In this document: positions 1 through 50,318 of the stretch, piece after piece | Layout of the letters: every line of letters starts with the position of its first letter | Position numbering within the stretch: position 1 is the first letter of the stretch | IMG/VR virus record: IMGVR_UViG_3300018079_000014 | Span: 1 to 50,318 of that record | DNA from: a virus | Reading direction: 5' to 3' (one strand) | Length of the DNA stretch: 50,318 bases | Position numbers and translations under genes: made by a program | The notes under the pieces: model-generated | The model's database searches: none | The model's input: the letters and a program-made list of their open reading frames with translations, nothing else | Told to the model about the DNA's origin: nothing

Positions 1-18
1 ATCATCGAGAGAGCATCG

Positions 19-546
19 ATGACCGATGATCCGAAGGAGCTGAAGCGCCTCCGGATCGCTTGGCGCGAGGTCGAGGCTGACGGCTGGAGCTACGACGAGC
101 TGGCAACACTTGTCGATGACAAGCGTCTCAGCGCCGAGCGCAACATAGTCGACTGGCTGCACAGGTGCGACGTCAGCACCGAGGACGTGAAGGCCTTCGT
201 CGCACCCGACGCAGACCTAACCGACGAAGAGCAGGCGCGAAGGAACGAAGATCGCGCCGAGTGGATCGTAAGACGAGTCTACGAGCTTCGCGCACAGCTT
301 CACGCAATGCTCGTCAGGCTGCACGGCACGAAGGAATACGGCAACCGCTTGATGGTCGTCGACTGGCAGCAGCTCCCTGACGGTCGCTGGAAGCCAGTCC
401 ACGGCACAATCGCATCGTGGATCAAGGGCAAGATCGAGAGTCGAGGCGAGTTGTCCGGCCTCGCGAGCTGCACCCGGACAATCGAAAGTCGGATGCGTAA
501 GACAGAAGGTAACGCCGAGCGCCACTGGACGCTCGGCAAGAGCTAA
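19..546 (+). CDS. Hypothetical protein, first gene of the early operon
   Basis: The product is 175 residues, hydrophilic and mostly helical in composition, and I recognise no family. The ATG at 19 overlaps (ATGA) a TGA at 20-22 that would close the reading frame running off the right edge of the window if the ends are joined, and a purine-rich GAGAGAG at 7-13 serves as ribosome binding site. A strong intrinsic terminator follows at 563-600, so this gene ends a transcription unit that begins in the last part of the window. Residues 1-60 could hold a helix-turn-helix (WSYDELATLVDD), but this is only a guess. Confidence 0.75.
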   Translation: MTDDPKELKRLRIAWREVEADGWSYDELATLVDDKRLSAERNIVDWLHRCDVSTEDVKAFVAPDADLTDEEQARRNEDRAEWIVRRVYELRAQLHAMLVRLHGTKEYGNRLMVVDWQQLPDGRWKPVHGTIASWIKGKIESRGELSGLASCTRTIESRMRKTEGNAERHWTLGKS

Positions 547-562
547 GAGCCAGATCGAGGGC

Positions 563-600
563 GGGGCGCCTCTCAAATCGAGGGGCGCTCCCCCTTTTTT
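563..600 (+). terminator. Rho-independent terminator
   Basis: GGGGCGCCTCT and AGGGGCG-CT-CCCC form a GC-rich stem with one short bulge and a small loop, followed directly by six T. It closes the transcript of the 19-546 gene. A second small hairpin with a GAAA tetraloop (CCGCT/AGCGG) follows at 617-630. Confidence 0.85.
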
Positions 601-742
601 GTTCAGCTCACACTCTCCGCTGAAAAGCGGCTGGTGGCGGGTCAATTCAGACTAATGGCTTCGGCGGGGCCTGGCCGAGGGACGGTGCCGCGACCTGGCG
701 AGTGGGGCAAAGATTTTTACTTCTCACCCCGGAGGCCACGTC

Positions 743-952
743 ATGCCCGTCCAGTCCTTCACGATGCCCGTCACGCTTCTCTCCCGCATCTGCTCGCTGT
801 TGGAGTGGGCATTCCGCGCTCGCTTCGACGAAAACCCCGAGCTGAGCGAAGTGTGCCTCGTTCGCGCTCACGCGATAGCCGGTGAATGGAACGTGCCTGA
901 CTCAGTCTGGGAAGCATCTCTGACACAGGCGATGAGGAGAGCAACCACATGA
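743..952 (+). CDS. Small hypothetical protein
   Basis: This 69-residue product is of unknown function. GGAGG at 731-735 lies 7 bases before the ATG. The last codons overlap the next start (ATGA at 949-952), so it is probably translated together with the NADAR gene. The 190 bases between the preceding terminator and this gene hold no clear sigma-type promoter that I can see. Confidence 0.7.
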   Translation: MPVQSFTMPVTLLSRICSLLEWAFRARFDENPELSEVCLVRAHAIAGEWNVPDSVWEASLTQAMRRATT

Positions 953-1371
953 TCGACCACTTCCACGGCGAGTACCGCTTCCTGAGCAACTTCTTCGCCG
1001 CACCAGTCGCGATGTACGGTTTGCTCTACCCAACTACGGAACACGCCTTCCAGGCCGCGAAGAGCCTCGACCCCAACGAACGTGAGCGCATCCGCCTGAC
1101 CAAAACGCCCGGCCAAGCCAAGCGCATGGGCCGGAGCGTAACGCTTCGCCCAGACTGGAACGAGTTCCGACTAATAGCGATGCGCGAGCTTCTGCGCCGA
1201 AAGTTCGCAATCCCATACCTACGCGAACACCTGGTCGCGACGCATCCGCAAACGCTGGTAGAAGGAAACACCTGGGGTGACCGCTTCTGGGGAGTCTGCG
1301 ACAGAAAGGGCGAAAACCACCTAGGCCGCCTGCTGGTGGAAATACGCGAAGAACTGATGGCGAGCCGCTAA
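949..1371 (+). CDS. NADAR-domain (YbiA/DUF1768-like) N-glycosidase
   Basis: The 140-residue protein is a complete NADAR domain. It has FLSNF at 11-15, EHAFQAAK at 31-38, the LVEGNTWGDRFWG block at 103-115 and a closing GENHLGRLL at 121-129, and its length is normal for the family. NADAR proteins cleave N-glycosidic bonds: some act on riboflavin intermediates, while others remove ADP-ribose from guanine in DNA and act as antitoxins to DarT-like toxins. In a phage the second role, protecting DNA or RNA from ADP-ribosylating host defences, is the more attractive inference, but the substrate cannot be read from sequence. It overlaps the preceding gene by 4 bases and has a GAGGAG ribosome binding site. 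Confidence 0.9.
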   Translation: MIDHFHGEYRFLSNFFAAPVAMYGLLYPTTEHAFQAAKSLDPNERERIRLTKTPGQAKRMGRSVTLRPDWNEFRLIAMRELLRRKFAIPYLREHLVATHPQTLVEGNTWGDRFWGVCDRKGENHLGRLLVEIREELMASR

Positions 1372-1383
1372 AGCTTCTCCGCT

Positions 1384-1414
1384 CGAAGGGCCGGATTGCC
1401 GATCCGGTTCTTCG
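1384..1414 (+). terminator. GC-rich hairpin after the NADAR gene
   Basis: A 12-bp stem (1384-1395 with 1403-1414, two G-T pairs) and a 7-base loop TTGCCGA lie just after the NADAR stop. There is no T tract, so this is either an actinobacterial-style terminator without U-tail or a processing/stability structure. The rest of the 162-base gap to ssb is also folded: a GTGGC/GCCAC stem at 1425-1444, an ACTCCC/GGGAGT stem at 1489-1507 and a GGGGCC/GGCCCC stem close to the ssb ribosome binding site. Confidence 0.5.
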
Positions 1415-1533
1415 GGTGAAGAGAGTGGCAGAGCTGAGAGCCACCCGCCCGCGTCATACCAAGCGAGGGCGCTCACAACTACACCCCGACTCCCAACGTG
1501 AGGGAGTCGAACGGGGCCGGAGGCCCCCAAACG

Positions 1534-1944
1534 ATGAACTCAGTCAACCTCATCGGTCGCATCGCGACCGTCCCCGTCCGCCTCGCGGACACATCGAAAG
1601 GCAACAAGCGCGTAGCGTTCCGCATCGCCATCGAGCGCATCGGCAAGAACACCGCCGACTTCCTGTGGGTGACGTGCTGGAACGGCACCGCCGACGCCGT
1701 CATGCAGTACCGCACGAAGGGCGACGAGGTCGCCGTCGAGGGAAGCCTGAACGCAAACCGCAAGGAGCGAGACGACGGCTTCAAGTACGACGCTGTCGAA
1801 GTGAGCGCCTCGCGCATCCACTTCCTTCGGCACAAGAACGTGCCGAACGACACCCCCGCCGACGTCGGGGCCGAAGACGCCGCGACCGAGGGAGCAGACC
1901 TAGTCGGAGCCGCCACCGCGCAGGGCGACGACATCCCATTCTGA
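1534..1944 (+). CDS. ssb: Single-stranded DNA-binding protein (first copy)
   Basis: This is a 136-residue OB-fold SSB. The N-terminal strand MNSVNLIGRIATVPVRL is typical, followed by a core with LWVTCWN, a glycine-poor acidic tail and the C-terminal tip GDDIPF that docks replication partners. I start it at ATG 1534, 10 bases after GGAGG (1519-1523). A longer frame from GTG 1498 would add 12 untypical residues. It coats single strands during replication and recombination. A second, different SSB is encoded at 46729-47160. Strong tandem hairpins follow the stop. Confidence 0.93.
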   Translation: MNSVNLIGRIATVPVRLADTSKGNKRVAFRIAIERIGKNTADFLWVTCWNGTADAVMQYRTKGDEVAVEGSLNANRKERDDGFKYDAVEVSASRIHFLRHKNVPNDTPADVGAEDAATEGADLVGAATAQGDDIPF

Positions 1945-1983
1945 GGATCACTCGCTTGATGATCGACGGGTGACCGATGAAGC

Positions 1984-2110
1984 CCAAGAGCCGGAGTCCC
2001 CCTCTCCGGCTCTTGGAGTGCAGCGGCAGCGACAATCCTTGGACGGGTGTTGTCCGCGCCGCTGCATCCCGTGGAACCCTGAGAGCCGGAATCCCCCTCC
2101 GGCTTTTGGG
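1984..2110 (+). ncRNA. Candidate structured RNA with two C-loop hairpins (6C-like)
   Basis: The gap between ssb and the lipoprotein gene holds three stems. Hairpin 1 (1984-2016) has a perfect 13-bp stem and loop TCCCCCT. Hairpin 3 (2084-2104) repeats the same core, GCCGGA/TCCGGC, with loop ATCCCCC, and is followed by TTTTGGGG. Between them GCAGCGGC (2020-2027) can pair with GCCGCTGC near 2058-2065, with GACAA/TTGTC inside. Two stems each exposing a run of C resemble the actinobacterial 6C RNA class, though these loops hold five C rather than six. Alternatively the hairpins are a double terminator of ssb. Hairpin 3 also covers the ribosome binding site of the next gene. Confidence 0.45.
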
Positions 2111-2115
2111 GTGCT

Positions 2116-2355
2116 ATGCGCACCCTCCTCATCATCCTGACCCTCTGGGTCGTCGGCTGCTCGATCGCCGCTCCGCACGTCGTCTCACGACTTGAAGACC
2201 GCATCCTCTCTGAGCGAGCCGTAGTGACACCCGAAAGCTACGAAGCTCGCGCTCACTGCATCGCAGAAATGAGCTATCAGAACCCGATGACCGATCGGTT
2301 CGACGAGCTGGTGAACGCTCTCCGTCTCTGCCGTCAACAAGAAGGCCAGCCATGA
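2116..2355 (+). CDS. Small putative lipoprotein
   Basis: The 79-residue product begins with a short hydrophobic segment ending in a lipobox-like VVGC at about residues 12-15, followed by a hydrophilic, charged remainder with two more cysteines. It is probably exported and lipid-anchored at the membrane. The start lies just after the C-loop hairpin, whose 3' side contains GGGG, the only ribosome-binding-like sequence, so translation may be sensitive to that fold. It overlaps the next gene by ATGA. The function is unknown; a role in the envelope or superinfection exclusion is possible. Confidence 0.7.
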   Translation: MRTLLIILTLWVVGCSIAAPHVVSRLEDRILSERAVVTPESYEARAHCIAEMSYQNPMTDRFDELVNALRLCRQQEGQP

Positions 2356-2633
2356 GGCTGTCTCTATCCATCCTGATCGCCTCGCTCTGCTTCCTCGCCA
2401 TCTCCGCCTCGGCGACAGCAGGTGTCGGCATCTGCCTGACACCGCGAGGCCCCGTCCTTTGCGCCACGAACGACAAGAAGCCCAAGGCCCCCGCTCGCCG
2501 CCCAATGGTAGGAATGAAGTGCTACGTCGAGGGCGAGATCGCATACTACGAGGAGAACGGAAAGCCCATCCTACTGATCTGTGTCTGCCCGAAGGTCGCC
2601 ATGAACCGCGAGTGCCGCTGGTGGAAGTGGTGA
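2352..2633 (+). CDS. Small secreted cysteine-containing protein
   Basis: The 93-residue product has a clear signal peptide (hydrophobic core LSILIASLCFLAISASATA, cleavage near residue 23). The mature part of about 70 residues carries five cysteines (in ICLT, LCAT, KCYV and ICVCPK) and one near the C-terminus (ECRWW), which suggests disulphides outside the cell. No family is recognised. It overlaps the upstream lipoprotein gene by 4 bases, so the two exported proteins may work together at the cell surface. Confidence 0.75.
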   Translation: MRLSLSILIASLCFLAISASATAGVGICLTPRGPVLCATNDKKPKAPARRPMVGMKCYVEGEIAYYEENGKPILLICVCPKVAMNRECRWWKW

Positions 2634-2638
2634 GTACG

Positions 2639-2866
2639 ATGAGCGACATGGATACCCATACCCACCACGACCTGTCCGTTCTCGCAACCGGCGTCAGAGA
2701 CATGGAGCAAAGTCTCGCCATCAAGCGCGAGCAAGCCATCAACCGGCTATATCGCGTTGACCGAGACGATCAGAACAACATCGTCCAGCTCGCGGAGATT
2801 CACACGCTCATCCGCTCCGCCGCGTTCCTCCTGGAGCTGGCGGCCGCAACCGCCAAGCGACCCTAG
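2639..2866 (+). CDS. Small hypothetical helical protein
   Basis: The 75-residue product has an N-terminal histidine-rich stretch (MDTHTHHD) and then long amphipathic helices with a hydrophobic C-terminal segment (AAFLLELAAATA). ATG 2639 is chosen. GTG 2630 and ATG 2648 are also in frame, and GTG 2630 would overlap the stop of the preceding gene. The frame is open further upstream, but that part is the shadow of the secreted-protein gene. Function unknown. Confidence 0.6.
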   Translation: MSDMDTHTHHDLSVLATGVRDMEQSLAIKREQAINRLYRVDRDDQNNIVQLAEIHTLIRSAAFLLELAAATAKRP

Positions 2867-2910
2867 TCTCTGCGCGAGCTGAAGCAGGACTAAAGTTCTG
2901 TTCGCCCGTG

Positions 2911-2929
2911 CCGACACGTCCTGTAGGAT
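2911..2929 (+). promoter_or_regulatory. Phage promoter/operator, rightward
   Basis: CCGACA (2911-2916), then 7 bases ending in TG, then the -10 box TAGGAT (2924-2929). It belongs to the recurring family TCCKACR-N5-TGTAGGAT. No TTGACA-like -35 lies at 17 bases. The transcript would start near 2936 and lead into the gene at 2984. Confidence 0.7.
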
Positions 2930-2983
2930 GACGCTCGCCTTGCGGCCGTCGCAAGGCCCAAAGAAGGGGGAGGAACCACACGG

Positions 2984-3187
2984 ATGTCGTTGCTGAGCAA
3001 CTTGATTCTGGCCGGACGGCTCTCGTTAGCCATCACCGCATTTCATCTAGTCGACCCACGCCTGATCCCACGCGATCTTCCGCTCCGCGTGTTCGCCGAA
3101 GAGCGGCGAGAAGTGTCGCTGTCACTACTGCGCGAGACACGCAGACAAGCTCTCAATGGAACGCTCGTCCGACCGCACTACGGCTAG
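2984..3187 (+). CDS. Small hypothetical protein
   Basis: The 67-residue product has a hydrophobic N-terminal third (LLSNLILAGRLSLAITAFHLV) and an arginine-rich C-terminal half, and may be membrane-associated. A strong ribosome binding site (GGGGGAGG) precedes the ATG, and it has its own promoter at 2911-2929. A symmetrical hairpin at 3195-3216 ends the unit and faces the convergent repressor gene. Function unknown. Confidence 0.7.
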   Translation: MSLLSNLILAGRLSLAITAFHLVDPRLIPRDLPLRVFAEERREVSLSLLRETRRQALNGTLVRPHYG

Positions 3188-3194
3188 GGGTCGA

Positions 3195-3216
3195 GGCCGG
3201 GGCTAACGCCCCGGCC
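3195..3216. terminator. Bidirectional hairpin between convergent genes
   Basis: A perfect 9-bp stem GGCCGGGGC/GCCCCGGCC with a 4-base loop TAAC lies between the rightward gene ending at 3187 and the leftward repressor gene ending at 3228. There is no T tract. Its position between convergent stops supports a terminator for both strands. Confidence 0.65.
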
Positions 3217-3227
3217 CGTCCACTCCA

Positions 3228-3596
3228 CTACTTCTTCTTCTGGCCGAGCCAGGCCTGAAGGTTGGCAATCGCTTCGTCTTCGCCAACCTCGCGAGGATCG
3301 AATGAGCGCTGCGCCTCATGTAGCTGGTACTCCCAGAAGAGCCTCGGCTCGACACCTAGGGCTTGAGCGACCATCTCCATGATCTTAGGTGACGGCCACC
3401 GCTCGCCCGTGACAGCCTTGCGAAGGCTCTCGTACTGAATCTCCCCGAGCTGAGCAGCGAACGCTGACCAGTTCGGATTGCCCATCCCGGTAACAAGCTC
3501 CCGCTCGATGAGCAAATCACGCACCACAGCGCCAAAGGGACGCCGCTTCTCGCCTTGACGAACCACGCGAGCGACCCTAACAGATGTCGTAGCCAT
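3228..3596 (-). CDS. XRE-type helix-turn-helix repressor
   Basis: The 122-residue product has a helix-turn-helix of the XRE/Cro kind in the middle (about residues 42-90: FAAQLGEIQYESLRKAVTG, then the recognition and support helices up to ALGVEPRLFWEY). A basic N-terminal arm and a charged C-terminal tail flank it. Its own promoter (TTGACT-N16-TATGAT) is covered by two near-identical palindromes, the usual layout of an autoregulated phage repressor. It is transcribed away from the dUTPase operon, as in an immunity region. Whether it represses lytic genes, only itself, or other sites is not known. GAGGAAG serves as ribosome binding site. Confidence 0.85.
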   Translation of the reverse strand: MATTSVRVARVVRQGEKRRPFGAVVRDLLIERELVTGMGNPNWSAFAAQLGEIQYESLRKAVTGERWPSPKIMEMVAQALGVEPRLFWEYQLHEAQRSFDPREVGEDEAIANLQAWLGQKKK

Positions 3597-3632
3597 TGAG
3601 CCACTTCCTCTCTGCCTTTCCTTTAGGCAGCA

Positions 3633-3654
3633 CTATCCCTCAATCGAGGGATAG
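3633..3654. promoter_or_regulatory. Palindromic operator 1 of the XRE repressor
   Basis: Two 9-base arms, CTATCCCTC and GAGGGATAG, flank AATC and form a perfect dyad. It lies at and just downstream of the expected transcription start of the repressor gene, so binding would block its own transcription. Confidence 0.8.
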
Positions 3655-3658
3655 ACAA

Positions 3659-3686
3659 ATCATACCTCGATCGAGGGATAAGTCAA
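3659..3686 (-). promoter_or_regulatory. Sigma-70-type promoter of the repressor gene
   Basis: Reading leftward: TTGACT (3686-3681), a 16-base spacer, then TATGAT (3664-3659). It is close to consensus and overlaps operator 2. The leader then runs through operator 1 and a small CTGCCT/AGGCAG hairpin before the ribosome binding site. Confidence 0.8.
3661..3681. promoter_or_regulatory. Palindromic operator 2 of the XRE repressor
   Basis: The half-sites CATACCTC and GAGGGATAA around GATC match operator 1 except in the left arm. The dyad centres of the two operators are 27 bp apart. Operator 2 fills the spacer between the -35 and -10 boxes of the repressor promoter. Confidence 0.8.
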
Positions 3687-3718
3687 CCCGAGCGACGGCT
3701 CTCCTAACAACAACCGAC

Positions 3719-3747
3719 TTGAAATACACCAGCAGCGTATGTAGGAT
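3719..3747 (+). promoter_or_regulatory. Promoter of the dUTPase operon with dyad
   Basis: TTGAAA (3719-3724), 17 bases, then TG-TAGGAT (-10 at 3742-3747). This is the only member of the TAGGAT family here with a canonical -35. GTAGGATGAGCCTAC at 3741-3755 is a near-perfect dyad over the -10 and start region, likely an operator for the factor that reads the other GTAGG/CCTAC sites. Confidence 0.8.
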
Positions 3748-3787
3748 GAGCCTACACATCGCGTCCGCAAAAACACCGGAGGCACCG

Positions 3788-4246
3788 ATGGTCAGAGAGG
3801 CACTACTCATCCCAACGCTCGCACCCGAGCAGTCGTACATCCCGAAGCGTGCGAGGCACGCCGACGCAGCCTTCGACCTGAAGGCGAACGTCACCGAGAT
3901 CATCGCCCCAGGCGCCACACGCCTAATCGACACAGCAATCGCACTCGCGATCCCAAGCGGCCACGTTGGCCTCGTCTGTTCACGCTCAGGCCTCGCGCTG
4001 AAGCACAGCGTCATCGTCTTGAACGCGCCGGGTGTGATCGACCCCGGCTACCGGGGAAGCATCGGCGTGATCCTGCACAACCTCGGCGCCGAGCCGTACA
4101 TGGTCGTTCGTGGCGACCGCATCGCTCAGCTCCTCATCCTCCCCACCGCAGCCGCCTCTCTCGCATGGGCAAGCGCGACTCAATGGGAGATGTCATCCGG
4201 AACCGAGCGTGGCGAGAACGGCCTCGGCTCTACGGGAGCCGCATGA
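3788..4246 (+). CDS. dut: dUTP diphosphatase (trimeric dUTPase)
   Basis: The enzyme hydrolyses dUTP to dUMP and pyrophosphate, keeping uracil out of phage DNA and feeding dTMP synthesis. All five trimeric dUTPase motifs are present in 152 residues: ADAAFDLKA (25-33), SRSGLA (65-70), APGVIDPGYRG (80-90) with the substrate aspartate, GDRIAQLLI (109-117) and the C-terminal RGENGLGSTG (141-150). ATG 3788 is chosen because GGAGG (3778-3782) sits 5 bases before it and the promoter -10 ends at 3747. The frame continues upstream, but that part would precede the transcription start. Confidence 0.95.
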   Translation: MVREALLIPTLAPEQSYIPKRARHADAAFDLKANVTEIIAPGATRLIDTAIALAIPSGHVGLVCSRSGLALKHSVIVLNAPGVIDPGYRGSIGVILHNLGAEPYMVVRGDRIAQLLILPTAAASLAWASATQWEMSSGTERGENGLGSTGAA

Positions 4247-4499
4247 CACAGACTTGCGGGCGGCGTGGGTTACCTGACCGTAACGGGCGCCCCGCGTCGT
4301 CTCAATCCGGCCGGGGCCGAGCAGAGTCTCACAACACAACCGTTCGACTGCCGAGTGCGCTGTTTAGCAGCACGGGGGTTGCACCCCCTGACCCGGTGAA
4401 GGGGCCAGTCCGATCCCATCCAGGAGTTCGACCCAACGGCTGTCCCCCCGACCCGTGCGCCGCCCGCAGGCACCACCCCACAACCTGAAAGGAAAAGCC
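4247..4499 (+). other. 253-base gap with stem-loops
   Basis: No convincing gene is present. GGCG...CGCC with an inner GTTAC/GTAAC stem folds at about 4262-4291, and GGGGG-TTGCA-CCCCC forms a hairpin at 4375-4389. The region may be a structured leader for the gene at 4500 or the end of the dUTPase transcript. No TAGGAT-type promoter is seen. Confidence 0.4.
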
Positions 4500-4901
4500 A
4501 TGCCCGAGTACCTGAAGACCCGCCAGACCCGCAAGCGAGTCCGTCGCGGCGCAGCCCTGCTGGATCGCGTCATGCCGACGTGGTTCAAGAAGATCAACCT
4601 CGACCAACTCAACCTGGCGGACTGCGCGGCGTGCGTATGCGGCCAGCTCGCACTACATTCACGCTCCCAGGTCGTCCGGGACGAAATGAAGGACATCCGA
4701 GGCCGCATCGACAAGATGTGCGGCTACGGAGCGTTCGCTTCCTACCTCAACACCAAGGCCAACGGTCGCGCCGCCACCGCCCTCTTCCCATTCAACATCG
4801 AACACGGCTTCACGGCTAACCACCTCGACGGAGACTTCGAAGACTTAGACGCCGCCTGGGAGCGAGAGATTCATCGCAGACTCACAGCGGTGACGTCATG
4901 A
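4500..4901 (+). CDS. Hypothetical protein
   Basis: The 133-residue product has a basic N-terminus (KTRQTRKRVRRGAALL), then a central part with LNLADCAACVCGQLA, where three cysteines lie close together, and an acidic C-terminal half. I start it at ATG 4500, preceded by AAAGGA at a good distance. The open frame upstream is the structured gap. It overlaps the next gene by ATGA. No family is recognised. Confidence 0.75.
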   Translation: MPEYLKTRQTRKRVRRGAALLDRVMPTWFKKINLDQLNLADCAACVCGQLALHSRSQVVRDEMKDIRGRIDKMCGYGAFASYLNTKANGRAATALFPFNIEHGFTANHLDGDFEDLDAAWEREIHRRLTAVTS

Positions 4902-5218
4902 AGCTCACATCCCGCACCATCTCTCGTACGCTCGCATTCGTCAACCGGCTTCGCGCCGAACAGGGCCGAAAACCCCTCAAAAAGATGCCGAAAGGCACAC
5001 CAGGCGGTGCATACACCTGCCCCATTGCAACAGCACTCCGCGCAGGCCTCCCTCACTCTTCATCCGCACGGTTCTCTTACGGCAGCGTCCTCATCACCTA
5101 CTACAACAAACACAACGTCTTCAGCTCCATCTACTCGCCCAAGTACGTATTCGACTTCGCATGGGCCTTCGATCACAACCGCATCCCGGAGCTGATCGAC
5201 ATCCGCTGGTGGAAGTAG
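4898..5218 (+). CDS. Hypothetical protein
   Basis: The 106-residue basic protein is rich in aromatic residues towards its C-terminus (YNKHNVFSSIYSPKYVFDFAWAFDHN). The N-terminal part GRKPLKKMPKGTPGGAYTCPIATAL has a single cysteine in the context TCPIATAL, which recalls small phage proteins of unknown role. It is coupled by 4-base overlaps both upstream and, at 5216-5220, to a GTG start downstream. Confidence 0.72.
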   Translation: MKLTSRTISRTLAFVNRLRAEQGRKPLKKMPKGTPGGAYTCPIATALRAGLPHSSSARFSYGSVLITYYNKHNVFSSIYSPKYVFDFAWAFDHNRIPELIDIRWWK

Positions 5219-5382
5219 TGAACAACTGTGTCGTCTGCATCGACGACCAATGGTGCGAGTTCTGCCCGCCCGGCCGCTCGGCTTCGGCGATGCCGCTGCC
5301 ACTGATCGACCGCGACTCGGCTGATGAGACAAACAGAGAGGAGAAGAGCCATGAGCAGCGAGGCCCAATACCTTCTGAATGA
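5218..5382 (+). CDS. Mini zinc-ribbon protein
   Basis: The 54-residue protein starts at GTG 5218, overlapping the preceding TAG by one base. The N-terminal CVVCIDDQWCEFC pattern (CxxC-x5-CxxC within residues 4-16) is a likely zinc site; the rest is proline-rich and acidic. It is one of about eight very small CxxC proteins in this genome. It overlaps the next gene by about 30 bases. Confidence 0.55.
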   Translation: MNNCVVCIDDQWCEFCPPGRSASAMPLPLIDRDSADETNREEKSHEQRGPIPSE

Positions 5383-5548
5383 CGCCGCCGCCGAGGACTG
5401 CCTCGTCTCAGCACACAAGGCGATGGAGCAGGGCAAGTTCGAGAAGGCAATGGCCTACTCGCAGATGTCCGTCGCCCACCAGATTCGCGCCGACTCGCTC
5501 CGCGCCAACCTCAACCACGACGCAGGCCTATGGCGGCCCGCCGCATGA
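5351..5548 (+). CDS. Small helical protein
   Basis: The 65-residue product starts at ATG 5351 behind GAGGAG. It is all-helical in composition (AHKAMEQGKFEKAMAYSQMSVAHQIRADSL), and the alternating Ala/Lys/Tyr pattern is like a single TPR-type helical hairpin. It is coupled to the following MazG-like gene by ATGA at 5545-5548. Function unknown. Confidence 0.68.
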   Translation: MSSEAQYLLNDAAAEDCLVSAHKAMEQGKFEKAMAYSQMSVAHQIRADSLRANLNHDAGLWRPAA

Positions 5549-5940
5549 TCGCCCAACGCGCAGCAGCATTCGAGCAGTGGTCACAAGGCGGCGGATCGCC
5601 CGACACCAAGTGGATCATCACCCGCGCTGAAGCCGCATACCTCATCGGCAATCTACGCAGCCACGCCAACACCCTCATCGCTCGTGCGGCCAGTGATATG
5701 AGCGCCCTCGACGACATCAAGCGAGAGCGCGAATACCAAAACACCAAATGGGGCCAACAGAATCATGATGACGAATGGTGGCTCGCAATTCTCATGGAAG
5801 AGGTCGGAGAAGCCGCCCAGGGCGTTTTGCACAACAGATTCGGCGGACAGGCCGAACCACGGCCAGAGATCGTACAAATCGCCGCCGTTGCACTCGCTTG
5901 GCTTGAATGCATCGACCATCAAGCTGAACTCGCTGCATGA
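5545..5940 (+). CDS. MazG-like nucleotide pyrophosphohydrolase
   Basis: The protein is 131 residues from ATG 5545 (a start at 5530 is also possible). The C-terminal 80 residues look like a MazG-like domain: REREYQNTKWGQQNHDDEWW, then LMEEVGEAAQGVL with the metal-binding acidic EExxE-type helix, then a second helix EIVQIAAVALAWLE. Such enzymes hydrolyse nucleoside triphosphates. In phages they may clean up unusual dNTPs or lower alarmone levels. The N-terminal 45 residues (ITRAEAAYLIGNLRSHANTL) form a separate helical part of unknown role. The gene lies in a chain of overlapping early genes near dUTPase. Confidence 0.8.
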   Translation: MIAQRAAAFEQWSQGGGSPDTKWIITRAEAAYLIGNLRSHANTLIARAASDMSALDDIKREREYQNTKWGQQNHDDEWWLAILMEEVGEAAQGVLHNRFGGQAEPRPEIVQIAAVALAWLECIDHQAELAA

Positions 5941-6473
5941 GCAAATGGCAGACCCAAGAGGACGGCTCCGTTCTCGGCGCCGCCTCCGCAAAAAGCCTCG
6001 AATGGGCAAACGGCGATCGGCACAAGATCGCCTGCCTCGGTTTCGTCGCGTTCTGCCGCGACAGGCAGCTCGAACCCACCTGGTTCGCGAGCAACTACTC
6101 GACCCTGACCATCGCCCCAGACTGGCTCTTCGAGGTTCTGCTTGATTCCTCACCTGATTACACGGCCTTCCTCGTGTTACCTAAGCAGAATACACCGTGG
6201 AAAGCGGTGGTGCGGATTCTCGACAGGAATCCGCCGATCATTCACATCCTCGGAGTATCAGGAACGCTAGAAATGACCATGCGCGATCCTGGCCCCTGGC
6301 CCCGCTTTAATCTCTTGCGCGTCGTACCGGACTGGCTCGCCGCGTTCCCACCACATCAGACCCCCTGGGAGGGACTGCCCCATGCTCAGAGTCACGAACG
6401 AAAACGCACACATCTTCACTCCGCTGAAGACCAGCCTCTTCGTTCTCGCGGTGATAACGCCCGAGCAGCGTGA
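5937..6473 (+). CDS. Hypothetical protein with unusual 3' overlap
   Basis: The 178-residue product is coupled to the MazG-like gene (ATGA). Residues 1-140 have ordinary composition, with tryptophan- and proline-containing segments (DWLFEVLLDSSPDYTAFLVL). The last 30 residues are strongly charged and look like an out-of-frame reading of the next gene, which starts at 6382 inside this one. The 92-base overlap is far longer than the 4-base overlaps elsewhere, so a frameshift, a lost stop or a genuine overlap are all possible. Family unknown. Confidence 0.65.
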   Translation: MSKWQTQEDGSVLGAASAKSLEWANGDRHKIACLGFVAFCRDRQLEPTWFASNYSTLTIAPDWLFEVLLDSSPDYTAFLVLPKQNTPWKAVVRILDRNPPIIHILGVSGTLEMTMRDPGPWPRFNLLRVVPDWLAAFPPHQTPWEGLPHAQSHERKRTHLHSAEDQPLRSRGDNARAA

Positions 6474-6630
6474 ACGGATCACGACCCTCGCCAACACCTA
6501 CAAGGCTGGCGAGATCAGCCTCCAACCGGACGGCTTCAACGAGCGAAACCTAGAGTTCTGCCTCCGCGACAGCTACGGCAAGCACATCGTCAACGGCCTG
6601 ATCGAGCCGGACGGGCGCAGCCACACATGA
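6382..6630 (+). CDS. Hypothetical protein
   Basis: The 82-residue product starts at ATG 6382 with GGGAGG 12 bases upstream, inside the previous gene. The sequence has alternating hydrophobic residues (FVLAVITPEQRERITTLANTY) and no recognisable domain. It is coupled to the next gene by ATGA (6627-6630). Confidence 0.68.
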   Translation: MLRVTNENAHIFTPLKTSLFVLAVITPEQRERITTLANTYKAGEISLQPDGFNERNLEFCLRDSYGKHIVNGLIEPDGRSHT

Positions 6631-6833
6631 GCGAAGTCGCCATTCACCTGTTCAACGAGTTCGGCGACCACCGCGAAATCACACTACTCATCGAAGGCGA
6701 CCTCGACCACGGCGCCTGCGTGGAAAAGGCTGAGCAGATCGCAGCCGAAAACAACCCGCCGCCGAGCTGGCCCGCCGGAGTGCCGCACGGCACCTGGAAG
6801 TTCTGGAAGCGCGACCACAACAAGAGCGGCTGA
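6627..6833 (+). CDS. Small hypothetical protein
   Basis: This 68-residue acidic protein reads like a small alpha/beta fold: VAIHLFNEFGDHREITLLIEGD (in two parts), a helix KAEQIAAE, then a tryptophan-rich end (PSWPAGV, GTWKFWKRD). It starts within the preceding stop (ATGA). Five bases separate it from the metallopeptidase-like gene. Function unknown. Confidence 0.68.
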   Translation: MSEVAIHLFNEFGDHREITLLIEGDLDHGACVEKAEQIAAENNPPPSWPAGVPHGTWKFWKRDHNKSG

Positions 6834-6838
6834 AACTA

Positions 6839-7294
6839 ATGCCCGCGCCTAAGCTCAGCGTCCGCATCAACGAAGACCACCTCCGCCAGCTCTGCTGCGA
6901 CAAACTCGGCTTCAAAAGCGTCCCGCGAATCGAGATCATCACGCGCGGACACCAGCGGCGCCACTACGGCACCTACGACCCACTCCGCAACATCATCACG
7001 ATCTACGTCAACCTGAGCGAGCAAGCGGGCGACCGCCTCTCGGCCGTCAACAGCCAAGTCCTGCACACGTTCCTCCACGAGCTGCGCCACGCCTGGCAGC
7101 ACCGCAACTGGACATCGGAGCATGAGATGAGGGACGACCGACGCAACTACAGCGAGCAGAGACGTGAGCGAGACGCAAACGAGTGGGCGCAGACCCACGC
7201 GGCGGAACATCGCGCCCTAATCCGCGTCTCCCGCATCACCCGACCCCCCGCCGGTTTCGCACGTCTGTCAACACACAGCCGACGCGGCCTGTAG
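6839..7294 (+). CDS. Zincin-like metallopeptidase-fold protein
   Basis: The 151-residue product carries FLHELRHAWQH (an HExxH variant: H-E-L-R-H) near residues 80-90, preceded by TYDPLRNIITIYVNL, a layout seen in SprT/ImmA-like and other small zincins where the two histidines bind zinc and the glutamate is catalytic. A later acidic segment, ERDANEWAQTHAAEH, could give the third ligand. The N-terminal part LSVRINEDHLRQLCCDKLG suggests a small DNA- or protein-binding subdomain. It may process a host or phage protein; the target is unknown. The end of the gene carries the promoter for the next unit. Confidence 0.75.
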   Translation: MPAPKLSVRINEDHLRQLCCDKLGFKSVPRIEIITRGHQRRHYGTYDPLRNIITIYVNLSEQAGDRLSAVNSQVLHTFLHELRHAWQHRNWTSEHEMRDDRRNYSEQRRERDANEWAQTHAAEHRALIRVSRITRPPAGFARLSTHSRRGL

Positions 7295-7306
7295 GATGAT
7301 CCTACC
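7279..7306 (+). promoter_or_regulatory. Phage promoter/operator, rightward, with perfect dyad
   Basis: CCGACG (7279-7284), N7 ending in TG, then TAGGAT (7292-7297). GTAGGAT-G-ATCCTAC at 7291-7305 is a perfect palindrome over the -10 and start region. The transcript would begin near 7304, leaving a leader of about 7 bases before ATG 7311 and no ribosome binding site. Confidence 0.78.
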
Positions 7307-7310
7307 GCCG

Positions 7311-7511
7311 ATGGGAAAAACAGCTTGTATGCGGTGCGGCGGAAGCCTCATCCCCGACCCCATGATTCGCCACTGGCGCATCTGCCCATTGTGCGATCCA
7401 GACCGAGCAACCTACATCGAGCGAGTCAACGCCTTCAACATGTTCCTGTCCTTGCGAGCAACCGCACAAGACCCGCGTGGCCGTCCAACCATCGAAGGCC
7501 GAAGACACTGA
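7311..7511 (+). CDS. Small zinc-ribbon protein
   Basis: The 66-residue protein has CMRCGGSL near the N-terminus and CPLCDPD about 20 residues later, i.e. two CxxC knuckles of a zinc ribbon, and then a helical tail. I choose ATG 7311 because an earlier in-frame ATG (7296) lies inside the promoter -10 box and could not be transcribed. The message is nearly leaderless. A 9-bp hairpin at 7521-7544 follows. Confidence 0.68.
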   Translation: MGKTACMRCGGSLIPDPMIRHWRICPLCDPDRATYIERVNAFNMFLSLRATAQDPRGRPTIEGRRH

Positions 7512-7520
7512 CCTAAAGAA

Positions 7521-7544
7521 GGGCCGGGATTGCAGTCCCGGCCC
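7521..7544 (+). terminator. GC hairpin, likely terminator or attenuator
   Basis: The stem GGGCCGGGA/TCCCGGCCC with loop TTGCAG has no T tract. It separates the zinc-ribbon gene from the methyltransferase-helicase gene. Its 5' half resembles the hairpin at 1384-1414 (GGGCCGGA followed by TTGC in the loop). Confidence 0.55.
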
Positions 7545-7578
7545 TAACTCCAACGCACCACCCCGGAGGCACCGAAGT

Positions 7579-10500
7579 ATGAGCGTCAATCAGAAGGGTA
7601 CTGCACTCGTGGACGGAGCGGCGACGGACGAAGTCCTCGCCTCCTCCGATTCCATCCTCACGAAGACGATGTACGGCGGCAAAAAGGGCTTGCAGCAGTT
7701 CTACAGCCCGCCCGAGCTAGCCCGCCTCGTCGCATCAGTCATCGGCGACCGTGCGGTCGTACTCGACCCGACCGCCGGAGACGGGATGCTCCTGAGCGAA
7801 CTGCCGATGACGCTGCGCTACGGCATTGAGATCGACAAGGATCAGATCAAAAACTCAAAGGAAGCCAACCGAGGCTACAACGCCCTGCGCGGCGACGTGC
7901 AACACATTTACACACTCCTGCGCCAAACACTCCCCGCCTGGGACGCGATCGTGGCCAACCCACCATTCGGCCTCCAATGGGAAGACCCAAGCTACCGCGA
8001 CGGCAAAGCGACCAACAGCGCCGTCCTCACCTGGGTCTACTCGTCCCGCCTGCTCGACGACAGCGGCCAGCTCATCTTCGTCTGTGGACGCGACCGCTTC
8101 TACCGCCAAATCGAGAAACTGGACGAGAACGCTTCCACCTACGCGGTAATCGAATGTGACAATCTATTCGACAACGTCACCATTCCCTGCGTCGTCGCAT
8201 TTGCAATCCACGCAGGTATCCGCTCAGCGACGTCAACGGGATACGAGACGCGAGCGATGCCCCGCGAAATGCTCGACCTCGCAGGCGACTGGGTAAGAGG
8301 CCTGCGCGACAAGGCCCGCGACCCGTATCACTCCCTCGCTCGCTCCGGCGCCTACGGCCACCACCGGAGCGAGGCTCTGACCAAGATTCAGACCGAGTAC
8401 GACCGGCGTCTGGAAGGCCGCGTCAAGGCTAACCGCGAGTACGACGCGATTCTCGTCGGCGGCAAGGCGATCCAGTGGATGCCCTCCGGCTTCGCACAGC
8501 TCGCACTGAATACAGAGAACGACCAGTACGCCTTCCACGGCCTCAACGGGCAACCGGTTACGTACTTCGCCCAAAACGAGCGGCTCTGGGTCAAGATGCT
8601 CAGCTACGCCGACCGAGGCATCCTCACCGTCGACCCCAAGCTGATCGTCGCGATCGAAGACGTCGTCGGAGGCATCCGGCGCGAGAGGATTCCGCTCTAC
8701 CACGTCAAGCCCACGATGCGCCTCGGCTTCCTCACGGACGTCGAAATCCTGAAATGCATCAAGGACGACCCAGAGCTGAGCTTCAAACGCGGAGAGTCCT
8801 ACCGACTCAACACGCAAACCAAGACCGTCATCGAGCGCGAGAAGCGCATCGTCGAGTCGAAAAAGAACAAGGGCGAATACGTCAAGAAGGAGTACGAGAA
8901 ACAAAAGAAAGCGCTCGCCGTCACAGTGGGCCACCACACGTTCCTCGATGGCGGCGACGAAGCCTCGAAGAACATCAAGTGGCTGATCGACCACTTCGAA
9001 CTGCCCGATCCGGGCGATGTGGCAACCCGGCATCCCGAAGAGATTGCCCGGCTCGAAACCCTCGTCCGCGAAGTCATGGACGAGTTCATGGTCAACAGCC
9101 GCAAGTGGGAAGAGGACAACCCCACGGCGATGCCCTTCTCGATCCGCGACTTCCAGGTGCAGGACATCGCGAGAATGCTCTTCAAGAAGACTGGCCTACT
9201 CTCCTGGGAGCAGGGCCTCGGCAAAACGCTCGGCGGGATCGCGTTCTACCGCTGCGCCGTGAAGCTCGGCGCTCAAGACGCCCTCCTGATCGTCACCGCC
9301 AACGACCTAATCGCCCAGTGGTGCCGTGAGTGCGAACGCTTCCTGGGCCGCCAGCCCACACTCGTAAAGACACACGGCCAAGCCCGCAAGATCGCCCACG
9401 AACTGCGCCTGGGGGGCAGCGGCCTCTACATCACGCAGTACTACACGCTCTCCCTCACCGGCACGCGCGGCAAGAACCTCATACTCCCGCCCGTCACCGT
9501 CAGGGAGTGGCAGGAACCGCGCAAGGTCAAAGGAACCGACCGTTGGGGCTACTACTTCTGGGCCGACAGAGACGGAAACGAAGTAGCCGAAGAGGACGCT
9601 CACGAAGCCGGAAGACTGCACCTGGTCGCCCAGTACGCCGAAATGGAGCGCTCCATCCCCGAGTACGGCTTCGGCGAAAACCAGCTCCACCGAGCCGCCG
9701 TCCAGTCAGGCGCCTACATCCAGGAGCCGTCCGAGTACGAAACACCAAGCGGCAGCCGCGCTCTCCACGGCCACATCACCTACCGCGAGACAAAGATCAC
9801 CAAGAAGCTGACGTCTCGCGACCTCTGCCCGGCCTGTGAGGCCGACCTGCGCAACGGCTGGAACGGCGCCTTCTGCGAGCGCGAGCTGCCAAACGGATCG
9901 AAGTGCGGCTACTCGCACCACGCGGTGAAGATGAAGCCGATCGCGTCACAGCTCTCGACCGCGTTCCGCAACGGCGTCGGCATCTACGACGAAATCCAGA
10001 TGATCCAGGCCCGCTGCGACGGCACGGACTCGAAGCGGTCGATAGCGCTGCGCGGCCCGAAGTTCGGGTGGTTCCTCGGCCTAACCGGCACTCCGATCAA
10101 AAACTTCATCGACCAGCTCTTCTGGCCGCTCTGGAAGCCGCTCGGCAACGCCACCACCCGCTTCCCGTTCGACTACACCAGCGGCCCGATCAAGTTCACA
10201 TCCGACTTCGCCGTCACCGAATACCAGCGCAACGGCGGTCGACGCGACAACCGGAAGTTCCTAGCGGAAGTCACGAACCTGTCGATGCTCTGGCGGCTGC
10301 TCGCCAGCTCGATCATCCGTCGCCGCAAAGAAGAAACGGGCGAGACGATCGTCGCCAAGTACTACAACGAGATCAAGGTGCCAATCGGCATGGCGCAGGC
10401 CGAACAGATCGACGCTTGGCTGAAGGGCTTCCCCGAGTTCTTCAAGGAGAAAAACCCGGAACATCCAGTGGTCAAAGCGGGGATGCACGAAATCCTCGCC

Positions 10501-11913
10501 CCGACCCTCGGCATGAACTGGAAGCTCGACTACGCCTGCACGCTTCCCGAGGCTGACCCGGACTTCGAGTGGACAGGCGTCGACGGCGTCTCCAACTTCA
10601 CCCCGGCAAACCTGCGGACGCTGGAGCTAACGCTCGCCCTCGTCAAGCAGGGCCGAAAGGTGCTTCTCGGCTCGAACCTGAAGGCGACATCGGCCTGGCT
10701 CGCCGACCGCCTGGTCGAGAAAGGCGTCAGGGCCGTCCACATCCTCGACGAGGACGGCAACACGATCGACGCCGACGAGAGAGCCAAACACGTCTACTCA
10801 TTCCAGACCGACGACGTCCAAGTCTTCTGCGCCGGTACAAAAGCAATCCGTCTCGGCCACAACCTCGACGCCGCGAGCGCCGTCATCCTGCACGGCCTCG
10901 ACTTCGACTACGAACTGCTCGACCAGTTCATCGCTCGCATCCACCGGCTAACCAGCAAAGAACCGGTCGACGTCTTCGTGATCCTCCCAACACTGGAAGA
11001 GCAGCAGACGATCACGACCCGGAAATGGGACTTGCTCGAAATGAAGGGCGGCTCGGCCGAGCTGGCGCTCGACGGGCGGCTGATCCTGAAGAACGAGCAG
11101 CAGATCAGCGAAGCCGAGATGATCCGCGACCTCATGGAGCGTGGCTTCAAGGTCACGTCCGAGGCGGTCGACGAGACAACGATGTTCGAGGCCTGGGAAG
11201 CGCTGGCCCCACTAGACGAATACGAAATCCGCGAAGGCGTCATCCCGGCCCGCCCGATGGGCGACGACCTAACGACCGAAGCAGGCAGGCTCGCCGCTGA
11301 GGCAATCGGCAACTTCCTGATCGCGGGCATGGCGGAGCCGCAGGAGGGCGACCAGCTCGACATCTTCACCACGCCCACCACCGTCCCTGACGAGTTTGTC
11401 CTCCAGACAAACGCCGACGAGCTGGACGCGATCGAGGCAGAGCTGGCCGAGGCCGAGCTAGCCGCGCTAGAGGCGATTCTGGCCGAGCCTGAGAATGTGA
11501 CACCTGATACTAGTGAAAGCGACCCCCCTCTCGCCACCTTCACGCCTTTCGCAGGCGACACCACTGGCCAGGAAGCCGCCGAGGCAATCGGCGCGTTCCT
11601 CACCGCCCTGGCCCCAAGGTCGGAGGCGACGGCCTCCGAGGACGAGGCAGATCAGCCGACGCAGCTCCCGCACCCGCAAGGGCCAGGAGAGCTGCCCGTT
11701 GCCGATCCCATCGTCCACGACGACGAACCGGAGCCGGAGAAGCTTCCGGCAGGATCAGCCGAGACACCCTCCGCTCCGGTCGTCGCCATCTCGCCGCTCT
11801 CGCAGCTTCGCGAGGCGAAAGAACTGCTCGACCTCGGCATCCTCGACGACAACGAGTACGCCGAGCTGAAAGCCGCACTCCTAAGCCAGGTAATGACCGG
11901 GGTGCCAGCGTGA
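7579..11913 (+). CDS. DNA adenine methyltransferase-helicase fusion with SHOCT tail (DarB-like)
   Basis: This protein of 1444 residues starts at ATG 7579 behind GGAGG. The N-terminal part is an N6-adenine methyltransferase: cofactor loop DPTAGDG near residue 62 and catalytic NPPF near 127. The middle is an SF2/SNF2-like helicase: Walker A EQGLGKT near 544, a DEIQ motif near 804, LGLTGTP near 833 and motif VI QFIARIHRL near 1116. A zinc-finger-like insertion (CPAC...C...C) sits at about 750-780. A long acidic linker leads to a C-terminal SHOCT-like helix pair (LSQLREAKELLDLGILDDNEY). Phage methyltransferase-helicase fusions such as P1 DarB protect DNA from restriction; a role in DNA modification, anti-restriction or replication remodelling is inferred. 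It overlaps the next gene by GTGA. Confidence 0.85.
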   Translation: MSVNQKGTALVDGAATDEVLASSDSILTKTMYGGKKGLQQFYSPPELARLVASVIGDRAVVLDPTAGDGMLLSELPMTLRYGIEIDKDQIKNSKEANRGYNALRGDVQHIYTLLRQTLPAWDAIVANPPFGLQWEDPSYRDGKATNSAVLTWVYSSRLLDDSGQLIFVCGRDRFYRQIEKLDENASTYAVIECDNLFDNVTIPCVVAFAIHAGIRSATSTGYETRAMPREMLDLAGDWVRGLRDKARDPYHSLARSGAYGHHRSEALTKIQTEYDRRLEGRVKANREYDAILVGGKAIQWMPSGFAQLALNTENDQYAFHGLNGQPVTYFAQNERLWVKMLSYADRGILTVDPKLIVAIEDVVGGIRRERIPLYHVKPTMRLGFLTDVEILKCIKDDPELSFKRGESYRLNTQTKTVIEREKRIVESKKNKGEYVKKEYEKQKKALAVTVGHHTFLDGGDEASKNIKWLIDHFELPDPGDVATRHPEEIARLETLVREVMDEFMVNSRKWEEDNPTAMPFSIRDFQVQDIARMLFKKTGLLSWEQGLGKTLGGIAFYRCAVKLGAQDALLIVTANDLIAQWCRECERFLGRQPTLVKTHGQARKIAHELRLGGSGLYITQYYTLSLTGTRGKNLILPPVTVREWQEPRKVKGTDRWGYYFWADRDGNEVAEEDAHEAGRLHLVAQYAEMERSIPEYGFGENQLHRAAVQSGAYIQEPSEYETPSGSRALHGHITYRETKITKKLTSRDLCPACEADLRNGWNGAFCERELPNGSKCGYSHHAVKMKPIASQLSTAFRNGVGIYDEIQMIQARCDGTDSKRSIALRGPKFGWFLGLTGTPIKNFIDQLFWPLWKPLGNATTRFPFDYTSGPIKFTSDFAVTEYQRNGGRRDNRKFLAEVTNLSMLWRLLASSIIRRRKEETGETIVAKYYNEIKVPIGMAQAEQIDAWLKGFPEFFKEKNPEHPVVKAGMHEILAPTLGMNWKLDYACTLPEADPDFEWTGVDGVSNFTPANLRTLELTLALVKQGRKVLLGSNLKATSAWLADRLVEKGVRAVHILDEDGNTIDADERAKHVYSFQTDDVQVFCAGTKAIRLGHNLDAASAVILHGLDFDYELLDQFIARIHRLTSKEPVDVFVILPTLEEQQTITTRKWDLLEMKGGSAELALDGRLILKNEQQISEAEMIRDLMERGFKVTSEAVDETTMFEAWEALAPLDEYEIREGVIPARPMGDDLTTEAGRLAAEAIGNFLIAGMAEPQEGDQLDIFTTPTTVPDEFVLQTNADELDAIEAELAEAELAALEAILAEPENVTPDTSESDPPLATFTPFAGDTTGQEAAEAIGAFLTALAPRSEATASEDEADQPTQLPHPQGPGELPVADPIVHDDEPEPEKLPAGSAETPSAPVVAISPLSQLREAKELLDLGILDDNEYAELKAALLSQVMTGVPA

Positions 11914-12473
11914 GCGACAACACCAGCAGAGGTAAATCCTGGAGCAACTGCATCGTCCCGACGAGCCAACTTCGCGACGAGATTCTACGACACGTCTCCC
12001 AACTAGCCACATCCTCCAAGTCAACACCCTGGCTCGCCAACTCGCCCTATCCCGACGAAGGGTGGAAGGACTACCTATCACACCGAACCGCCGCGATCCT
12101 CAACGTCCGCTACGAAGCTGTCATCCGCCGCCTCTACGGAATCATGCGAGGCGAAACAGTCGCAACGAAAGCAGACATCGCCGACGCCCTGATGCTCGCC
12201 TGCGGCCTCCACCTGGATTACGACACATCGATCCAGACTTTCCCCGGCAACATCAAAGACGCCCGCGAGTACGTCGCAATCCGTGCCGAGGCGCGAGGCA
12301 TCGAGTTGTCACGCGCACGCCTGGAGCAGCGAGCCATCGCCCTGATCCGCTACCGCGACAGCCGCCTCTGGCCCAACGGCTACACCGGCCCGAGCGCAAT
12401 CTCGCTCCGCAACAACGAACGGAGCCGAAGGAGGAAGACCGCACTCCAACTCGCCACATCGAGAGCAGCATGA
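11910..12473 (+). CDS. Hypothetical protein between helicase genes
   Basis: The 187-residue basic protein starts at GTG 11910 within the preceding stop and ends within the start of dnaB (ATGA). It is mostly helical (RTAAILNVRYEAVIRRLYG, ATKADIADALMLACG) with an arginine-rich end. The middle could be a helix-turn-helix. Its place between two replication proteins suggests a DNA-binding partner, perhaps a helicase loader or origin factor, but I recognise no family. Confidence 0.72.
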   Translation: MSDNTSRGKSWSNCIVPTSQLRDEILRHVSQLATSSKSTPWLANSPYPDEGWKDYLSHRTAAILNVRYEAVIRRLYGIMRGETVATKADIADALMLACGLHLDYDTSIQTFPGNIKDAREYVAIRAEARGIELSRARLEQRAIALIRYRDSRLWPNGYTGPSAISLRNNERSRRRKTALQLATSRAA

Positions 12474-13795
12474 CCAATCAGACAGCACCCCAGAACGTCG
12501 AAGCAGAGGAGTCCGTCCTCGGAGCCATGCTGCTCAGCAGCCGTGCCGTCGAGGAAGTCGCAGGCTTCCTACCACCCGAAGCATTCTATCGTGAGCGCTA
12601 CGCGATCATCTACCGCGTTATGCTCGAACTCTTCGAACATGGCACTCCGATCGACCCACTCACCGTCTCCGACGCCCTAGACGAGAAGAGCCAGCTCGAA
12701 ACAGTGGGAGGCAAGGAGAAAATCGCCGAGCTAGCAGCGATCGTCCCCTCAGCCTCGAACGTCAGCCACTACGCCCGAATCGTCCAAGACAACGCAACCC
12801 TCCGCGCCCTGCTCCGCGCAGGGCAAGAGATCACTCGACTCGGAGTCGACCGCCCTGGCCCAATCGACGAGTTGCTTGACAGCGCGGAGCTAGCACTATC
12901 CCGCGTCAGCTCACTCATCACGACCGGCGACACCCTGCCCATCACCGACGCCCTAGAAGAGTTCACGAACGACCTGCGAGCCGCATACCTGGCCGACGAG
13001 CCGATCACCGGCCTAAAGGTCGGCTACCCCGACCTAGATGCGATCCTCCTCGGCTACTGGCCCGGCCAGCTTATCCTTCTCGCCGCCCGACCAGGACAAG
13101 GCAAGTCAGCGCTCGCCCTCAACATCGCCGAGAACATCGTCGACAACGGAGGCGCCGTCCTCTTCGTCTCGCTCGAAATGTCCATGCCCGAGCTGCGCCT
13201 ACGGTCACTCGCCCGCGCCGCCGAGATTGACTCGAAGCTGCTCATCACCGGACAGATGACCGAAGAACAGGCGAGGAAACTCCCACATGGCCTCAAGGTA
13301 CTAGCGAGCCGAGCGAACCTGCACGTCAACGACACAGGCGCCCTCTCCCTCTCGCAACTCAACGCTGAGGCGACCAGACTACGACGCACTGCCGCCGTCA
13401 ACCTAATCGTCGTGGACTACCTCCAGCTCATGAACCCACCGAAAGCAGAGAACCGGAACATCGAGATCGGAATGATCTCCCGCAACCTGAAGCAACTCGC
13501 CCGCCGTCTCAACATTCCCATCCTCGCTCTCTGCCAAATGAGCCGGGCAATCGAGGCACGGAACGACAAGCGTCCACTGCTCTCTGACCTTCGCGATTCG
13601 GGGTCTTTAGAACAGGACGCCGACGTCGTCACCTTTATCCACGACGAGACAGCCTACGACCTCGACAAACAGCCCACCGGAACCATCGAAATCATCATCG
13701 CAAAGAACCGACGCGGCGAAACAGGTAAGTGCAAGCTCACCTTCAACCGGCGATGGTCTTCGCTGAAGCACCTACCCAAGCATCCCGGAGGATGA
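12470..13795 (+). CDS. dnaB: DnaB-type replicative DNA helicase
   Basis: The 441-residue protein has a DnaB N-terminal domain (AEESVLGAMLLSS, then VSHYARIVQDNATLRALL) and a RecA-like ATPase domain: LKVGYPDLD, Walker A RPGQGKS near 207-212, SLEMS, Walker B VVDYLQL with Asp near 316, and the arginine-finger region DLRDSGSLEQDADVV. The length and order match DnaB. It unwinds DNA ahead of the polymerase and recruits primase. The phage encodes no polymerase or primase that I recognise, so it presumably feeds the host machinery. ATG 12470 overlaps the previous stop; the longer open frame upstream is spurious. Confidence 0.95.
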   Translation: MTNQTAPQNVEAEESVLGAMLLSSRAVEEVAGFLPPEAFYRERYAIIYRVMLELFEHGTPIDPLTVSDALDEKSQLETVGGKEKIAELAAIVPSASNVSHYARIVQDNATLRALLRAGQEITRLGVDRPGPIDELLDSAELALSRVSSLITTGDTLPITDALEEFTNDLRAAYLADEPITGLKVGYPDLDAILLGYWPGQLILLAARPGQGKSALALNIAENIVDNGGAVLFVSLEMSMPELRLRSLARAAEIDSKLLITGQMTEEQARKLPHGLKVLASRANLHVNDTGALSLSQLNAEATRLRRTAAVNLIVVDYLQLMNPPKAENRNIEIGMISRNLKQLARRLNIPILALCQMSRAIEARNDKRPLLSDLRDSGSLEQDADVVTFIHDETAYDLDKQPTGTIEIIIAKNRRGETGKCKLTFNRRWSSLKHLPKHPGG

Positions 13796-13797
13796 CG

Positions 13798-13914
13798 ATG
13801 ACCTGGCTAATGCTCGCCCGCAATCTCAGCTCCCGTAGACGGTACAGACACATCTGCACGTTTCGCGAGTACCGCGCAATCCAACGCGCCTACAAGCTCG
13901 TCTACTACCGATGA
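13798..13914 (+). CDS. Very small basic protein
   Basis: The 38-residue product starts at ATG 13798, 6 bases after GGAGG (13787-13791); an in-frame ATG at 13792 is an alternative. It has a short hydrophobic start (MTWLMLARNL) followed by an arginine- and tyrosine-rich tail. The stop overlaps the next start (ATGA-type at 13911). Reality rests on the ribosome binding site and tight coupling. Confidence 0.5.
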   Translation: MTWLMLARNLSSRRRYRHICTFREYRAIQRAYKLVYYR

Positions 13915-14051
13915 TCGGCACCATCACCTTCGAGGAAACAGGTACGCAGCGCGAAGTCAAAGACTTCTGTGAACGCTGCCAGGCCTCCGTATCACAAGGC
14001 AACCACTGGGGCGGCAAGGCCGAACTCCTCACGATCCACGAGGCGCCATGA
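13911..14051 (+). CDS. Very small CxxC protein
   Basis: The 46-residue product, MIGTITFEETG..., carries a CERC pair near residues 20-23 and a histidine near 33, possibly half a zinc site. It overlaps genes on both sides by 4 bases (13911-13914 and 14048-14051), which supports real translation. Function unknown. Confidence 0.55.
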   Translation: MIGTITFEETGTQREVKDFCERCQASVSQGNHWGGKAELLTIHEAP

Positions 14052-14530
14052 GAATCGCCTTCCTCGGCGGAACATCCTACGACGCCGGGGCGCTCGAAGA
14101 CTTCCTACTCGCCCTACATCAAAAGTACCCCGACGCCACGATCGTCACCGGCAACGGAAGAGGAGCAGAAGCAAAAGTGAAGGTGCAGATGGAAGCGTGG
14201 GGCCACGACGTCATCGTCCCCACGCTTGACAACGCCTACTCCTTCTCTGATCCGCTTGCTTGTCAAGTGAACGACATTCTTCTCAACGCCGACATCATCG
14301 TCACAGTAGGCAGCCGATCAGCGGGACGTGCAAAGCTCGCGTGGGACATCCACGCACGGCAGACCTACAAAAAGAACCCGCAGGGTGGCATCCTGAAGAC
14401 CAGGGGCCAACCCGTGCCGTTCCTCGACCCCGAGAACATCCGACCGTTCCACAACGTCGCCGCCCCGGAGACGAAGCCGAAGACAGCGACACGACGAGCG
14501 ACTAAGAAGCCGGAAACACTGGCAGCGTGA
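14048..14530 (+). CDS. SLOG-superfamily (YspA/DprA-like) protein
   Basis: The 160-residue product begins MRIAFLGGTSYDAG and continues with TIVTGNGRGAEAKV, a Rossmann-like strand-loop-helix and a GxGRGAE nucleotide-binding turn, then DIIVTVGSRSAGRAKLAWD. This matches the SLOG fold (YspA/DUF2493-type), whose members bind nucleotides or NAD-derived ligands and appear in DNA uptake, cytokinin release and the Thoeris and CBASS-like defence systems. Catalytic or sensing function cannot be decided; it could bind a defence signal. It has a Lys/Thr-rich tail and overlaps the convergent kinase gene by 29 bases. Confidence 0.72.
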   Translation: MRIAFLGGTSYDAGALEDFLLALHQKYPDATIVTGNGRGAEAKVKVQMEAWGHDVIVPTLDNAYSFSDPLACQVNDILLNADIIVTVGSRSAGRAKLAWDIHARQTYKKNPQGGILKTRGQPVPFLDPENIRPFHNVAAPETKPKTATRRATKKPETLAA

Positions 14531-15098
14531 CCCGAGAGGGAGCCTCTGGCTCCCTCTCTTTTTGCAGGGCCTCCAACAGCCCCACGGCCCTCTCACGCAG
14601 CTTCGCCCCCGGCCCGTTCAGCACACCCCAGTCGTGCTTCAACCCGTCAAGATCGACCTCACCGACCTCACCCGACCAGGCGAATGACCCGTCGAATCCC
14701 TGCGCACTCAGACGACTCGCACGCCAAGCCATCGTCGCGACCACCCGCACCGTTACCAGGCCGCACCGCCCCGCCCACTCGTACTCTCGACGGAAACGTA
14801 AATCGTCAATCACGGGCAAAATCCCGCAAACCTGAGCGAGACGCGCTCGTTTATCGACGGGCCGGATATAAACGTCAGGATCAGCTAAACGTCGCGCCTC
14901 ACCGTGACGAATAAGGACGTCCCGGCCGCCGACGTCGTCCTTTGTGATGCCGTACAGCTCGAAGACTTCACGCTTCAGCTCATCGGCAAAGGACATACGC
15001 TCGGAGGGGATGCCCGCTTCGTCCAGCATCTCAACAAGCAGTCCAGCGAAAGTGGACTTACCGGAGCCTGCCCGACCGCTGATCGCGATGCCGGTCAC
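14502..15098 (-). CDS. P-loop deoxynucleoside monophosphate kinase-like protein
   Basis: The 198-residue product begins MTGIAISGRAGSGKST, a Walker A loop at residues 8-16, and continues with a helix ERMSFADELKREVFELYG and an arginine-rich middle (RPVDKRARLAQVCG, DDLRFRREYEWAG), the layout of phage dNMP kinases and adenylate-kinase-like enzymes. It would phosphorylate dNMPs for phage DNA synthesis, alongside dUTPase. It starts at GTG 15098 and overlaps the upstream gene by 4 bases. The 3' end overlaps the SLOG gene and contains that operon's terminator. Confidence 0.82.
   Translation of the reverse strand: MTGIAISGRAGSGKSTFAGLLVEMLDEAGIPSERMSFADELKREVFELYGITKDDVGGRDVLIRHGEARRLADPDVYIRPVDKRARLAQVCGILPVIDDLRFRREYEWAGRCGLVTVRVVATMAWRASRLSAQGFDGSFAWSGEVGEVDLDGLKHDWGVLNGPGAKLRERAVGLLEALQKEREPEAPSRVTLPVFPAS
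14534..14563 (+). terminator. Rho-independent terminator of the early operon
   Basis: A perfect 11-bp stem GAGAGGGAGCC/GGCTCCCTCTC with a 3-base loop is followed by five T. It ends the long rightward operon, yet lies inside the 3' coding part of the convergent kinase gene. Confidence 0.9.
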
Positions 15099-15502
15099 GA
15101 CTCAAACCCTGGATTCAGCTCGACCGGATAGTTAGGGGGGCCAGGCCTGACTCCCGCCGTGTCGATGAAGGCCTCAGCAAACTCAGTGCAGCGCCGCTCG
15201 CACTCCAGCAGCTCCTCGAAGTCAGCGGCCCTGAGCAGGACGAAGTCTCCGGCGCGAGGCAGGTCACGAGCAAAGAGGGCCAGATGAAAGCGGCGACCAT
15301 TCGTAAACTCGCGGTACTTCTTCTCAGCCACGACGAACATCGTGACGGCGGTGTGACGAGCGTAGGCCTTCGTGTCCCAGGTGTCTGTCCCGTTCTCGCC
15401 ATCCGGCTGAGAGTCAGAGAAGTCGGGCCGCCAGAGCCGGACTCCGCCCATGCGCTTCGCATGGCGCCTCTCAAAGTCCTTCCAAGGGGCCGACGCGCTC
15501 AC
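15095..15502 (-). CDS. Putative endonuclease/resolvase-like protein
   Basis: The 135-residue product starts at GTG 15502, with GGGAGG upstream. WKDFERRHAKRMGG, then RLWRPDFSD, then DTWDTKAYARHTAVTMFVVAEKKY is a pattern like small PD-(D/E)XK phage nucleases: acidic residues followed by D-x-K on a strand, then a helix. The fold assignment is an inference from this pattern only. Neighbours (kinase, Cas4-like nuclease, gp3-like protein) support a role in recombination or DNA processing. It overlaps the next gene by 4 bases. Confidence 0.55.
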   Translation of the reverse strand: MSASAPWKDFERRHAKRMGGVRLWRPDFSDSQPDGENGTDTWDTKAYARHTAVTMFVVAEKKYREFTNGRRFHLALFARDLPRAGDFVLLRAADFEELLECERRCTEFAEAFIDTAGVRPGPPNYPVELNPGFES

Positions 15503-15588
15503 AGATGTCGCCTCCCAATCCAAGTAACAAACCAGGCGAAAAACGTGCAAGCGAAGACGACGCCACACAGGAAGCCGATAGCAAACAT
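15499..15588 (-). CDS. Micro membrane protein
   Basis: The 29-residue product has one hydrophobic segment (FAIGFLCGVVFACTFFAWFV) and a basic end (GRRHL). The stop overlaps the GTG of the nuclease-like gene. The start is ATG 15588, or GTG 15591, a few bases after the stop of the preceding mini zinc gene. The single transmembrane helix with positive-inside tail is too regular to be chance, but expression is unproven. Confidence 0.5.
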   Translation of the reverse strand: MFAIGFLCGVVFACTFFAWFVTWIGRRHL

Positions 15589-15595
15589 CACGCGC

Positions 15596-15697
15596 TCACC
15601 GCTTCCCACCGAACCGGCACGTCCAACAGATGCCGAGGTTCACAATGAAACCACGGGGATAGGGAGTGAGCTTGCAGATTCGACAGAGGTCGATCAC
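15596..15697 (-). CDS. Micro zinc-ribbon protein
   Basis: The 33-residue product is built around two CxxC pairs, CRIC at residues 5-8 and CWTC at 24-27, the minimal form of a zinc ribbon. GTG 15697 overlaps the stop of the upstream gene by 4 bases, and GGGAGG lies about 8 bases before it. Likely a DNA/RNA- or protein-binding adaptor; function unknown. Confidence 0.6.
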   Translation of the reverse strand: MIDLCRICKLTPYPRGFIVNLGICWTCRFGGKR

Positions 15698-16041
15698 GAC
15701 CCGACCGCCTCCCGTATCTGAGCGCTCACGTCGACGTAGCCCGCACGAGCGGTAAAGCCAGCGTGAGCGCGTTCATCGTTGACGAGGCTATGAAGGACGC
15801 CGATGAAGTAGGGCAGCGGTCGATCGCCCTTCTTCGCCTGACCCACGGCCCAGAGCAAAAGTTTGGCCGCGTAGTCATCCTGCGCAAGGTTCATCTCATA
15901 ACGTTGGCGCCAACGAGCCATGACAGCGGCGATGCCACGGTCGAGCGTCTTACGCATCCGACCGTCGAGGTTGTAGACGGTAGGGCCAAAAACCTCGACC
16001 GCCGCCCTGAAGACCTCACTAGGCCACAGCTCATCAGTCAT
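15694..16041 (-). CDS. Hypothetical protein
   Basis: The 115-residue product from ATG 16041 is helical and well ordered in composition: WPSEVFRAAVEVFGPTVYNLD, RGIAAVMARWRQRYEMNLAQD, AAKLLLWAVGQAKKG. It overlaps neighbours on both sides (TGATGAC-type and GTGA). It resembles small phage proteins of replication modules, but I cannot name a family. Confidence 0.7.
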   Translation of the reverse strand: MTDELWPSEVFRAAVEVFGPTVYNLDGRMRKTLDRGIAAVMARWRQRYEMNLAQDDYAAKLLLWAVGQAKKGDRPLPYFIGVLHSLVNDERAHAGFTARAGYVDVSAQIREAVGS

Positions 16042-16238
16042 CGCGTGTACCCCCGACCGTGCTTCCGCTCGGCCCGGAAACGACGGCGACGCTCTGAGCG
16101 AGACGACTCGAACTTGATCCGGTTCAACGTGTCCTCGATACAGCGCTGGCAGGCGGGGACGCCATCGGCAGACGTCGAGACAGCGACACGCTCCTCGCAC
16201 AGGCCACACCAAATGTCGGCTGCACCCCGAAAGTCCAT
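16038..16238 (-). CDS. Small zinc-finger protein
   Basis: The 66-residue product has CGLC near residue 11 and CQRC near residue 31, i.e. two CxxC knuckles about 17 residues apart, followed by a strongly basic tail (RSERRRRFRAERKHGRG) suited to nucleic acid binding. The start may be ATG 16238 (overlap TGATG) or GTG 16241 (overlap GTGA); both lie on the stop of the Cas4-like gene. Confidence 0.68.
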   Translation of the reverse strand: MDFRGAADIWCGLCEERVAVSTSADGVPACQRCIEDTLNRIKFESSRSERRRRFRAERKHGRGYTR

Positions 16239-17281
16239 CACGCGGCCTCCGCATAGAGATTCCCGCGACAGCCAGTGCCTTCACCGCGCGTGCGGAGGCA
16301 ACAGGAGTCGCCGTAGTCACAGAAGTCAGGGTTGGCGTTCTTCTGAGCGGGCAGGTAGACGCCGTTGCTGACCCCATTGCGGTACATGGTCAAGTCATCG
16401 AGAAGCACGGCGCGATCGGAGTCGGTGATGACGTAGTCCCTGCGCTCACCGAGGCGGACGTAGTCGAAGACGACGTAAACGGGCAGCTCTGAGTCGAATG
16501 GCAGAACGCCGCGTTTACACAGGTCGCGGAAGGCGATGTCGTAGATCACAGCCTGGCGCCAGTCCTTCGCCCCCGGCGGCTCGGCGCGGTACGTCTTGTA
16601 ATCCGTAACCCCGTAACCGAGCAACACCCCGCCCTTCGCGATAACCGGGTCGATGCAATCGATGTAGCCGGTGAGCATGAAGCCCTGCCACTCGACATCG
16701 AAGCCGAACTCAGTGTGCAGCGAGGCGGGCATGTGGCCCCACTTGGAGGCGTAGCGCTTCGCCAGCGCCAAGGACTCGTCGTAGAGACTCGGCAGCGGGT
16801 CGCTATCAGTGAAGCGCCACGGCGACTGCTCGTTGAGGATCGGAACCCAGTGAGCAAGGAGGGCGGCAAGCGACTGCGCGGCGGCCGACTCCTTGAACTC
16901 CTTCGTCGCGCGAGGCTTCTTCGACTCCTTGCCTGGGTTCTTTGCTTCCCAGGCGACTCGCGCGGCTTGCTCGGCCCTCGCACACTCCACCGAAACGGAC
17001 TGGTAGGCGCCGAGGAAGTTGCGGATCGGCGTCCCCTCTGTCTGTTCGATCCACGCCTGCGCGACAAGCGTGACGAGGTTTTGCTGGCGACCAACAGCCC
17101 ACTTCTCCAGCGCGTGATGGACGACGCGGCCAAAGAGGGCCGAGCTGCCGCTGCGCTCCGGGGGGTCGTGGTCGATGTACTTGCGCTTGAAGGCGTGGCC
17201 GCAGGAGAGATACGAGTTGACCCGGCTCGGACTGATCCGGTCGAAGCTAAACGGCTCGCCGCTATGCCCACGAGCGCTCAC
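16238..17281 (-). CDS. Cas4/RecB-like PD-(D/E)XK nuclease with probable iron-sulphur site
   Basis: The 347-residue product starts at GTG 17281. The N-terminal LSCGHAFKRKYIDHDPP has a cysteine in the place of the first iron-sulphur ligand. GRVVHHALEKW is the typical conserved GxxxHxxLE helix. GYIDCIDPV and GVTDYKT give the D and D-x-K catalytic acids and lysine, and QAVIYDIAF is the last motif. The C-terminus has clustered cysteines (FCDYGDSCC, GCRGN), as in Cas4 and AddB-type nucleases. It probably trims DNA ends for recombination or replication. It is placed next to the gp3-like gene, a pairing common in phages of Actinobacteria. The longer frame upstream is the shadow of the next gene. Confidence 0.85.
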   Translation of the reverse strand: MSARGHSGEPFSFDRISPSRVNSYLSCGHAFKRKYIDHDPPERSGSSALFGRVVHHALEKWAVGRQQNLVTLVAQAWIEQTEGTPIRNFLGAYQSVSVECARAEQAARVAWEAKNPGKESKKPRATKEFKESAAAQSLAALLAHWVPILNEQSPWRFTDSDPLPSLYDESLALAKRYASKWGHMPASLHTEFGFDVEWQGFMLTGYIDCIDPVIAKGGVLLGYGVTDYKTYRAEPPGAKDWRQAVIYDIAFRDLCKRGVLPFDSELPVYVVFDYVRLGERRDYVITDSDRAVLLDDLTMYRNGVSNGVYLPAQKNANPDFCDYGDSCCLRTRGEGTGCRGNLYAEAA

Positions 17282-17601
17282 CCCGACAGCTCCGGACGGC
17301 CCTGCGTCTTCGGAGGCGTGGCGTCGTCGTAGCAAATAACCGCCTTCCAAGCCGTCCGCTCGACCACCTGACAAGTAACGCCCTGCTGCGCATACGTCCT
17401 CACGCCCTCTACACCACCGAAGGCCATGAGCAAGTCGCCAGGGCCGGGGTTGGCGGGAAGCTCCAGCGCCTTGATGACGGCGGGAGGCTTGTTGACGATC
17501 GGCGTCGGCTCCATGAGATACAGGGCGGCAACAACCACAAGCGCAGAGGTAGACACGCCTACTGCGAGCCAGAGCGCGAGACGGGGAGGGAAACGACTCA
17601 C
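17278..17601 (-). CDS. Membrane-anchored hypothetical protein
   Basis: The 107-residue product has an N-terminal signal-anchor (FPPRLALWLAVGVSTSALVVVAALYLM) and an outside domain with two cysteines (VTCQVV and VICYDD) that could form a disulphide. It starts within the stop of the preceding small gene and ends within the GTG of the Cas4-like gene. Function unknown. Confidence 0.7.
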   Translation of the reverse strand: MSRFPPRLALWLAVGVSTSALVVVAALYLMEPTPIVNKPPAVIKALELPANPGPGDLLMAFGGVEGVRTYAQQGVTCQVVERTAWKAVICYDDATPPKTQGRPELSG

Positions 17602-17765
17602 GGTCTACAACCCGGCGTGCTGACCACCCGCAAGCCAAGGCCCTGTTCTGTGCGAAACGTCTTCTGGACTGAGGCTCGCCCGCACACCGCGCCACCCTTC
17701 ATCGGGTAGCCGTGGCTCTTCCGACCCGGAAGAGGCGTGCCGCACGAATCGCAGACGCGCCTCAC
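17598..17765 (-). CDS. Small zinc-binding protein
   Basis: The 55-residue product from GTG 17765 has CDSCGTPLPGRK at the N-terminus and further cysteines near residues 27 and 53. This looks like a rubredoxin- or zinc-ribbon-like knuckle followed by a basic loop. The GTG overlaps the TGA of the gp3-like gene. The longer open frame upstream is its shadow. Confidence 0.58.
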   Translation of the reverse strand: MRRVCDSCGTPLPGRKSHGYPMKGGAVCGRASVQKTFRTEQGLGLRVVSTPGCRP

Positions 17766-18646
17766 AGCTCGACCGCTTCGAGCATCTTCTCGGCCGCCTC
17801 GACCACGCCGACCTCCTTGATCCGATCGACGAAGTCCTGACGCTCGCGCCAACCAGGATTCGTCAGGTCAAGAACAGCGGCAAGTGAATGTCTAACTTCC
17901 GGCAGCGCATCCAACTCGCCCCGAAGTTGCACATCCAGATATCGACGGAGCTGCACGTAGGCCTCGGCCAGCTCGACGTCGTTCTCGTTGTTGATCTCCA
18001 CGGGCGCCTCCGGGGTGAGTGAAACGACAGGAAAATGCTTCGACCCCTGCGTCTGCATCTCGACGCGCAGGAGGAACACCTGGCCACGAGGGTCACCACA
18101 GGTGGCGAGCGTGGCCTCGATCTTCTCGATGCTGTTCCAGCTCTTCGTATCGAGCTGGAAGATGCCGAGCCTTGGGTCGATCCCCTCGATCCAGAACTGG
18201 AGGCGGCCCATCGGCCTGCACTCTTTCGAGAGCATCATCGGACAGTCCCGGACGGCGCAACCAACACCGACACGCTCGTTCCCCATCTCGCGTCCGATGA
18301 CGTCGAAGCCTTCGAGCAGATTCACGTCCCGCCCGCCCTTCTTCATGCTCTTCTTGCGCCAGGCGACGTTGCGGCCATCGACCGTCTCGCCCTTTGAGTA
18401 GCAGACGAGCATCTTCCCGGCCCACTGTTCGAGGCCGGTCGAGAAGTTGTCACCAGGGAAGGAAAAGGGGAGCAGTACACGCAGCTCCTTCGGCTTCCCG
18501 ACCGGGAACTCTGAGTCGTCGCAGATGAAGTAGTCGACGGACGTCGGGAACGTCCGCTCGCCCTTCGACGTCTGCTTCGTGACCTTCTCGCCGATCCGCA
18601 CCTTGGCGCGGACGTCATGCTGCGGCTTCAGTCCTGGGATGGGCAT
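17762..18646 (-). CDS. phiC31 gp3/recombination directionality factor-like protein
   Basis: The 294-residue product starts at ATG 18646 behind GAGGAG. It opens PIPGLKP..., continues with VRIGEKV and FPTSVDYFICDD, GKPKELRVLLPF, a cysteine cluster (CAVRDCPMMLSKECRPMGRLQFW) and LGIFQLDTKSWNSIEKIEATL. This order is typical of the Gp3-type recombination directionality factor-like family. In phiC31 gp3 switches the serine integrase to excision, but most relatives sit in replication/recombination modules of phages without a serine integrase, as here. It probably helps DNA recombination together with the Cas4-like nuclease. It has a dedicated promoter at 18676-18695. Confidence 0.78.
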   Translation of the reverse strand: MPIPGLKPQHDVRAKVRIGEKVTKQTSKGERTFPTSVDYFICDDSEFPVGKPKELRVLLPFSFPGDNFSTGLEQWAGKMLVCYSKGETVDGRNVAWRKKSMKKGGRDVNLLEGFDVIGREMGNERVGVGCAVRDCPMMLSKECRPMGRLQFWIEGIDPRLGIFQLDTKSWNSIEKIEATLATCGDPRGQVFLLRVEMQTQGSKHFPVVSLTPEAPVEINNENDVELAEAYVQLRRYLDVQLRGELDALPEVRHSLAAVLDLTNPGWRERQDFVDRIKEVGVVEAAEKMLEAVEL

Positions 18647-18675
18647 GTCTCTCCTCGCTCCACCAATGTCCGCAA

Positions 18676-18695
18676 AGCCTACAGACAACGTAGGA
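18676..18695 (-). promoter_or_regulatory. Phage promoter/operator, leftward
   Basis: Reading leftward: TCCTACG (18695-18689), TTGTC, TG, then -10 TAGGCT (18681-18676). It drives the recombination block with a leader of about 25 bases and a ribosome binding site, unlike the leaderless late genes. Confidence 0.75.
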
Positions 18696-18699
18696 CGGA

Positions 18700-19854
18700 C
18701 TAGCAGATGATGGCAGGCTGCGAGCAAACGCCGACGAGCGGGCCGCCCTCGCCACCTACATTCGGCACCTGAAGCTCGGCCCACGACACTTCAGCCGCCG
18801 CGTTCGCAGTCGGAACTTCGACCTCGGCGAAGGAGACGTCTGCCTCAGAGTCGGCAGTCGGAACCTCGAACTCCGCCCAAGACACTTCGGCCGCAGAGTC
18901 AGCGGTCGGAACCTCGAACTCAGCCCACGAAACTTCTGCCGCCGCGTCCGGCAAAGGAGCCTCCAACTCCGCCCAGGACACTTCGGCGTCAGCGTCGACC
19001 AGATCATCAGGAACTTCCAGTTCCGCGAAAGAGGCTTCAGCGGCCGAGTCGGCAGTAGGAACCTCGAACTCAGCCCACGAAACTTCTGCGTCAGAGTTGG
19101 CGATCGGCACTTCCAGCTCAGCCCATGACACTTCAGCCGCAGACTGAGCAGTCGGCACTTCAACCTCGGCCCACGCGACCTCGGCATCTGCGTCAACAAT
19201 GGCGGCGGGATGAATGACGACCGTCTGCGCCCGCCATGCACCCGTGGCACAAGTGAAGGTGCCAGGGTCGGACGTCGCCGTGTTCGCCGCCAAATGCGCC
19301 GTGGAAACCATACCAGCGAGGTTCGTCCCGGCAGTACCGCACGCCTTCTGAAGCAATGTGCCAAAGCCGGACGGTGCTGCCGTAGTCCAGGTGTCATCGT
19401 CAGCCTCCTCACCCGCTCTCCCGAAGAGGGCGATGGTGAGGATGTCCTTCGCCCCTCCGGCCACTGAGACAGAAGGCGGATCAGGGGTAGTAGACGACCC
19501 GGTAGCCGTCGTTCCAACCTGGGGTGCTTGGGTCGCCGGGTTTTCTGCTCCCGATATTTCGTAGACGATCCACGCCCCTCGGGTGGCCGAGGAGAGAGTA
19601 AATGTGGTGGTGGCCCCCTCGGTTCCGTCGCAAACCCTGACAGCGACGAATAGCCCAAGAACAATCGCCTCGTCCAGTACTTCTGTCCAACCGGCAAGCG
19701 CGTCGACGGAGGGAGTGGTTCCCGCAGACCCCTTGCTCAGTACCGCTACGAACTGATTGCCAACCGCCCCTGATGGCAGGTTGACGACGTGCGTAGTACT
19801 CGCGGTGACAATCGCGGTTTCGGCGGGGGTACCTACAACTGCCGGTGAGGCCAT
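18700..19854 (-). CDS. Virion fibre-like protein with nine WAE repeats
   Basis: The 384-residue protein has two parts. Residues 1-220 look like a beta-sandwich of the kind found on phage fibres (VGNQFVAVLSKG, ALAGWTEVL, TFTLSSATRGAWIVYEISG), also seen in the protein at 42502-43182. Residues 224-364 are nine tandem copies of a 15-17-residue unit with core AEVSWAEFEVPTADSA, regular and acidic, which probably stack as beta strands. The end holds two cysteines. A surface adhesin or decoration protein is likely; the repeats are of unknown role. The gene is the last of the late leftward block. Confidence 0.7.
   Translation of the reverse strand: MASPAVVGTPAETAIVTASTTHVVNLPSGAVGNQFVAVLSKGSAGTTPSVDALAGWTEVLDEAIVLGLFVAVRVCDGTEGATTTFTLSSATRGAWIVYEISGAENPATQAPQVGTTATGSSTTPDPPSVSVAGGAKDILTIALFGRAGEEADDDTWTTAAPSGFGTLLQKACGTAGTNLAGMVSTAHLAANTATSDPGTFTCATGAWRAQTVVIHPAAIVDADAEVAWAEVEVPTAQSAAEVSWAELEVPIANSDAEVSWAEFEVPTADSAAEASFAELEVPDDLVDADAEVSWAELEAPLPDAAAEVSWAEFEVPTADSAAEVSWAEFEVPTADSEADVSFAEVEVPTANAAAEVSWAELQVPNVGGEGGPLVGVCSQPAIIC
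18763..19185 (-). repeat. Nine tandem ~48-bp coding repeats (AEVSWAE)
   Basis: Units of about 48 bp encode AEVSWAE(L/F)EVP plus a 5-6-residue linker (PTADS, PIANS, PLPDA). Copies differ at several bases, and one unit has two extra residues (DDLVDAD). The most alike pair lies at residues 306-337. Confidence 0.9.
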
Positions 19855-19866
19855 AGCGGCCTCGCC

Positions 19867-20289
19867 CTACACCTGGGTCGCGACGAACTCCAGCCGCAGG
19901 TCTGCATAGTTCGTGATCGCGTCTGCCTCACCGGCCGAGAGGGTGTATGACGTATCCGTGAAGGTGCCAGGAAGGGTGTTATCCGCGCGAGAGACAATCT
20001 GCGTCGAGGTCATCATCAGCCGCACAACTAGGTTGATGTCGCTCGACCCAGAGGCGGGCTGCTTGCGGCGACGCCAGCGCATGATGTGACCCGTCGAAGA
20101 GAGGGGGTCAGTCACCGTCGTCAGCAGCGTCTCGTACTCGTTCGCACCAGGGGGCGTGGGCGTCTTGATGTAGTCCGTGTCCGAAGGAGAAGTCTCGTCA
20201 ATCTCCGCCCAGAGGGCGTCAGTCGTCGCATCGTCCTCCGTCCAGCCGGTGCGAACGGTGTCAGCAGATGGGCGAGCGAACTGGGGCAT
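19867..20289 (-). CDS. Probable minor virion protein
   Basis: The 140-residue product has the composition of a beta-rich structural protein (RPSADTVRTGWTEDD, YETLLTTVTDP, IMRWRRRK, LTTVT). It ends with a typical C-terminal strand (LRLEFVATQV). Similar small proteins with TGWT-type openings accompany phage fibre genes. It directly abuts the membrane protein gene upstream. Confidence 0.6.
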   Translation of the reverse strand: MPQFARPSADTVRTGWTEDDATTDALWAEIDETSPSDTDYIKTPTPPGANEYETLLTTVTDPLSSTGHIMRWRRRKQPASGSSDINLVVRLMMTSTQIVSRADNTLPGTFTDTSYTLSAGEADAITNYADLRLEFVATQV

Positions 20290-20559
20290 CTATCTCTTCC
20301 TCCCCTTCGACTTCGACCAGTAGCCGAGAACGGGCAGGTTCACGCCTGGATTCGGGCGAAGCCTGATCCAGTACTTGTAGTCGACGAACTCAACCACGTC
20401 AGGCTCATCCGTCCAGACCTCGCTGCCCTTGATCCCGACCCGCGTGGAGACGATCTTGCCGAACTGCCACATGCGGATGGGGCCAGAGGAACGGGCAACC
20501 CGAACAGTCAGGCCAGCCACCAGCAAGCCAAGAGCGATGCCCACGAGCAGGTAGATCAT
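20290..20559 (-). CDS. Single-pass membrane protein in the lysis region
   Basis: The 89-residue product has an N-terminal transmembrane helix (IYLLVGIALGLLVAGLTVRVA) and a soluble domain with aromatic, basic end (YKYWIRLRPNPG). It starts 6 bases after a TAGGAT box, so the message is probably leaderless. Its position next to holin candidates and the amidase suggests a lysis accessory role, but this is unproven. Confidence 0.68.
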   Translation of the reverse strand: MIYLLVGIALGLLVAGLTVRVARSSGPIRMWQFGKIVSTRVGIKGSEVWTDEPDVVEFVDYKYWIRLRPNPGVNLPVLGYWSKSKGRKR

Positions 20560-20565
20560 GCCCGT

Positions 20566-20585
20566 ATCCTACACGAGACGTAGGA
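20566..20585 (-). promoter_or_regulatory. Leaderless-type phage promoter, leftward
   Basis: Reading leftward: TCCTACG (20585-20579), TCTCG, TGTAGGAT (-10 at 20571-20566), six bases, then ATG 20559. TCCTAC and GTAGGA form an inverted repeat. Confidence 0.8.
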
Positions 20586-20590
20586 CGGGA

Positions 20591-20821
20591 CTACACGAAC
20601 GGGAGCAAACCGAGGGCCTGCGAGGCGATACCGGGGCGGATCACTTCAGCTACGAAGCCGCCGATCGCGCCGCCGCCGAGGCACATGGCGACACCCCAGG
20701 CCTTCAAGCCACCGATCTTGGCGTCGAACTCGCCTCGGATAGCGGCGAGCAGGATCGCCAGATCGGGCGGAAGCTGACGCTCGGCCTCCTGGCTTGTCTT
20801 CCGCTCCTGCTCGCCAGCCAT
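20591..20821 (-). CDS. Candidate holin (one transmembrane segment)
   Basis: The 76-residue product has a charged helical N-terminal half (QERKTSQEAERQLPPD) and a glycine-rich hydrophobic segment (AWGVAMCLGGGAIGGFVAEVI). The length and layout suit a haemolysin XhlA-like or other small holin. It lies between a second candidate holin and a membrane protein, downstream of the amidase. Confidence 0.6.
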   Translation of the reverse strand: MAGEQERKTSQEAERQLPPDLAILLAAIRGEFDAKIGGLKAWGVAMCLGGGAIGGFVAEVIRPGIASQALGLLPFV

Positions 20822-20826
20822 CTCAA

Positions 20827-21069
20827 CTACTCGTCCTCGCCCCGAATGTACGCCGGGGGCGGCGTCGGGTCGTAGGCTTCCTTCACGGCTGCGAGCCGCT
20901 TCTCCTCCGCACGGTCGGCGAAGTAGTCGCGCACCGCGATAGCGGTGAGCAGAAGGAACATGGCCTTGACGTCCTCGTCGGCGGCCGGGATGAAGAGCAT
21001 CGCCCCGGACACCCCAACGAGGAGGATCGTGAGAGCTGCCTTGACGTAGTCCTTGATGTTGTCGTGCAT
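20827..21069 (-). CDS. Candidate holin (two transmembrane segments)
   Basis: The 80-residue product from ATG 21069 has two hydrophobic segments (AALTILLVGVSGAMLFIPA and VKAMFLLLTAIAVRDYF) joined by a short acidic turn, with a charged cytoplasmic tail. This fits class II holins. GGAAGG precedes the start. The stop codon of the amidase lies four bases upstream, so the two are co-expressed. Confidence 0.68.
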   Translation of the reverse strand: MHDNIKDYVKAALTILLVGVSGAMLFIPAADEDVKAMFLLLTAIAVRDYFADRAEEKRLAAVKEAYDPTPPPAYIRGEDE

Positions 21070-21073
21070 CGGG

Positions 21074-21844
21074 CTACTTCCTTCCTGCCACAAGGGCTTC
21101 GAGACGACGCACAGCCCACTCGGGGATGCGGACGACACGGCGGTCGCCCTCCTCGGGGTAGGCGTCACCCGGTCGCGGGCCGTTGCGGCCCTGGAGATGC
21201 CATTCCGCCCAGACCCAGAACCAGGCTGGAACCGGGATGGGCCACGGCTTGCGATCCTGCGGCGCGGTGATGTTGGGCCGCTTGCCGAGGTAGTACCCGA
21301 CCGCGCCGACATAGTCATGGATCGGGAAGTTGGGGCCGGGATCGGTGTGGTCACTGCGGTGGAACGCGCGACTGACCTCGGCGTGAGTGGTGATACCGCG
21401 CCGACCCGCCTTCAGGCCCGCCGCGTTGAGGAAGTAGACGGGGATGCGGTACTCACGGCAAATCTGAGCGGTGAGCTTGGCAGACAGGTCGAGCATCGCC
21501 TTCGAGTAGACGTCCTGCCAGTCGCGCTCACTCTGCCGCGCGTACCCGGCATGTTCGAGCTGGATGCCGTTGTGGTTAGACCCCGGCGCACACCAGGCGA
21601 CATCGTCCTCGCGGACACACTGGACGACGGAGTCAGAGTCGATGCAGTAGTGCGACGACACCTTTCGGCCGCCCGCGCCAGTGTGAAAGTACTGCGCGAC
21701 GTTCTCAGCCGTCTTCGTCAACTCGGGCGCCTCCATATCGTGAACCACGATCAGGTCGACCGGCCTGAATTCGCCCAACGAGCCAACGCGCGTATAGCCG
21801 CTCGCTTGCAGAAAGGGATACGGGAGTCGGCGACCAATTGCCAC
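21074..21844 (-). CDS. Endolysin, N-acetylmuramoyl-L-alanine amidase (Amidase_2)
   Basis: The 256-residue product is a PGRP/amidase-2 fold: VVHDMEAP with zinc ligand His35, SSHYCID at 63-69, GSNHNGIQLEHAG at 88-100, TTHAEVS with His154, and DPGPNFP at 168-174 with the probable third ligand Asp168. It cuts the bond between N-acetylmuramic acid and L-alanine in peptidoglycan. Residues 180-256 form a C-terminal tail rich in tryptophan and proline that may bind the wall. GTG 21844 lies 6 bases after TAGGAT and lacks a ribosome binding site, so translation is likely leaderless. There is no signal peptide, and holin candidates follow. Confidence 0.92.
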   Translation of the reverse strand: MAIGRRLPYPFLQASGYTRVGSLGEFRPVDLIVVHDMEAPELTKTAENVAQYFHTGAGGRKVSSHYCIDSDSVVQCVREDDVAWCAPGSNHNGIQLEHAGYARQSERDWQDVYSKAMLDLSAKLTAQICREYRIPVYFLNAAGLKAGRRGITTHAEVSRAFHRSDHTDPGPNFPIHDYVGAVGYYLGKRPNITAPQDRKPWPIPVPAWFWVWAEWHLQGRNGPRPGDAYPEEGDRRVVRIPEWAVRRLEALVAGRK

Positions 21845-21850
21845 ACCCGA

Positions 21851-21879
21851 ATCCTACACTCAGCGTAGGATAGGCCTAC
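21851..21879 (-). promoter_or_regulatory. Leaderless-type promoter of the lysis genes
   Basis: Leftward: GTAGGCC half-site near 21879, TCCTACG (21870-21864), CTGAG, TGTAGGAT (-10 at 21856-21851), six bases, GTG. Three GTAGG/CCTAC half-sites alternate in orientation. Confidence 0.8.
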
Positions 21880-22604
21880 CGGCGCGTCCCGGCACGGCGG
21901 ACGTTGCGCCGATGGCCGACGCGGAGACTGAGCAGCGGGGGCCTGCGCCGCTTCTTGTTGGCCGCCGCCACGCTAGTCGCACCAGGACTGACGAGCTTCC
22001 CATCCGGCCCGTAGGTGAGGTACTGGCCGAACCTATAGCCGGGGTTCTTCTTAGCAGCAATGTCACGCGGATCGGTGAGCGGATAAATGGGGCCGCGCAC
22101 CAGCTCGGGGATCATCTGGAGCATTTCCAGGGTGCCGAGAGAGCGGCCATGCACCTTCCGGTCGAGCTTGCGGTACTTGTTCGCCTTCGGGTTGACGACG
22201 TCGTGTCGCTGATCCCACGTCCAGATACCAGAACCGATCGCCCACGGGTGGTAGTAGGCGTAGCCAGCAGCGGCATAGCGGGCGATCTTCTGCGCGTCCC
22301 GCTTGGCGGCAAGAGGAAAGGAGTGGTGGAACGGGGAAAACGGGTCGATGACGAGCCGGTACTCGGGCAGGACAAAGTCCGGCTTGTAGTTGGGCGGGGC
22401 GAGGAAGTACATGGGGCTGCCCTTCTCGAACTCCGGCACCTGCCCCTGGTAGATGAAGTAAATCTTCCGCTGGATCAGCGCCGCGAAGACCCGCTTCTCC
22501 GGCTCGGTGCCAGGGATGCCAGGGTACGGGTCGATCCAGCGCGGCTTGTGTAGCCGAAACTGCCCTCGGCCCTGCCGTCGAGTACGGCGGGTGCGGATGG
22601 GCAT
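21876..22604 (-). CDS. PD-(D/E)XK endonuclease-fold protein in the tail module
   Basis: The 242-residue product has TEPEKRVFAALIQRK near residues 33-47 (acidic helix), YKPDFVLPEYRLVIDPF with the PD and a second acid, then AAKRDAQKIARYAAAGY. This is the pattern of Vsr/MutH-like restriction-endonuclease folds (E helix, PD, D/E-x-x, K helix). The usual E-x-K is replaced by IDPF, so activity is uncertain. Long basic ends (RTRRTRRQGRGQ and KKRRRPP) could bind DNA. It sits directly after the beta-propeller tail gene (TAATG overlap) and before the lysin promoter, an unusual place for a nuclease; it may travel in the virion. Confidence 0.6.
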   Translation of the reverse strand: MPIRTRRTRRQGRGQFRLHKPRWIDPYPGIPGTEPEKRVFAALIQRKIYFIYQGQVPEFEKGSPMYFLAPPNYKPDFVLPEYRLVIDPFSPFHHSFPLAAKRDAQKIARYAAAGYAYYHPWAIGSGIWTWDQRHDVVNPKANKYRKLDRKVHGRSLGTLEMLQMIPELVRGPIYPLTDPRDIAAKKNPGYRFGQYLTYGPDGKLVSPGATSVAAANKKRRRPPLLSLRVGHRRNVRRAGTRR

Positions 22605-24556
22605 TAGACCTCCTGGAGAGTGAGGATGAAGTGCGCTTCCGGGTGCGTCTCGCCGGAGTCCGGCACGTCAATCTGCGGCATGGACTTGATGAAACCAACG
22701 AGCTGAACATTGGCGGTCGAGTCGTCAACATCGGTGAAGACGAGACGAGTCTTGTCGCGGTGCCAGCCCCAGAGCGTCGAGGCCATCGTCGTTGTGTCCT
22801 GCGTCTGCGTGACGCCCTCGTCCAGCTCGGCGTCCAGCGTCTCGATCTCATCCGCGCCCGCCAACGTGAAGGCCCAGGCCCGCTTGCCGGTGTCGAGCAT
22901 GGCGAAGCTGACCGTGTAGGCGACCAGCTCGCGGTGGTAGGTCTTCGCGTCCGTGGGGCTGGTCGAGTCAAGCTTGATGCGGAAGCGGATGTGTTCAATC
23001 GGGTCGATCGCTTGGAGCGGCGCCGAGCTGTAGTAGATCGTGCCGCTGCTCGTGACCGTCACGGACAGGCCCGTCCAGGTCGCACCACCGTCGATGGAGT
23101 ACTCGATCGAGGTACAGGCGGCGTAGCGCGTCATCACCTTGATCTCTGACCAACGCTTCTTCATGCCCGGCTCGTAGGCGAAGTCAGACGTGACGAAGGT
23201 GGGATTCCAGGCCGCGATGCTATCTGCAGGCTGAGCGATCCGATAGATGCCGTGCTTCGTGTCGTCCGTGTCGTCGACGCCGAACGCCCAGAGGCGACCC
23301 CGGCCGTGAACCATCGCCCGGAAGTCGAGGTCAGTGTTGCTCTGAATCTCGGCCGCGCCGAAGAAGCCGTCGCTCGTGATGTCGTAGGCGACCATGCGCT
23401 TACCCTTCTGGGGCATCCAGAGCAGACCCTCGAAGGCGGCGAGCGAGTTGATCGCATTCGGCCAGTCGCCGGACGAGAGGAGCTGGCGCCGCGTCTCGGG
23501 GGAGAAGGAACGTACAAGACGTACGCTCGCGCCAGTCACTTCGTACAGCTCGGCGTAGTGTTCGCCGCCGTTGACGTCCGTGCCGGTGCCGCCGACGAAG
23601 ATGCGGCCCCCGTACTCGATCATCTTCTTGCCGTAGAAGTTGTGGGGGAACTGGCAAATCGGGAGGATCGCGTCCCCGTCGAAGGCGACGAGCTGCGACT
23701 CGAAGGTGGGCGAGTCCTGGCCGTCGTTCGTGAGGATGTACGTCATGCCGCTGTAGGAGATCGCGTCCTTCCAGCGGCCGGGAAGGCGGCCGACCTTCGT
23801 CCAGGTGATGATGCCGTTGGCGATCGGGTCGGGCCGGTCAGGCGGATCGCCGATCCAGAGCTTGCGGCCGATCTGGACGAGGATGTTCTGATCGCGGATC
23901 GTCGCGCCGTAGGCCTTCAGGTCGGCCGTCGTGGCAGGGCCGATCATGGTGGCATCGAAAGACGGAGCGCCAAGCGCGGTCGTGATCCGCTCCATGAAGG
24001 GACGGTCGCCACCGACAGACGTGTTGCAAATAGCCCAGATGAGCTGGTCGTTCGGCTCGTAGCCTGCCCAGACGTAGGTCGAGTTGGTAAGCGCCAACTT
24101 CCAGGTGAGTGTGTCCGTACCGATTTCGTAGCGGGCAATGGCGTGGCCAAAGACGACGTAGATCGAGCCGCCGACCATGAACATCGCCTTGGGAACATCG
24201 CTGACCCACCCCGCCTGCGTATCCGGGTCAATCGCCTTCTTCAGGAAGAGGGGCGGGCAGGAGAGCAGCGAGCGGCCTTGCGCGTCAGGCATGAAGTTGA
24301 GCGAGTCGGCGAACATCGCGTCGTCGCGACCCCAGTTCCACTGGAAGCAGCCACCCGTGAAGTCGTCCTGTGTCCAGCGAGCCATCGACGGAGCCTGACC
24401 AATTAGGTCAGTGGCGCCACCGAAGTCAGGAGCGCCGACAGCCTCGCGCTGACCCTCCATGCGGTAAGAGCCATCGACCATAAAGCCGAACATCGTCCCG
24501 CCTGCGGCACCGAGGCCGATGTGATGCTTGGCGGTATCGAAGGCGTTGAGGGCCAC
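22604..24556 (-). CDS. Beta-propeller tail protein (nozzle-like)
   Basis: The 650-residue product contains many repeated beta blades (AMFMVGGSIYVVFGHAIARYEI, NDQLIWAICNTS, GGRIFVGGTGTDV, AAFEGLLWMPQKGKRMVAYD, GRGRLWAFGVDD) that indicate a propeller, and a C-terminal beta domain (IEYSIDGGATWTG...). It lies next to the adaptor protein gene, as in podoviruses where adaptor and nozzle proteins form the short tail tube. A role in the tail tip/nozzle is inferred. It starts at GTG 24556, three bases after the adaptor stop. Confidence 0.72.
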   Translation of the reverse strand: MALNAFDTAKHHIGLGAAGGTMFGFMVDGSYRMEGQREAVGAPDFGGATDLIGQAPSMARWTQDDFTGGCFQWNWGRDDAMFADSLNFMPDAQGRSLLSCPPLFLKKAIDPDTQAGWVSDVPKAMFMVGGSIYVVFGHAIARYEIGTDTLTWKLALTNSTYVWAGYEPNDQLIWAICNTSVGGDRPFMERITTALGAPSFDATMIGPATTADLKAYGATIRDQNILVQIGRKLWIGDPPDRPDPIANGIITWTKVGRLPGRWKDAISYSGMTYILTNDGQDSPTFESQLVAFDGDAILPICQFPHNFYGKKMIEYGGRIFVGGTGTDVNGGEHYAELYEVTGASVRLVRSFSPETRRQLLSSGDWPNAINSLAAFEGLLWMPQKGKRMVAYDITSDGFFGAAEIQSNTDLDFRAMVHGRGRLWAFGVDDTDDTKHGIYRIAQPADSIAAWNPTFVTSDFAYEPGMKKRWSEIKVMTRYAACTSIEYSIDGGATWTGLSVTVTSSGTIYYSSAPLQAIDPIEHIRFRIKLDSTSPTDAKTYHRELVAYTVSFAMLDTGKRAWAFTLAGADEIETLDAELDEGVTQTQDTTTMASTLWGWHRDKTRLVFTDVDDSTANVQLVGFIKSMPQIDVPDSGETHPEAHFILTLQEV

Positions 24557-24559
24557 GAC

Positions 24560-25147
24560 CTACCCCTCGAAGAAGAAGGCAGGCGGGATCGGCTGCGAGT
24601 CATCCCGCGCTTCCAGGAAGTCCTGGTAATACCGATCGGATTCCTGCTGGAGGTCGCTGACGCTGACGGCGTTTTGGCCGACGAGAGTCGCATAGCGCTT
24701 GTAGTACATGCGATTAGAGGAGAGGCGCCGGAAGAAACGGGAAAGGGCGTAGTGGAGGCAGGCGTAGTCCTGCGCGTTGCTGACCTGGGAGTCAGCGCCA
24801 CCGATGACCAGGAGCGGCCACTCGGCCCAGTAGTAGAGGCGCCCACCGCCCGCCGCACCCGCGCCATCCGAGCTGTCGAGGACGAGCGTCTTGCCGAGGA
24901 CGCGCCAGGGCTGCGGCTCGTTACCGATCGTCGTGACGAGCTTCTGTAGTTCAACGAAGTCGGTCGGCAGGGCGACCGAACGATCAGCGGCGAGCCAAGT
25001 GATGTCGGCAGTCGTCGGCTTGTACTTCAGAAGCCGCGCCTGGGACTCATTGAACCACAGCACCTTCTGGGCGGCCGTCGCGAGCGAAGCCACGACACCA
25101 GCTTCGGCATCGAAGGCCGCAACGTAGACAGCGTCATCCCAGGCCAT
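24560..25147 (-). CDS. Head-tail adaptor (connector) protein
   Basis: The 195-residue product is helical at the N-terminus (VVASLATAAQKVLWFNESQARLL), has a small beta domain with a VALPTDFVELQKLV turn, and ends with helices (CLHYALSRFFRRLSSNRMYYKRYATL and DRYYQDFLEARDD). This is the common layout of podovirus tail adaptors that sit beneath the portal. It has its own promoter; the -10 to ATG distance here is 8 bases. Confidence 0.68.
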   Translation of the reverse strand: MAWDDAVYVAAFDAEAGVVASLATAAQKVLWFNESQARLLKYKPTTADITWLAADRSVALPTDFVELQKLVTTIGNEPQPWRVLGKTLVLDSSDGAGAAGGGRLYYWAEWPLLVIGGADSQVSNAQDYACLHYALSRFFRRLSSNRMYYKRYATLVGQNAVSVSDLQQESDRYYQDFLEARDDSQPIPPAFFFEG

Positions 25148-25155
25148 GTAGTTGA

Positions 25156-25174
25156 ATCCTACACGCGGAGTCGG
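25156..25174 (-). promoter_or_regulatory. Phage promoter/operator, leftward
   Basis: Leftward: CCGACT, CCGCG, TGTAGGAT (-10 at 25161-25156), eight bases, ATG 25147. It lies directly after the fibre stop codon. GAGTCG and CGACTC add a second dyad at 25168-25185. Confidence 0.7.
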
Positions 25175-27400
25175 CTAGGCGACTCTCACCATGCCCAGAT
25201 GGTTGTCCTGGAAGGTCGCGCTGACGATCGTGTTCAGCGCCGCGCCAGAGTCCTGGTAGGCATAGGCCTCGACGTAGTCGGTCGCGACCAGGTAGACGAG
25301 CGTGCTGAGCATGACGCGAGCCGACAGCGTCGAGTCCAATACGCCGCGCTGAGACGCCATGCGAGTTCCGGTGCCAGGGGCGCCATTCTTCGTCAGCGTG
25401 ACGATGCGAGCCACACCCGTCGCATTGGGCGTGAACTCGGCACCGCAACTGACCTGATACCAGCCAGTCTCGGGAGCGGTCATCTTCGTGTTCGCGCCAC
25501 CGCTGAAGAGGCCGCCGTCGTCCCTCTCTTCCGTGTCGAACTGTAGCGCCGTGTGTGTGACGTCGGGGATGGACTGCGCCGACGCCTGGTAGGCGCGAGC
25601 GGCCCGCATCTCGTCCCAGACAGGGACACCGCTAACCGTACGGAGAATGTCACCCGCCGCGCCCGCCGCGAGCTTGGAGACGGCGATGGCAGCGGCGGAA
25701 GCGACCTGAGCGTTGCCGACCTGAATCCACTTGACGCCGGTCGACTGCGCGGCGTCTGCGACCAACACCGTGTCGTCCGATCCGACCGCCTTGCGGGCGA
25801 CAGTGTCGGCGGCGGTGCCGAGGATCAGGTCACCCTTGGCGTCGACGATCGTCTTCAGGATCACGTCAGCGGAACTTAGCCCTGCGACCCCGGAGTCGTA
25901 GAAGGCGACAACGCGCCAGACGGAGCCGTCGCAGTAGAGCGTGACACTCTCATGTGTGGCGTCAATCGCATAGGTGGCAGCGCCGTCGACCAGCTCGGCG
26001 CCGCTGCCGTCGATCGTCAGGACGCCACCAGCGGCGCCATCACGCTTGATCGTTAGAACTCGATGCTCATTAGCGGCGGCGGCGGGAAGGTTGATCGTCG
26101 TGCCAGCCCCCAAGACGTCCACGACGAGGATGTCATCGGTGTCGAGGACGGTGTAGCTGGCGACGTTGTTGAGCGCGACGGAGCGATGGACGAGCGACCC
26201 CCACTCTGCATGACCCTTGTAGCTGCGCAAGAGCGTCCCGTCGTCGCCGGGGACGAGCTTTTCCGGGAGGAGGGACTGATCGGGGATGTCGGAGCCGATA
26301 ATCCCCGTGCCGGGGACGATCGCATCACTCGAACCGGAGGCAAGGTAGAGGGTGGCGATCTCATCAGCAGTGAGAGCGGCCTTGAAGACGGCGACCTCGT
26401 CGATCTTGCCGTAGAAGAAGCCCTCGCGGATGAAAGCGCCGCCGCTGATCTGCATGTTCCCGATCTTGAAGGTGCCGAGCGCGGAAGGGGGAGACGTGAC
26501 GCCAGTCGCCTTTCTGACCAGAACACCGTTGAGGTACAGGCGAAGCTCGTCGTCGTCCGAGTCCCAGACCATCGCGGCGAAGTACCAAGTGCCGGGGAAC
26601 AGGCGCAAAGGCGTAGTCAACGTCGTCACCGACGCCCCGCTGCCCCACTTCGCAATCACCTGGCCGGTGTACTGGTTGACTCCCAAGCCCCATCCGTTCG
26701 TGTCGTGGAAGGCGCCAAACGCCTGCGACGTGTAGACGGGCGAATAGATCGGATCGGTTCCCGCAGTCAGGTTGATGTTGATGAAACCGAGAGCGGTGTA
26801 GCCACCGTCCGCCACCTGCGGCGCATAGAGCGGGCCGGGGCCAGCGGGGTCGAGGACGAAGTACGCACCCTCGTCTACGAGGACGTTACCCTCCCTCGCA
26901 ATGAGCTGGTCGTAGGTGAAGTTCGACGCCTCGTCACCGAACTCGCCTAGCTCCTCCGGGTCAGCGTCCGTATGCCCGATCGGAAAGACCGTGTCGCCCG
27001 TGCCGGACATAGCGCTGACCTGAAGGTCTAGGTGCTTGTTGTTGCCGGACGAGTCCCTGGCAATCTCGTTGTAGTTCGTCCCCCTGACCTGCGGCGACGG
27101 GAGCGTGTCGCCCGTGCCGAGCCGATACCAGGCGAGTAGGCTCGTGAAGGAGCGGATGTACGCCTCGAAGCCGACAACGCCACGCACCGGGCCGAGGCCT
27201 CCAGGGCAGCAGCGCGAACTACTACGGCGGCGCTTCTGTACCTCCAGCCAAAGACGTTCGATCTCGCGGCTGACCTCAACGTGATCGCCGGGGGTGACGC
27301 GACCGGGGAGGATACGCTTGACGCCCCGCAGGGGGCGCCGGTCATGCTCGTCGTAGACGGGGCCGCCCGGCGTCTTGCGTGAGTCGTAGCTTCGCGCCAT
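25175..27400 (-). CDS. Tail fibre with LamG-like and C1q-like domains
   Basis: The 741-residue product starts at ATG 27400 behind a GAGG ribosome binding site. After a basic N-terminus comes a LamG/concanavalin-like lectin domain (SLLAWYRLGTGD through GTWYFAAMVWDSDDDELRLYLNGVLVRKATG and KIDEVAVFKAALTADEIATLY), then a central beta region with repeating alanine-rich strands (TTINLPAAAANEHRVLTIKRDG). The C-terminal 130 residues look like a C1q/TNF-type trimer domain (TGWYQVSCGAEFTPNATG, ending in DNHLGMVRVA). Such proteins bind host glycans and trimerise; it is the best candidate receptor-binding protein. Confidence 0.82.
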   Translation of the reverse strand: MARSYDSRKTPGGPVYDEHDRRPLRGVKRILPGRVTPGDHVEVSREIERLWLEVQKRRRSSSRCCPGGLGPVRGVVGFEAYIRSFTSLLAWYRLGTGDTLPSPQVRGTNYNEIARDSSGNNKHLDLQVSAMSGTGDTVFPIGHTDADPEELGEFGDEASNFTYDQLIAREGNVLVDEGAYFVLDPAGPGPLYAPQVADGGYTALGFININLTAGTDPIYSPVYTSQAFGAFHDTNGWGLGVNQYTGQVIAKWGSGASVTTLTTPLRLFPGTWYFAAMVWDSDDDELRLYLNGVLVRKATGVTSPPSALGTFKIGNMQISGGAFIREGFFYGKIDEVAVFKAALTADEIATLYLASGSSDAIVPGTGIIGSDIPDQSLLPEKLVPGDDGTLLRSYKGHAEWGSLVHRSVALNNVASYTVLDTDDILVVDVLGAGTTINLPAAAANEHRVLTIKRDGAAGGVLTIDGSGAELVDGAATYAIDATHESVTLYCDGSVWRVVAFYDSGVAGLSSADVILKTIVDAKGDLILGTAADTVARKAVGSDDTVLVADAAQSTGVKWIQVGNAQVASAAAIAVSKLAAGAAGDILRTVSGVPVWDEMRAARAYQASAQSIPDVTHTALQFDTEERDDGGLFSGGANTKMTAPETGWYQVSCGAEFTPNATGVARIVTLTKNGAPGTGTRMASQRGVLDSTLSARVMLSTLVYLVATDYVEAYAYQDSGAALNTIVSATFQDNHLGMVRVA

Positions 27401-27413
27401 TGAGGGCCTCGGG

Positions 27414-27441
27414 GAGTGAGGGGGCCGAGGCCCCCTCACTC
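27414..27441 (-). terminator. Strong hairpin after the major capsid gene
   Basis: Two 13-base arms (27414-27426 and 27429-27441) pair perfectly around a GA/CGAG turn. There is no T tract. It separates the capsid stop (27451) from the fibre start (27400) and probably lowers transcription after the most highly expressed gene. Confidence 0.75.
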
Positions 27442-27450
27442 AACTCCGGT

Positions 27451-28437
27451 CTACGGAGCCGTCGCCGCCGCGTAGACGATCAGCGAGTTCTTCGCCAGAC
27501 CGCGCCTCGGCTGGAAGCCGAAGCTGTACGCGATGCCGATTTCGTTGCCGTAGTCGAAGTGGTCGCGCTCGACCCACGACGGGGCCTCGTCGACACCTTC
27601 GATGAACGCCTCGGCGCCGAAGAGGATGTTCCGCGAAACTGCGTTCGAGGAAGCACCATCGTTGGCGGTCGGAACGTTGTTGTGCTGGAAGAGCAGGACA
27701 CCATCGACCATAGCCAGGGCGCCACGGAAGAACGGGTTGTCCGGCCCCTTGCGCTCCGCCTCACGAACCCAGTCCCGGTACTCGTCCGACCGCTTCAGGT
27801 CGTAGAGCGTGTTCGGGTGGGCGACGAGGGCGTAGAAGTCCTCACCGTCCGAGGTCGTGAGCGGGATCGCCCGGTTGTTGTACATGGTGAGCTTCGCCTT
27901 CTGGATGCTCTCGACGTCGAGCTTGTCCGTCACAGCGATATCGCCAGGCACACCGGAGCCGCCGCCCACGGAGATGACGTTTGGAGTGTACGTCTCACCG
28001 TTGAGGACGGCCGTGGACACGAAGTTCGCAAAGCGAACGTCGTCCATCTTCTCCTGGCCCCACTCGCCCAGGCGCAGCCTCGCCTCTTCGCGAAGCCCCA
28101 GGAGGGACTTCTTGGCCGCGCGGCGATACCAGCGAACCGCGTGGCGGTAGAAGAGCGGGATGACCTTCATGGACGAGGTCGAAAGGTTCTCTTCCGAACC
28201 TTCCAGGGGCGTCACGTCGCCTGCCACTCCGGAACCGGAGAGCGGGTTGGTGACTTGGATGTGGATGGTGTCGCCGGGCTGGTTGACGAGGTCAGTGCGC
28301 TGAAGGATCGGAGAGCGGCTGCCCTCTGCCCCGGCGAACTTGCCCCAGAAACCGGCCCGCAGATGGTCGCGGAGGACAAGCTTGGCCCAGAGTTCCTGGA
28401 TCGAGCTGTCCACATGGGTCGGAGTCGTGACGGTCAT
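27451..28437 (-). CDS. Major capsid protein (N4-gp56 family)
   Basis: The 328-residue product has the N4-gp56-type layout. An N-terminal arm with ELWAKLVLRDHLRAGFWGKFAG is followed by GDTIHIQVTNPLSGSGVAGDVTPL with LEGSEENLSTSSMKVIPLFYRHAV, then helices RRAAKKSLLGLREEARLRLGEW and KLTMYNNRAIPL, the DEYRDWVREAERKGPDNPFFRG segment and a C-terminal beta domain (YSFGFQPRRGLAKNSLIVYAA). It builds the icosahedral shell. It directly follows the scaffold gene and precedes a strong hairpin. Confidence 0.9.
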   Translation of the reverse strand: MTVTTPTHVDSSIQELWAKLVLRDHLRAGFWGKFAGAEGSRSPILQRTDLVNQPGDTIHIQVTNPLSGSGVAGDVTPLEGSEENLSTSSMKVIPLFYRHAVRWYRRAAKKSLLGLREEARLRLGEWGQEKMDDVRFANFVSTAVLNGETYTPNVISVGGGSGVPGDIAVTDKLDVESIQKAKLTMYNNRAIPLTTSDGEDFYALVAHPNTLYDLKRSDEYRDWVREAERKGPDNPFFRGALAMVDGVLLFQHNNVPTANDGASSNAVSRNILFGAEAFIEGVDEAPSWVERDHFDYGNEIGIAYSFGFQPRRGLAKNSLIVYAAATAP

Positions 28438-28464
28438 TTCTCAGGTGCCTTTCGTGAGCGTGGG

Positions 28465-29112
28465 TTACGCCGCCGCCTTCGCAAGCGCCTCTGCCTTGCC
28501 GGGGTTGGACTTCTCGTACTCGTCCAGCTCGGCAATCGACATCTTGGAAAGCTCGGCAACCGACTTTGCCCCCGTCGAAACGGGAGTCGTGGCGGGGCCG
28601 GTGGGCGGCTCCTGACCATAGGCCTCGACGAACCTCGCCTTGACCTCGGCCTCGATCGTCGCCTTCTGCGAGTCGATGAGTCCGGCCACGCGGTTGTGGT
28701 CGGCCTCGACGGCCGCAGCGAGCGCTTCCACCGATCCGAACTCGCTCAGCACGTCTGCGCTGAAGAGGGACGGGTCGGCGTTCGGGAACTTCTGCCTCAG
28801 CTCCGGGACAGACTGCATCAGCGCCGTCGCGCCGTACACCTGGCCCAGAAGTTGACTGCGGAAGGCGTCAGGATCGAAACCCTTCGGCGTGTCCACAGGA
28901 GCGGCATCCGGCTTCGACCTGGCCTGGGCGGCGCGAAGCCGATCCAGCTCAGCCTGAGTCGAACGACGCTGGCTTTCGACGCGATCCAGCTCGCTCTGCG
29001 GAACGTATCCCGCAGGCACCTGAGTCCCCGGCTCACCGGAACCCGAACCCGAAGCGCCCTCGGCGCTCGGATTCGGCTGCGATTCGGCCGGAGTGCTGGT
29101 CAGTTCCGTCAT
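28465..29112 (-). CDS. Capsid scaffold protein
   Basis: The 215-residue acidic protein has a disordered N-terminus (Pro/Ser/Gly-rich), a coiled-coil stretch (SELDRVESQRRSTQAELDRLRAAQ), helices in the middle and a C-terminal SVAELSKMSIAELDEYEKSNPG that resembles scaffold tails which bind the capsid protein. The position just before the capsid gene supports this. It has a strong GAGGAGGG ribosome binding site and its own promoter. Confidence 0.82.
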   Translation of the reverse strand: MTELTSTPAESQPNPSAEGASGSGSGEPGTQVPAGYVPQSELDRVESQRRSTQAELDRLRAAQARSKPDAAPVDTPKGFDPDAFRSQLLGQVYGATALMQSVPELRQKFPNADPSLFSADVLSEFGSVEALAAAVEADHNRVAGLIDSQKATIEAEVKARFVEAYGQEPPTGPATTPVSTGAKSVAELSKMSIAELDEYEKSNPGKAEALAKAAA

Positions 29113-29150
29113 GGGGTGTTCCCTCCTCGGGAAGTAGATGAGCGCTGCTC

Positions 29151-29184
29151 ATCCTACAGCCCGTGTCGGATAACACTACCTTAT
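29151..29184 (-). promoter_or_regulatory. Scaffold/capsid promoter with two kinds of dyad
   Basis: Leftward: TCCGACA (29170-29164), CGGGC, TGTAGGAT (-10 at 29156-29151). Immediately upstream lies ATAAC-ACTAC-CTTAT (29170-29184, plus strand), a 14-of-15 match to the ATAAG-N5-CTTAT dyad found three times in 48.98-49.29 kb. A GATGAGC/GCTCATC hairpin at 29138-29154 folds at the start of the leader. Confidence 0.75.
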
Positions 29185-29201
29185 ACGTCGGATGTGCGCC
29201 A

Positions 29202-32200
29202 CTACGCAGCAACAGGACGACGATCGCGGCGCGATTCGATCGTGTCCGGCTGGTACGTCTTCAACGCCTGCTCGCGCAGACGTCTGCGCATCGCCTCAGC
29301 GGCGCGGATCAAGTCCTCACCCGATTGGAAGTACGGACGCAGGCGTGGATCGGCCTGGTCGAAGGCGTCGTAGATTGCACCCTCGGCAGAGCGCTCGGCG
29401 CGGCGGCGCTCGAACCACGCGGCGACCTCGGGGTGCATGGCCAGGAACTCGTCGCGACTGGGGCCACTCGGGATTGAGAAGTACTGCTCCAGGAGATTGT
29501 GCATCGCCCGCTCGGCAGGAGAGCTGCGCAAGTCAAACCAGTCCTGTAGCTCGGGGTGATCGCGGAGGAACTGTGAGCGCGCGAACGAGTCAGGCGGAAG
29601 ATGGAAGTACTCCTCGACGATCGCGTCAAGCTTCGCGTTGCCGGTCACTTTCCGATCGCCGTACTTGTCCAGATACTCCTGAATCTCGGGGTTGGCGCGA
29701 GCGAAGAGGGCGCGTTCCTTCTCAGGCAGGGCGAAGTAGGTGTCGAGCAGCGGCTTGGCATAGAGGTAGGCGGCCTGCCGCTCGGAAGCGCCGAGGGCGA
29801 CGGCGCGGCGCAGGTACTCCTGCTCGCGGTCGTGGCGCTCTTCCTCGCCGAACTCGCCGTAGATGAAGACGCCGTAGTTCTCCGCCTCGGCAAGGACGAA
29901 GGCGGGCCGCTTGTCCGGAGAGAGCTTGAAGAAGAGACGCCAGAACTCCAGCCGCTTGCGCTGCTCCGGGGTGCCGCCGACGAGCTGTGGGTACTTGCGC
30001 AGGAAGGCCCGCTCGTACTGGTGCGTCTTGCCGTACTTCTTGAAGTAGTCGAGAACGCGGGCGGCACGGGGGTCGCTGGATTCGAGCCAGGCCGAGCGCT
30101 GGCCCTTCGGCAGCGAGAAGTAGTAGCTCAGGTCGCCCTTCGCAGCGAGGTAGTCATGGGCGTGCGCCGAGTGGCCACGCTTCGCGTACTTAGCGAAGAA
30201 GTCGAGGACGATCTTCGCACCCTCGCTATCACCGTGGAGCCAGGCGCCCCGCGCGGAGGGGGCCATATCGAAGTAGAGCTTGAGCCAGGACTTCGCCCGG
30301 AGGTAGTCGACCGACTTCTGCGAGTGCTTGCCCCACTTCTTCAGATAGCCCTTGATGCTCTGGGCGACCTTGCCGTCCGAGGCTTCGAGCCAGGCCCAGG
30401 CCTGCTTCTCGCCGACCCTCTTCATGTAGTCACGGAAGAACCAGTCGAGATGCGGCTTGACGGCGAGGTAGGCGTTGCGCCGCTCGGCGCTCCACTTGCC
30501 GCCCCGTCCCACCCCCGCCTTCCACTCGCCGGTCGCCTCGTCGACCTTACTTGCGGCCCTGGTGTCCTCAAACATGAAGCTAAAGGCCCTAAGTAGTGGG
30601 GCGCCCGCAGAGAAGCCGCCGCGCTTGACGAGACTGAAGTACTCCTCGCGCAAGGCGGCGTTGGCGCCGGAAAGCATGGCCTCCATATCGTCGGCCGGGT
30701 CGTTGTTGCGGTTCCAGTAGCGGACGAGTTCGGGATGCTCGTCGAGGAAGCCTTCCTTGGCCTCGTAGTCGTCGTCGGGCAACTCGTGGAACTGACTGTT
30801 CAGGTCGCCGTAGTACTCGAAGGCGGCGGCGCGGATCATGCTCTCCCGCACCTGCTTGGGCGTGTCGTTTGACTTCCAGTAGGCCTCCAGCTCGGGCGTC
30901 TTGAAGATGTCGAGCGCAGCCTGGCGAACGTCGTGGGCGGGGTCAATCGCCTCGACGACGCGAAGCGCCATCATGAACTTCTCCGTCTCGACGTAGCGCT
31001 GACTGTCGCGCAGCCACTTGGACGAGAAGGGGCGGCCCCGGTAGGTAGCGTCGACCCACCGGATCAACTCGGGATGCTCGCGCTTCATGCGCTGCTTCTC
31101 TTCCCACCCGTCCGAGCGATAGTAGGCCTCGATCAGAGGCAAGAGGTCGAGGTAGCTGTTGAAGGTCATCCTGTCCATCGGGCCGCTCGTCGACGAAGGG
31201 CGGAGCCTGAGCGAGAGGGCTTCACCCGACGTCAGCGCTTCGTAGTCCTTGCGGCCGGTCATCAGCTCGTCGGAGAGCTTCGAGAGCAAAATATCCTCCG
31301 GGGTGGCGCGGCGCAGATACATGCCAGTGAAATAGCCGAAAAGGTTCTGCGTCACGAACCAGTCCTCGATCGTCTGCTCGGCGGCCTTGCGGTTCGGCGT
31401 CTCCCCTCGGGCAACCTGGTTCGAGATTTCCTGCTGAACGAAGAACTCGAAGTTGGAGGAGATCTGATCGGAAGGGGTGTCACCCTGCATGAGGGTAAAG
31501 ATGCTTTCCCAGTTGGCGACCCGGCCCGCCCACCGTTCACCAAACCATTCGCGGGTGAGGGCGACGGCGGGGCCGGTCTGAGGAAACATCGCCTGCCAGG
31601 CGCGGTCGGTCGCGACATTCGTACTCTCCAAGAGCTTGCGACCGAACGGGCTGAAACCGAGGCCCCAATCGTTCACCGCGTCGAGCATCGGGCCGAAGAT
31701 CGCGTTCCCCTCGTCCTCGGGCCGCGTCGGCAGGGCGGGGTTCTCGCCATAGAAGGTCTTCTTGAAAGCGCGGTAGAAGGGGGCGAATGAGGACAGGTTC
31801 ATGGGGTCGTACATAACGTCGGACGGGAGCAGCGCGGCAACGACCTTGTCCAGGCCGGGGATGAAAGCGACGGAGTCTGTGACCTCGTCGACGTGCATGT
31901 AACGGCGCATCCACTGGGGAAGGTCGGCGTGCGCATCCTGGCGGGCCTGGTCAAGCTGAAGGACGGCGTTGGTGAGCCAGGGCTTCTGCGCGAACGACTT
32001 GACCCAGAAGGCGCTGTTTTTGCGCCAGAACTGGATGAAGGGGAAGAAGATGCGCAGGTTGTCCTCGACGACGGTGATCTTCGAGTAGTCGAAAAGCGTG
32101 TCCTCAATCTTTGCCCAGGCCTCATCGTGGGCGGCGAGCCGCAGGCCAATCTCGTCCAACTCTTCGATGGCCTCGCTAACAACACGCGGCTCGTAGAGGG

Positions 32201-35200
32201 CGCGGATCGCAGCGTCGACCAACTCAGACACAGGCTCCTCTGAGATAGCGGTCTGGCCAAGCAGACCGCCATTGATGCGAGCGACGGCGCCGTCCTCGAA
32301 GACGATCGTGGCCTGATTCCACTCGGCGACCTCGGGACGCAGGGCCTTCAACTCGGAGTGGTGCTGACCGGGCTGACCGACAACGACGCGGCCGTCCACG
32401 TCGTACCAGGCGGGCGCATAGCGATCGAGCGGGCGCTTCTTTAGACGGGCCTCGGTCGGCACCAGCCGTTCGGCCTCCTCAGTGCGAGTCACGGCCCCGG
32501 CGACCAGGTGGTCGCCGTCGCGGAGCATCCGGGCATAAGACTTGAGGTGGGTATCCCGGTAGATGACGCGCTTGAAGTAGTTCTCCGGGCGGGCGGCGAG
32601 CAAGTCCCACGCCCCCTCGCGGAACTTCTTGACACGGGCAGCAGTAGCCTCGACCGACTCGCGGGGCAGGCGCTTCAAGCCCATCTCGGCGGCGAGCTTC
32701 TTGTCGTAGCGGGGGCGTCCGGCGCGAACCGCCTTCTGCTCAAACGGGTTGAAAACAGCGGAGTCGAGCAGACTGTCGGGGATGTCTTCGAGGCCGTGGG
32801 CGTTGAAGACCTTGCGCAAGACGTCGGCGCCCATTTCCCAGATGCGGCGCTCAATCTCCATCCAGTGATCAAGGCCGGTGGTGCCGAAGAGCTGATCCAT
32901 CCAACCGATCGCCTCGCGGACGTCGCGCAGCCCGAAGTCAAAGACGGAGCGGATGGCACCATTGCCGGGACTGCGCCCGCCGAGGAAGAGCATCCGGGGA
33001 TCGTGGACTCCAGCAATGATCGTCTTGGCGAGGTTGTCGACGATGTTGCGAAAGGCCCAACCGGGGCGAAGCGGGAGGGTCGCGAAAATCCAGAGATTGA
33101 GAGCGCCACTGAGGCCGAGGTAGGCGACCTTCAGCGGCTTGCTCTGGGCGTGGGCGAGAGCCTGCCAGACGGCCGTTTCAGAAATCAGCTCATGGGAGAT
33201 CGTCTCGTCGTAGGCGCGAGCGAGGGCAAACTGCCGCTTGGTCAGGGCCTCGCGGTAGAGCGCGTCCTCTTCCAGGTGGCTGCCCTGCTTGGTAGCGAGG
33301 CTCCAGAGATCATCATCGAAGGCGCCGCCAGCCACGAAGCCGGGCGGCTTAGCGAGGTCGGAGAGAGGAACGCGCTTCGCACCGTCCTCGACACGACGCC
33401 GGGCGATGCCGCCGATGTGGCGAGCGTAGAGGTCGGAGACTTCGATCGTCTCGCGGGTGTCGTACCAAAGACCGCCCGTCTTCTCCCAGGACTCGACGAC
33501 GTCGTCGTACTCCTTGACGAGCAGACGATCGAGGTCGAAGTCATCGGAGAGTGTCCCAGCGGCGCGGTTGCGGGCAACGTAGCTATAGAGCCTGCCACTC
33601 CGGCGGGCGACCTCAGACTCGATCATCTCGGTTGCCTCATCCCAAGTGAAGCCGATCCCCGCCTGCGGGTTGCGGATCGTCTGCGTCTTGCCTTCCTCGA
33701 AGCTCTCACGGCCGAGGCGAACGAGCATCTTGGCGGTCGTTCCACTCCGGCCGCGCCACAGCCCGCCTTCGTCCCAGAGCGGGTGGATGGCCTCAACAGC
33801 GTCATCCCCCGCCTTCCGGGCGGCCACACTGCCGTCGAGTGCAGCGTCGGCCTGGCGCTCTAGAATGTTCTGAATGTCGGGGAAGATGCTGGTGTCCAGC
33901 TCGGCCATGCGGTCGGCCACGCGGCGCTCGATCATCAGCCGCAGCTTCTTGTCTGCGGCTCCGGCCTTCAGGTAGACACCCGCCCCCTCAACGATGCGGT
34001 CGTACTCGGAATCGGCGGCCTCGCGAGCCGCGTCGATGGCGTCGTCACCGAGGGTTTCCAGCGTAGTCTCGTAGACCTCGCGGTAGTAGTCACGAGCGAT
34101 CTCGTACACGCTGAGAACGCGGTAGCGCTCGGCCAGGTTGGCCCGCAGCGCTGCGCCAACCTGGCTCGGCTGGCCACGACCGGCGTCGACGTAGAGAGAA
34201 GCCCTATCAGCGATCAGGTCGTCGATCGTGGCCGCCCATTCCCGGCCAACGCTCCCCATCATCTCCCGCCGAGCCTCTTCGAGCAAGCGCCTGGTCGTAG
34301 CGTTGCGGGGCAGGCGAACCTCGACGTGGGCGGCGAACTTGGAGACGGGCTTCATGAAGCCGTGCCTTGCCTGGCGCGTCGTCCGCTCGCGGGCAGAGGC
34401 CAGCGCTTCCTCTTTGAGCTGCGTCGACTTGCGGGCCAGTTCCCTCGCTCCGGCCGCGCTATCGTGGCGGGCAAAGCCGAAAGTGGCCCGCTCGGCGACG
34501 GCGGCCTTGCTCCAGGTTCCACGACCGTAAACGATTCCGCCCACCACGTTGGCCCTCTTCGCCCGAAGGATCAGATTGTCGGCGCCGAGGATGCCCTTCT
34601 CCCGCAGCGAGTAGGAGCCGAGCGTGCTGCCCTTCGTGCCGTAGCGGAGCAGGGAAGAGGCGGCGCGGAACGGGTGAGCGAAGTTGATCGGGTCGGCGGT
34701 CAGCTCGAAGGCGAGCCGAAGCCAGCGGTTCGCGGCCTTGTCCACCAGGCCGTCGTAGAAAGGGAGCGTGTCGGGGTCGGCGCCGAGCGTGACGGCGGCG
34801 TCCTCCCACTGGACGGCGCGTTCGTCGTCGCCGAGGACGAGCTGGGTCGCTCGCATCGCGTCATAGACGAACGCGGTACGCATGTTGCGGCCGAGGTCGA
34901 GGGCGTTCTCGACAGCGCTGCCCCACCAGGGAAGCGAGCGCCCGGCCAGTTCGGACTGGTAGCGGTGAAACTTCTGCTCTTCCAGAGCCATGTAGGCGCC
35001 GAGCCGCTGCTTGAAGTCGTCCTCGTTCTTCGAGCGGGCAAGGGCCATGACCTCAGCGCGGAGGGCGCCGACACGCTTGACGTTCTCCGCCTGGACGGAC
35101 TGACTGCCGGAGCGCATCCGCTGGTAGATGGCCTGCTGCTCGGGGGAGAGCTTGCTGACGTCGACGGTCGGGGCCAGGTCTGTCTGGCCGAGGATTTCGG

Positions 35201-36281
35201 CAAGGAGCCGAAGGTCACTCGGGGCGCCGCCGCGCACCTTCGCGAATAGGGGGTTGTCGAACGGGTTGAAGCTGCCGGTAGCCCGGAGGGTGGCGGCGAG
35301 CTTCATGAGTTCCTGGCGGCGGATCGCGGCGAAAGCAGCGTCCCCCGTGGTGGACTGCTTCAGGAGCGTGTTGAGCATGAGCGAAGCCTCGAAGCCGCCC
35401 TTCTGCAACATCTCCGAGAGCCTCGCGGCGGTCGGAATCGGCTCGTCGAACGTCCACCAATACGGCTTCTGACCAGCCTCGACGCCGAGCGGGCCGTAAA
35501 GCTTGTCGCGGACGGTGCTGATGCGGCGGCGCTTCGCCTGGCGAACCTCGCGGCGCATCGCGCCTTCCATCGCGTCGTGCGTCTGCTTGTCGTACTTGCC
35601 GGTGACGCGAACCTTCCAGCCGTGCGCGGCAGCCCAGGTCTGGAAGATGCGGGCGCCCGCCGACGTCCGCAGGCCGAGCTTGCCCTCGGGGTTGAGAACG
35701 ACCTCGGCAACCTCATGGAACTTGAACTCCGCCGAACGGCGCGGCGCAGCAGAGAGAAGCTTTGAGCGCTCGACGATCTTCGCCCGGTAGGCGACATCGC
35801 GGCGGAGGGCTTCCTTGCGGGCCTGCTCGGCCTGATAGCGCTTCTCGGCGCGAATCTGCTCGGGCGACTGGCCGCCGTAGGGAATGTTCTGCTTCCCGGC
35901 CTGACCCTCGAACTTCAGGGGGCCGAAGGCGCCAGGGTTCTTCCGCCGCTTCGCCATGTAGTCGTTCCAGGCGGACTGCGAGCGCGGCCCCCAGATGCCA
36001 TCGACAACGAGGCCGTAGCCGAGGGAGGCGAGAAGGCGCTGACGGCGAAGCGTCTCGCTCTGCCGCGCGGCCGTCGCCCGCTTCCCCTCCGGAGCCTGCG
36101 AGCGAACCGCCTCGTCGATCGGGTTGCCGACCTGATAGACTCGGCCGGTCTGCGGGTCGAGCGTGACGGAACCGGGGAGCGGCCTGCCGCCGCCGCCGGG
36201 CTGACGGCTCCGGCGACCCTGCTGCTGCTTCGGCTTGGGCTTCGGCTTCGGTCGCCGGTCGTGGGCGTCAGGCCCCGCCAC
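29202..36281 (-). CDS. Giant internal/ejection protein with helical repeats
   Basis: At 2359 residues this is the largest gene of the genome. A basic, glycine-rich start (KPKPKPKQQQGRRSR) is followed by a peptidoglycan-binding-like segment (LASLGYGLVVDGIWGPRSQSAWNDY) near residues 85-110 and a second VRVTGKYDKQTHDAMEGAM. The middle is long, helical and charged. The C-terminal 420 residues hold at least seven helical repeats with the core YFxLPxxxRxxWLxxxDPxxxxxLxYFKKYGK. It lies between portal and scaffold. I infer an internal virion protein ejected with the DNA, forming or lubricating a channel and degrading or binding the wall. No RNA polymerase or lysozyme motif is visible. GTG 36281, three bases after the portal stop. 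Confidence 0.75.
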   Translation of the reverse strand: MAGPDAHDRRPKPKPKPKQQQGRRSRQPGGGGRPLPGSVTLDPQTGRVYQVGNPIDEAVRSQAPEGKRATAARQSETLRRQRLLASLGYGLVVDGIWGPRSQSAWNDYMAKRRKNPGAFGPLKFEGQAGKQNIPYGGQSPEQIRAEKRYQAEQARKEALRRDVAYRAKIVERSKLLSAAPRRSAEFKFHEVAEVVLNPEGKLGLRTSAGARIFQTWAAAHGWKVRVTGKYDKQTHDAMEGAMRREVRQAKRRRISTVRDKLYGPLGVEAGQKPYWWTFDEPIPTAARLSEMLQKGGFEASLMLNTLLKQSTTGDAAFAAIRRQELMKLAATLRATGSFNPFDNPLFAKVRGGAPSDLRLLAEILGQTDLAPTVDVSKLSPEQQAIYQRMRSGSQSVQAENVKRVGALRAEVMALARSKNEDDFKQRLGAYMALEEQKFHRYQSELAGRSLPWWGSAVENALDLGRNMRTAFVYDAMRATQLVLGDDERAVQWEDAAVTLGADPDTLPFYDGLVDKAANRWLRLAFELTADPINFAHPFRAASSLLRYGTKGSTLGSYSLREKGILGADNLILRAKRANVVGGIVYGRGTWSKAAVAERATFGFARHDSAAGARELARKSTQLKEEALASARERTTRQARHGFMKPVSKFAAHVEVRLPRNATTRRLLEEARREMMGSVGREWAATIDDLIADRASLYVDAGRGQPSQVGAALRANLAERYRVLSVYEIARDYYREVYETTLETLGDDAIDAAREAADSEYDRIVEGAGVYLKAGAADKKLRLMIERRVADRMAELDTSIFPDIQNILERQADAALDGSVAARKAGDDAVEAIHPLWDEGGLWRGRSGTTAKMLVRLGRESFEEGKTQTIRNPQAGIGFTWDEATEMIESEVARRSGRLYSYVARNRAAGTLSDDFDLDRLLVKEYDDVVESWEKTGGLWYDTRETIEVSDLYARHIGGIARRRVEDGAKRVPLSDLAKPPGFVAGGAFDDDLWSLATKQGSHLEEDALYREALTKRQFALARAYDETISHELISETAVWQALAHAQSKPLKVAYLGLSGALNLWIFATLPLRPGWAFRNIVDNLAKTIIAGVHDPRMLFLGGRSPGNGAIRSVFDFGLRDVREAIGWMDQLFGTTGLDHWMEIERRIWEMGADVLRKVFNAHGLEDIPDSLLDSAVFNPFEQKAVRAGRPRYDKKLAAEMGLKRLPRESVEATAARVKKFREGAWDLLAARPENYFKRVIYRDTHLKSYARMLRDGDHLVAGAVTRTEEAERLVPTEARLKKRPLDRYAPAWYDVDGRVVVGQPGQHHSELKALRPEVAEWNQATIVFEDGAVARINGGLLGQTAISEEPVSELVDAAIRALYEPRVVSEAIEELDEIGLRLAAHDEAWAKIEDTLFDYSKITVVEDNLRIFFPFIQFWRKNSAFWVKSFAQKPWLTNAVLQLDQARQDAHADLPQWMRRYMHVDEVTDSVAFIPGLDKVVAALLPSDVMYDPMNLSSFAPFYRAFKKTFYGENPALPTRPEDEGNAIFGPMLDAVNDWGLGFSPFGRKLLESTNVATDRAWQAMFPQTGPAVALTREWFGERWAGRVANWESIFTLMQGDTPSDQISSNFEFFVQQEISNQVARGETPNRKAAEQTIEDWFVTQNLFGYFTGMYLRRATPEDILLSKLSDELMTGRKDYEALTSGEALSLRLRPSSTSGPMDRMTFNSYLDLLPLIEAYYRSDGWEEKQRMKREHPELIRWVDATYRGRPFSSKWLRDSQRYVETEKFMMALRVVEAIDPAHDVRQAALDIFKTPELEAYWKSNDTPKQVRESMIRAAAFEYYGDLNSQFHELPDDDYEAKEGFLDEHPELVRYWNRNNDPADDMEAMLSGANAALREEYFSLVKRGGFSAGAPLLRAFSFMFEDTRAASKVDEATGEWKAGVGRGGKWSAERRNAYLAVKPHLDWFFRDYMKRVGEKQAWAWLEASDGKVAQSIKGYLKKWGKHSQKSVDYLRAKSWLKLYFDMAPSARGAWLHGDSEGAKIVLDFFAKYAKRGHSAHAHDYLAAKGDLSYYFSLPKGQRSAWLESSDPRAARVLDYFKKYGKTHQYERAFLRKYPQLVGGTPEQRKRLEFWRLFFKLSPDKRPAFVLAEAENYGVFIYGEFGEEERHDREQEYLRRAVALGASERQAAYLYAKPLLDTYFALPEKERALFARANPEIQEYLDKYGDRKVTGNAKLDAIVEEYFHLPPDSFARSQFLRDHPELQDWFDLRSSPAERAMHNLLEQYFSIPSGPSRDEFLAMHPEVAAWFERRRAERSAEGAIYDAFDQADPRLRPYFQSGEDLIRAAEAMRRRLREQALKTYQPDTIESRRDRRPVAA
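29460..30460 (-). repeat. Degenerate helical repeats in the ejection protein
   Basis: Repeated units of roughly 45-65 residues share a Y-F-x-L/M-P/A start, an arginine, W-L or F-L, a D/H-P pair and a final Y/F-x-K-Y-G-K. Clear copies include LYFDMAPSARGAWLHGD, YYFSLPKGQRSAWLESSDP, TYFALPEKERALFARANP, EYFHLPPDSFARSQFLRDHP and QYFSIPSGPSRDEFLAMHP. Confidence 0.8.
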
Positions 36282-36284
36282 GAC

Positions 36285-38138
36285 CTACGCTCCGCCGTAA
36301 GGATCGCCCACGCTGCTCGGGCCGAGGGCCGACGCTCCAGCGTCCGCGTCGAGGGCGCCGGACTGTCCGCCACCGCCGAGTCCGCTCATCGTCTCCATCG
36401 CGCCGCTGAGTGCGCCCTGGCTATCGGCCGGTGCGCCGCCGCCCGTCCCCTGCGCGTTACCTCGGAACTGCGCCATTAGGAGGCTGACGAGGCCCTGATT
36501 GACCCAAGGGAAGCGCTCCGATTCCTTCTCGATCCGGCGCATTTCGTCCTCAGGAGCCTGGACGCCCAGATTCTCCAGCGTCGTCTCTAGCGACTGCGCC
36601 CCCTGCCCGAACTTGTTCAGCTCGCTCATCACATAGGAGGGGTCGTCTGGGTCGACCCGGTTGCGCCAGGCGAACCGGACGTAGTAATCGCCGTCGAGCA
36701 AGTCCTTCGGCGTGCGCGGGTACTCGATCGTCTGGGGAAAGCCGCTCCCCCCGTCGATCTCCTGCTCCAAGGCGGCCTCGTCCGGGCCGAGGAGGAGCGT
36801 GAAGGCGTGACCGGGGCCGCTGAGCTTGCCGCTCGGGCGGGAGCCTCGGTAGCGGACGCTCGTCACGGTCTTCTGCTCGACCATCTGGAGTGCCATGCCG
36901 TAGAGACGGCTGAGTCCGGCCATCCAGTTCTTCTGCTTCATGGCCGTGTACTCCAAGAGCGGCTGGAGCTGAAGGCCACGATCGGTGCCGGAGCCTGAGC
37001 CGGGCAGGCCCCACGCGGCATCCGGGGCGAAACCGAGCATCTTGTAGAAGTCCATCGCCCGCTCCGAGTGCGTCTCGTGAAACTGCGGCATATCGGGCGG
37101 CTGGATCGGCTCGACCTTGCCGTCGCGCTTCGACGGCAGAACGCCGCCCTCGCGGGCGACCTTGGCGACCGTGTGCGGGTTGGCGCCAGTTCCGCTCTCG
37201 ATCACGCCGCCGTTGGCGACGGAGCGAAGGACGTCGGCCTCGCGGGAGAAGAGGGCGGGCAGGTAGGCGACCAGGTGACGAACGAACTCGTAGTCGGCCC
37301 ATCCCCAGACATCGCGGTACGGCCCGATGTTCGGGATGACGACGTAGGGAACGAAGCCGTAGTTGTGTTCGACTTCGTAGAGGCCGACGACCTGCTCGGC
37401 CTTGTCGCCTGCGGCAAAGCGAATCGCCCGGCCCTTGTCGCAAAGCGAGATAATCCTGACCCACTCGCCGTCCCCGTCCTTGCGATACGGAGCAATCTCG
37501 TCGACACGGACGGGCTGGCCCCGGAAGGACAGGTCGCGGTACATCGCCTGGACAGCGGCGAGCGGCGCGTCCCAGGTGCGGTAGACGCGCTGAAAATCAT
37601 GCGGGTCGTCGACGCCCTGAACTTCGACGATGCCGGTCGGGTCGATCGCGCGGACGAGAGGCATCTGCTTGTCAACGTCGAAGTAGACGTCGAAGCAGGA
37701 GGAGCCAAGTTCAGAGCCGTCCCAGGCCGCGTCGGTGAAGGTCGTCTCACCACCGCTCGCGCGGATGATCGCCCAGACGACCTTCTCGATCGTGTCTGAG
37801 CGGTAGCGCTCCTGCGGCGTCTCGTCGCGCTGGTCGCAGAAGACGTCGGGGAGCTGCCCCGCGATCCGGTAGGCGTGCTTGACGGTGAGAGCCTTGCCGA
37901 GCGGAAGGGCGATGTGCTGGCGCGTCGGCTCATCGACCCGGTTGCGCGACTTCCGGCCGTAGTCGTCGTTGTCGCGGAAGTGCTGCTCGGATGCCGGACT
38001 GCGCACGCCGTTGTTCTCCGCTCGGTAGGCGTTCATGCGACTGACCCGCTCGTTTGCGGCCGAGAGCAGATTCAGATACTCGGCGTGGAGATCAATCAGC
38101 TCGCGCCGAGTCGGGTCGCTGCGATCGAAGATCGACAC
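36285..38138 (-). CDS. Portal protein
   Basis: The 617-residue product has portal features: N-terminal helices (RRELIDLHAEYLNLLSAANERVSRM), LPLGKALTVKHAYRIAGQLPDV, the wing domain with DPTGIVEVQGVDDPHDFQRVYR, and YLPALFSREADVLRSVANGGVI leading into the stem and crown. The tail is Gly/Ala-rich. It forms the ring through which DNA enters and leaves. It lies between terminase and ejection protein, as usual. GTG 38138 sits exactly 6 bases after TAGGAT, so translation is probably leaderless. Confidence 0.88.
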   Translation of the reverse strand: MSIFDRSDPTRRELIDLHAEYLNLLSAANERVSRMNAYRAENNGVRSPASEQHFRDNDDYGRKSRNRVDEPTRQHIALPLGKALTVKHAYRIAGQLPDVFCDQRDETPQERYRSDTIEKVVWAIIRASGGETTFTDAAWDGSELGSSCFDVYFDVDKQMPLVRAIDPTGIVEVQGVDDPHDFQRVYRTWDAPLAAVQAMYRDLSFRGQPVRVDEIAPYRKDGDGEWVRIISLCDKGRAIRFAAGDKAEQVVGLYEVEHNYGFVPYVVIPNIGPYRDVWGWADYEFVRHLVAYLPALFSREADVLRSVANGGVIESGTGANPHTVAKVAREGGVLPSKRDGKVEPIQPPDMPQFHETHSERAMDFYKMLGFAPDAAWGLPGSGSGTDRGLQLQPLLEYTAMKQKNWMAGLSRLYGMALQMVEQKTVTSVRYRGSRPSGKLSGPGHAFTLLLGPDEAALEQEIDGGSGFPQTIEYPRTPKDLLDGDYYVRFAWRNRVDPDDPSYVMSELNKFGQGAQSLETTLENLGVQAPEDEMRRIEKESERFPWVNQGLVSLLMAQFRGNAQGTGGGAPADSQGALSGAMETMSGLGGGGQSGALDADAGASALGPSSVGDPYGGA

Positions 38139-38144
38139 CCTCTG

Positions 38145-38164
38145 ATCCTACACCAGACGTAGGA
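38145..38164 (-). promoter_or_regulatory. Leaderless-type promoter of the portal block
   Basis: Leftward: TCCTACG (38164-38158), TCTGG, TGTAGGAT (-10 at 38150-38145), six bases, GTG 38138. TCCTAC/GTAGGA form an inverted repeat. Confidence 0.8.
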
Positions 38165-38175
38165 CGAGCAGACGC

Positions 38176-39153
38176 CTACTGTCCGTGGATCGAACCGATG
38201 AGCGCGGGCTGCGGCACGTCCTCCAAGCCCTGCCAGGCAGCGAGGGCGAGGGCCATAACGCAGTCGGTCATCAGCCCCTTGTCGTCCCAGGCGTAGAACG
38301 ACAGCTCCTCTTCGAGCTGCGCGATCGGCGGCGAGCGCAGCCAACCGAAGGGTTCGTCGGAACCCTGAAGATAGCCGACCTGGAGCGTGTTGCGCAGATG
38401 CTCCATAAGATTCTTCTTCGACTTGGTCTGGAACTCGAAGCCATCGACGCAGCCAAGGTTGGCATATAGCGGCGAACCCTCCTCGTCGAGCAACCCGCAA
38501 CCACCCAGGGCATTTCCACGACGGTCGCGACAAACACCGCCACCATCCTCGTCCTCTTTCTGAAGCGTACGATCATGGATCGGGCAGTAGTACCGGCTCT
38601 CCAAGTTCTCGAAGATGACGTCGCCACCCATGCCCGTCGAGTCAGCGAGGATAGACGGCCCCCACATATGCGCGGCCCGACCGCACTCACGATAGATCGA
38701 CTCCCACGGGACGCGGTTGAGACGGCGGAAGTAGACAACCCGTGCGGGCCGTGTTGACACATCGAGAGTGAAGAGGACGGTGTAGTCGGTCTGCCGAGCG
38801 AAGTCGACACCAGTGGCGTAGCGCTGCCTCTTCGAGTCGATGGGCAGCGTGCGGGCGTAAGAGCGGGCGTACTTGTCATGCCAGCGGTCGCCGGTCACGC
38901 GGAAGTCCGTGTCCCACTGATCGGCGAAGTGGGACGCCGCTCGGTCGATCAACATTTGGATCGTCTCGCCGGGGAAGACGAGGCCGGACGACTCGACGTA
39001 CTTGCCGAAGATCACCTGAGCCGCCATCTCGGCGGGCAGCTCCAAGAGCATCGAGACGATCTCGTCGTGCGGGACGCCGTAGGGGTTCTCGAACATGCTC
39101 CCCGTCTGGACGTAGTACTCGGCCCGCTTCGGAATCAGGGAAAGGTCAGGCAT
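38176..39153 (-). CDS. terL: Terminase large subunit, nuclease half
   Basis: The 325-residue product carries only the linker and nuclease parts of TerL. MFENPYGVPHDEIVSMLLELP and AAQVIFGKYVESSGLVF are the usual segment between ATPase and nuclease. GVDFARQTDYTVLF (catalytic Asp117), LADSTGMGGD (Asp171) and DDKGLMTDCVMALALA (Asp297) form the RNase-H-like metal site that cuts concatemers. An insertion with four cysteines (190, 208, 219, 235) may bind zinc. The ATPase half is a separate gene at 39450-40307, with a zinc-finger gene between. It starts at ATG 39153 (ATG 39156 also possible), overlapping the zinc-finger gene by 8 bases. Confidence 0.85.
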   Translation of the reverse strand: MPDLSLIPKRAEYYVQTGSMFENPYGVPHDEIVSMLLELPAEMAAQVIFGKYVESSGLVFPGETIQMLIDRAASHFADQWDTDFRVTGDRWHDKYARSYARTLPIDSKRQRYATGVDFARQTDYTVLFTLDVSTRPARVVYFRRLNRVPWESIYRECGRAAHMWGPSILADSTGMGGDVIFENLESRYYCPIHDRTLQKEDEDGGGVCRDRRGNALGGCGLLDEEGSPLYANLGCVDGFEFQTKSKKNLMEHLRNTLQVGYLQGSDEPFGWLRSPPIAQLEEELSFYAWDDKGLMTDCVMALALAAWQGLEDVPQPALIGSIHGQ

Positions 39154-39460
39154 CATTCTCGCACTCCAGGAGGAAGTCGTCAGGGCCACGCAGGCTCGCG
39201 AGCATATTGGCCGCTCGCTTCTCCTCGCGCTCACGCCAGCGGTCGTGTCGCTCATTCATCAGGAGCGCCTGCCAGCCATGAACGAAGTCCTCACCCTCGA
39301 ACGCATCCTCTTCGTCGTGTTGGTTCTTTATGTGCGCCCGCATGGACGAGGCAAAGCTACTGCCCATGCACGTACCGCAGTAGCAACAGTAGAAGCTTTC
39401 AGTTGAAACGGCGTCCCTCGACAGGCCGAGGACGCGGCGGGGTTCCGGGTCAAAGCGCAT
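39146..39460 (-). CDS. C2H2 zinc-finger protein inside the terminase cluster
   Basis: The 104-residue product from ATG 39460 has a classical finger: Cys28-x2-Cys31-x11-His43-x4-His48 in CYCGTCMGSSFASSMRAHIKNQH-type spacing, with two further cysteines just before it. The remainder is helical and charged (DRWREREEKRAANMLASL). It overlaps the ATPase gene by 11 bases and the nuclease gene by 8, so all three are translated together. It may be the bridge between the two terminase halves or an intruding gene; the finger could bind DNA at the packaging site. Confidence 0.75.
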   Translation of the reverse strand: MRFDPEPRRVLGLSRDAVSTESFYCCYCGTCMGSSFASSMRAHIKNQHDEEDAFEGEDFVHGWQALLMNERHDRWREREEKRAANMLASLRGPDDFLLECENDA

Positions 39461-40307
39461 CCTGAATCCCCCGCTCCAGCGCGTCCCGGTACTCGTCGAG
39501 GTTGATCCCAAACTCCTTCAGGTACTTCTTCATCGCGGCCTCGATCCCCTTGACGCTAGTCGCCGTCTCGGTCGTCTCGTCGCCGTCGTCGGACGTGTGG
39601 GCGAAGTCGATCCGCGCCCCCGTGTACGCAGAAGCGCGAACGCAGATTTGGTAGAAATCGCGGCTAATCCCTGGCTTGAAGGTGCCGACGATGTCGATGA
39701 TCCCCCGGACGTCGGCGATGCGGACGCGGAGAACGTTCCGCATCATCTCGGAGAGCGAGTCGATCCATCCCGCCTCGTCGATCGAGAGGTAGTAGATGCT
39801 CTTGCCGTCCACACCAGAAGCATTCACACCGAGCGTGCGGAACAGCCACTTCCAGCCCTGAATCCCCCGGATGTACGGCGGCTTCGACTTGGGCTGCGCA
39901 GAAACAAACGCCTGGATGCGCGGCTGCTCGGCAATCAGCTTGCGGGCGTCCTCCCAGACATAGGAGGCCTGCTCCCATTCGCCCGCCGTGTGAACCGTCT
40001 CGTACTTCAGGCCGGTGAAGACGTCGAGGTCAATCGTGCCATCCTCGTTCATGTAACGCCACTCGGCGCCAATCTTGTAGATGCCGCGATGGAAGTGGCG
40101 ACAAGCGAGAACGGTCGTCTTACCGAAACGGTTCGCACAGGCGAGAGCATTCACCTTCGCCTCCGCCCTCATCATCCATTCAGCCTGACCATCATGCAGG
40201 GTGCGGCCAAGGAAGAACTGGCAGAAGAAGGCAGGGTCGGAACGGCCCCGTGCGAAAGCATCGAGAAGCTGGTCGGACTGCGCGGCCTTGCCGGTGCCGA
40301 CGTGCAT
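39450..40307 (-). CDS. terL: Terminase large subunit, ATPase half
   Basis: The 285-residue product carries the packaging ATPase. It has a variant Walker A ACANRFGKTT at 56-65, Walker B YYLSIDEAG (Asp177, Glu178) and coupling motif IVGTFKPG at 206-213. After this the chain ends with DFAHTSDDGDETTETATSV and a helical tail instead of continuing into the nuclease domain, which is a separate gene. No stop-codon readthrough or single frameshift joins them directly, because a third gene lies between. ATG 40307 overlaps the preceding TAA (TAATG). Confidence 0.88.
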   Translation of the reverse strand: MHVGTGKAAQSDQLLDAFARGRSDPAFFCQFFLGRTLHDGQAEWMMRAEAKVNALACANRFGKTTVLACRHFHRGIYKIGAEWRYMNEDGTIDLDVFTGLKYETVHTAGEWEQASYVWEDARKLIAEQPRIQAFVSAQPKSKPPYIRGIQGWKWLFRTLGVNASGVDGKSIYYLSIDEAGWIDSLSEMMRNVLRVRIADVRGIIDIVGTFKPGISRDFYQICVRASAYTGARIDFAHTSDDGDETTETATSVKGIEAAMKKYLKEFGINLDEYRDALERGIQDAL

Positions 40308-40537
40308 TAGTTCATCCACCCCTCGCCGTACAGCTCGACGGTTGTCTGCGGCGGTAGGAGCTTGATACTCGGCCAGTCGTGGGCGCAGTAGTCCAGAACG
40401 AGGATGGTTTCGCCCCAAGCAACACAGAGCGTCCCGTCGATGTGGTCACCGCCGAGGCGGTGCCGAGTGACGGCAACAGCAGCGGCAGCGCAGGACAGCT
40501 CCAGCCGCTCCTCGTAGGTCAGCTCGTCATTCGTCAT
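40307..40537 (-). CDS. Small hypothetical protein
   Basis: The 76-residue product from ATG 40537 (YEERLELSCAAAAVAVTRHRLGG, then VAWGETILVLDYCAHDWPSIKLLPP) has a helix-strand-strand composition and two cysteines. It overlaps the gene on either side by 1 to 11 bases. Such small genes before the terminase can be decoys of host functions, but no family is evident. Confidence 0.65.
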   Translation of the reverse strand: MTNDELTYEERLELSCAAAAVAVTRHRLGGDHIDGTLCVAWGETILVLDYCAHDWPSIKLLPPQTTVELYGEGWMN

Positions 40538-40829
40538 CGTTGACCCTCTCCTCCGCCTCGGCAACTGCCGTCTCCGTCAAACCCGTGTAGCGAGCCGGGT
40601 ATCCGGCAGCCACGCCAAGATCGAGGCCAGTCAGCAGCCGATAGCGCCGGGCCGCCTCTAGCTCGAAGTAGAAGGCAGTATCGGAAAGCCGATTGAAGAA
40701 GGTGATGAAGACCTCCAAGAGGCCCTGCGCCGCATTGAGGACACCGCCCGGAACGTGGAGCAGATGACAGACCACCCGCCAGAAGACCATGCGCCGGACG
40801 GTGCGCCGGACTTCCTTCTCGACGTTCAT
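40527..40829 (-). CDS. Small helical hypothetical protein
   Basis: The 100-residue product from ATG 40829 begins with basic residues (NVEKEVRRTVRRMVFWRVV) and has a hydrophobic middle (AAQGLLEVFITFFNRLSDTAFYFELEAARRY) that may lie on a membrane or form a helical bundle. It is coupled by ATGA to the micro gene upstream. Function unknown. Confidence 0.65.
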   Translation of the reverse strand: MNVEKEVRRTVRRMVFWRVVCHLLHVPGGVLNAAQGLLEVFITFFNRLSDTAFYFELEAARRYRLLTGLDLGVAAGYPARYTGLTETAVAEAEERVNDDE

Positions 40830-40921
40830 CGACGGCCTCGCTTCCAACGGCCGAGGACGAACCACAGCCTCGGGCCAAGCCAGAGCTTGAGATACCAGCC
40901 GTCCTGGTCGCGGACGATCAT
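40826..40921 (-). CDS. Micro protein, tryptophan-rich
   Basis: The 31-residue product (MIVRDQDGWYLKLWLGPRLW then FVLGRWKRGRR) starts at ATG 40921 on the TGA of the nuclease-like gene and ends on the ATG of the next gene, so it has 4-base overlaps on both sides. It is amphipathic and strongly basic with four tryptophans. The two exact overlaps argue for translation. Confidence 0.5.
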   Translation of the reverse strand: MIVRDQDGWYLKLWLGPRLWFVLGRWKRGRR

Positions 40922-41403
40922 GCCGGAAGCTCCAGCGTGTCGAGCGGGCGCAACCTGTCCTGCGTCACCCAGTATGCGCCACGATCCTTATGTACTTTCC
41001 AGAGCTTCTTGACCTTGCCCTCGCGGGCATAAATCCACCCGCGCACGTTGAAGACGCCATACTCCCCCGTGACGAGAATGAACACATGATCGTCGTCATC
41101 CGAGTCGTGAATCAGAAGTGACCCGGACGTGTAACGAGTCGAGCGCACTTGCAACCCCGGCCCGATGTCCCCGAACTTGGAGTCCTGCTCGCTCACGGTC
41201 GGATTGAAGGGGAGAAGGCCGAGCGCCTTCGCCGCGACATACTCCGCGTGCATCCCCTCGACGTCGATCCGGTAACGATCCTGTGGGTTGCGCTGAAAGC
41301 CGTGAGCGCCACCCCGGCGCTTTTCCAACGCGGACGAGAGCCGGGCGAGGCCGAGCTGGCCGTACTCCACGAACTCCTCAGGGGTGAGGGCAATGCGCGT
41401 CAC
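40918..41403 (-). CDS. Predicted PD-(D/E)XK-type nuclease of the packaging region
   Basis: The 161-residue product from GTG 41403 contains GMHAEYVAAKALGL (acidic helix), SKFGDIGPGLQVRSTRYTSG (acid followed by a Q-V-R strand), DSDDDDHVFILVTGEYGVFNVRGWIYARE and AYWVTQDRLRPLDTL. This matches a widespread family of small phage proteins near terminase genes that resemble restriction-endonuclease folds. The catalytic lysine is replaced by Arg in QVR. AAGGAG precedes the start. It may help DNA processing during packaging or be a relic of a mobile endonuclease. Confidence 0.6.
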   Translation of the reverse strand: MTRIALTPEEFVEYGQLGLARLSSALEKRRGGAHGFQRNPQDRYRIDVEGMHAEYVAAKALGLLPFNPTVSEQDSKFGDIGPGLQVRSTRYTSGSLLIHDSDDDDHVFILVTGEYGVFNVRGWIYAREGKVKKLWKVHKDRGAYWVTQDRLRPLDTLELPA

Positions 41404-41573
41404 GCCGACTCCTTGAACCCGGCCTGTACCGTGACGATCAAGAGGTCGAGTAGGCACTCGACGCGGCGCTCTAGCTTCCAGCGGCGATACCAGCTCCACC
41501 AGGGGAGGCCTTCGAGCCGATCGGTCAGACCGCAAATCCGCTCTTCCAGCCCATGCTCGAAGCAGCCGGTCAC
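41400..41573 (-). CDS. Small hypothetical protein
   Basis: The 57-residue product (MTGCFEHGLEERICGLTDRL, then LPWWSWYRRWKLERRVECLL) is helical, with three cysteines and a tryptophan-rich basic centre. GTG 41573 overlaps the stop of the GIY-YIG-like gene and its stop overlaps the next GTG. The open frame is exact between two overlaps, so I accept it despite its size. Confidence 0.55.
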   Translation of the reverse strand: MTGCFEHGLEERICGLTDRLEGLPWWSWYRRWKLERRVECLLDLLIVTVQAGFKESA

Positions 41574-41887
41574 ACCGCCACCGCCCTAAGAGACGGAGTT
41601 GCGCACTCAGGGAAAGAGACGAATGAAGGGTCGGCCTTGACCCACTCGACCATCTCCCACTCAGCGCAATACCACTCCCCATGAATGTGAGCGGGATGAA
41701 GGCGCTGATACTCCTTCCTGAAAAAGGAATCCCAACCGCTCGGAGCGAGATACGTGCCGACCACGACAACCCCCGGATGGGCCACAGCCTGCACGTGAGC
41801 GCGACCGTAAGGCCCCCGCCCAAACTTGACGATAGGCAGGCCGTCCCAATCCCAACCGGCAAGCAGGTAGCAGCGCTCGGAGTTCAC
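41570..41887 (-). CDS. GIY-YIG/T5orf172-like protein
   Basis: The 105-residue product has CYLLAGWDWDGLPIVKFGRGP in the place of the GIY...YIG motif, with VKFGRG matching the common VKIG variant. It then has RAHVQAVAHPGVVVVGTYLAP, the acidic WDSFFRKEYQRLHP and HGEWYCAEWEMVEWV, where GEW is typical of the T5orf172/Mug113 branch. Members are single-domain nucleases, sometimes homing enzymes. Activity is uncertain because the first motif is diverged. It lies in the packaging cluster close to the split terminase. Confidence 0.6.
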   Translation of the reverse strand: MNSERCYLLAGWDWDGLPIVKFGRGPYGRAHVQAVAHPGVVVVGTYLAPSGWDSFFRKEYQRLHPAHIHGEWYCAEWEMVEWVKADPSFVSFPECATPSLRAVAV

Positions 41888-42468
41888 GCTCCGACCTCGC
41901 TGTACTCGGCGTCCACAACGGGCAGCTCGCCGACGACGTCGGCCTCGCCAATCGACTTAGCCCCGCCGCCGATGTGACGCTGGATGCCGCCGGTCAGCAT
42001 CCGAATCAGCTCGTCCTGCGTCTCCGAGTGCTGGCGCCGCGTCTTCTCGGCAGCGACCTTCATCATCAAGTCGGGCGTGATGCCGGGGTCTTCGCCCCTG
42101 GCGATCCGCGACTCCAACCGCGCCATGCCCATCGCCCAGATGCGGTCGAGGTCGGTGTTGACGTCGACCTCGAACTCGCCCCGGAGAATCTGGATCATCC
42201 GCTCGTACGCGGCGTCCTGCTCGGCCTCGACGGCCTCGGAAGTGGTGACGCGACAGTGAAGCTTCCAGTGGCCCTTGACGTTCTCCTCCGTGAGGTTCAC
42301 GACACCCCACTCTTCGACCAACTTCTTGACGTAGGCGAAGTTGATCCGGTTGCCCTGCTCGTCCATCTCGCGCTTCGACCGACGCTCTAGCAGCGCGTCG
42401 ATGTCAGATCGCCGAGCGGACTTACAGAGCTTGCAGAGGGTCGCGCTCTTTGTCGCAAGAACAGCCAC
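41884..42468 (-). CDS. Probable terminase small subunit
   Basis: The 194-residue product starts at GTG 42468. The N-terminal CKLCKSARRSDIDALLERRSKRE with a CxxC, then FAYVKKLVEEWGV, looks like a helix-turn-helix/zinc DNA-recognition part. A long helical middle (DAAYERMIQILRGEFEVDVNTDLDRIWAMGMARLESRIA) suits oligomerisation and the C-terminal part contacts TerL. Order (first of the packaging genes) and size fit TerS, which picks the packaging site. Its promoter overlaps a perfect GTAGGCT-A-AGCCTAC dyad. Confidence 0.65.
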   Translation of the reverse strand: MAVLATKSATLCKLCKSARRSDIDALLERRSKREMDEQGNRINFAYVKKLVEEWGVVNLTEENVKGHWKLHCRVTTSEAVEAEQDAAYERMIQILRGEFEVDVNTDLDRIWAMGMARLESRIARGEDPGITPDLMMKVAAEKTRRQHSETQDELIRMLTGGIQRHIGGGAKSIGEADVVGELPVVDAEYSEVGA

Positions 42469-42469
42469 C

Positions 42470-42505
42470 GTAGGCTAAGCCTACAGCGAACGTAGGACGG
42501 CCTAG
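42470..42505 (-). promoter_or_regulatory. Packaging operon promoter with four half-sites
   Basis: Leftward: CTAGG, TCCTACG (42497-42491), TTCGC, TGTAGGCT (-10 TAGGCT at 42483-42478), then AGCCTAC. GTAGGCT-A-AGCCTAC (42470-42484) is a perfect palindrome. Start codon GTG 42468 lies 9 bases after the -10 box. Confidence 0.75.
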
Positions 42506-43182
42506 GAGAGGGCGGTGGTCAGCAGCGAGCCGCCGCGCCCACCGGCAGCAGACGGATCAATGGCGAGCGCAAAGGTGAAGGACGCGCTCGCGACCGTGCC
42601 ACCAGTGAACGACGCAGCGGCCGGAGTCTCCACACCGGCCGACGTGATTTCCTTGCTGGCCATGAAGACGGATGTAAAGGATGAGTCCTGGAACTGGTCG
42701 ACTCGCTCGATGTAAGTCGCGGGCGGTGTCCAGGCGCCAACCGAAGCCCCGTCCATCGCGCCGATGATGATGACCAGGTCGCCTACAGTGAGCGAGCCTG
42801 TCGCCGCGAACTCGCACGTCGTATCCGCCGTCGCATTGCCTGACTCGACCTGAGAACGAACCGGCGAAGATTGATGGCCGTCTGCACAGGAAACGATCCC
42901 CCACGGGTGCTTCTCGCTGAGGCTCGACGTCCAGGTGAGGGTCGCGGCCTCAGAGCCATCCACCTTCCGATACCAAGCCCGCAGCCGAACATCGGTGCTG
43001 CCGTCGACCGGAGACGTGGTGAACTCCGTCCACCCCGCCGGGGGCGTCAACGTGACGGTCGTCGCCTGCACCGGGATCGCAACGATCAGATAGTCACCGA
43101 CCACGCACGTCGGCTTCGTGACATCAATCGCGGTGCCGACCGGAGACTGCCCGCTACCGGCTGATCTGACGGTTGCGCCCAC
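42502..43182 (-). CDS. Fibre-like beta-sandwich protein
   Basis: The 226-residue product from GTG 43182 (AGGGG upstream) has the pattern VGDYLIVAIPVQ, LTPPAGWTEF, RLRAWYRKVDGSEAATLTWTSS, WGIVSCADG, LTVGDLVIIIGAMDG, a jelly-roll-like domain repeated in phage adhesins. The same kind of domain makes up residues 1-220 of the repeat-bearing protein at 18700-19854, so these are paralogues at the two ends of the late region. Likely a surface decoration or carbohydrate-binding virion protein. Confidence 0.65.
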   Translation of the reverse strand: MGATVRSAGSGQSPVGTAIDVTKPTCVVGDYLIVAIPVQATTVTLTPPAGWTEFTTSPVDGSTDVRLRAWYRKVDGSEAATLTWTSSLSEKHPWGIVSCADGHQSSPVRSQVESGNATADTTCEFAATGSLTVGDLVIIIGAMDGASVGAWTPPATYIERVDQFQDSSFTSVFMASKEITSAGVETPAAASFTGGTVASASFTFALAIDPSAAGGRGGSLLTTALS

Positions 43183-43199
43183 GACGACCCCTTGGGCGC

Positions 43200-43547
43200 C
43201 TACGCGCCTTCGGTGTACCCGTAAGCGAAGCCGCTGACGGTAGCGGTGCCGGTTTCCAGCACCAGGGCCTCGCCCGCGAGGCCGACGAGACACGGCTCGT
43301 CACCCTCTGACCGAAAGCCAACCGGAACGCCAGCCTTGATGTTCATGACCCCGGTGTGAACCGTCTCCGTCCCGGCGCCGCCGGGAACAGTGTCGGACTG
43401 AATGGCCGCCGTGCCGTCCGCATCCGGGATCAGAAGGAAACCGAGGACGGCATGCACCTGACCAGGCGCCGCAGCGACGAGGGTCGTCTCTCCGGCCGCC
43501 GACTGGTCGATTGCAACGCGCCAGAGGTTCTTGTCACGCTTCGCCAT
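43200..43547 (-). CDS. Small structural-type protein
   Basis: The 115-residue beta-rich product (AAGETTLVAAAPGQVHAVLGFLLI, ETVHTGVMNIKAGVPVGF, CLVGLAGEALVLETGTATVSGFAYGY) reads like a small trimeric virion or fibre-accessory beta protein. ATG 43547 follows TAGGAT by 6 bases with no ribosome binding site, so it is probably leaderless. Confidence 0.62.
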   Translation of the reverse strand: MAKRDKNLWRVAIDQSAAGETTLVAAAPGQVHAVLGFLLIPDADGTAAIQSDTVPGGAGTETVHTGVMNIKAGVPVGFRSEGDEPCLVGLAGEALVLETGTATVSGFAYGYTEGA

Positions 43548-43553
43548 GCCCGC

Positions 43554-43582
43554 ATCCTACATGAACTGTCGGACGAACCTAC
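43554..43582 (-). promoter_or_regulatory. Leaderless-type phage promoter, leftward
   Basis: Leftward: GTAGG half-site (43582-43578), TTCG, TCCGACA (43573-43567), GTTCA, TGTAGGAT (-10 at 43559-43554), six bases, ATG 43547. Confidence 0.8.
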
Positions 43583-43585
43583 GAC

Positions 43586-44116
43586 CTAGTAGACCCACGG
43601 CACCTTGCAGCCAGGGAGGTAGTACGCCGGAATCCGAGTGACCAGGCGCCAATGGAAAGCCTGCGCCCATCCCTCCAGCTCCTTGACCGTCTCCTCAGTA
43701 GCCCCAAGCATCTTGGCTGCGTACCCCCAATGTCTGATGGCCGCGCACTCGACCTTCGCCTCATTACCGTTCCACGACACATCCCTCATGTGGTAGGACT
43801 CATGGACTAGAACGAGAATGGCTATCGCCCGCATCCACGCAGGACGCGAGCGACCATTGACGTTCAGCGCGGCGTTACAAAGGTTGGTGTCGATCCAAGC
43901 AACATCTATACCGGCAAAGGTATAACCCCAAGCCACCTGCCAAATGGGGTCGATTTTCTGCTCGTCGTGAGTTGGACACACGATTCTGACTGGCTTCATC
44001 GCGAACACCGACGCCACAACGTTCAACTTCGGGTACTCGTTCTCCCCGCGAGCCGTGGCGGCAAGGGCAGCAAAGGACAGAGCGCAGGCGGACACCGCGA
44101 GGAAGCAACGAATCAC
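43586..44116 (-). CDS. Exported zincin-like metallopeptidase
   Basis: The 176-residue product from GTG 44116 has a signal peptide (IRCFLAVSACALSFAALAATARG) and a downstream LVLVHESYHMRDVSWNGNEAKVECAAI: HESYH is an HExxH zinc site, with Asn-Glu about 10 residues later as a possible third ligand, as in other small gluzincin-like proteins. Cysteines in the mature part suggest disulphides. It would act outside the membrane, perhaps opening the cell envelope or processing a host surface protein. It directly follows the glycosidase-like gene (2-base gap), so the two exported or virion enzymes may act together. Confidence 0.68.
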   Translation of the reverse strand: MIRCFLAVSACALSFAALAATARGENEYPKLNVVASVFAMKPVRIVCPTHDEQKIDPIWQVAWGYTFAGIDVAWIDTNLCNAALNVNGRSRPAWMRAIAILVLVHESYHMRDVSWNGNEAKVECAAIRHWGYAAKMLGATEETVKELEGWAQAFHWRLVTRIPAYYLPGCKVPWVY

Positions 44117-44118
44117 GA

Positions 44119-45141
44119 CTAGGGCCTCGGAGCGCCGAGCGTGTCGAGGAGGCCCGCAACGGCCCGCACGTTCGTCCCTGACTCCAGGAGATTGAGGACA
44201 CGCCACGCGAGCGTCTGCCGGTAGACCGCAATGGCAGTCTCCATCTTCCCGGTCGCCCGCCAGTAATCGATTGACTCCTTCATCAGCTTCAGCTCATCCC
44301 GCCGGTTCGCGTGAACGTCGACAAACGAGGGCGGGGGTGGGGGAAGCGGTGCCAGGGCGAGAGCGTGGCCCTTCACGATCAGGTTGGGAATCCAGTCGAA
44401 GTCTCGGTCGTCCTCTAGCGCCTCGGCCGTGAAGAGGTTGACACCCTTGATCGCCAGCGAGCCAAGCAGGGGCAGATAGTCCGAGACGTGGTAGTGCAGC
44501 CCCTTCGACCCGGACTCGGCCTGGTAGGTGCCGAGGGTCAGCGCGATCCGGTCGAGCGGATACCCGGCCCGCAGCCAGTGGGCAACACAGAGGTCGGGGC
44601 GGTAGTCGTCCCAGGCGTTGTAGTAAGCCTGCGCGTGGACGTCGAAACCGTGGGCGAGCCAGCGATCGTGGGGCATCCAGTAGACGTTCTGACCGGAAGC
44701 GGCGCCAAGAGTGTTGAGGGACAACGGCGGTAGCAACTTGCCGAAAGAAGCAGCGGCGAAGGCGTCGAGGAACTGAAGGTTACGATTCCAGCGGACGAGC
44801 TGATCGCCGCCCTGGTTCGGGTCGCCGTGGTAGTAGACCTCGGCGTTGATCGAGGCCCCCTCCGGCTTGTACTTCACGATGTCAGCGACGAACTGGAGAG
44901 CCTCGGCGTGCGGATCGGTGTACGTCACGTTCCAGATGCCAAAGCGCCGCCCGTACTTCGCACAGGCGTTCTTCCAGCGGAGGACGTCGTACTCGATGTG
45001 GCTGATCGGCCCGTTCGAGGACTGGACGAGGACGTAGCCGCCGCCCTTCGACGCGAACTTGGCCATCCAAGCGTCGACCGTCGCGTCTGACCAGCCGGGC
45101 GGATTGCCGACCTTCGCGCCGACCTCCTGCCAGATGCCCAC
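44119..45141 (-). CDS. Glycosidase-like TIM-barrel protein
   Basis: The 340-residue product reads as a beta/alpha barrel: GGYVLVQSSNG, RRFGIWNVTYTDPHAEALQF, GASINAEVYYHG with acidic residues at a strand end, FDVHAQAYYNAWDDYRPDL, IALTLGTYQAES, and IKGVNLFTAEALEDD. Such barrels occur in glycoside hydrolases and in phage minor tail proteins that degrade surface polysaccharide. A proline-rich hinge (APLPPPPPSF) leads to a C-terminal helical tail, perhaps for virion attachment. There is no signal peptide. It is inferred to be a virion-bound or lysis-associated depolymerase. Confidence 0.68.
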   Translation of the reverse strand: MGIWQEVGAKVGNPPGWSDATVDAWMAKFASKGGGYVLVQSSNGPISHIEYDVLRWKNACAKYGRRFGIWNVTYTDPHAEALQFVADIVKYKPEGASINAEVYYHGDPNQGGDQLVRWNRNLQFLDAFAAASFGKLLPPLSLNTLGAASGQNVYWMPHDRWLAHGFDVHAQAYYNAWDDYRPDLCVAHWLRAGYPLDRIALTLGTYQAESGSKGLHYHVSDYLPLLGSLAIKGVNLFTAEALEDDRDFDWIPNLIVKGHALALAPLPPPPPSFVDVHANRRDELKLMKESIDYWRATGKMETAIAVYRQTLAWRVLNLLESGTNVRAVAGLLDTLGAPRP

Positions 45142-45435
45142 CTAGTAACCTCCCCGACGTGAGCGGCGAGCGGCGAGCGAACGCTCAGCCATCCCGGCCT
45201 TTGCACTCTTCGCCTTCTTCTTAGCCCCGGCGATCAGACCGCGCTTGACAGCCCCGGCAATCCACTTGGCATTCTCTTTCGCTGTGGAAGCCTTCGACTT
45301 CGCGTAGCCGCCGCCGACCGCGCCGCGATAGCCACCATGAGAGAGCAGCTTCGCGTTGACGGACGCACCCTTCCCGTCCGTCTTCGAGGAACCGCCCCTG
45401 GCGAGCTTCGCGCGTTGAGTTGGCGTCAGAGCCAT
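45142..45435 (-). CDS. Small, very basic Gly/Ala/Lys-rich protein
   Basis: The 97-residue product (QRAKLARGGSSKTDGKG, GGYRGAVGGGYAKSKAST, KKKAKSAKAGMAERSLAARRSRRGGY) is highly positive and low in complexity. It could be a small DNA-binding head protein packed with the genome. It is the first gene of the leftward late region: ATG 45435 lies 6 bases after TAGGAT. Confidence 0.7.
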   Translation of the reverse strand: MALTPTQRAKLARGGSSKTDGKGASVNAKLLSHGGYRGAVGGGYAKSKASTAKENAKWIAGAVKRGLIAGAKKKAKSAKAGMAERSLAARRSRRGGY

Positions 45436-45441
45436 GCCCGA

Positions 45442-45483
45442 ATCCTACACGGCGCGACGGACATCCGACAGGCCGTGTAGGAT
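45442..45483. promoter_or_regulatory. Divergent pair of phage promoters
   Basis: Leftward promoter: CCGTCG box (45461-45455 region), N7, -10 TAGGAT (45447-45442), ATG 45435 six bases on. Rightward promoter: TCCGACA (45464-45470), GGCCG, TGTAGGAT (-10 at 45478-45483). The two are mirror images with their upstream boxes three bases apart, so one bound factor could control both. Confidence 0.8.
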
Positions 45484-45814
45484 CATCTCATTCAAGCGAC
45501 GGGCTGGATGCTGAGAAGGCCCTCGCTGGTGCATAGGAACAGGACAGCCGACTGCCTAAAGGGCGTTCTCGTTCCTCTCTCTAAGAGCGGACACCCCGAA
45601 CGGGTGTTCGCCAAGCCGTGTTTGGGGGAGAGGGGGGTTTGGGGGGTGAGGGGGAGGAACTTGAAGGTTTACAGAACTTCCGGCCGCCGGAGGCGGCGGC
45701 TCTCAGCCTCAACTCCCAGAACGAACCGACGCGCCGAACGCATGACCGAGACTCCTACACAGTCCGTCCGAGACGACAACTATGATGTAGTCAGCTACTC
45801 CGCGAAAGGATGAC
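45484..45814 (+). other. Long structured leader of the right-end operon
   Basis: About 330 bases follow the rightward promoter before the first well-supported gene. They hold a 10-bp hairpin (45587-45611, loop CGAAC), a four-tract G-quadruplex motif (45624-45654) and a GC-rich hairpin region near 45682-45700. A 101-residue frame is open across the region, but its composition (basic, low complexity) does not look like a protein. A weak extra promoter may lie at 45778-45797 (CCGAGA-N7-TATGAT). Confidence 0.6.
45624..45654 (+). promoter_or_regulatory. G-quadruplex motif
   Basis: Four G tracts of 5, 6, 6 and 5 G with three loops of 3 bases each (AGA, TTT, TGA) lie on the + strand. Loops this short with tracts this long predict a very stable quadruplex in single-stranded DNA or in the nascent leader RNA, since the G-rich strand is also the RNA-like strand. 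Confidence 0.85.
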
Positions 45815-46123
45815 GTGGCCAAGCTGACTAACGCAGACAAGAAGCTCCTACAGCACCCGCCGACTGAAGAGACGTGGCGGTGCAAGGCGAAGCGAGTCAA
45901 CAACGAAGGCGAGTTCGTCTGCCGAACGCCGAACAGCGGCCTCGCTCATTCGTGCTGGCTCTGCCAGGAGCCGAAGCCCCTCCGACCGCAGCGTATCTGG
46001 CCGGAGTACCTGACCGCCTGCAACAAGGCCGGGATCGAGCCGGGGATGCGCTGGCGGGAATACGACACTCCACCAGCCGCTCCGCGTAGTAGAGCGCGGA
46101 TACGGCGGAAGGGCAACGCATGA
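45815..46123 (+). CDS. Small protein with CWLC motif
   Basis: The 102-residue product from GTG 45815 (AAAGGATG upstream) is basic. It has WRCKAKRVNNEGEFVCRTP followed by SCWLCQEPKPLRPQ, four cysteines spaced like a zinc ribbon, then KAGIEPGMRWREYD. The ending is arginine-rich. It may bind nucleic acid. It overlaps the next gene by ATGA. Confidence 0.7.
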   Translation: MAKLTNADKKLLQHPPTEETWRCKAKRVNNEGEFVCRTPNSGLAHSCWLCQEPKPLRPQRIWPEYLTACNKAGIEPGMRWREYDTPPAAPRSRARIRRKGNA

Positions 46124-46281
46124 TGAAGAGCGGGAAGACCGTGATCCGCGAGGCCGCCGAGAGGGTCGAGATAGCGATGGCCGAGGCGGCGAAGGTCGCC
46201 ACACACCGCGCAGGTGGCCACCGTCACTGGCGGCCGTTCCAGAACCGGGCGAGCTGGCTCGCCTCGAAGGCGGGTGCGTGA
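46120..46281 (+). CDS. Small basic helical protein
   Basis: The 53-residue product (MMKSGKTVIREAAERVEIAM, then AEAAKVATHRAGGHRHWRPF) has a helix followed by a histidine- and arginine-rich end. ATG 46120 overlaps the previous stop, and its own stop overlaps the next start at 46278-46281. Function unknown. Confidence 0.55.
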   Translation: MMKSGKTVIREAAERVEIAMAEAAKVATHRAGGHRHWRPFQNRASWLASKAGA

Positions 46282-46475
46282 TGACGCTCGACTTTGAGCC
46301 GATCAACGATTCCGGCACCGAAGACGGGGTCACCGTCCACGTAACGCTCGGCGACGTCTTCTTCGGAAGCATGATCGTGTCGCCAGGGGACTGGACGAAG
46401 TTCGTAGCGGCCTGCGCCCGCGAAGAGGCAGGCCTCGCCCTACGGATCATCTTCGCCAGCGAGGTCATCGCGTGA
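46278..46475 (+). CDS. Small beta-rich hypothetical protein
   Basis: The 65-residue acidic product (LDFEPINDSGTEDGVTVHVTLG then DVFFGSMIVSPGDWTKFVAA) resembles a small beta-sheet plus helix fold. It starts at GTG 46278 (GTGA overlap) or ATG 46281, and overlaps the next gene by GTGA. No family recognised. Confidence 0.65.
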   Translation: MMTLDFEPINDSGTEDGVTVHVTLGDVFFGSMIVSPGDWTKFVAACAREEAGLALRIIFASEVIA

Positions 46476-46732
46476 ACGTCCTCGCGATCATCCGCCTGCA
46501 CCTGAACTCGGGGCAGACCGTCGAGTGTCGAACCGAGGATACCTTCGACTCCTACGACTACGACCTAGACGAAGAGCTGGCTCCGCAGGTCGCAGACGAT
46601 TTCCGCGAGGAGCTGAACACCGAACGCCCGCGCTGGATCAGCGTCGGGAACACCGTCGCCTTCTCAGGCGCCGTATCCGCACTCGAAGTCCTCGATGCCG
46701 AAATCGTCGAGGAAGAAGGGAACCCCACATGA
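46472..46732 (+). CDS. Small acidic hypothetical protein
   Basis: The 86-residue product starts at GTG 46472. It looks like a small beta-barrel or ferredoxin-like fold (VLAIIRLHLNSGQTVECRTED, PRWISVGNTVAFSGAVSALEV) with a very acidic middle and tail. It overlaps the second ssb by ATGA, so it may act with it, for example as a modulator. Confidence 0.65.
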   Translation: MNVLAIIRLHLNSGQTVECRTEDTFDSYDYDLDEELAPQVADDFREELNTERPRWISVGNTVAFSGAVSALEVLDAEIVEEEGNPT

Positions 46733-47160
46733 GCAATGTCAACACGGTCGTCATCTCCGGCTTCCTGGTCGCAGACCCGGAGACGCGCTGGACGGCAGAC
46801 GACGGCGAGAGCGCGATCGTTCACCTCGGTGTCGCCGTTCGTCGCTCGCGCAAGCAGGAGGACGGCTCCTACGCCGACGAGTCGAAAATTCACGACGTTG
46901 AGGTCTTCGGCAAGTTCGCCCTCCTGGTCGCTCGCAAGATGCGGAAGAAGGACAACCTCACCGTCTCCGGTCGCCTGGAAAAGCAGGAGTGGGAGACGGA
47001 CGGCGCCAAGCGCAGTAAGACCGTCATCGAGGCGGCGCAGATCGACAGCGAGGCGTTCTTCCGCCGCGATGAAGACGTCCCGGCGAAGCAGGAGAGCCTG
47101 CCCACCACGGAGGCCGAACCGGCCGCCGAAGCCCCGAAGACCAACGACATCCCCTTCTAG
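46729..47160 (+). CDS. ssb: Single-stranded DNA-binding protein (second copy)
   Basis: This 143-residue OB-fold SSB differs from the first copy. It has VNTVVISGFLVADPETRWTAD, VHLGVAVRRSRKQEDG, HDVEVFGKFALLVARKMRKKD, then LTVSGRLEKQEWETDGAK and an acidic, proline/alanine-rich tail ending NDIPF, the docking tip. It is more like standard bacterial SSB than the copy at 1534-1944. The gene is expressed from the right-end operon, so the two may serve different phases. A small CCCTTCT/AGAAGGG hairpin spans the stop codon. Confidence 0.92.
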   Translation: MSNVNTVVISGFLVADPETRWTADDGESAIVHLGVAVRRSRKQEDGSYADESKIHDVEVFGKFALLVARKMRKKDNLTVSGRLEKQEWETDGAKRSKTVIEAAQIDSEAFFRRDEDVPAKQESLPTTEAEPAAEAPKTNDIPF

Positions 47161-47180
47161 GGGAGAAGGGAAGAGACACA

Positions 47181-47903
47181 ATGGGATACCCGGCAGAGAC
47201 GATCGACGGCCAGACCGTCACCATCGTCAACAAGTACGAGGGGCCAGACGGCCCCGGCAGCTTCCTGTACGAGGCCGACACCGGCCTCCTGTACAAGGCA
47301 GCCATCGACGCCATGAAGCTCGTCCTCGTCCCCGACCAAGTCGGCGTAGTCGGAGCGCTCGGCGCGGGGTCGGAAACCCGGCCCAAGGCCGAGGAGAGCA
47401 ACCTCGAAGAGAGGCTGGCCGAGTCGATCGAGCGGAACGCCGACATCCTCAACAAGCTCGGTGCCGAGCCGGACACGATCGACGGCTACGAGTTGAGAGC
47501 GCCGGAAGTCAAGGCGGTACTCGACGAGCTGGTAGACGAAGGCCTCATCACCGAAGAAGAGGCCGAAGGCCTCATCGTCGTCGAGGACGTCATCCCCGAG
47601 GCGGAGAACGTCTCAGACGGCACCGAGCCAGAACTGGTCGAGGCAGTCGAAGGCTTCGCCGTCGAGGAGCTGGCCCAGGCGGCGGCGCGGGCCGACGTCG
47701 AGGCAGGCGGCGGCGTCGAGAACGGGGTCGCGGGCGCACAGGCCATCGTGGACGCCCTGGCTGCCGACGAGCTGGCCGAAGAGAGCTTCGTGAGGAGGAG
47801 CGACGAGCCGGTCTACGCCAAGCAGGGGAACGACACGTTCCTCGGCAGCCAGGACGAGGCCGACGAGGCGGAGGACGACCCAGAATACGACGAGGCCGCG
47901 TAG
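47181..47903 (+). CDS. Acidic hypothetical protein
   Basis: The 240-residue product has a short N-terminal beta domain (ETIDGQTVTIVNKYEGPDGPG, SFLYEADTGLLYKAAIDAMKL) and then long acidic, alanine/glutamate-rich helical stretches (LITEEEAEGLIVVEDVIPEAE). The middle, NADILNKLGAEPDTIDGYEL, could bind a partner. It may be a DNA mimic or an assembly factor because of the charge, but nothing proves this. GGGAGAAGGGAAG precedes ATG 47181. Confidence 0.7.
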   Translation: MGYPAETIDGQTVTIVNKYEGPDGPGSFLYEADTGLLYKAAIDAMKLVLVPDQVGVVGALGAGSETRPKAEESNLEERLAESIERNADILNKLGAEPDTIDGYELRAPEVKAVLDELVDEGLITEEEAEGLIVVEDVIPEAENVSDGTEPELVEAVEGFAVEELAQAAARADVEAGGGVENGVAGAQAIVDALAADELAEESFVRRSDEPVYAKQGNDTFLGSQDEADEAEDDPEYDEAA

Positions 47904-47943
47904 TGCCGAAGAAGCCGAAGCCCCGTGAAAGGGGGTGAGCAAT

Positions 47944-48081
47944 ATGGCAGCCAAGCCACCGAAGCGTCCGACCAACTCTGGTCGCGCACAGTGGGAGAAG
48001 ACCCACTCACAGGGCGAGAGAATTCCCTCGCAAGGAGCGGGCCGCAAGCCCCCGGTGTCGAAGAAGGGGAAGAAGAAGTAG
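47944..48081 (+). CDS. Small basic protein (KPPKRP type)
   Basis: The 45-residue product MAAKPPKRPTNSGRAQWEK... ends SKKGKKK and is strongly basic. GGGGGTGAGC lies just before the ATG. Two tiny frames at 47903-47938 (GTG; 11 residues, PKKPKPRERG) and 48083-48121 (ATG; 12 residues, AKKPKRPKPRY) flank it and repeat the same KKPK-rich wording, so the region seems to hold three related micro peptides. It sits at the end of the operon before a terminator. Confidence 0.5.
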   Translation: MAAKPPKRPTNSGRAQWEKTHSQGERIPSQGAGRKPPVSKKGKKK

Positions 48082-48125
48082 AATGGCGAAGAAGCCGAAG
48101 CGGCCGAAGCCGCGCTACTGAGACA

Positions 48126-48154
48126 CGAAGGGCCTCCCATCAAGAGGCCCTTCG
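48126..48154 (+). terminator. Terminator of the right-end operon
   Basis: A perfect 11-bp stem CGAAGGGCCTC/GAGGCCCTTCG with a 7-base loop follows the last small gene. Only a weak T tract (TCATT) follows. Position after the operon supports termination. Confidence 0.8.
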
Positions 48155-48214
48155 GTCATTCGGCCCCTCACCGGGAGCGGCGGCGCGCAGGCGTCACCGG
48201 GTCAACGGGGCCGA

Positions 48215-48286
48215 TAGCGCGAGCCGGGATCGAACCGGCGACCTCCAGGTTATGAGCCTGGCGAGCTGCCACTGCTCCACCGCGCT
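48215..48286 (-). tRNA. tRNA-Met (anticodon CAT)
   Basis: The full cloverleaf reads leftward: acceptor AGCGCGG/TCGCGCT with one G-T pair, D stem GAGC/GCTC, anticodon stem CCAGG/CCTGG with loop CTCATAA, variable loop AGGTC, T stem GCCGG/CCGGC with loop TTCGATC, and discriminator A. CCA is not encoded. The paired A1-T72 end and the anticodon stem without three G-C pairs point to an elongator methionine tRNA. A CAT anticodon could also be an isoleucine tRNA if C34 is modified to lysidine. Confidence 0.93.
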
Positions 48287-48295
48287 TGACCTGAA

Positions 48296-48315
48296 ACTAT
48301 ACGGAACGTGTAGGA
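48296..48315 (-). promoter_or_regulatory. Promoter of the tRNA gene
   Basis: Leftward: TCCTACA (48315-48309), CGTTCCG, -10 TATAGT (48301-48296), nine bases before the tRNA 5' end. It keeps the phage box and the 7-base spacing, but has a consensus-like -10 in place of TAGGAT and lacks the TG. Confidence 0.75.
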
Positions 48316-48322
48316 CGGAGAA

Positions 48323-48340
48323 GGGGGCCTTGCGGCCCCC
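48323..48340 (-). terminator. Hairpin after the small leftward gene
   Basis: The stem GGGGGCC/GGCCCCC with a 4-base loop lies just after the stop of the 48345-48575 gene, and is followed leftward by TTCTCC. It lies only 8 bases upstream of the tRNA promoter box. Confidence 0.7.
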
Positions 48341-48344
48341 CCGG

Positions 48345-48575
48345 CTAGAGCGTCAGCACCTTCCGGTACTTCAGCACCTTCGCTACTTCACGCCGCTGCT
48401 GGAACGTCGACGTGTCCTTCATCACCGCCACGCCCGGCAGCACACACACCGCCGCCAGCTCGACGTCCGTCAGCGTGATCGTGTTGCCCGAGCTTCGCCT
48501 CGGAACGTCCACACCACCAGCGTTGACGTTCGTCAGCTCAGCGTCCGTACCGTTCGCGATCAGATAGTCAGCCAT
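48345..48575 (-). CDS. Small protein, TNVNA family (paralogue 1)
   Basis: The 76-residue product shares a layout with the next gene upstream: a strand with NGTDAELTNVNAGGVDVPR, then ITLTDVELAAVCVLPGVAVM, then a basic helical tail (FQQRREVAKVLKYRKVL). A GGGGGGTGAAAC ribosome binding site suggests strong expression. It could be a small virion or head-decoration protein; no family is named. Confidence 0.7.
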   Translation of the reverse strand: MADYLIANGTDAELTNVNAGGVDVPRRSSGNTITLTDVELAAVCVLPGVAVMKDTSTFQQRREVAKVLKYRKVLTL

Positions 48576-48653
48576 CCTGTTTCACCCCCCTTCTCAACGT
48601 CGGGGATCGGAGGGGGCGACAAGCCGGATGACCCGCTCGTCGCCCCCCATGGA

Positions 48654-48941
48654 CTACGTGATCGCGGTGCCGGGGTTCTTCCCGAGCCGAAGAATCTTCG
48701 ACGCGAGACGGAAACCCTCACGCATCGCGGCCGTGGGAGACACGGTCGAGCAGAGCATGATGAGAGCCTCCGGATGAGCGCCAGCGAAGGTCGCCTGCTC
48801 TGCATCCGAGAGCGTCACCAGCCCCGAAGCGTTCGTCTGAACGCTGCCCGCTGCCATTGGAGCGATGTCGTCGCCCGCCGCGTTGACGTTCGTGTACGCC
48901 GTTGCAGTGGGGTTGACGATCAGGCAGATTTGGTTGGCCAT
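48654..48941 (-). CDS. Small protein, TNVNA family (paralogue 2)
   Basis: The 95-residue product has CLIVNPTATAYTNVNAAGDDI, LVTLSDAEQATFAGAHPEALIML and a basic tail (REGFRLASKILRLGKNPG), aligning with the neighbour at 48345-48575 over TNVNA-GG-D, the LSD/LTD-x-E-x-A helix and the tail. A GGGGGGTG ribosome binding site again precedes the ATG. Probable tandem duplication. A possible TAGGAT-type box lies about 120 bases upstream (near 49063), and an ATAAG-N5-CTTAT dyad (48989-49003) lies in between. Confidence 0.72.
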   Translation of the reverse strand: MANQICLIVNPTATAYTNVNAAGDDIAPMAAGSVQTNASGLVTLSDAEQATFAGAHPEALIMLCSTVSPTAAMREGFRLASKILRLGKNPGTAIT

Positions 48942-48988
48942 TTGAGTTGCACCCCCCTTCAGGGATCGAAGATCGCATGAAACGTGCG

Positions 48989-49003
48989 ATAAGGAAACCT
49001 TAT
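48989..49003. promoter_or_regulatory. ATAAG-N5-CTTAT dyad 1
   Basis: ATAAG-GAAAC-CTTAT, extended by G and C to a 17-bp perfect palindrome with a 3-base centre, lies 48 bases before the start of the paralogue-2 gene. An ATCGCA/TGCGAT hairpin overlaps at 48972-48990. Confidence 0.65.
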
Positions 49004-49241
49004 CAGACGGTGCGGACGTATGAGGGCGCGCTATAGCTACTGAGACGTATGCGATCGGCTCATCCTACGGAGGGGTCACTTCCGGAGGACTCTGGGGGGT
49101 CAGCAAACACAACACCAACACCACCACCACTACCCCCCATAAACCTCTCGTCAACGTTCAGATCAGGGGGTGTGTGGAAGGGCAAGGCTCCCCCTCTCAC
49201 AACGCTGCCCTAGCCGCCTGCCTATCATCACACCACCACGT

Positions 49242-49286
49242 ATAAGGATTGCTTATGCGTCACACCTACCCATAAGCGCTGCTTAT
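49242..49286. promoter_or_regulatory. ATAAG-N5-CTTAT dyads 2 and 3
   Basis: ATAAG-GATTG-CTTAT (49242-49256) and ATAAG-CGCTG-CTTAT (49272-49286) are 30 bp apart centre to centre, close to three helical turns, so proteins would bind on the same face of the DNA. Confidence 0.7.
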
Positions 49287-49487
49287 ACCTGCTTCTCCCC
49301 CATTCTCATCTGTCCTTGGAGGGCATGGACGCAAGAGCAAGGAGCGTCCATACCCCTGTCCTCCCCCGCTTCCTACCGCTCCCCCTCGCACAGTACGCAA
49401 GGGGGTAGGACAGCCTACGGCTGTCCATCCACAGCCTTCGGCTGTGTCCTCCCCGCTCGCTATCGCTTCGCAAGGGGAGGCTAACGG

Positions 49488-49560
49488 TGTCCGAGTGTGT
49501 GACAGCAGGCTGTTGCCTAGAAGAAAATGCATAAAGGCGCTGCTGTCACAGACTCGGACA
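49488..49560. repeat. Large inverted repeat (21-base arms)
   Basis: Arm 49488-49508 and arm 49540-49560 are complementary at 20 of 21 positions. The 31-base centre contains an inner GCCT/AGGC pairing and an A-rich tip (GAAGAAAATGCATAAA). The predicted stem is the strongest in the window. Confidence 0.85.
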
Positions 49561-49587
49561 ACACACACACACGTTCTCTCCGGCCCA

Positions 49588-49635
49588 CTATGGATCGCCA
49601 GCATAGAGCCGCTGGCGACCGCTTCGCTTCCATAG
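49588..49635. repeat. Nested stem-loop
   Basis: CTATGG/CCATAG forms the outer stem and TCGCCAGC/GCTGGCGA the inner stem, with an internal loop rich in pyrimidine (CCGCTTCGCTT). It follows the large inverted repeat by 28 bases. Confidence 0.75.
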
Positions 49636-49900
49636 CTCCCGGTCATCGGATGTAGGCAGCCGAGCCGTCTCCTCCCTCCCTCCCCCGGACTCTTTATCCA
49701 AGCACCGCAGCCATCGAACGAGGGATTCGAGAGCATGGTCAAAGAGCCGACCATCGAACCCCGTCGTTCGAGGCTAGACGCGGCACTTGGGAATCCTCCT
49801 CCGTCCGTCCCCCAACGGCTCGGGCCACATCACGATGACTCGGGAGACTACGGGGCCTCCAGGAGAGAACGTGTGGTGGCCCTACTACTTAGGAGGAGTG

Positions 49901-50056
49901 ATGAAGAACATGGAGCTGACCTTGAAGTACGGCGGCGGATTTAGAGTTCGCCCGCTATTAGGCCCGCTGTACCTGCTTTCGACATTCAGCGCCGATGGCA
50001 AAACAACCCACCGCTTGAAGCTACGGCTTCGCCGCAGCATGAGGAGGTCGTCATGA
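49901..50056 (+). CDS. Small basic hypothetical protein
   Basis: The 51-residue product starts at ATG 49901 directly after GGAGGAG. Its sequence (MELTLKYGGGFRVRPLLGPL, then LYLLSTFSADGKTTHRLKL) has alternating strands and an arginine-rich end. The frame is open upstream to 49787 and an ATG at 49835 exists, but that part has atypical codons and no ribosome binding site. The stop overlaps the next ATG (50053). Confidence 0.55.
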   Translation: MKNMELTLKYGGGFRVRPLLGPLYLLSTFSADGKTTHRLKLRLRRSMRRSS

Positions 50057-50318
50057 TCCAACACGTCGTCATCACCGATTCATCCCCGGACGTCTTCAGC
50101 TCCGAGATGCAGCCGACCTGGTTCACGCCCAAGTCGCTCCGCGAGGCCCGGCGGAGCAAGCTCCCCCGCCTCACGGACGCCCTGACTCCTCGCGAGTCGA
50201 TCGCAAGACACCGCGCCGCGATGGCCGGGCCGTGTATCAACCCGCTCAGCCGTCCTTACGACTCAGGGCCGGTGACGAACGACGAGCCGCGCTTCGTCCC
50301 TGACCTGGACGATCGCGA
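50053..50318 (+). CDS. Hypothetical protein, runs across the sequence junction (partial)
   Basis: The gene starts at ATG 50053 with GAGGAGG about 6 bases upstream and stays open for 88 codons to the window end. Joining the end to base 1 gives seven more codons and a TGA at 20-22, for 95 residues in total, overlapping the first gene by ATGA. The N-terminus MIQHVVITDSSPDVF is strand-like; the rest is basic and proline-rich (WFTPKSLREARRSKLPRL). No family recognised. Confidence 0.65.
   Translation, partial: MIQHVVITDSSPDVFSSEMQPTWFTPKSLREARRSKLPRLTDALTPRESIARHRAAMAGPCINPLSRPYDSGPVTNDEPRFVPDLDDR

Follow-up and report, generated by a model that had tools for sequence, protein, structure and literature searches.

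A phage large terminase encoded by two genes, divided inside its ATPase domain, with a C2H2 zinc-finger gene in the gap

The window analysed here is the whole of IMG/VR record IMGVR_UViG_3300018079_000014, a metagenomic contig of 50,318 bases, and the locus of interest encodes its large terminase (TerL), an enzyme that is normally a single chain. As read from the sequence, three genes on the minus strand follow one another in the order ATPase, zinc finger, nuclease, and neighbours overlap by 11 nt at both junctions. The first-pass annotation had given the overlaps as 8–11 bases; overlap on both sides was borne out, with the length corrected to 11 nt for each junction of the window. The features referred to below are listed here.

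39450..40307, minus strand: TerL chain 1 (ATPase), 285 aa; ACANRFGKTT, LSIDEAGW and IVGTFKPG read directly
39146..39460, minus strand: C2H2 zinc-finger gene, 104 aa; a finger, a helical middle and a conserved C-terminal G-x-D-D-F-L-x-E
38176..39156, minus strand: TerL chain 2 (nuclease), 326 aa, with its ATG at 39156; GVDFARQTD, LADSTGMGGD and MTDCVMAL
39450..39460, minus strand: ATPase stop and zinc-finger start overlapping by 11 nt, ATGCGCTTTGA, from the sequence
39146..39156, minus strand: zinc-finger stop and nuclease start overlapping by 11 nt, ATGATGCCTGA, GGAG lying upstream, from the sequence
38455..38589 (approximate), minus strand: C-x2-H...C...C insertion in the nuclease domain, from alignments
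41884..42468, minus strand: candidate small terminase or DNA-binding gene (CKLC...H...H), upstream; function inferred from position only
36285-38138: portal gene, directly downstream of the nuclease gene (PHROG portal, E 1e-8)
27451-28437: major capsid gene (E 1.6e-38)

Because portal and major capsid genes lie nearby, the locus was taken to be the packaging region, and its place beside the portal and head genes is that of a TerL. The ATPase and zinc-finger genes would be translationally coupled through their overlap. Homologues of the candidate small terminase gene stand at the same position in four of the related contigs described below (L001, L004, L005 and L011), and a family search with this gene gave no match. 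Between it and the ATPase gene, a nuclease-like gene was found in every split-TerL phage examined (window 40918-41887; L004:5977-6504; L011:7270-7701), and these neighbours differ in kind, being PD-(D/E)XK-like, possibly GIY-YIG or, in L011, HNH_3. The PD-(D/E)XK-like neighbour was recognised by eye in the window, L001 and L003–L005, with a weak Pfam match in L004. On the other side of the portal gene, a 2359-aa gene (window 29202-36281) starts with a peptidoglycan-binding-like domain and encodes a putative very large virion or internal protein; its beginning also follows the portal gene in L003 and L005. Elsewhere in the window (7477-11913), a 1478-aa gene carries DNA-methyltransferase-like and helicase-like regions on one chain.

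Relatives were sought among 2.9 million viral contigs (IMG/VR). The order ATPase, zinc finger, nuclease was found in the window and four other contigs, at 49–72% identity; for the nuclease, identity to the window was 65–67% in L001 and L003, 53% in L004 and 49% in L005. These five contigs and the motifs they carry agree with the initial description of a large terminase split into ATPase and nuclease genes with a C2H2 gene between. A sixth contig, L011, is split likewise (ATPase 54% and nuclease 52% identical to the window), with the ATPase stop and nuclease start overlapping as TGATG; a zinc-finger gene was neither present between its TerL chains nor detected elsewhere in its 48.7 kb. The split TerL is thus known in six members, all of them uncultured phages, and five of the six have the zinc-finger gene in the cut. 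Overlaps between the ATPase and finger genes measure 11, 8, 11, 11 and 1 nt in the five genomes, and those between finger and nuclease genes 11, 8, 1 and 4 nt, the two genes being apart in L004, where a gene for a predicted 40-aa single-pass membrane protein (L004:7883-8005) lies between them and overlaps both. Start codons fall within the overlaps in every genome.

Every split member retains intact catalytic motifs. NRxGKT, SIDEAG and GTFKPG, the ATPase motifs of a TerL, occur in all six, and the acidic motifs of an RNase-H-like nuclease are kept as G-[VI]-D-[FL]-A-R, D-[SA]-[TS]-G and T-D. The two activities are encoded by separate genes in each of the six, so this is a split variant of TerL and not a standard member. 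A close relative with one intact TerL and no zinc-finger gene was looked for and none was found, fused TerL appearing only at about 32–35% identity. Searches of isolated phages gave weak TerL matches at best for either chain and no relative of the portal or finger protein, and bacterial and archaeal genomes yielded no relative. In Pfam neither TerL chain rose above threshold; among PHROGs the ATPase matched phrog_9 TerL faintly, and chain 2 matched Thermus phage TerL by tblastn.

The position of the cut was read from a sister group with fused TerL of about 515 aa (L012–L035; about 32–35% identity, PHROG TerL E 6e-32). When aligned with hhalign to the fused TerL profile, chain 1 covered columns 14–207 (E 4e-36) and chain 2 columns 213–481 (E 2e-36). 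Between them the two chains account for virtually the whole of a TerL, only about 6 columns of the fused profile being left uncovered at the junction. At the cut the fused proteins have ...GTPKGYNDLYFYYERGQRGTPG / YYSQRGSIYDNPYLP...; chain 2 starts ...EYYVQTGSMFENPYGVP; the N-terminal ATPase portion of chain 2 is EYYVQTGSMFENPYG...ESSGLVF, after which the RNase-H-like nuclease follows. In the TerL of Thermus phage P74-26 the counterpart of the cut lies just before FESFHAASW, at residue 214, whereas the crystallised ATPase domain comprises residues 1–257 and nuclease constructs begin at 256. On these alignments the cut precedes the end of the ATPase domain by about 40 residues; it comes after the coupling motif and its helix and ahead of the last ATPase strand, and the "nuclease" chain therefore opens with the final part of the ATPase domain. 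In T4 gp17 and P74-26 the residues after this site close the core sheet and contribute to the lid subdomain. The first-pass annotation had placed the ATPase motifs in one gene and the nuclease acids in another, which holds for the motifs, but by hhalign and by comparison with P74-26 the cut does not fall at the boundary between ATPase and nuclease.

Two further pieces accompany the split. The ATPase has a C-terminal tail of about 45–50 aa, and the nuclease an insertion starting C-x2-H, in all six split members, both being absent from the fused relatives. Since L011 has both and no finger gene, tail and insertion belong to the split itself; that the tail has a docking role is a guess. The insertion had been described as a four-cysteine one; the insertion is real, but only its C-x2-H is invariant among the six, the later cysteines varying.

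The gene in the gap encodes a C2H2 zinc-finger protein, as proposed for it at 104 residues. The classical pattern C-x2-4-C-x12-H-x3-5-H fits exactly in four relatives, and the window has C-x2-C-x14-H-x4-H. When all reading frames of at least 85 aa in the window and five related loci were scanned (n = 649), six held a classical C2H2 pattern, and five of these were the finger gene; shuffled versions fitted the pattern in 0.02–0.9% of trials. The pattern is not a matter of chance. Third-codon GC of the finger gene is 0.68–0.89 in the five genomes, raised like that of its neighbours. The four relatives' proteins are 25–32% identical to the window's, as against about 50–73% for the neighbouring genes, and they keep the two cysteines, the two histidines and a C-terminal G-x-[DES]-D-[FI]-[LV]-x-E; the L005 version has two fingers. 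From its sequence, the protein is best read as fast-evolving yet constrained. Family, structure and isolated-phage searches found nothing specific that it resembled beyond C2H2 fingers, with Pfam zf-C2H2_12 below cut-off (20.8 of 27.3 bits) and a very weak similarity to an HNH PHROG (E 0.02). The split can exist without the finger, as L011 shows, and a split TerL presumably works in the absence of the finger protein. On gain of the finger in the five against loss in L011, the tree gave support of 69/38, with a p-AU of 0.355 for the alternative. Directly upstream of its ATPase gene, L011 has a small cysteine-rich gene (CVHC...CGCGC; L011:7686-7928).

For structure prediction, the three products were given to AlphaFold as one 709-residue chain, with TGAC entered as D and the zinc-finger rows left out of the alignment. 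The model had a mean pLDDT of 60.6, with values below 50 at residues 229–354, 368–416 and 423–471; its ATPase and nuclease cores are usable, with low confidence at the junction and in the tail and finger. The model of a fused relative was likewise weak at the junction. By Foldseek, the best PDB matches of the model were T4 gp17 (E 1e-9), P74-26 and HK97 TerL and the G20c nuclease, its ATPase core matching T4 gp17 and P74-26 TerL. The G20c and P74-26 nuclease structures also match the fused relatives.

Compared with canonical TerL (T4 gp17, P74-26/G20c and the fused L012–L035), the split members have the same ASCE ATPase motifs, coupling motif and RNase-H-like acids in the same order. They differ from the one-chain enzyme in being encoded by two genes, in the cut inside the ATPase domain, in the ATPase tail and the nuclease insertion, and in the zinc-finger gene in the gap. 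The large terminase of phage lambda, gpA, has a zinc ribbon (CPHC at 240, CEHNAC at 274) directly after its coupling motif (212), so that a zinc module sits just past that motif, at the site of the cut here. This is a comparison by position and not of sequence kinship, the gpA ribbon being of four-cysteine type within a continuous chain and the C2H2 protein a separate one. With the gpA ribbon at the same place, the site would seem to tolerate, and perhaps to favour, a zinc module. In the herpesvirus terminase, zinc fingers are carried by a separate subunit (pUL28/pUL33) that contacts both TerL domains (PMC9611059). The pUL15–pUL28–pUL33 complex thus has its zinc fingers on a separate protein, as here, but its TerL (pUL15) is one chain where here there are two. 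The likenesses to lambda gpA and to herpesvirus are analogies rather than kinship.

Interrupted TerL genes were also compared. Parabacteroides phage phiPDS1 (MN929097) has TerL in two CDS, for which its authors suspect assembly or recoding (PMC10773633). Both CDS are annotated as large terminase, but they are broken in the region of the first nuclease motif, no gene separates them and the frame is open across the gap; phiPDS1 was therefore set aside as a precedent, its break being of a different kind. Two annotated genes were also touched by a match in Meiothermus MMP17 and in Thermus TSP4, but TerL proved ordinary in both, with an opposite-strand overlap. In limited searches of open-access papers, no described split of TerL within the ATPase domain, and no zinc-finger gene in such a gap, was found.

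The reading we favour, with a probability of roughly 0.7, is a two-chain TerL made from overlapping, coupled genes and rejoined non-covalently, with the C2H2 protein as a likely accessory. Two polypeptides of the large terminase would be translated from overlapping, translationally coupled genes; chain 1 would comprise the P-loop core through the coupling motif and a new tail of about 45–50 residues, and in chain 2 the RNase-H-like nuclease would be preceded by the last strand and closing ~40 residues of the ATPase domain. The EYYVQTGSMFENP strand of chain 2 would complete the sheet of chain 1. As neither chain has the whole ATPase domain, we infer that the two must associate for TerL to work, and the assembled enzyme would package and cut DNA like any other TerL. 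For the C2H2 protein, a role as an accessory factor in packaging is most likely; its finger and conserved C-terminal peptide would bind either DNA or the motor.

The finger gene could instead be a hitchhiker, settled in the coupled junction of an already split TerL and with a role unrelated to packaging, which we hold to be a serious contender at somewhat below even odds. The split of L011 without a finger gene is consistent with this, as are the further small membrane-protein gene at the same junction in L004 and the poor conservation of the finger protein, which is as expected for a loosely attached or hitchhiking gene. Against a mere passenger, the gene holds its exact place in five genomes while the nuclease has diverged to about 50%, its C2H2 spacing and C-terminal motif are kept, and the overlaps tie its translation to that of both motor genes.

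A three-component TerL, with an ATPase assembled in trans and the C2H2 protein docked at the cut, where it would regulate or stabilise how ATP hydrolysis, DNA grip and cutting are coupled, is a tentative and rather unlikely proposal; the C2H2 protein would then be a trans-acting counterpart of the in-chain ribbon of lambda gpA. Slightly less probable still is the three-subunit motor proposed in the first-pass annotation, in which the finger protein is a physical bridge from the ATPase chain to the nuclease chain. Its position, its coupling and the conserved C-terminal motif are compatible with such a bridge, as are the zinc fingers of pUL28/pUL33 in a subunit touching both TerL domains (PMC9611059) and the gpA ribbon at the same site. 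The finger is, however, unplaced in the one-chain AlphaFold model, where the junction is of low confidence, and the 48.7-kb L011 contig, split and lacking the finger gene, shows that a bridge is not generally required, which told against the proposal.

An old homing event, also raised at the outset, would have a homing endonuclease gene inserted in terL begin the split, with the zinc-finger gene as its remnant or replacement. The nuclease-like genes close upstream in each phage agree with this, as does the faint similarity of the finger protein to the HNH PHROG, and there are precedents for interrupted terL coding sequences in the group I introns of the Jug phages (PMC12363816) and the inteins of cyanophage Mic1 TerL (PMC7156551). 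In those phages, however, splicing restores one chain, whereas no sign of an intron or intein was seen here. The gap is without an intron or homing endonuclease in all six members; Rfam intron families matched neither the window stretch nor the five relatives, and the gap consists of overlapping coding sequence in several frames, unlike a group I or II intron or an intein. The finger fits the classical C2H2 spacing and not HNH, and no HNH or GIY-YIG catalytic motif is present in the five aligned finger proteins, so that the gap gene is not a recognisable homing endonuclease. A homing origin thus found no direct support and we regard it as improbable. HNH partners of packaging motors are known, and the nuclease-like neighbours may serve packaging rather than being left over from homing.

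Joining of the chains by programmed +1 frameshifting at the TGA-C stops has very little to recommend it. Reading TGAC as one step does give an open 709-residue chain across both junctions of the window, where both stops are TGA-C and the ATPase end, CTT-TGA-C (39449-39455), is the core of the bacterial RF2 site. TGAC is not kept in the relatives, though, each genome has start codons within its overlaps, and in L004 a fourth gene intervenes; the relative frames are not constant among genomes, and thus programmed frameshifting is unlikely and the identity to the RF2 site probably chance. Sequencing or assembly error, conceivable for a single metagenomic contig, is excluded by the same split at 49–70% identity in independent contigs from other samples.

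Taken as a two-chain TerL, this family would be a natural variant of a well-studied machine, divided inside the ATPase domain and with a zinc-finger accessory that is optional. Engineered mutants have been used to study how the lid, the last strand of the ATPase and the nuclease of TerL communicate during packaging, which is still an open question, and the division seen here suggests that the chain need not be covalently continuous from the coupling motif to the lid segment. The split family would serve as a natural two-plasmid system, in which the parts can be changed, titrated or omitted, with L011, which has no zinc finger, as a built-in comparison. Because Pfam places neither chain above threshold, searches and trees based on TerL miss such phages.
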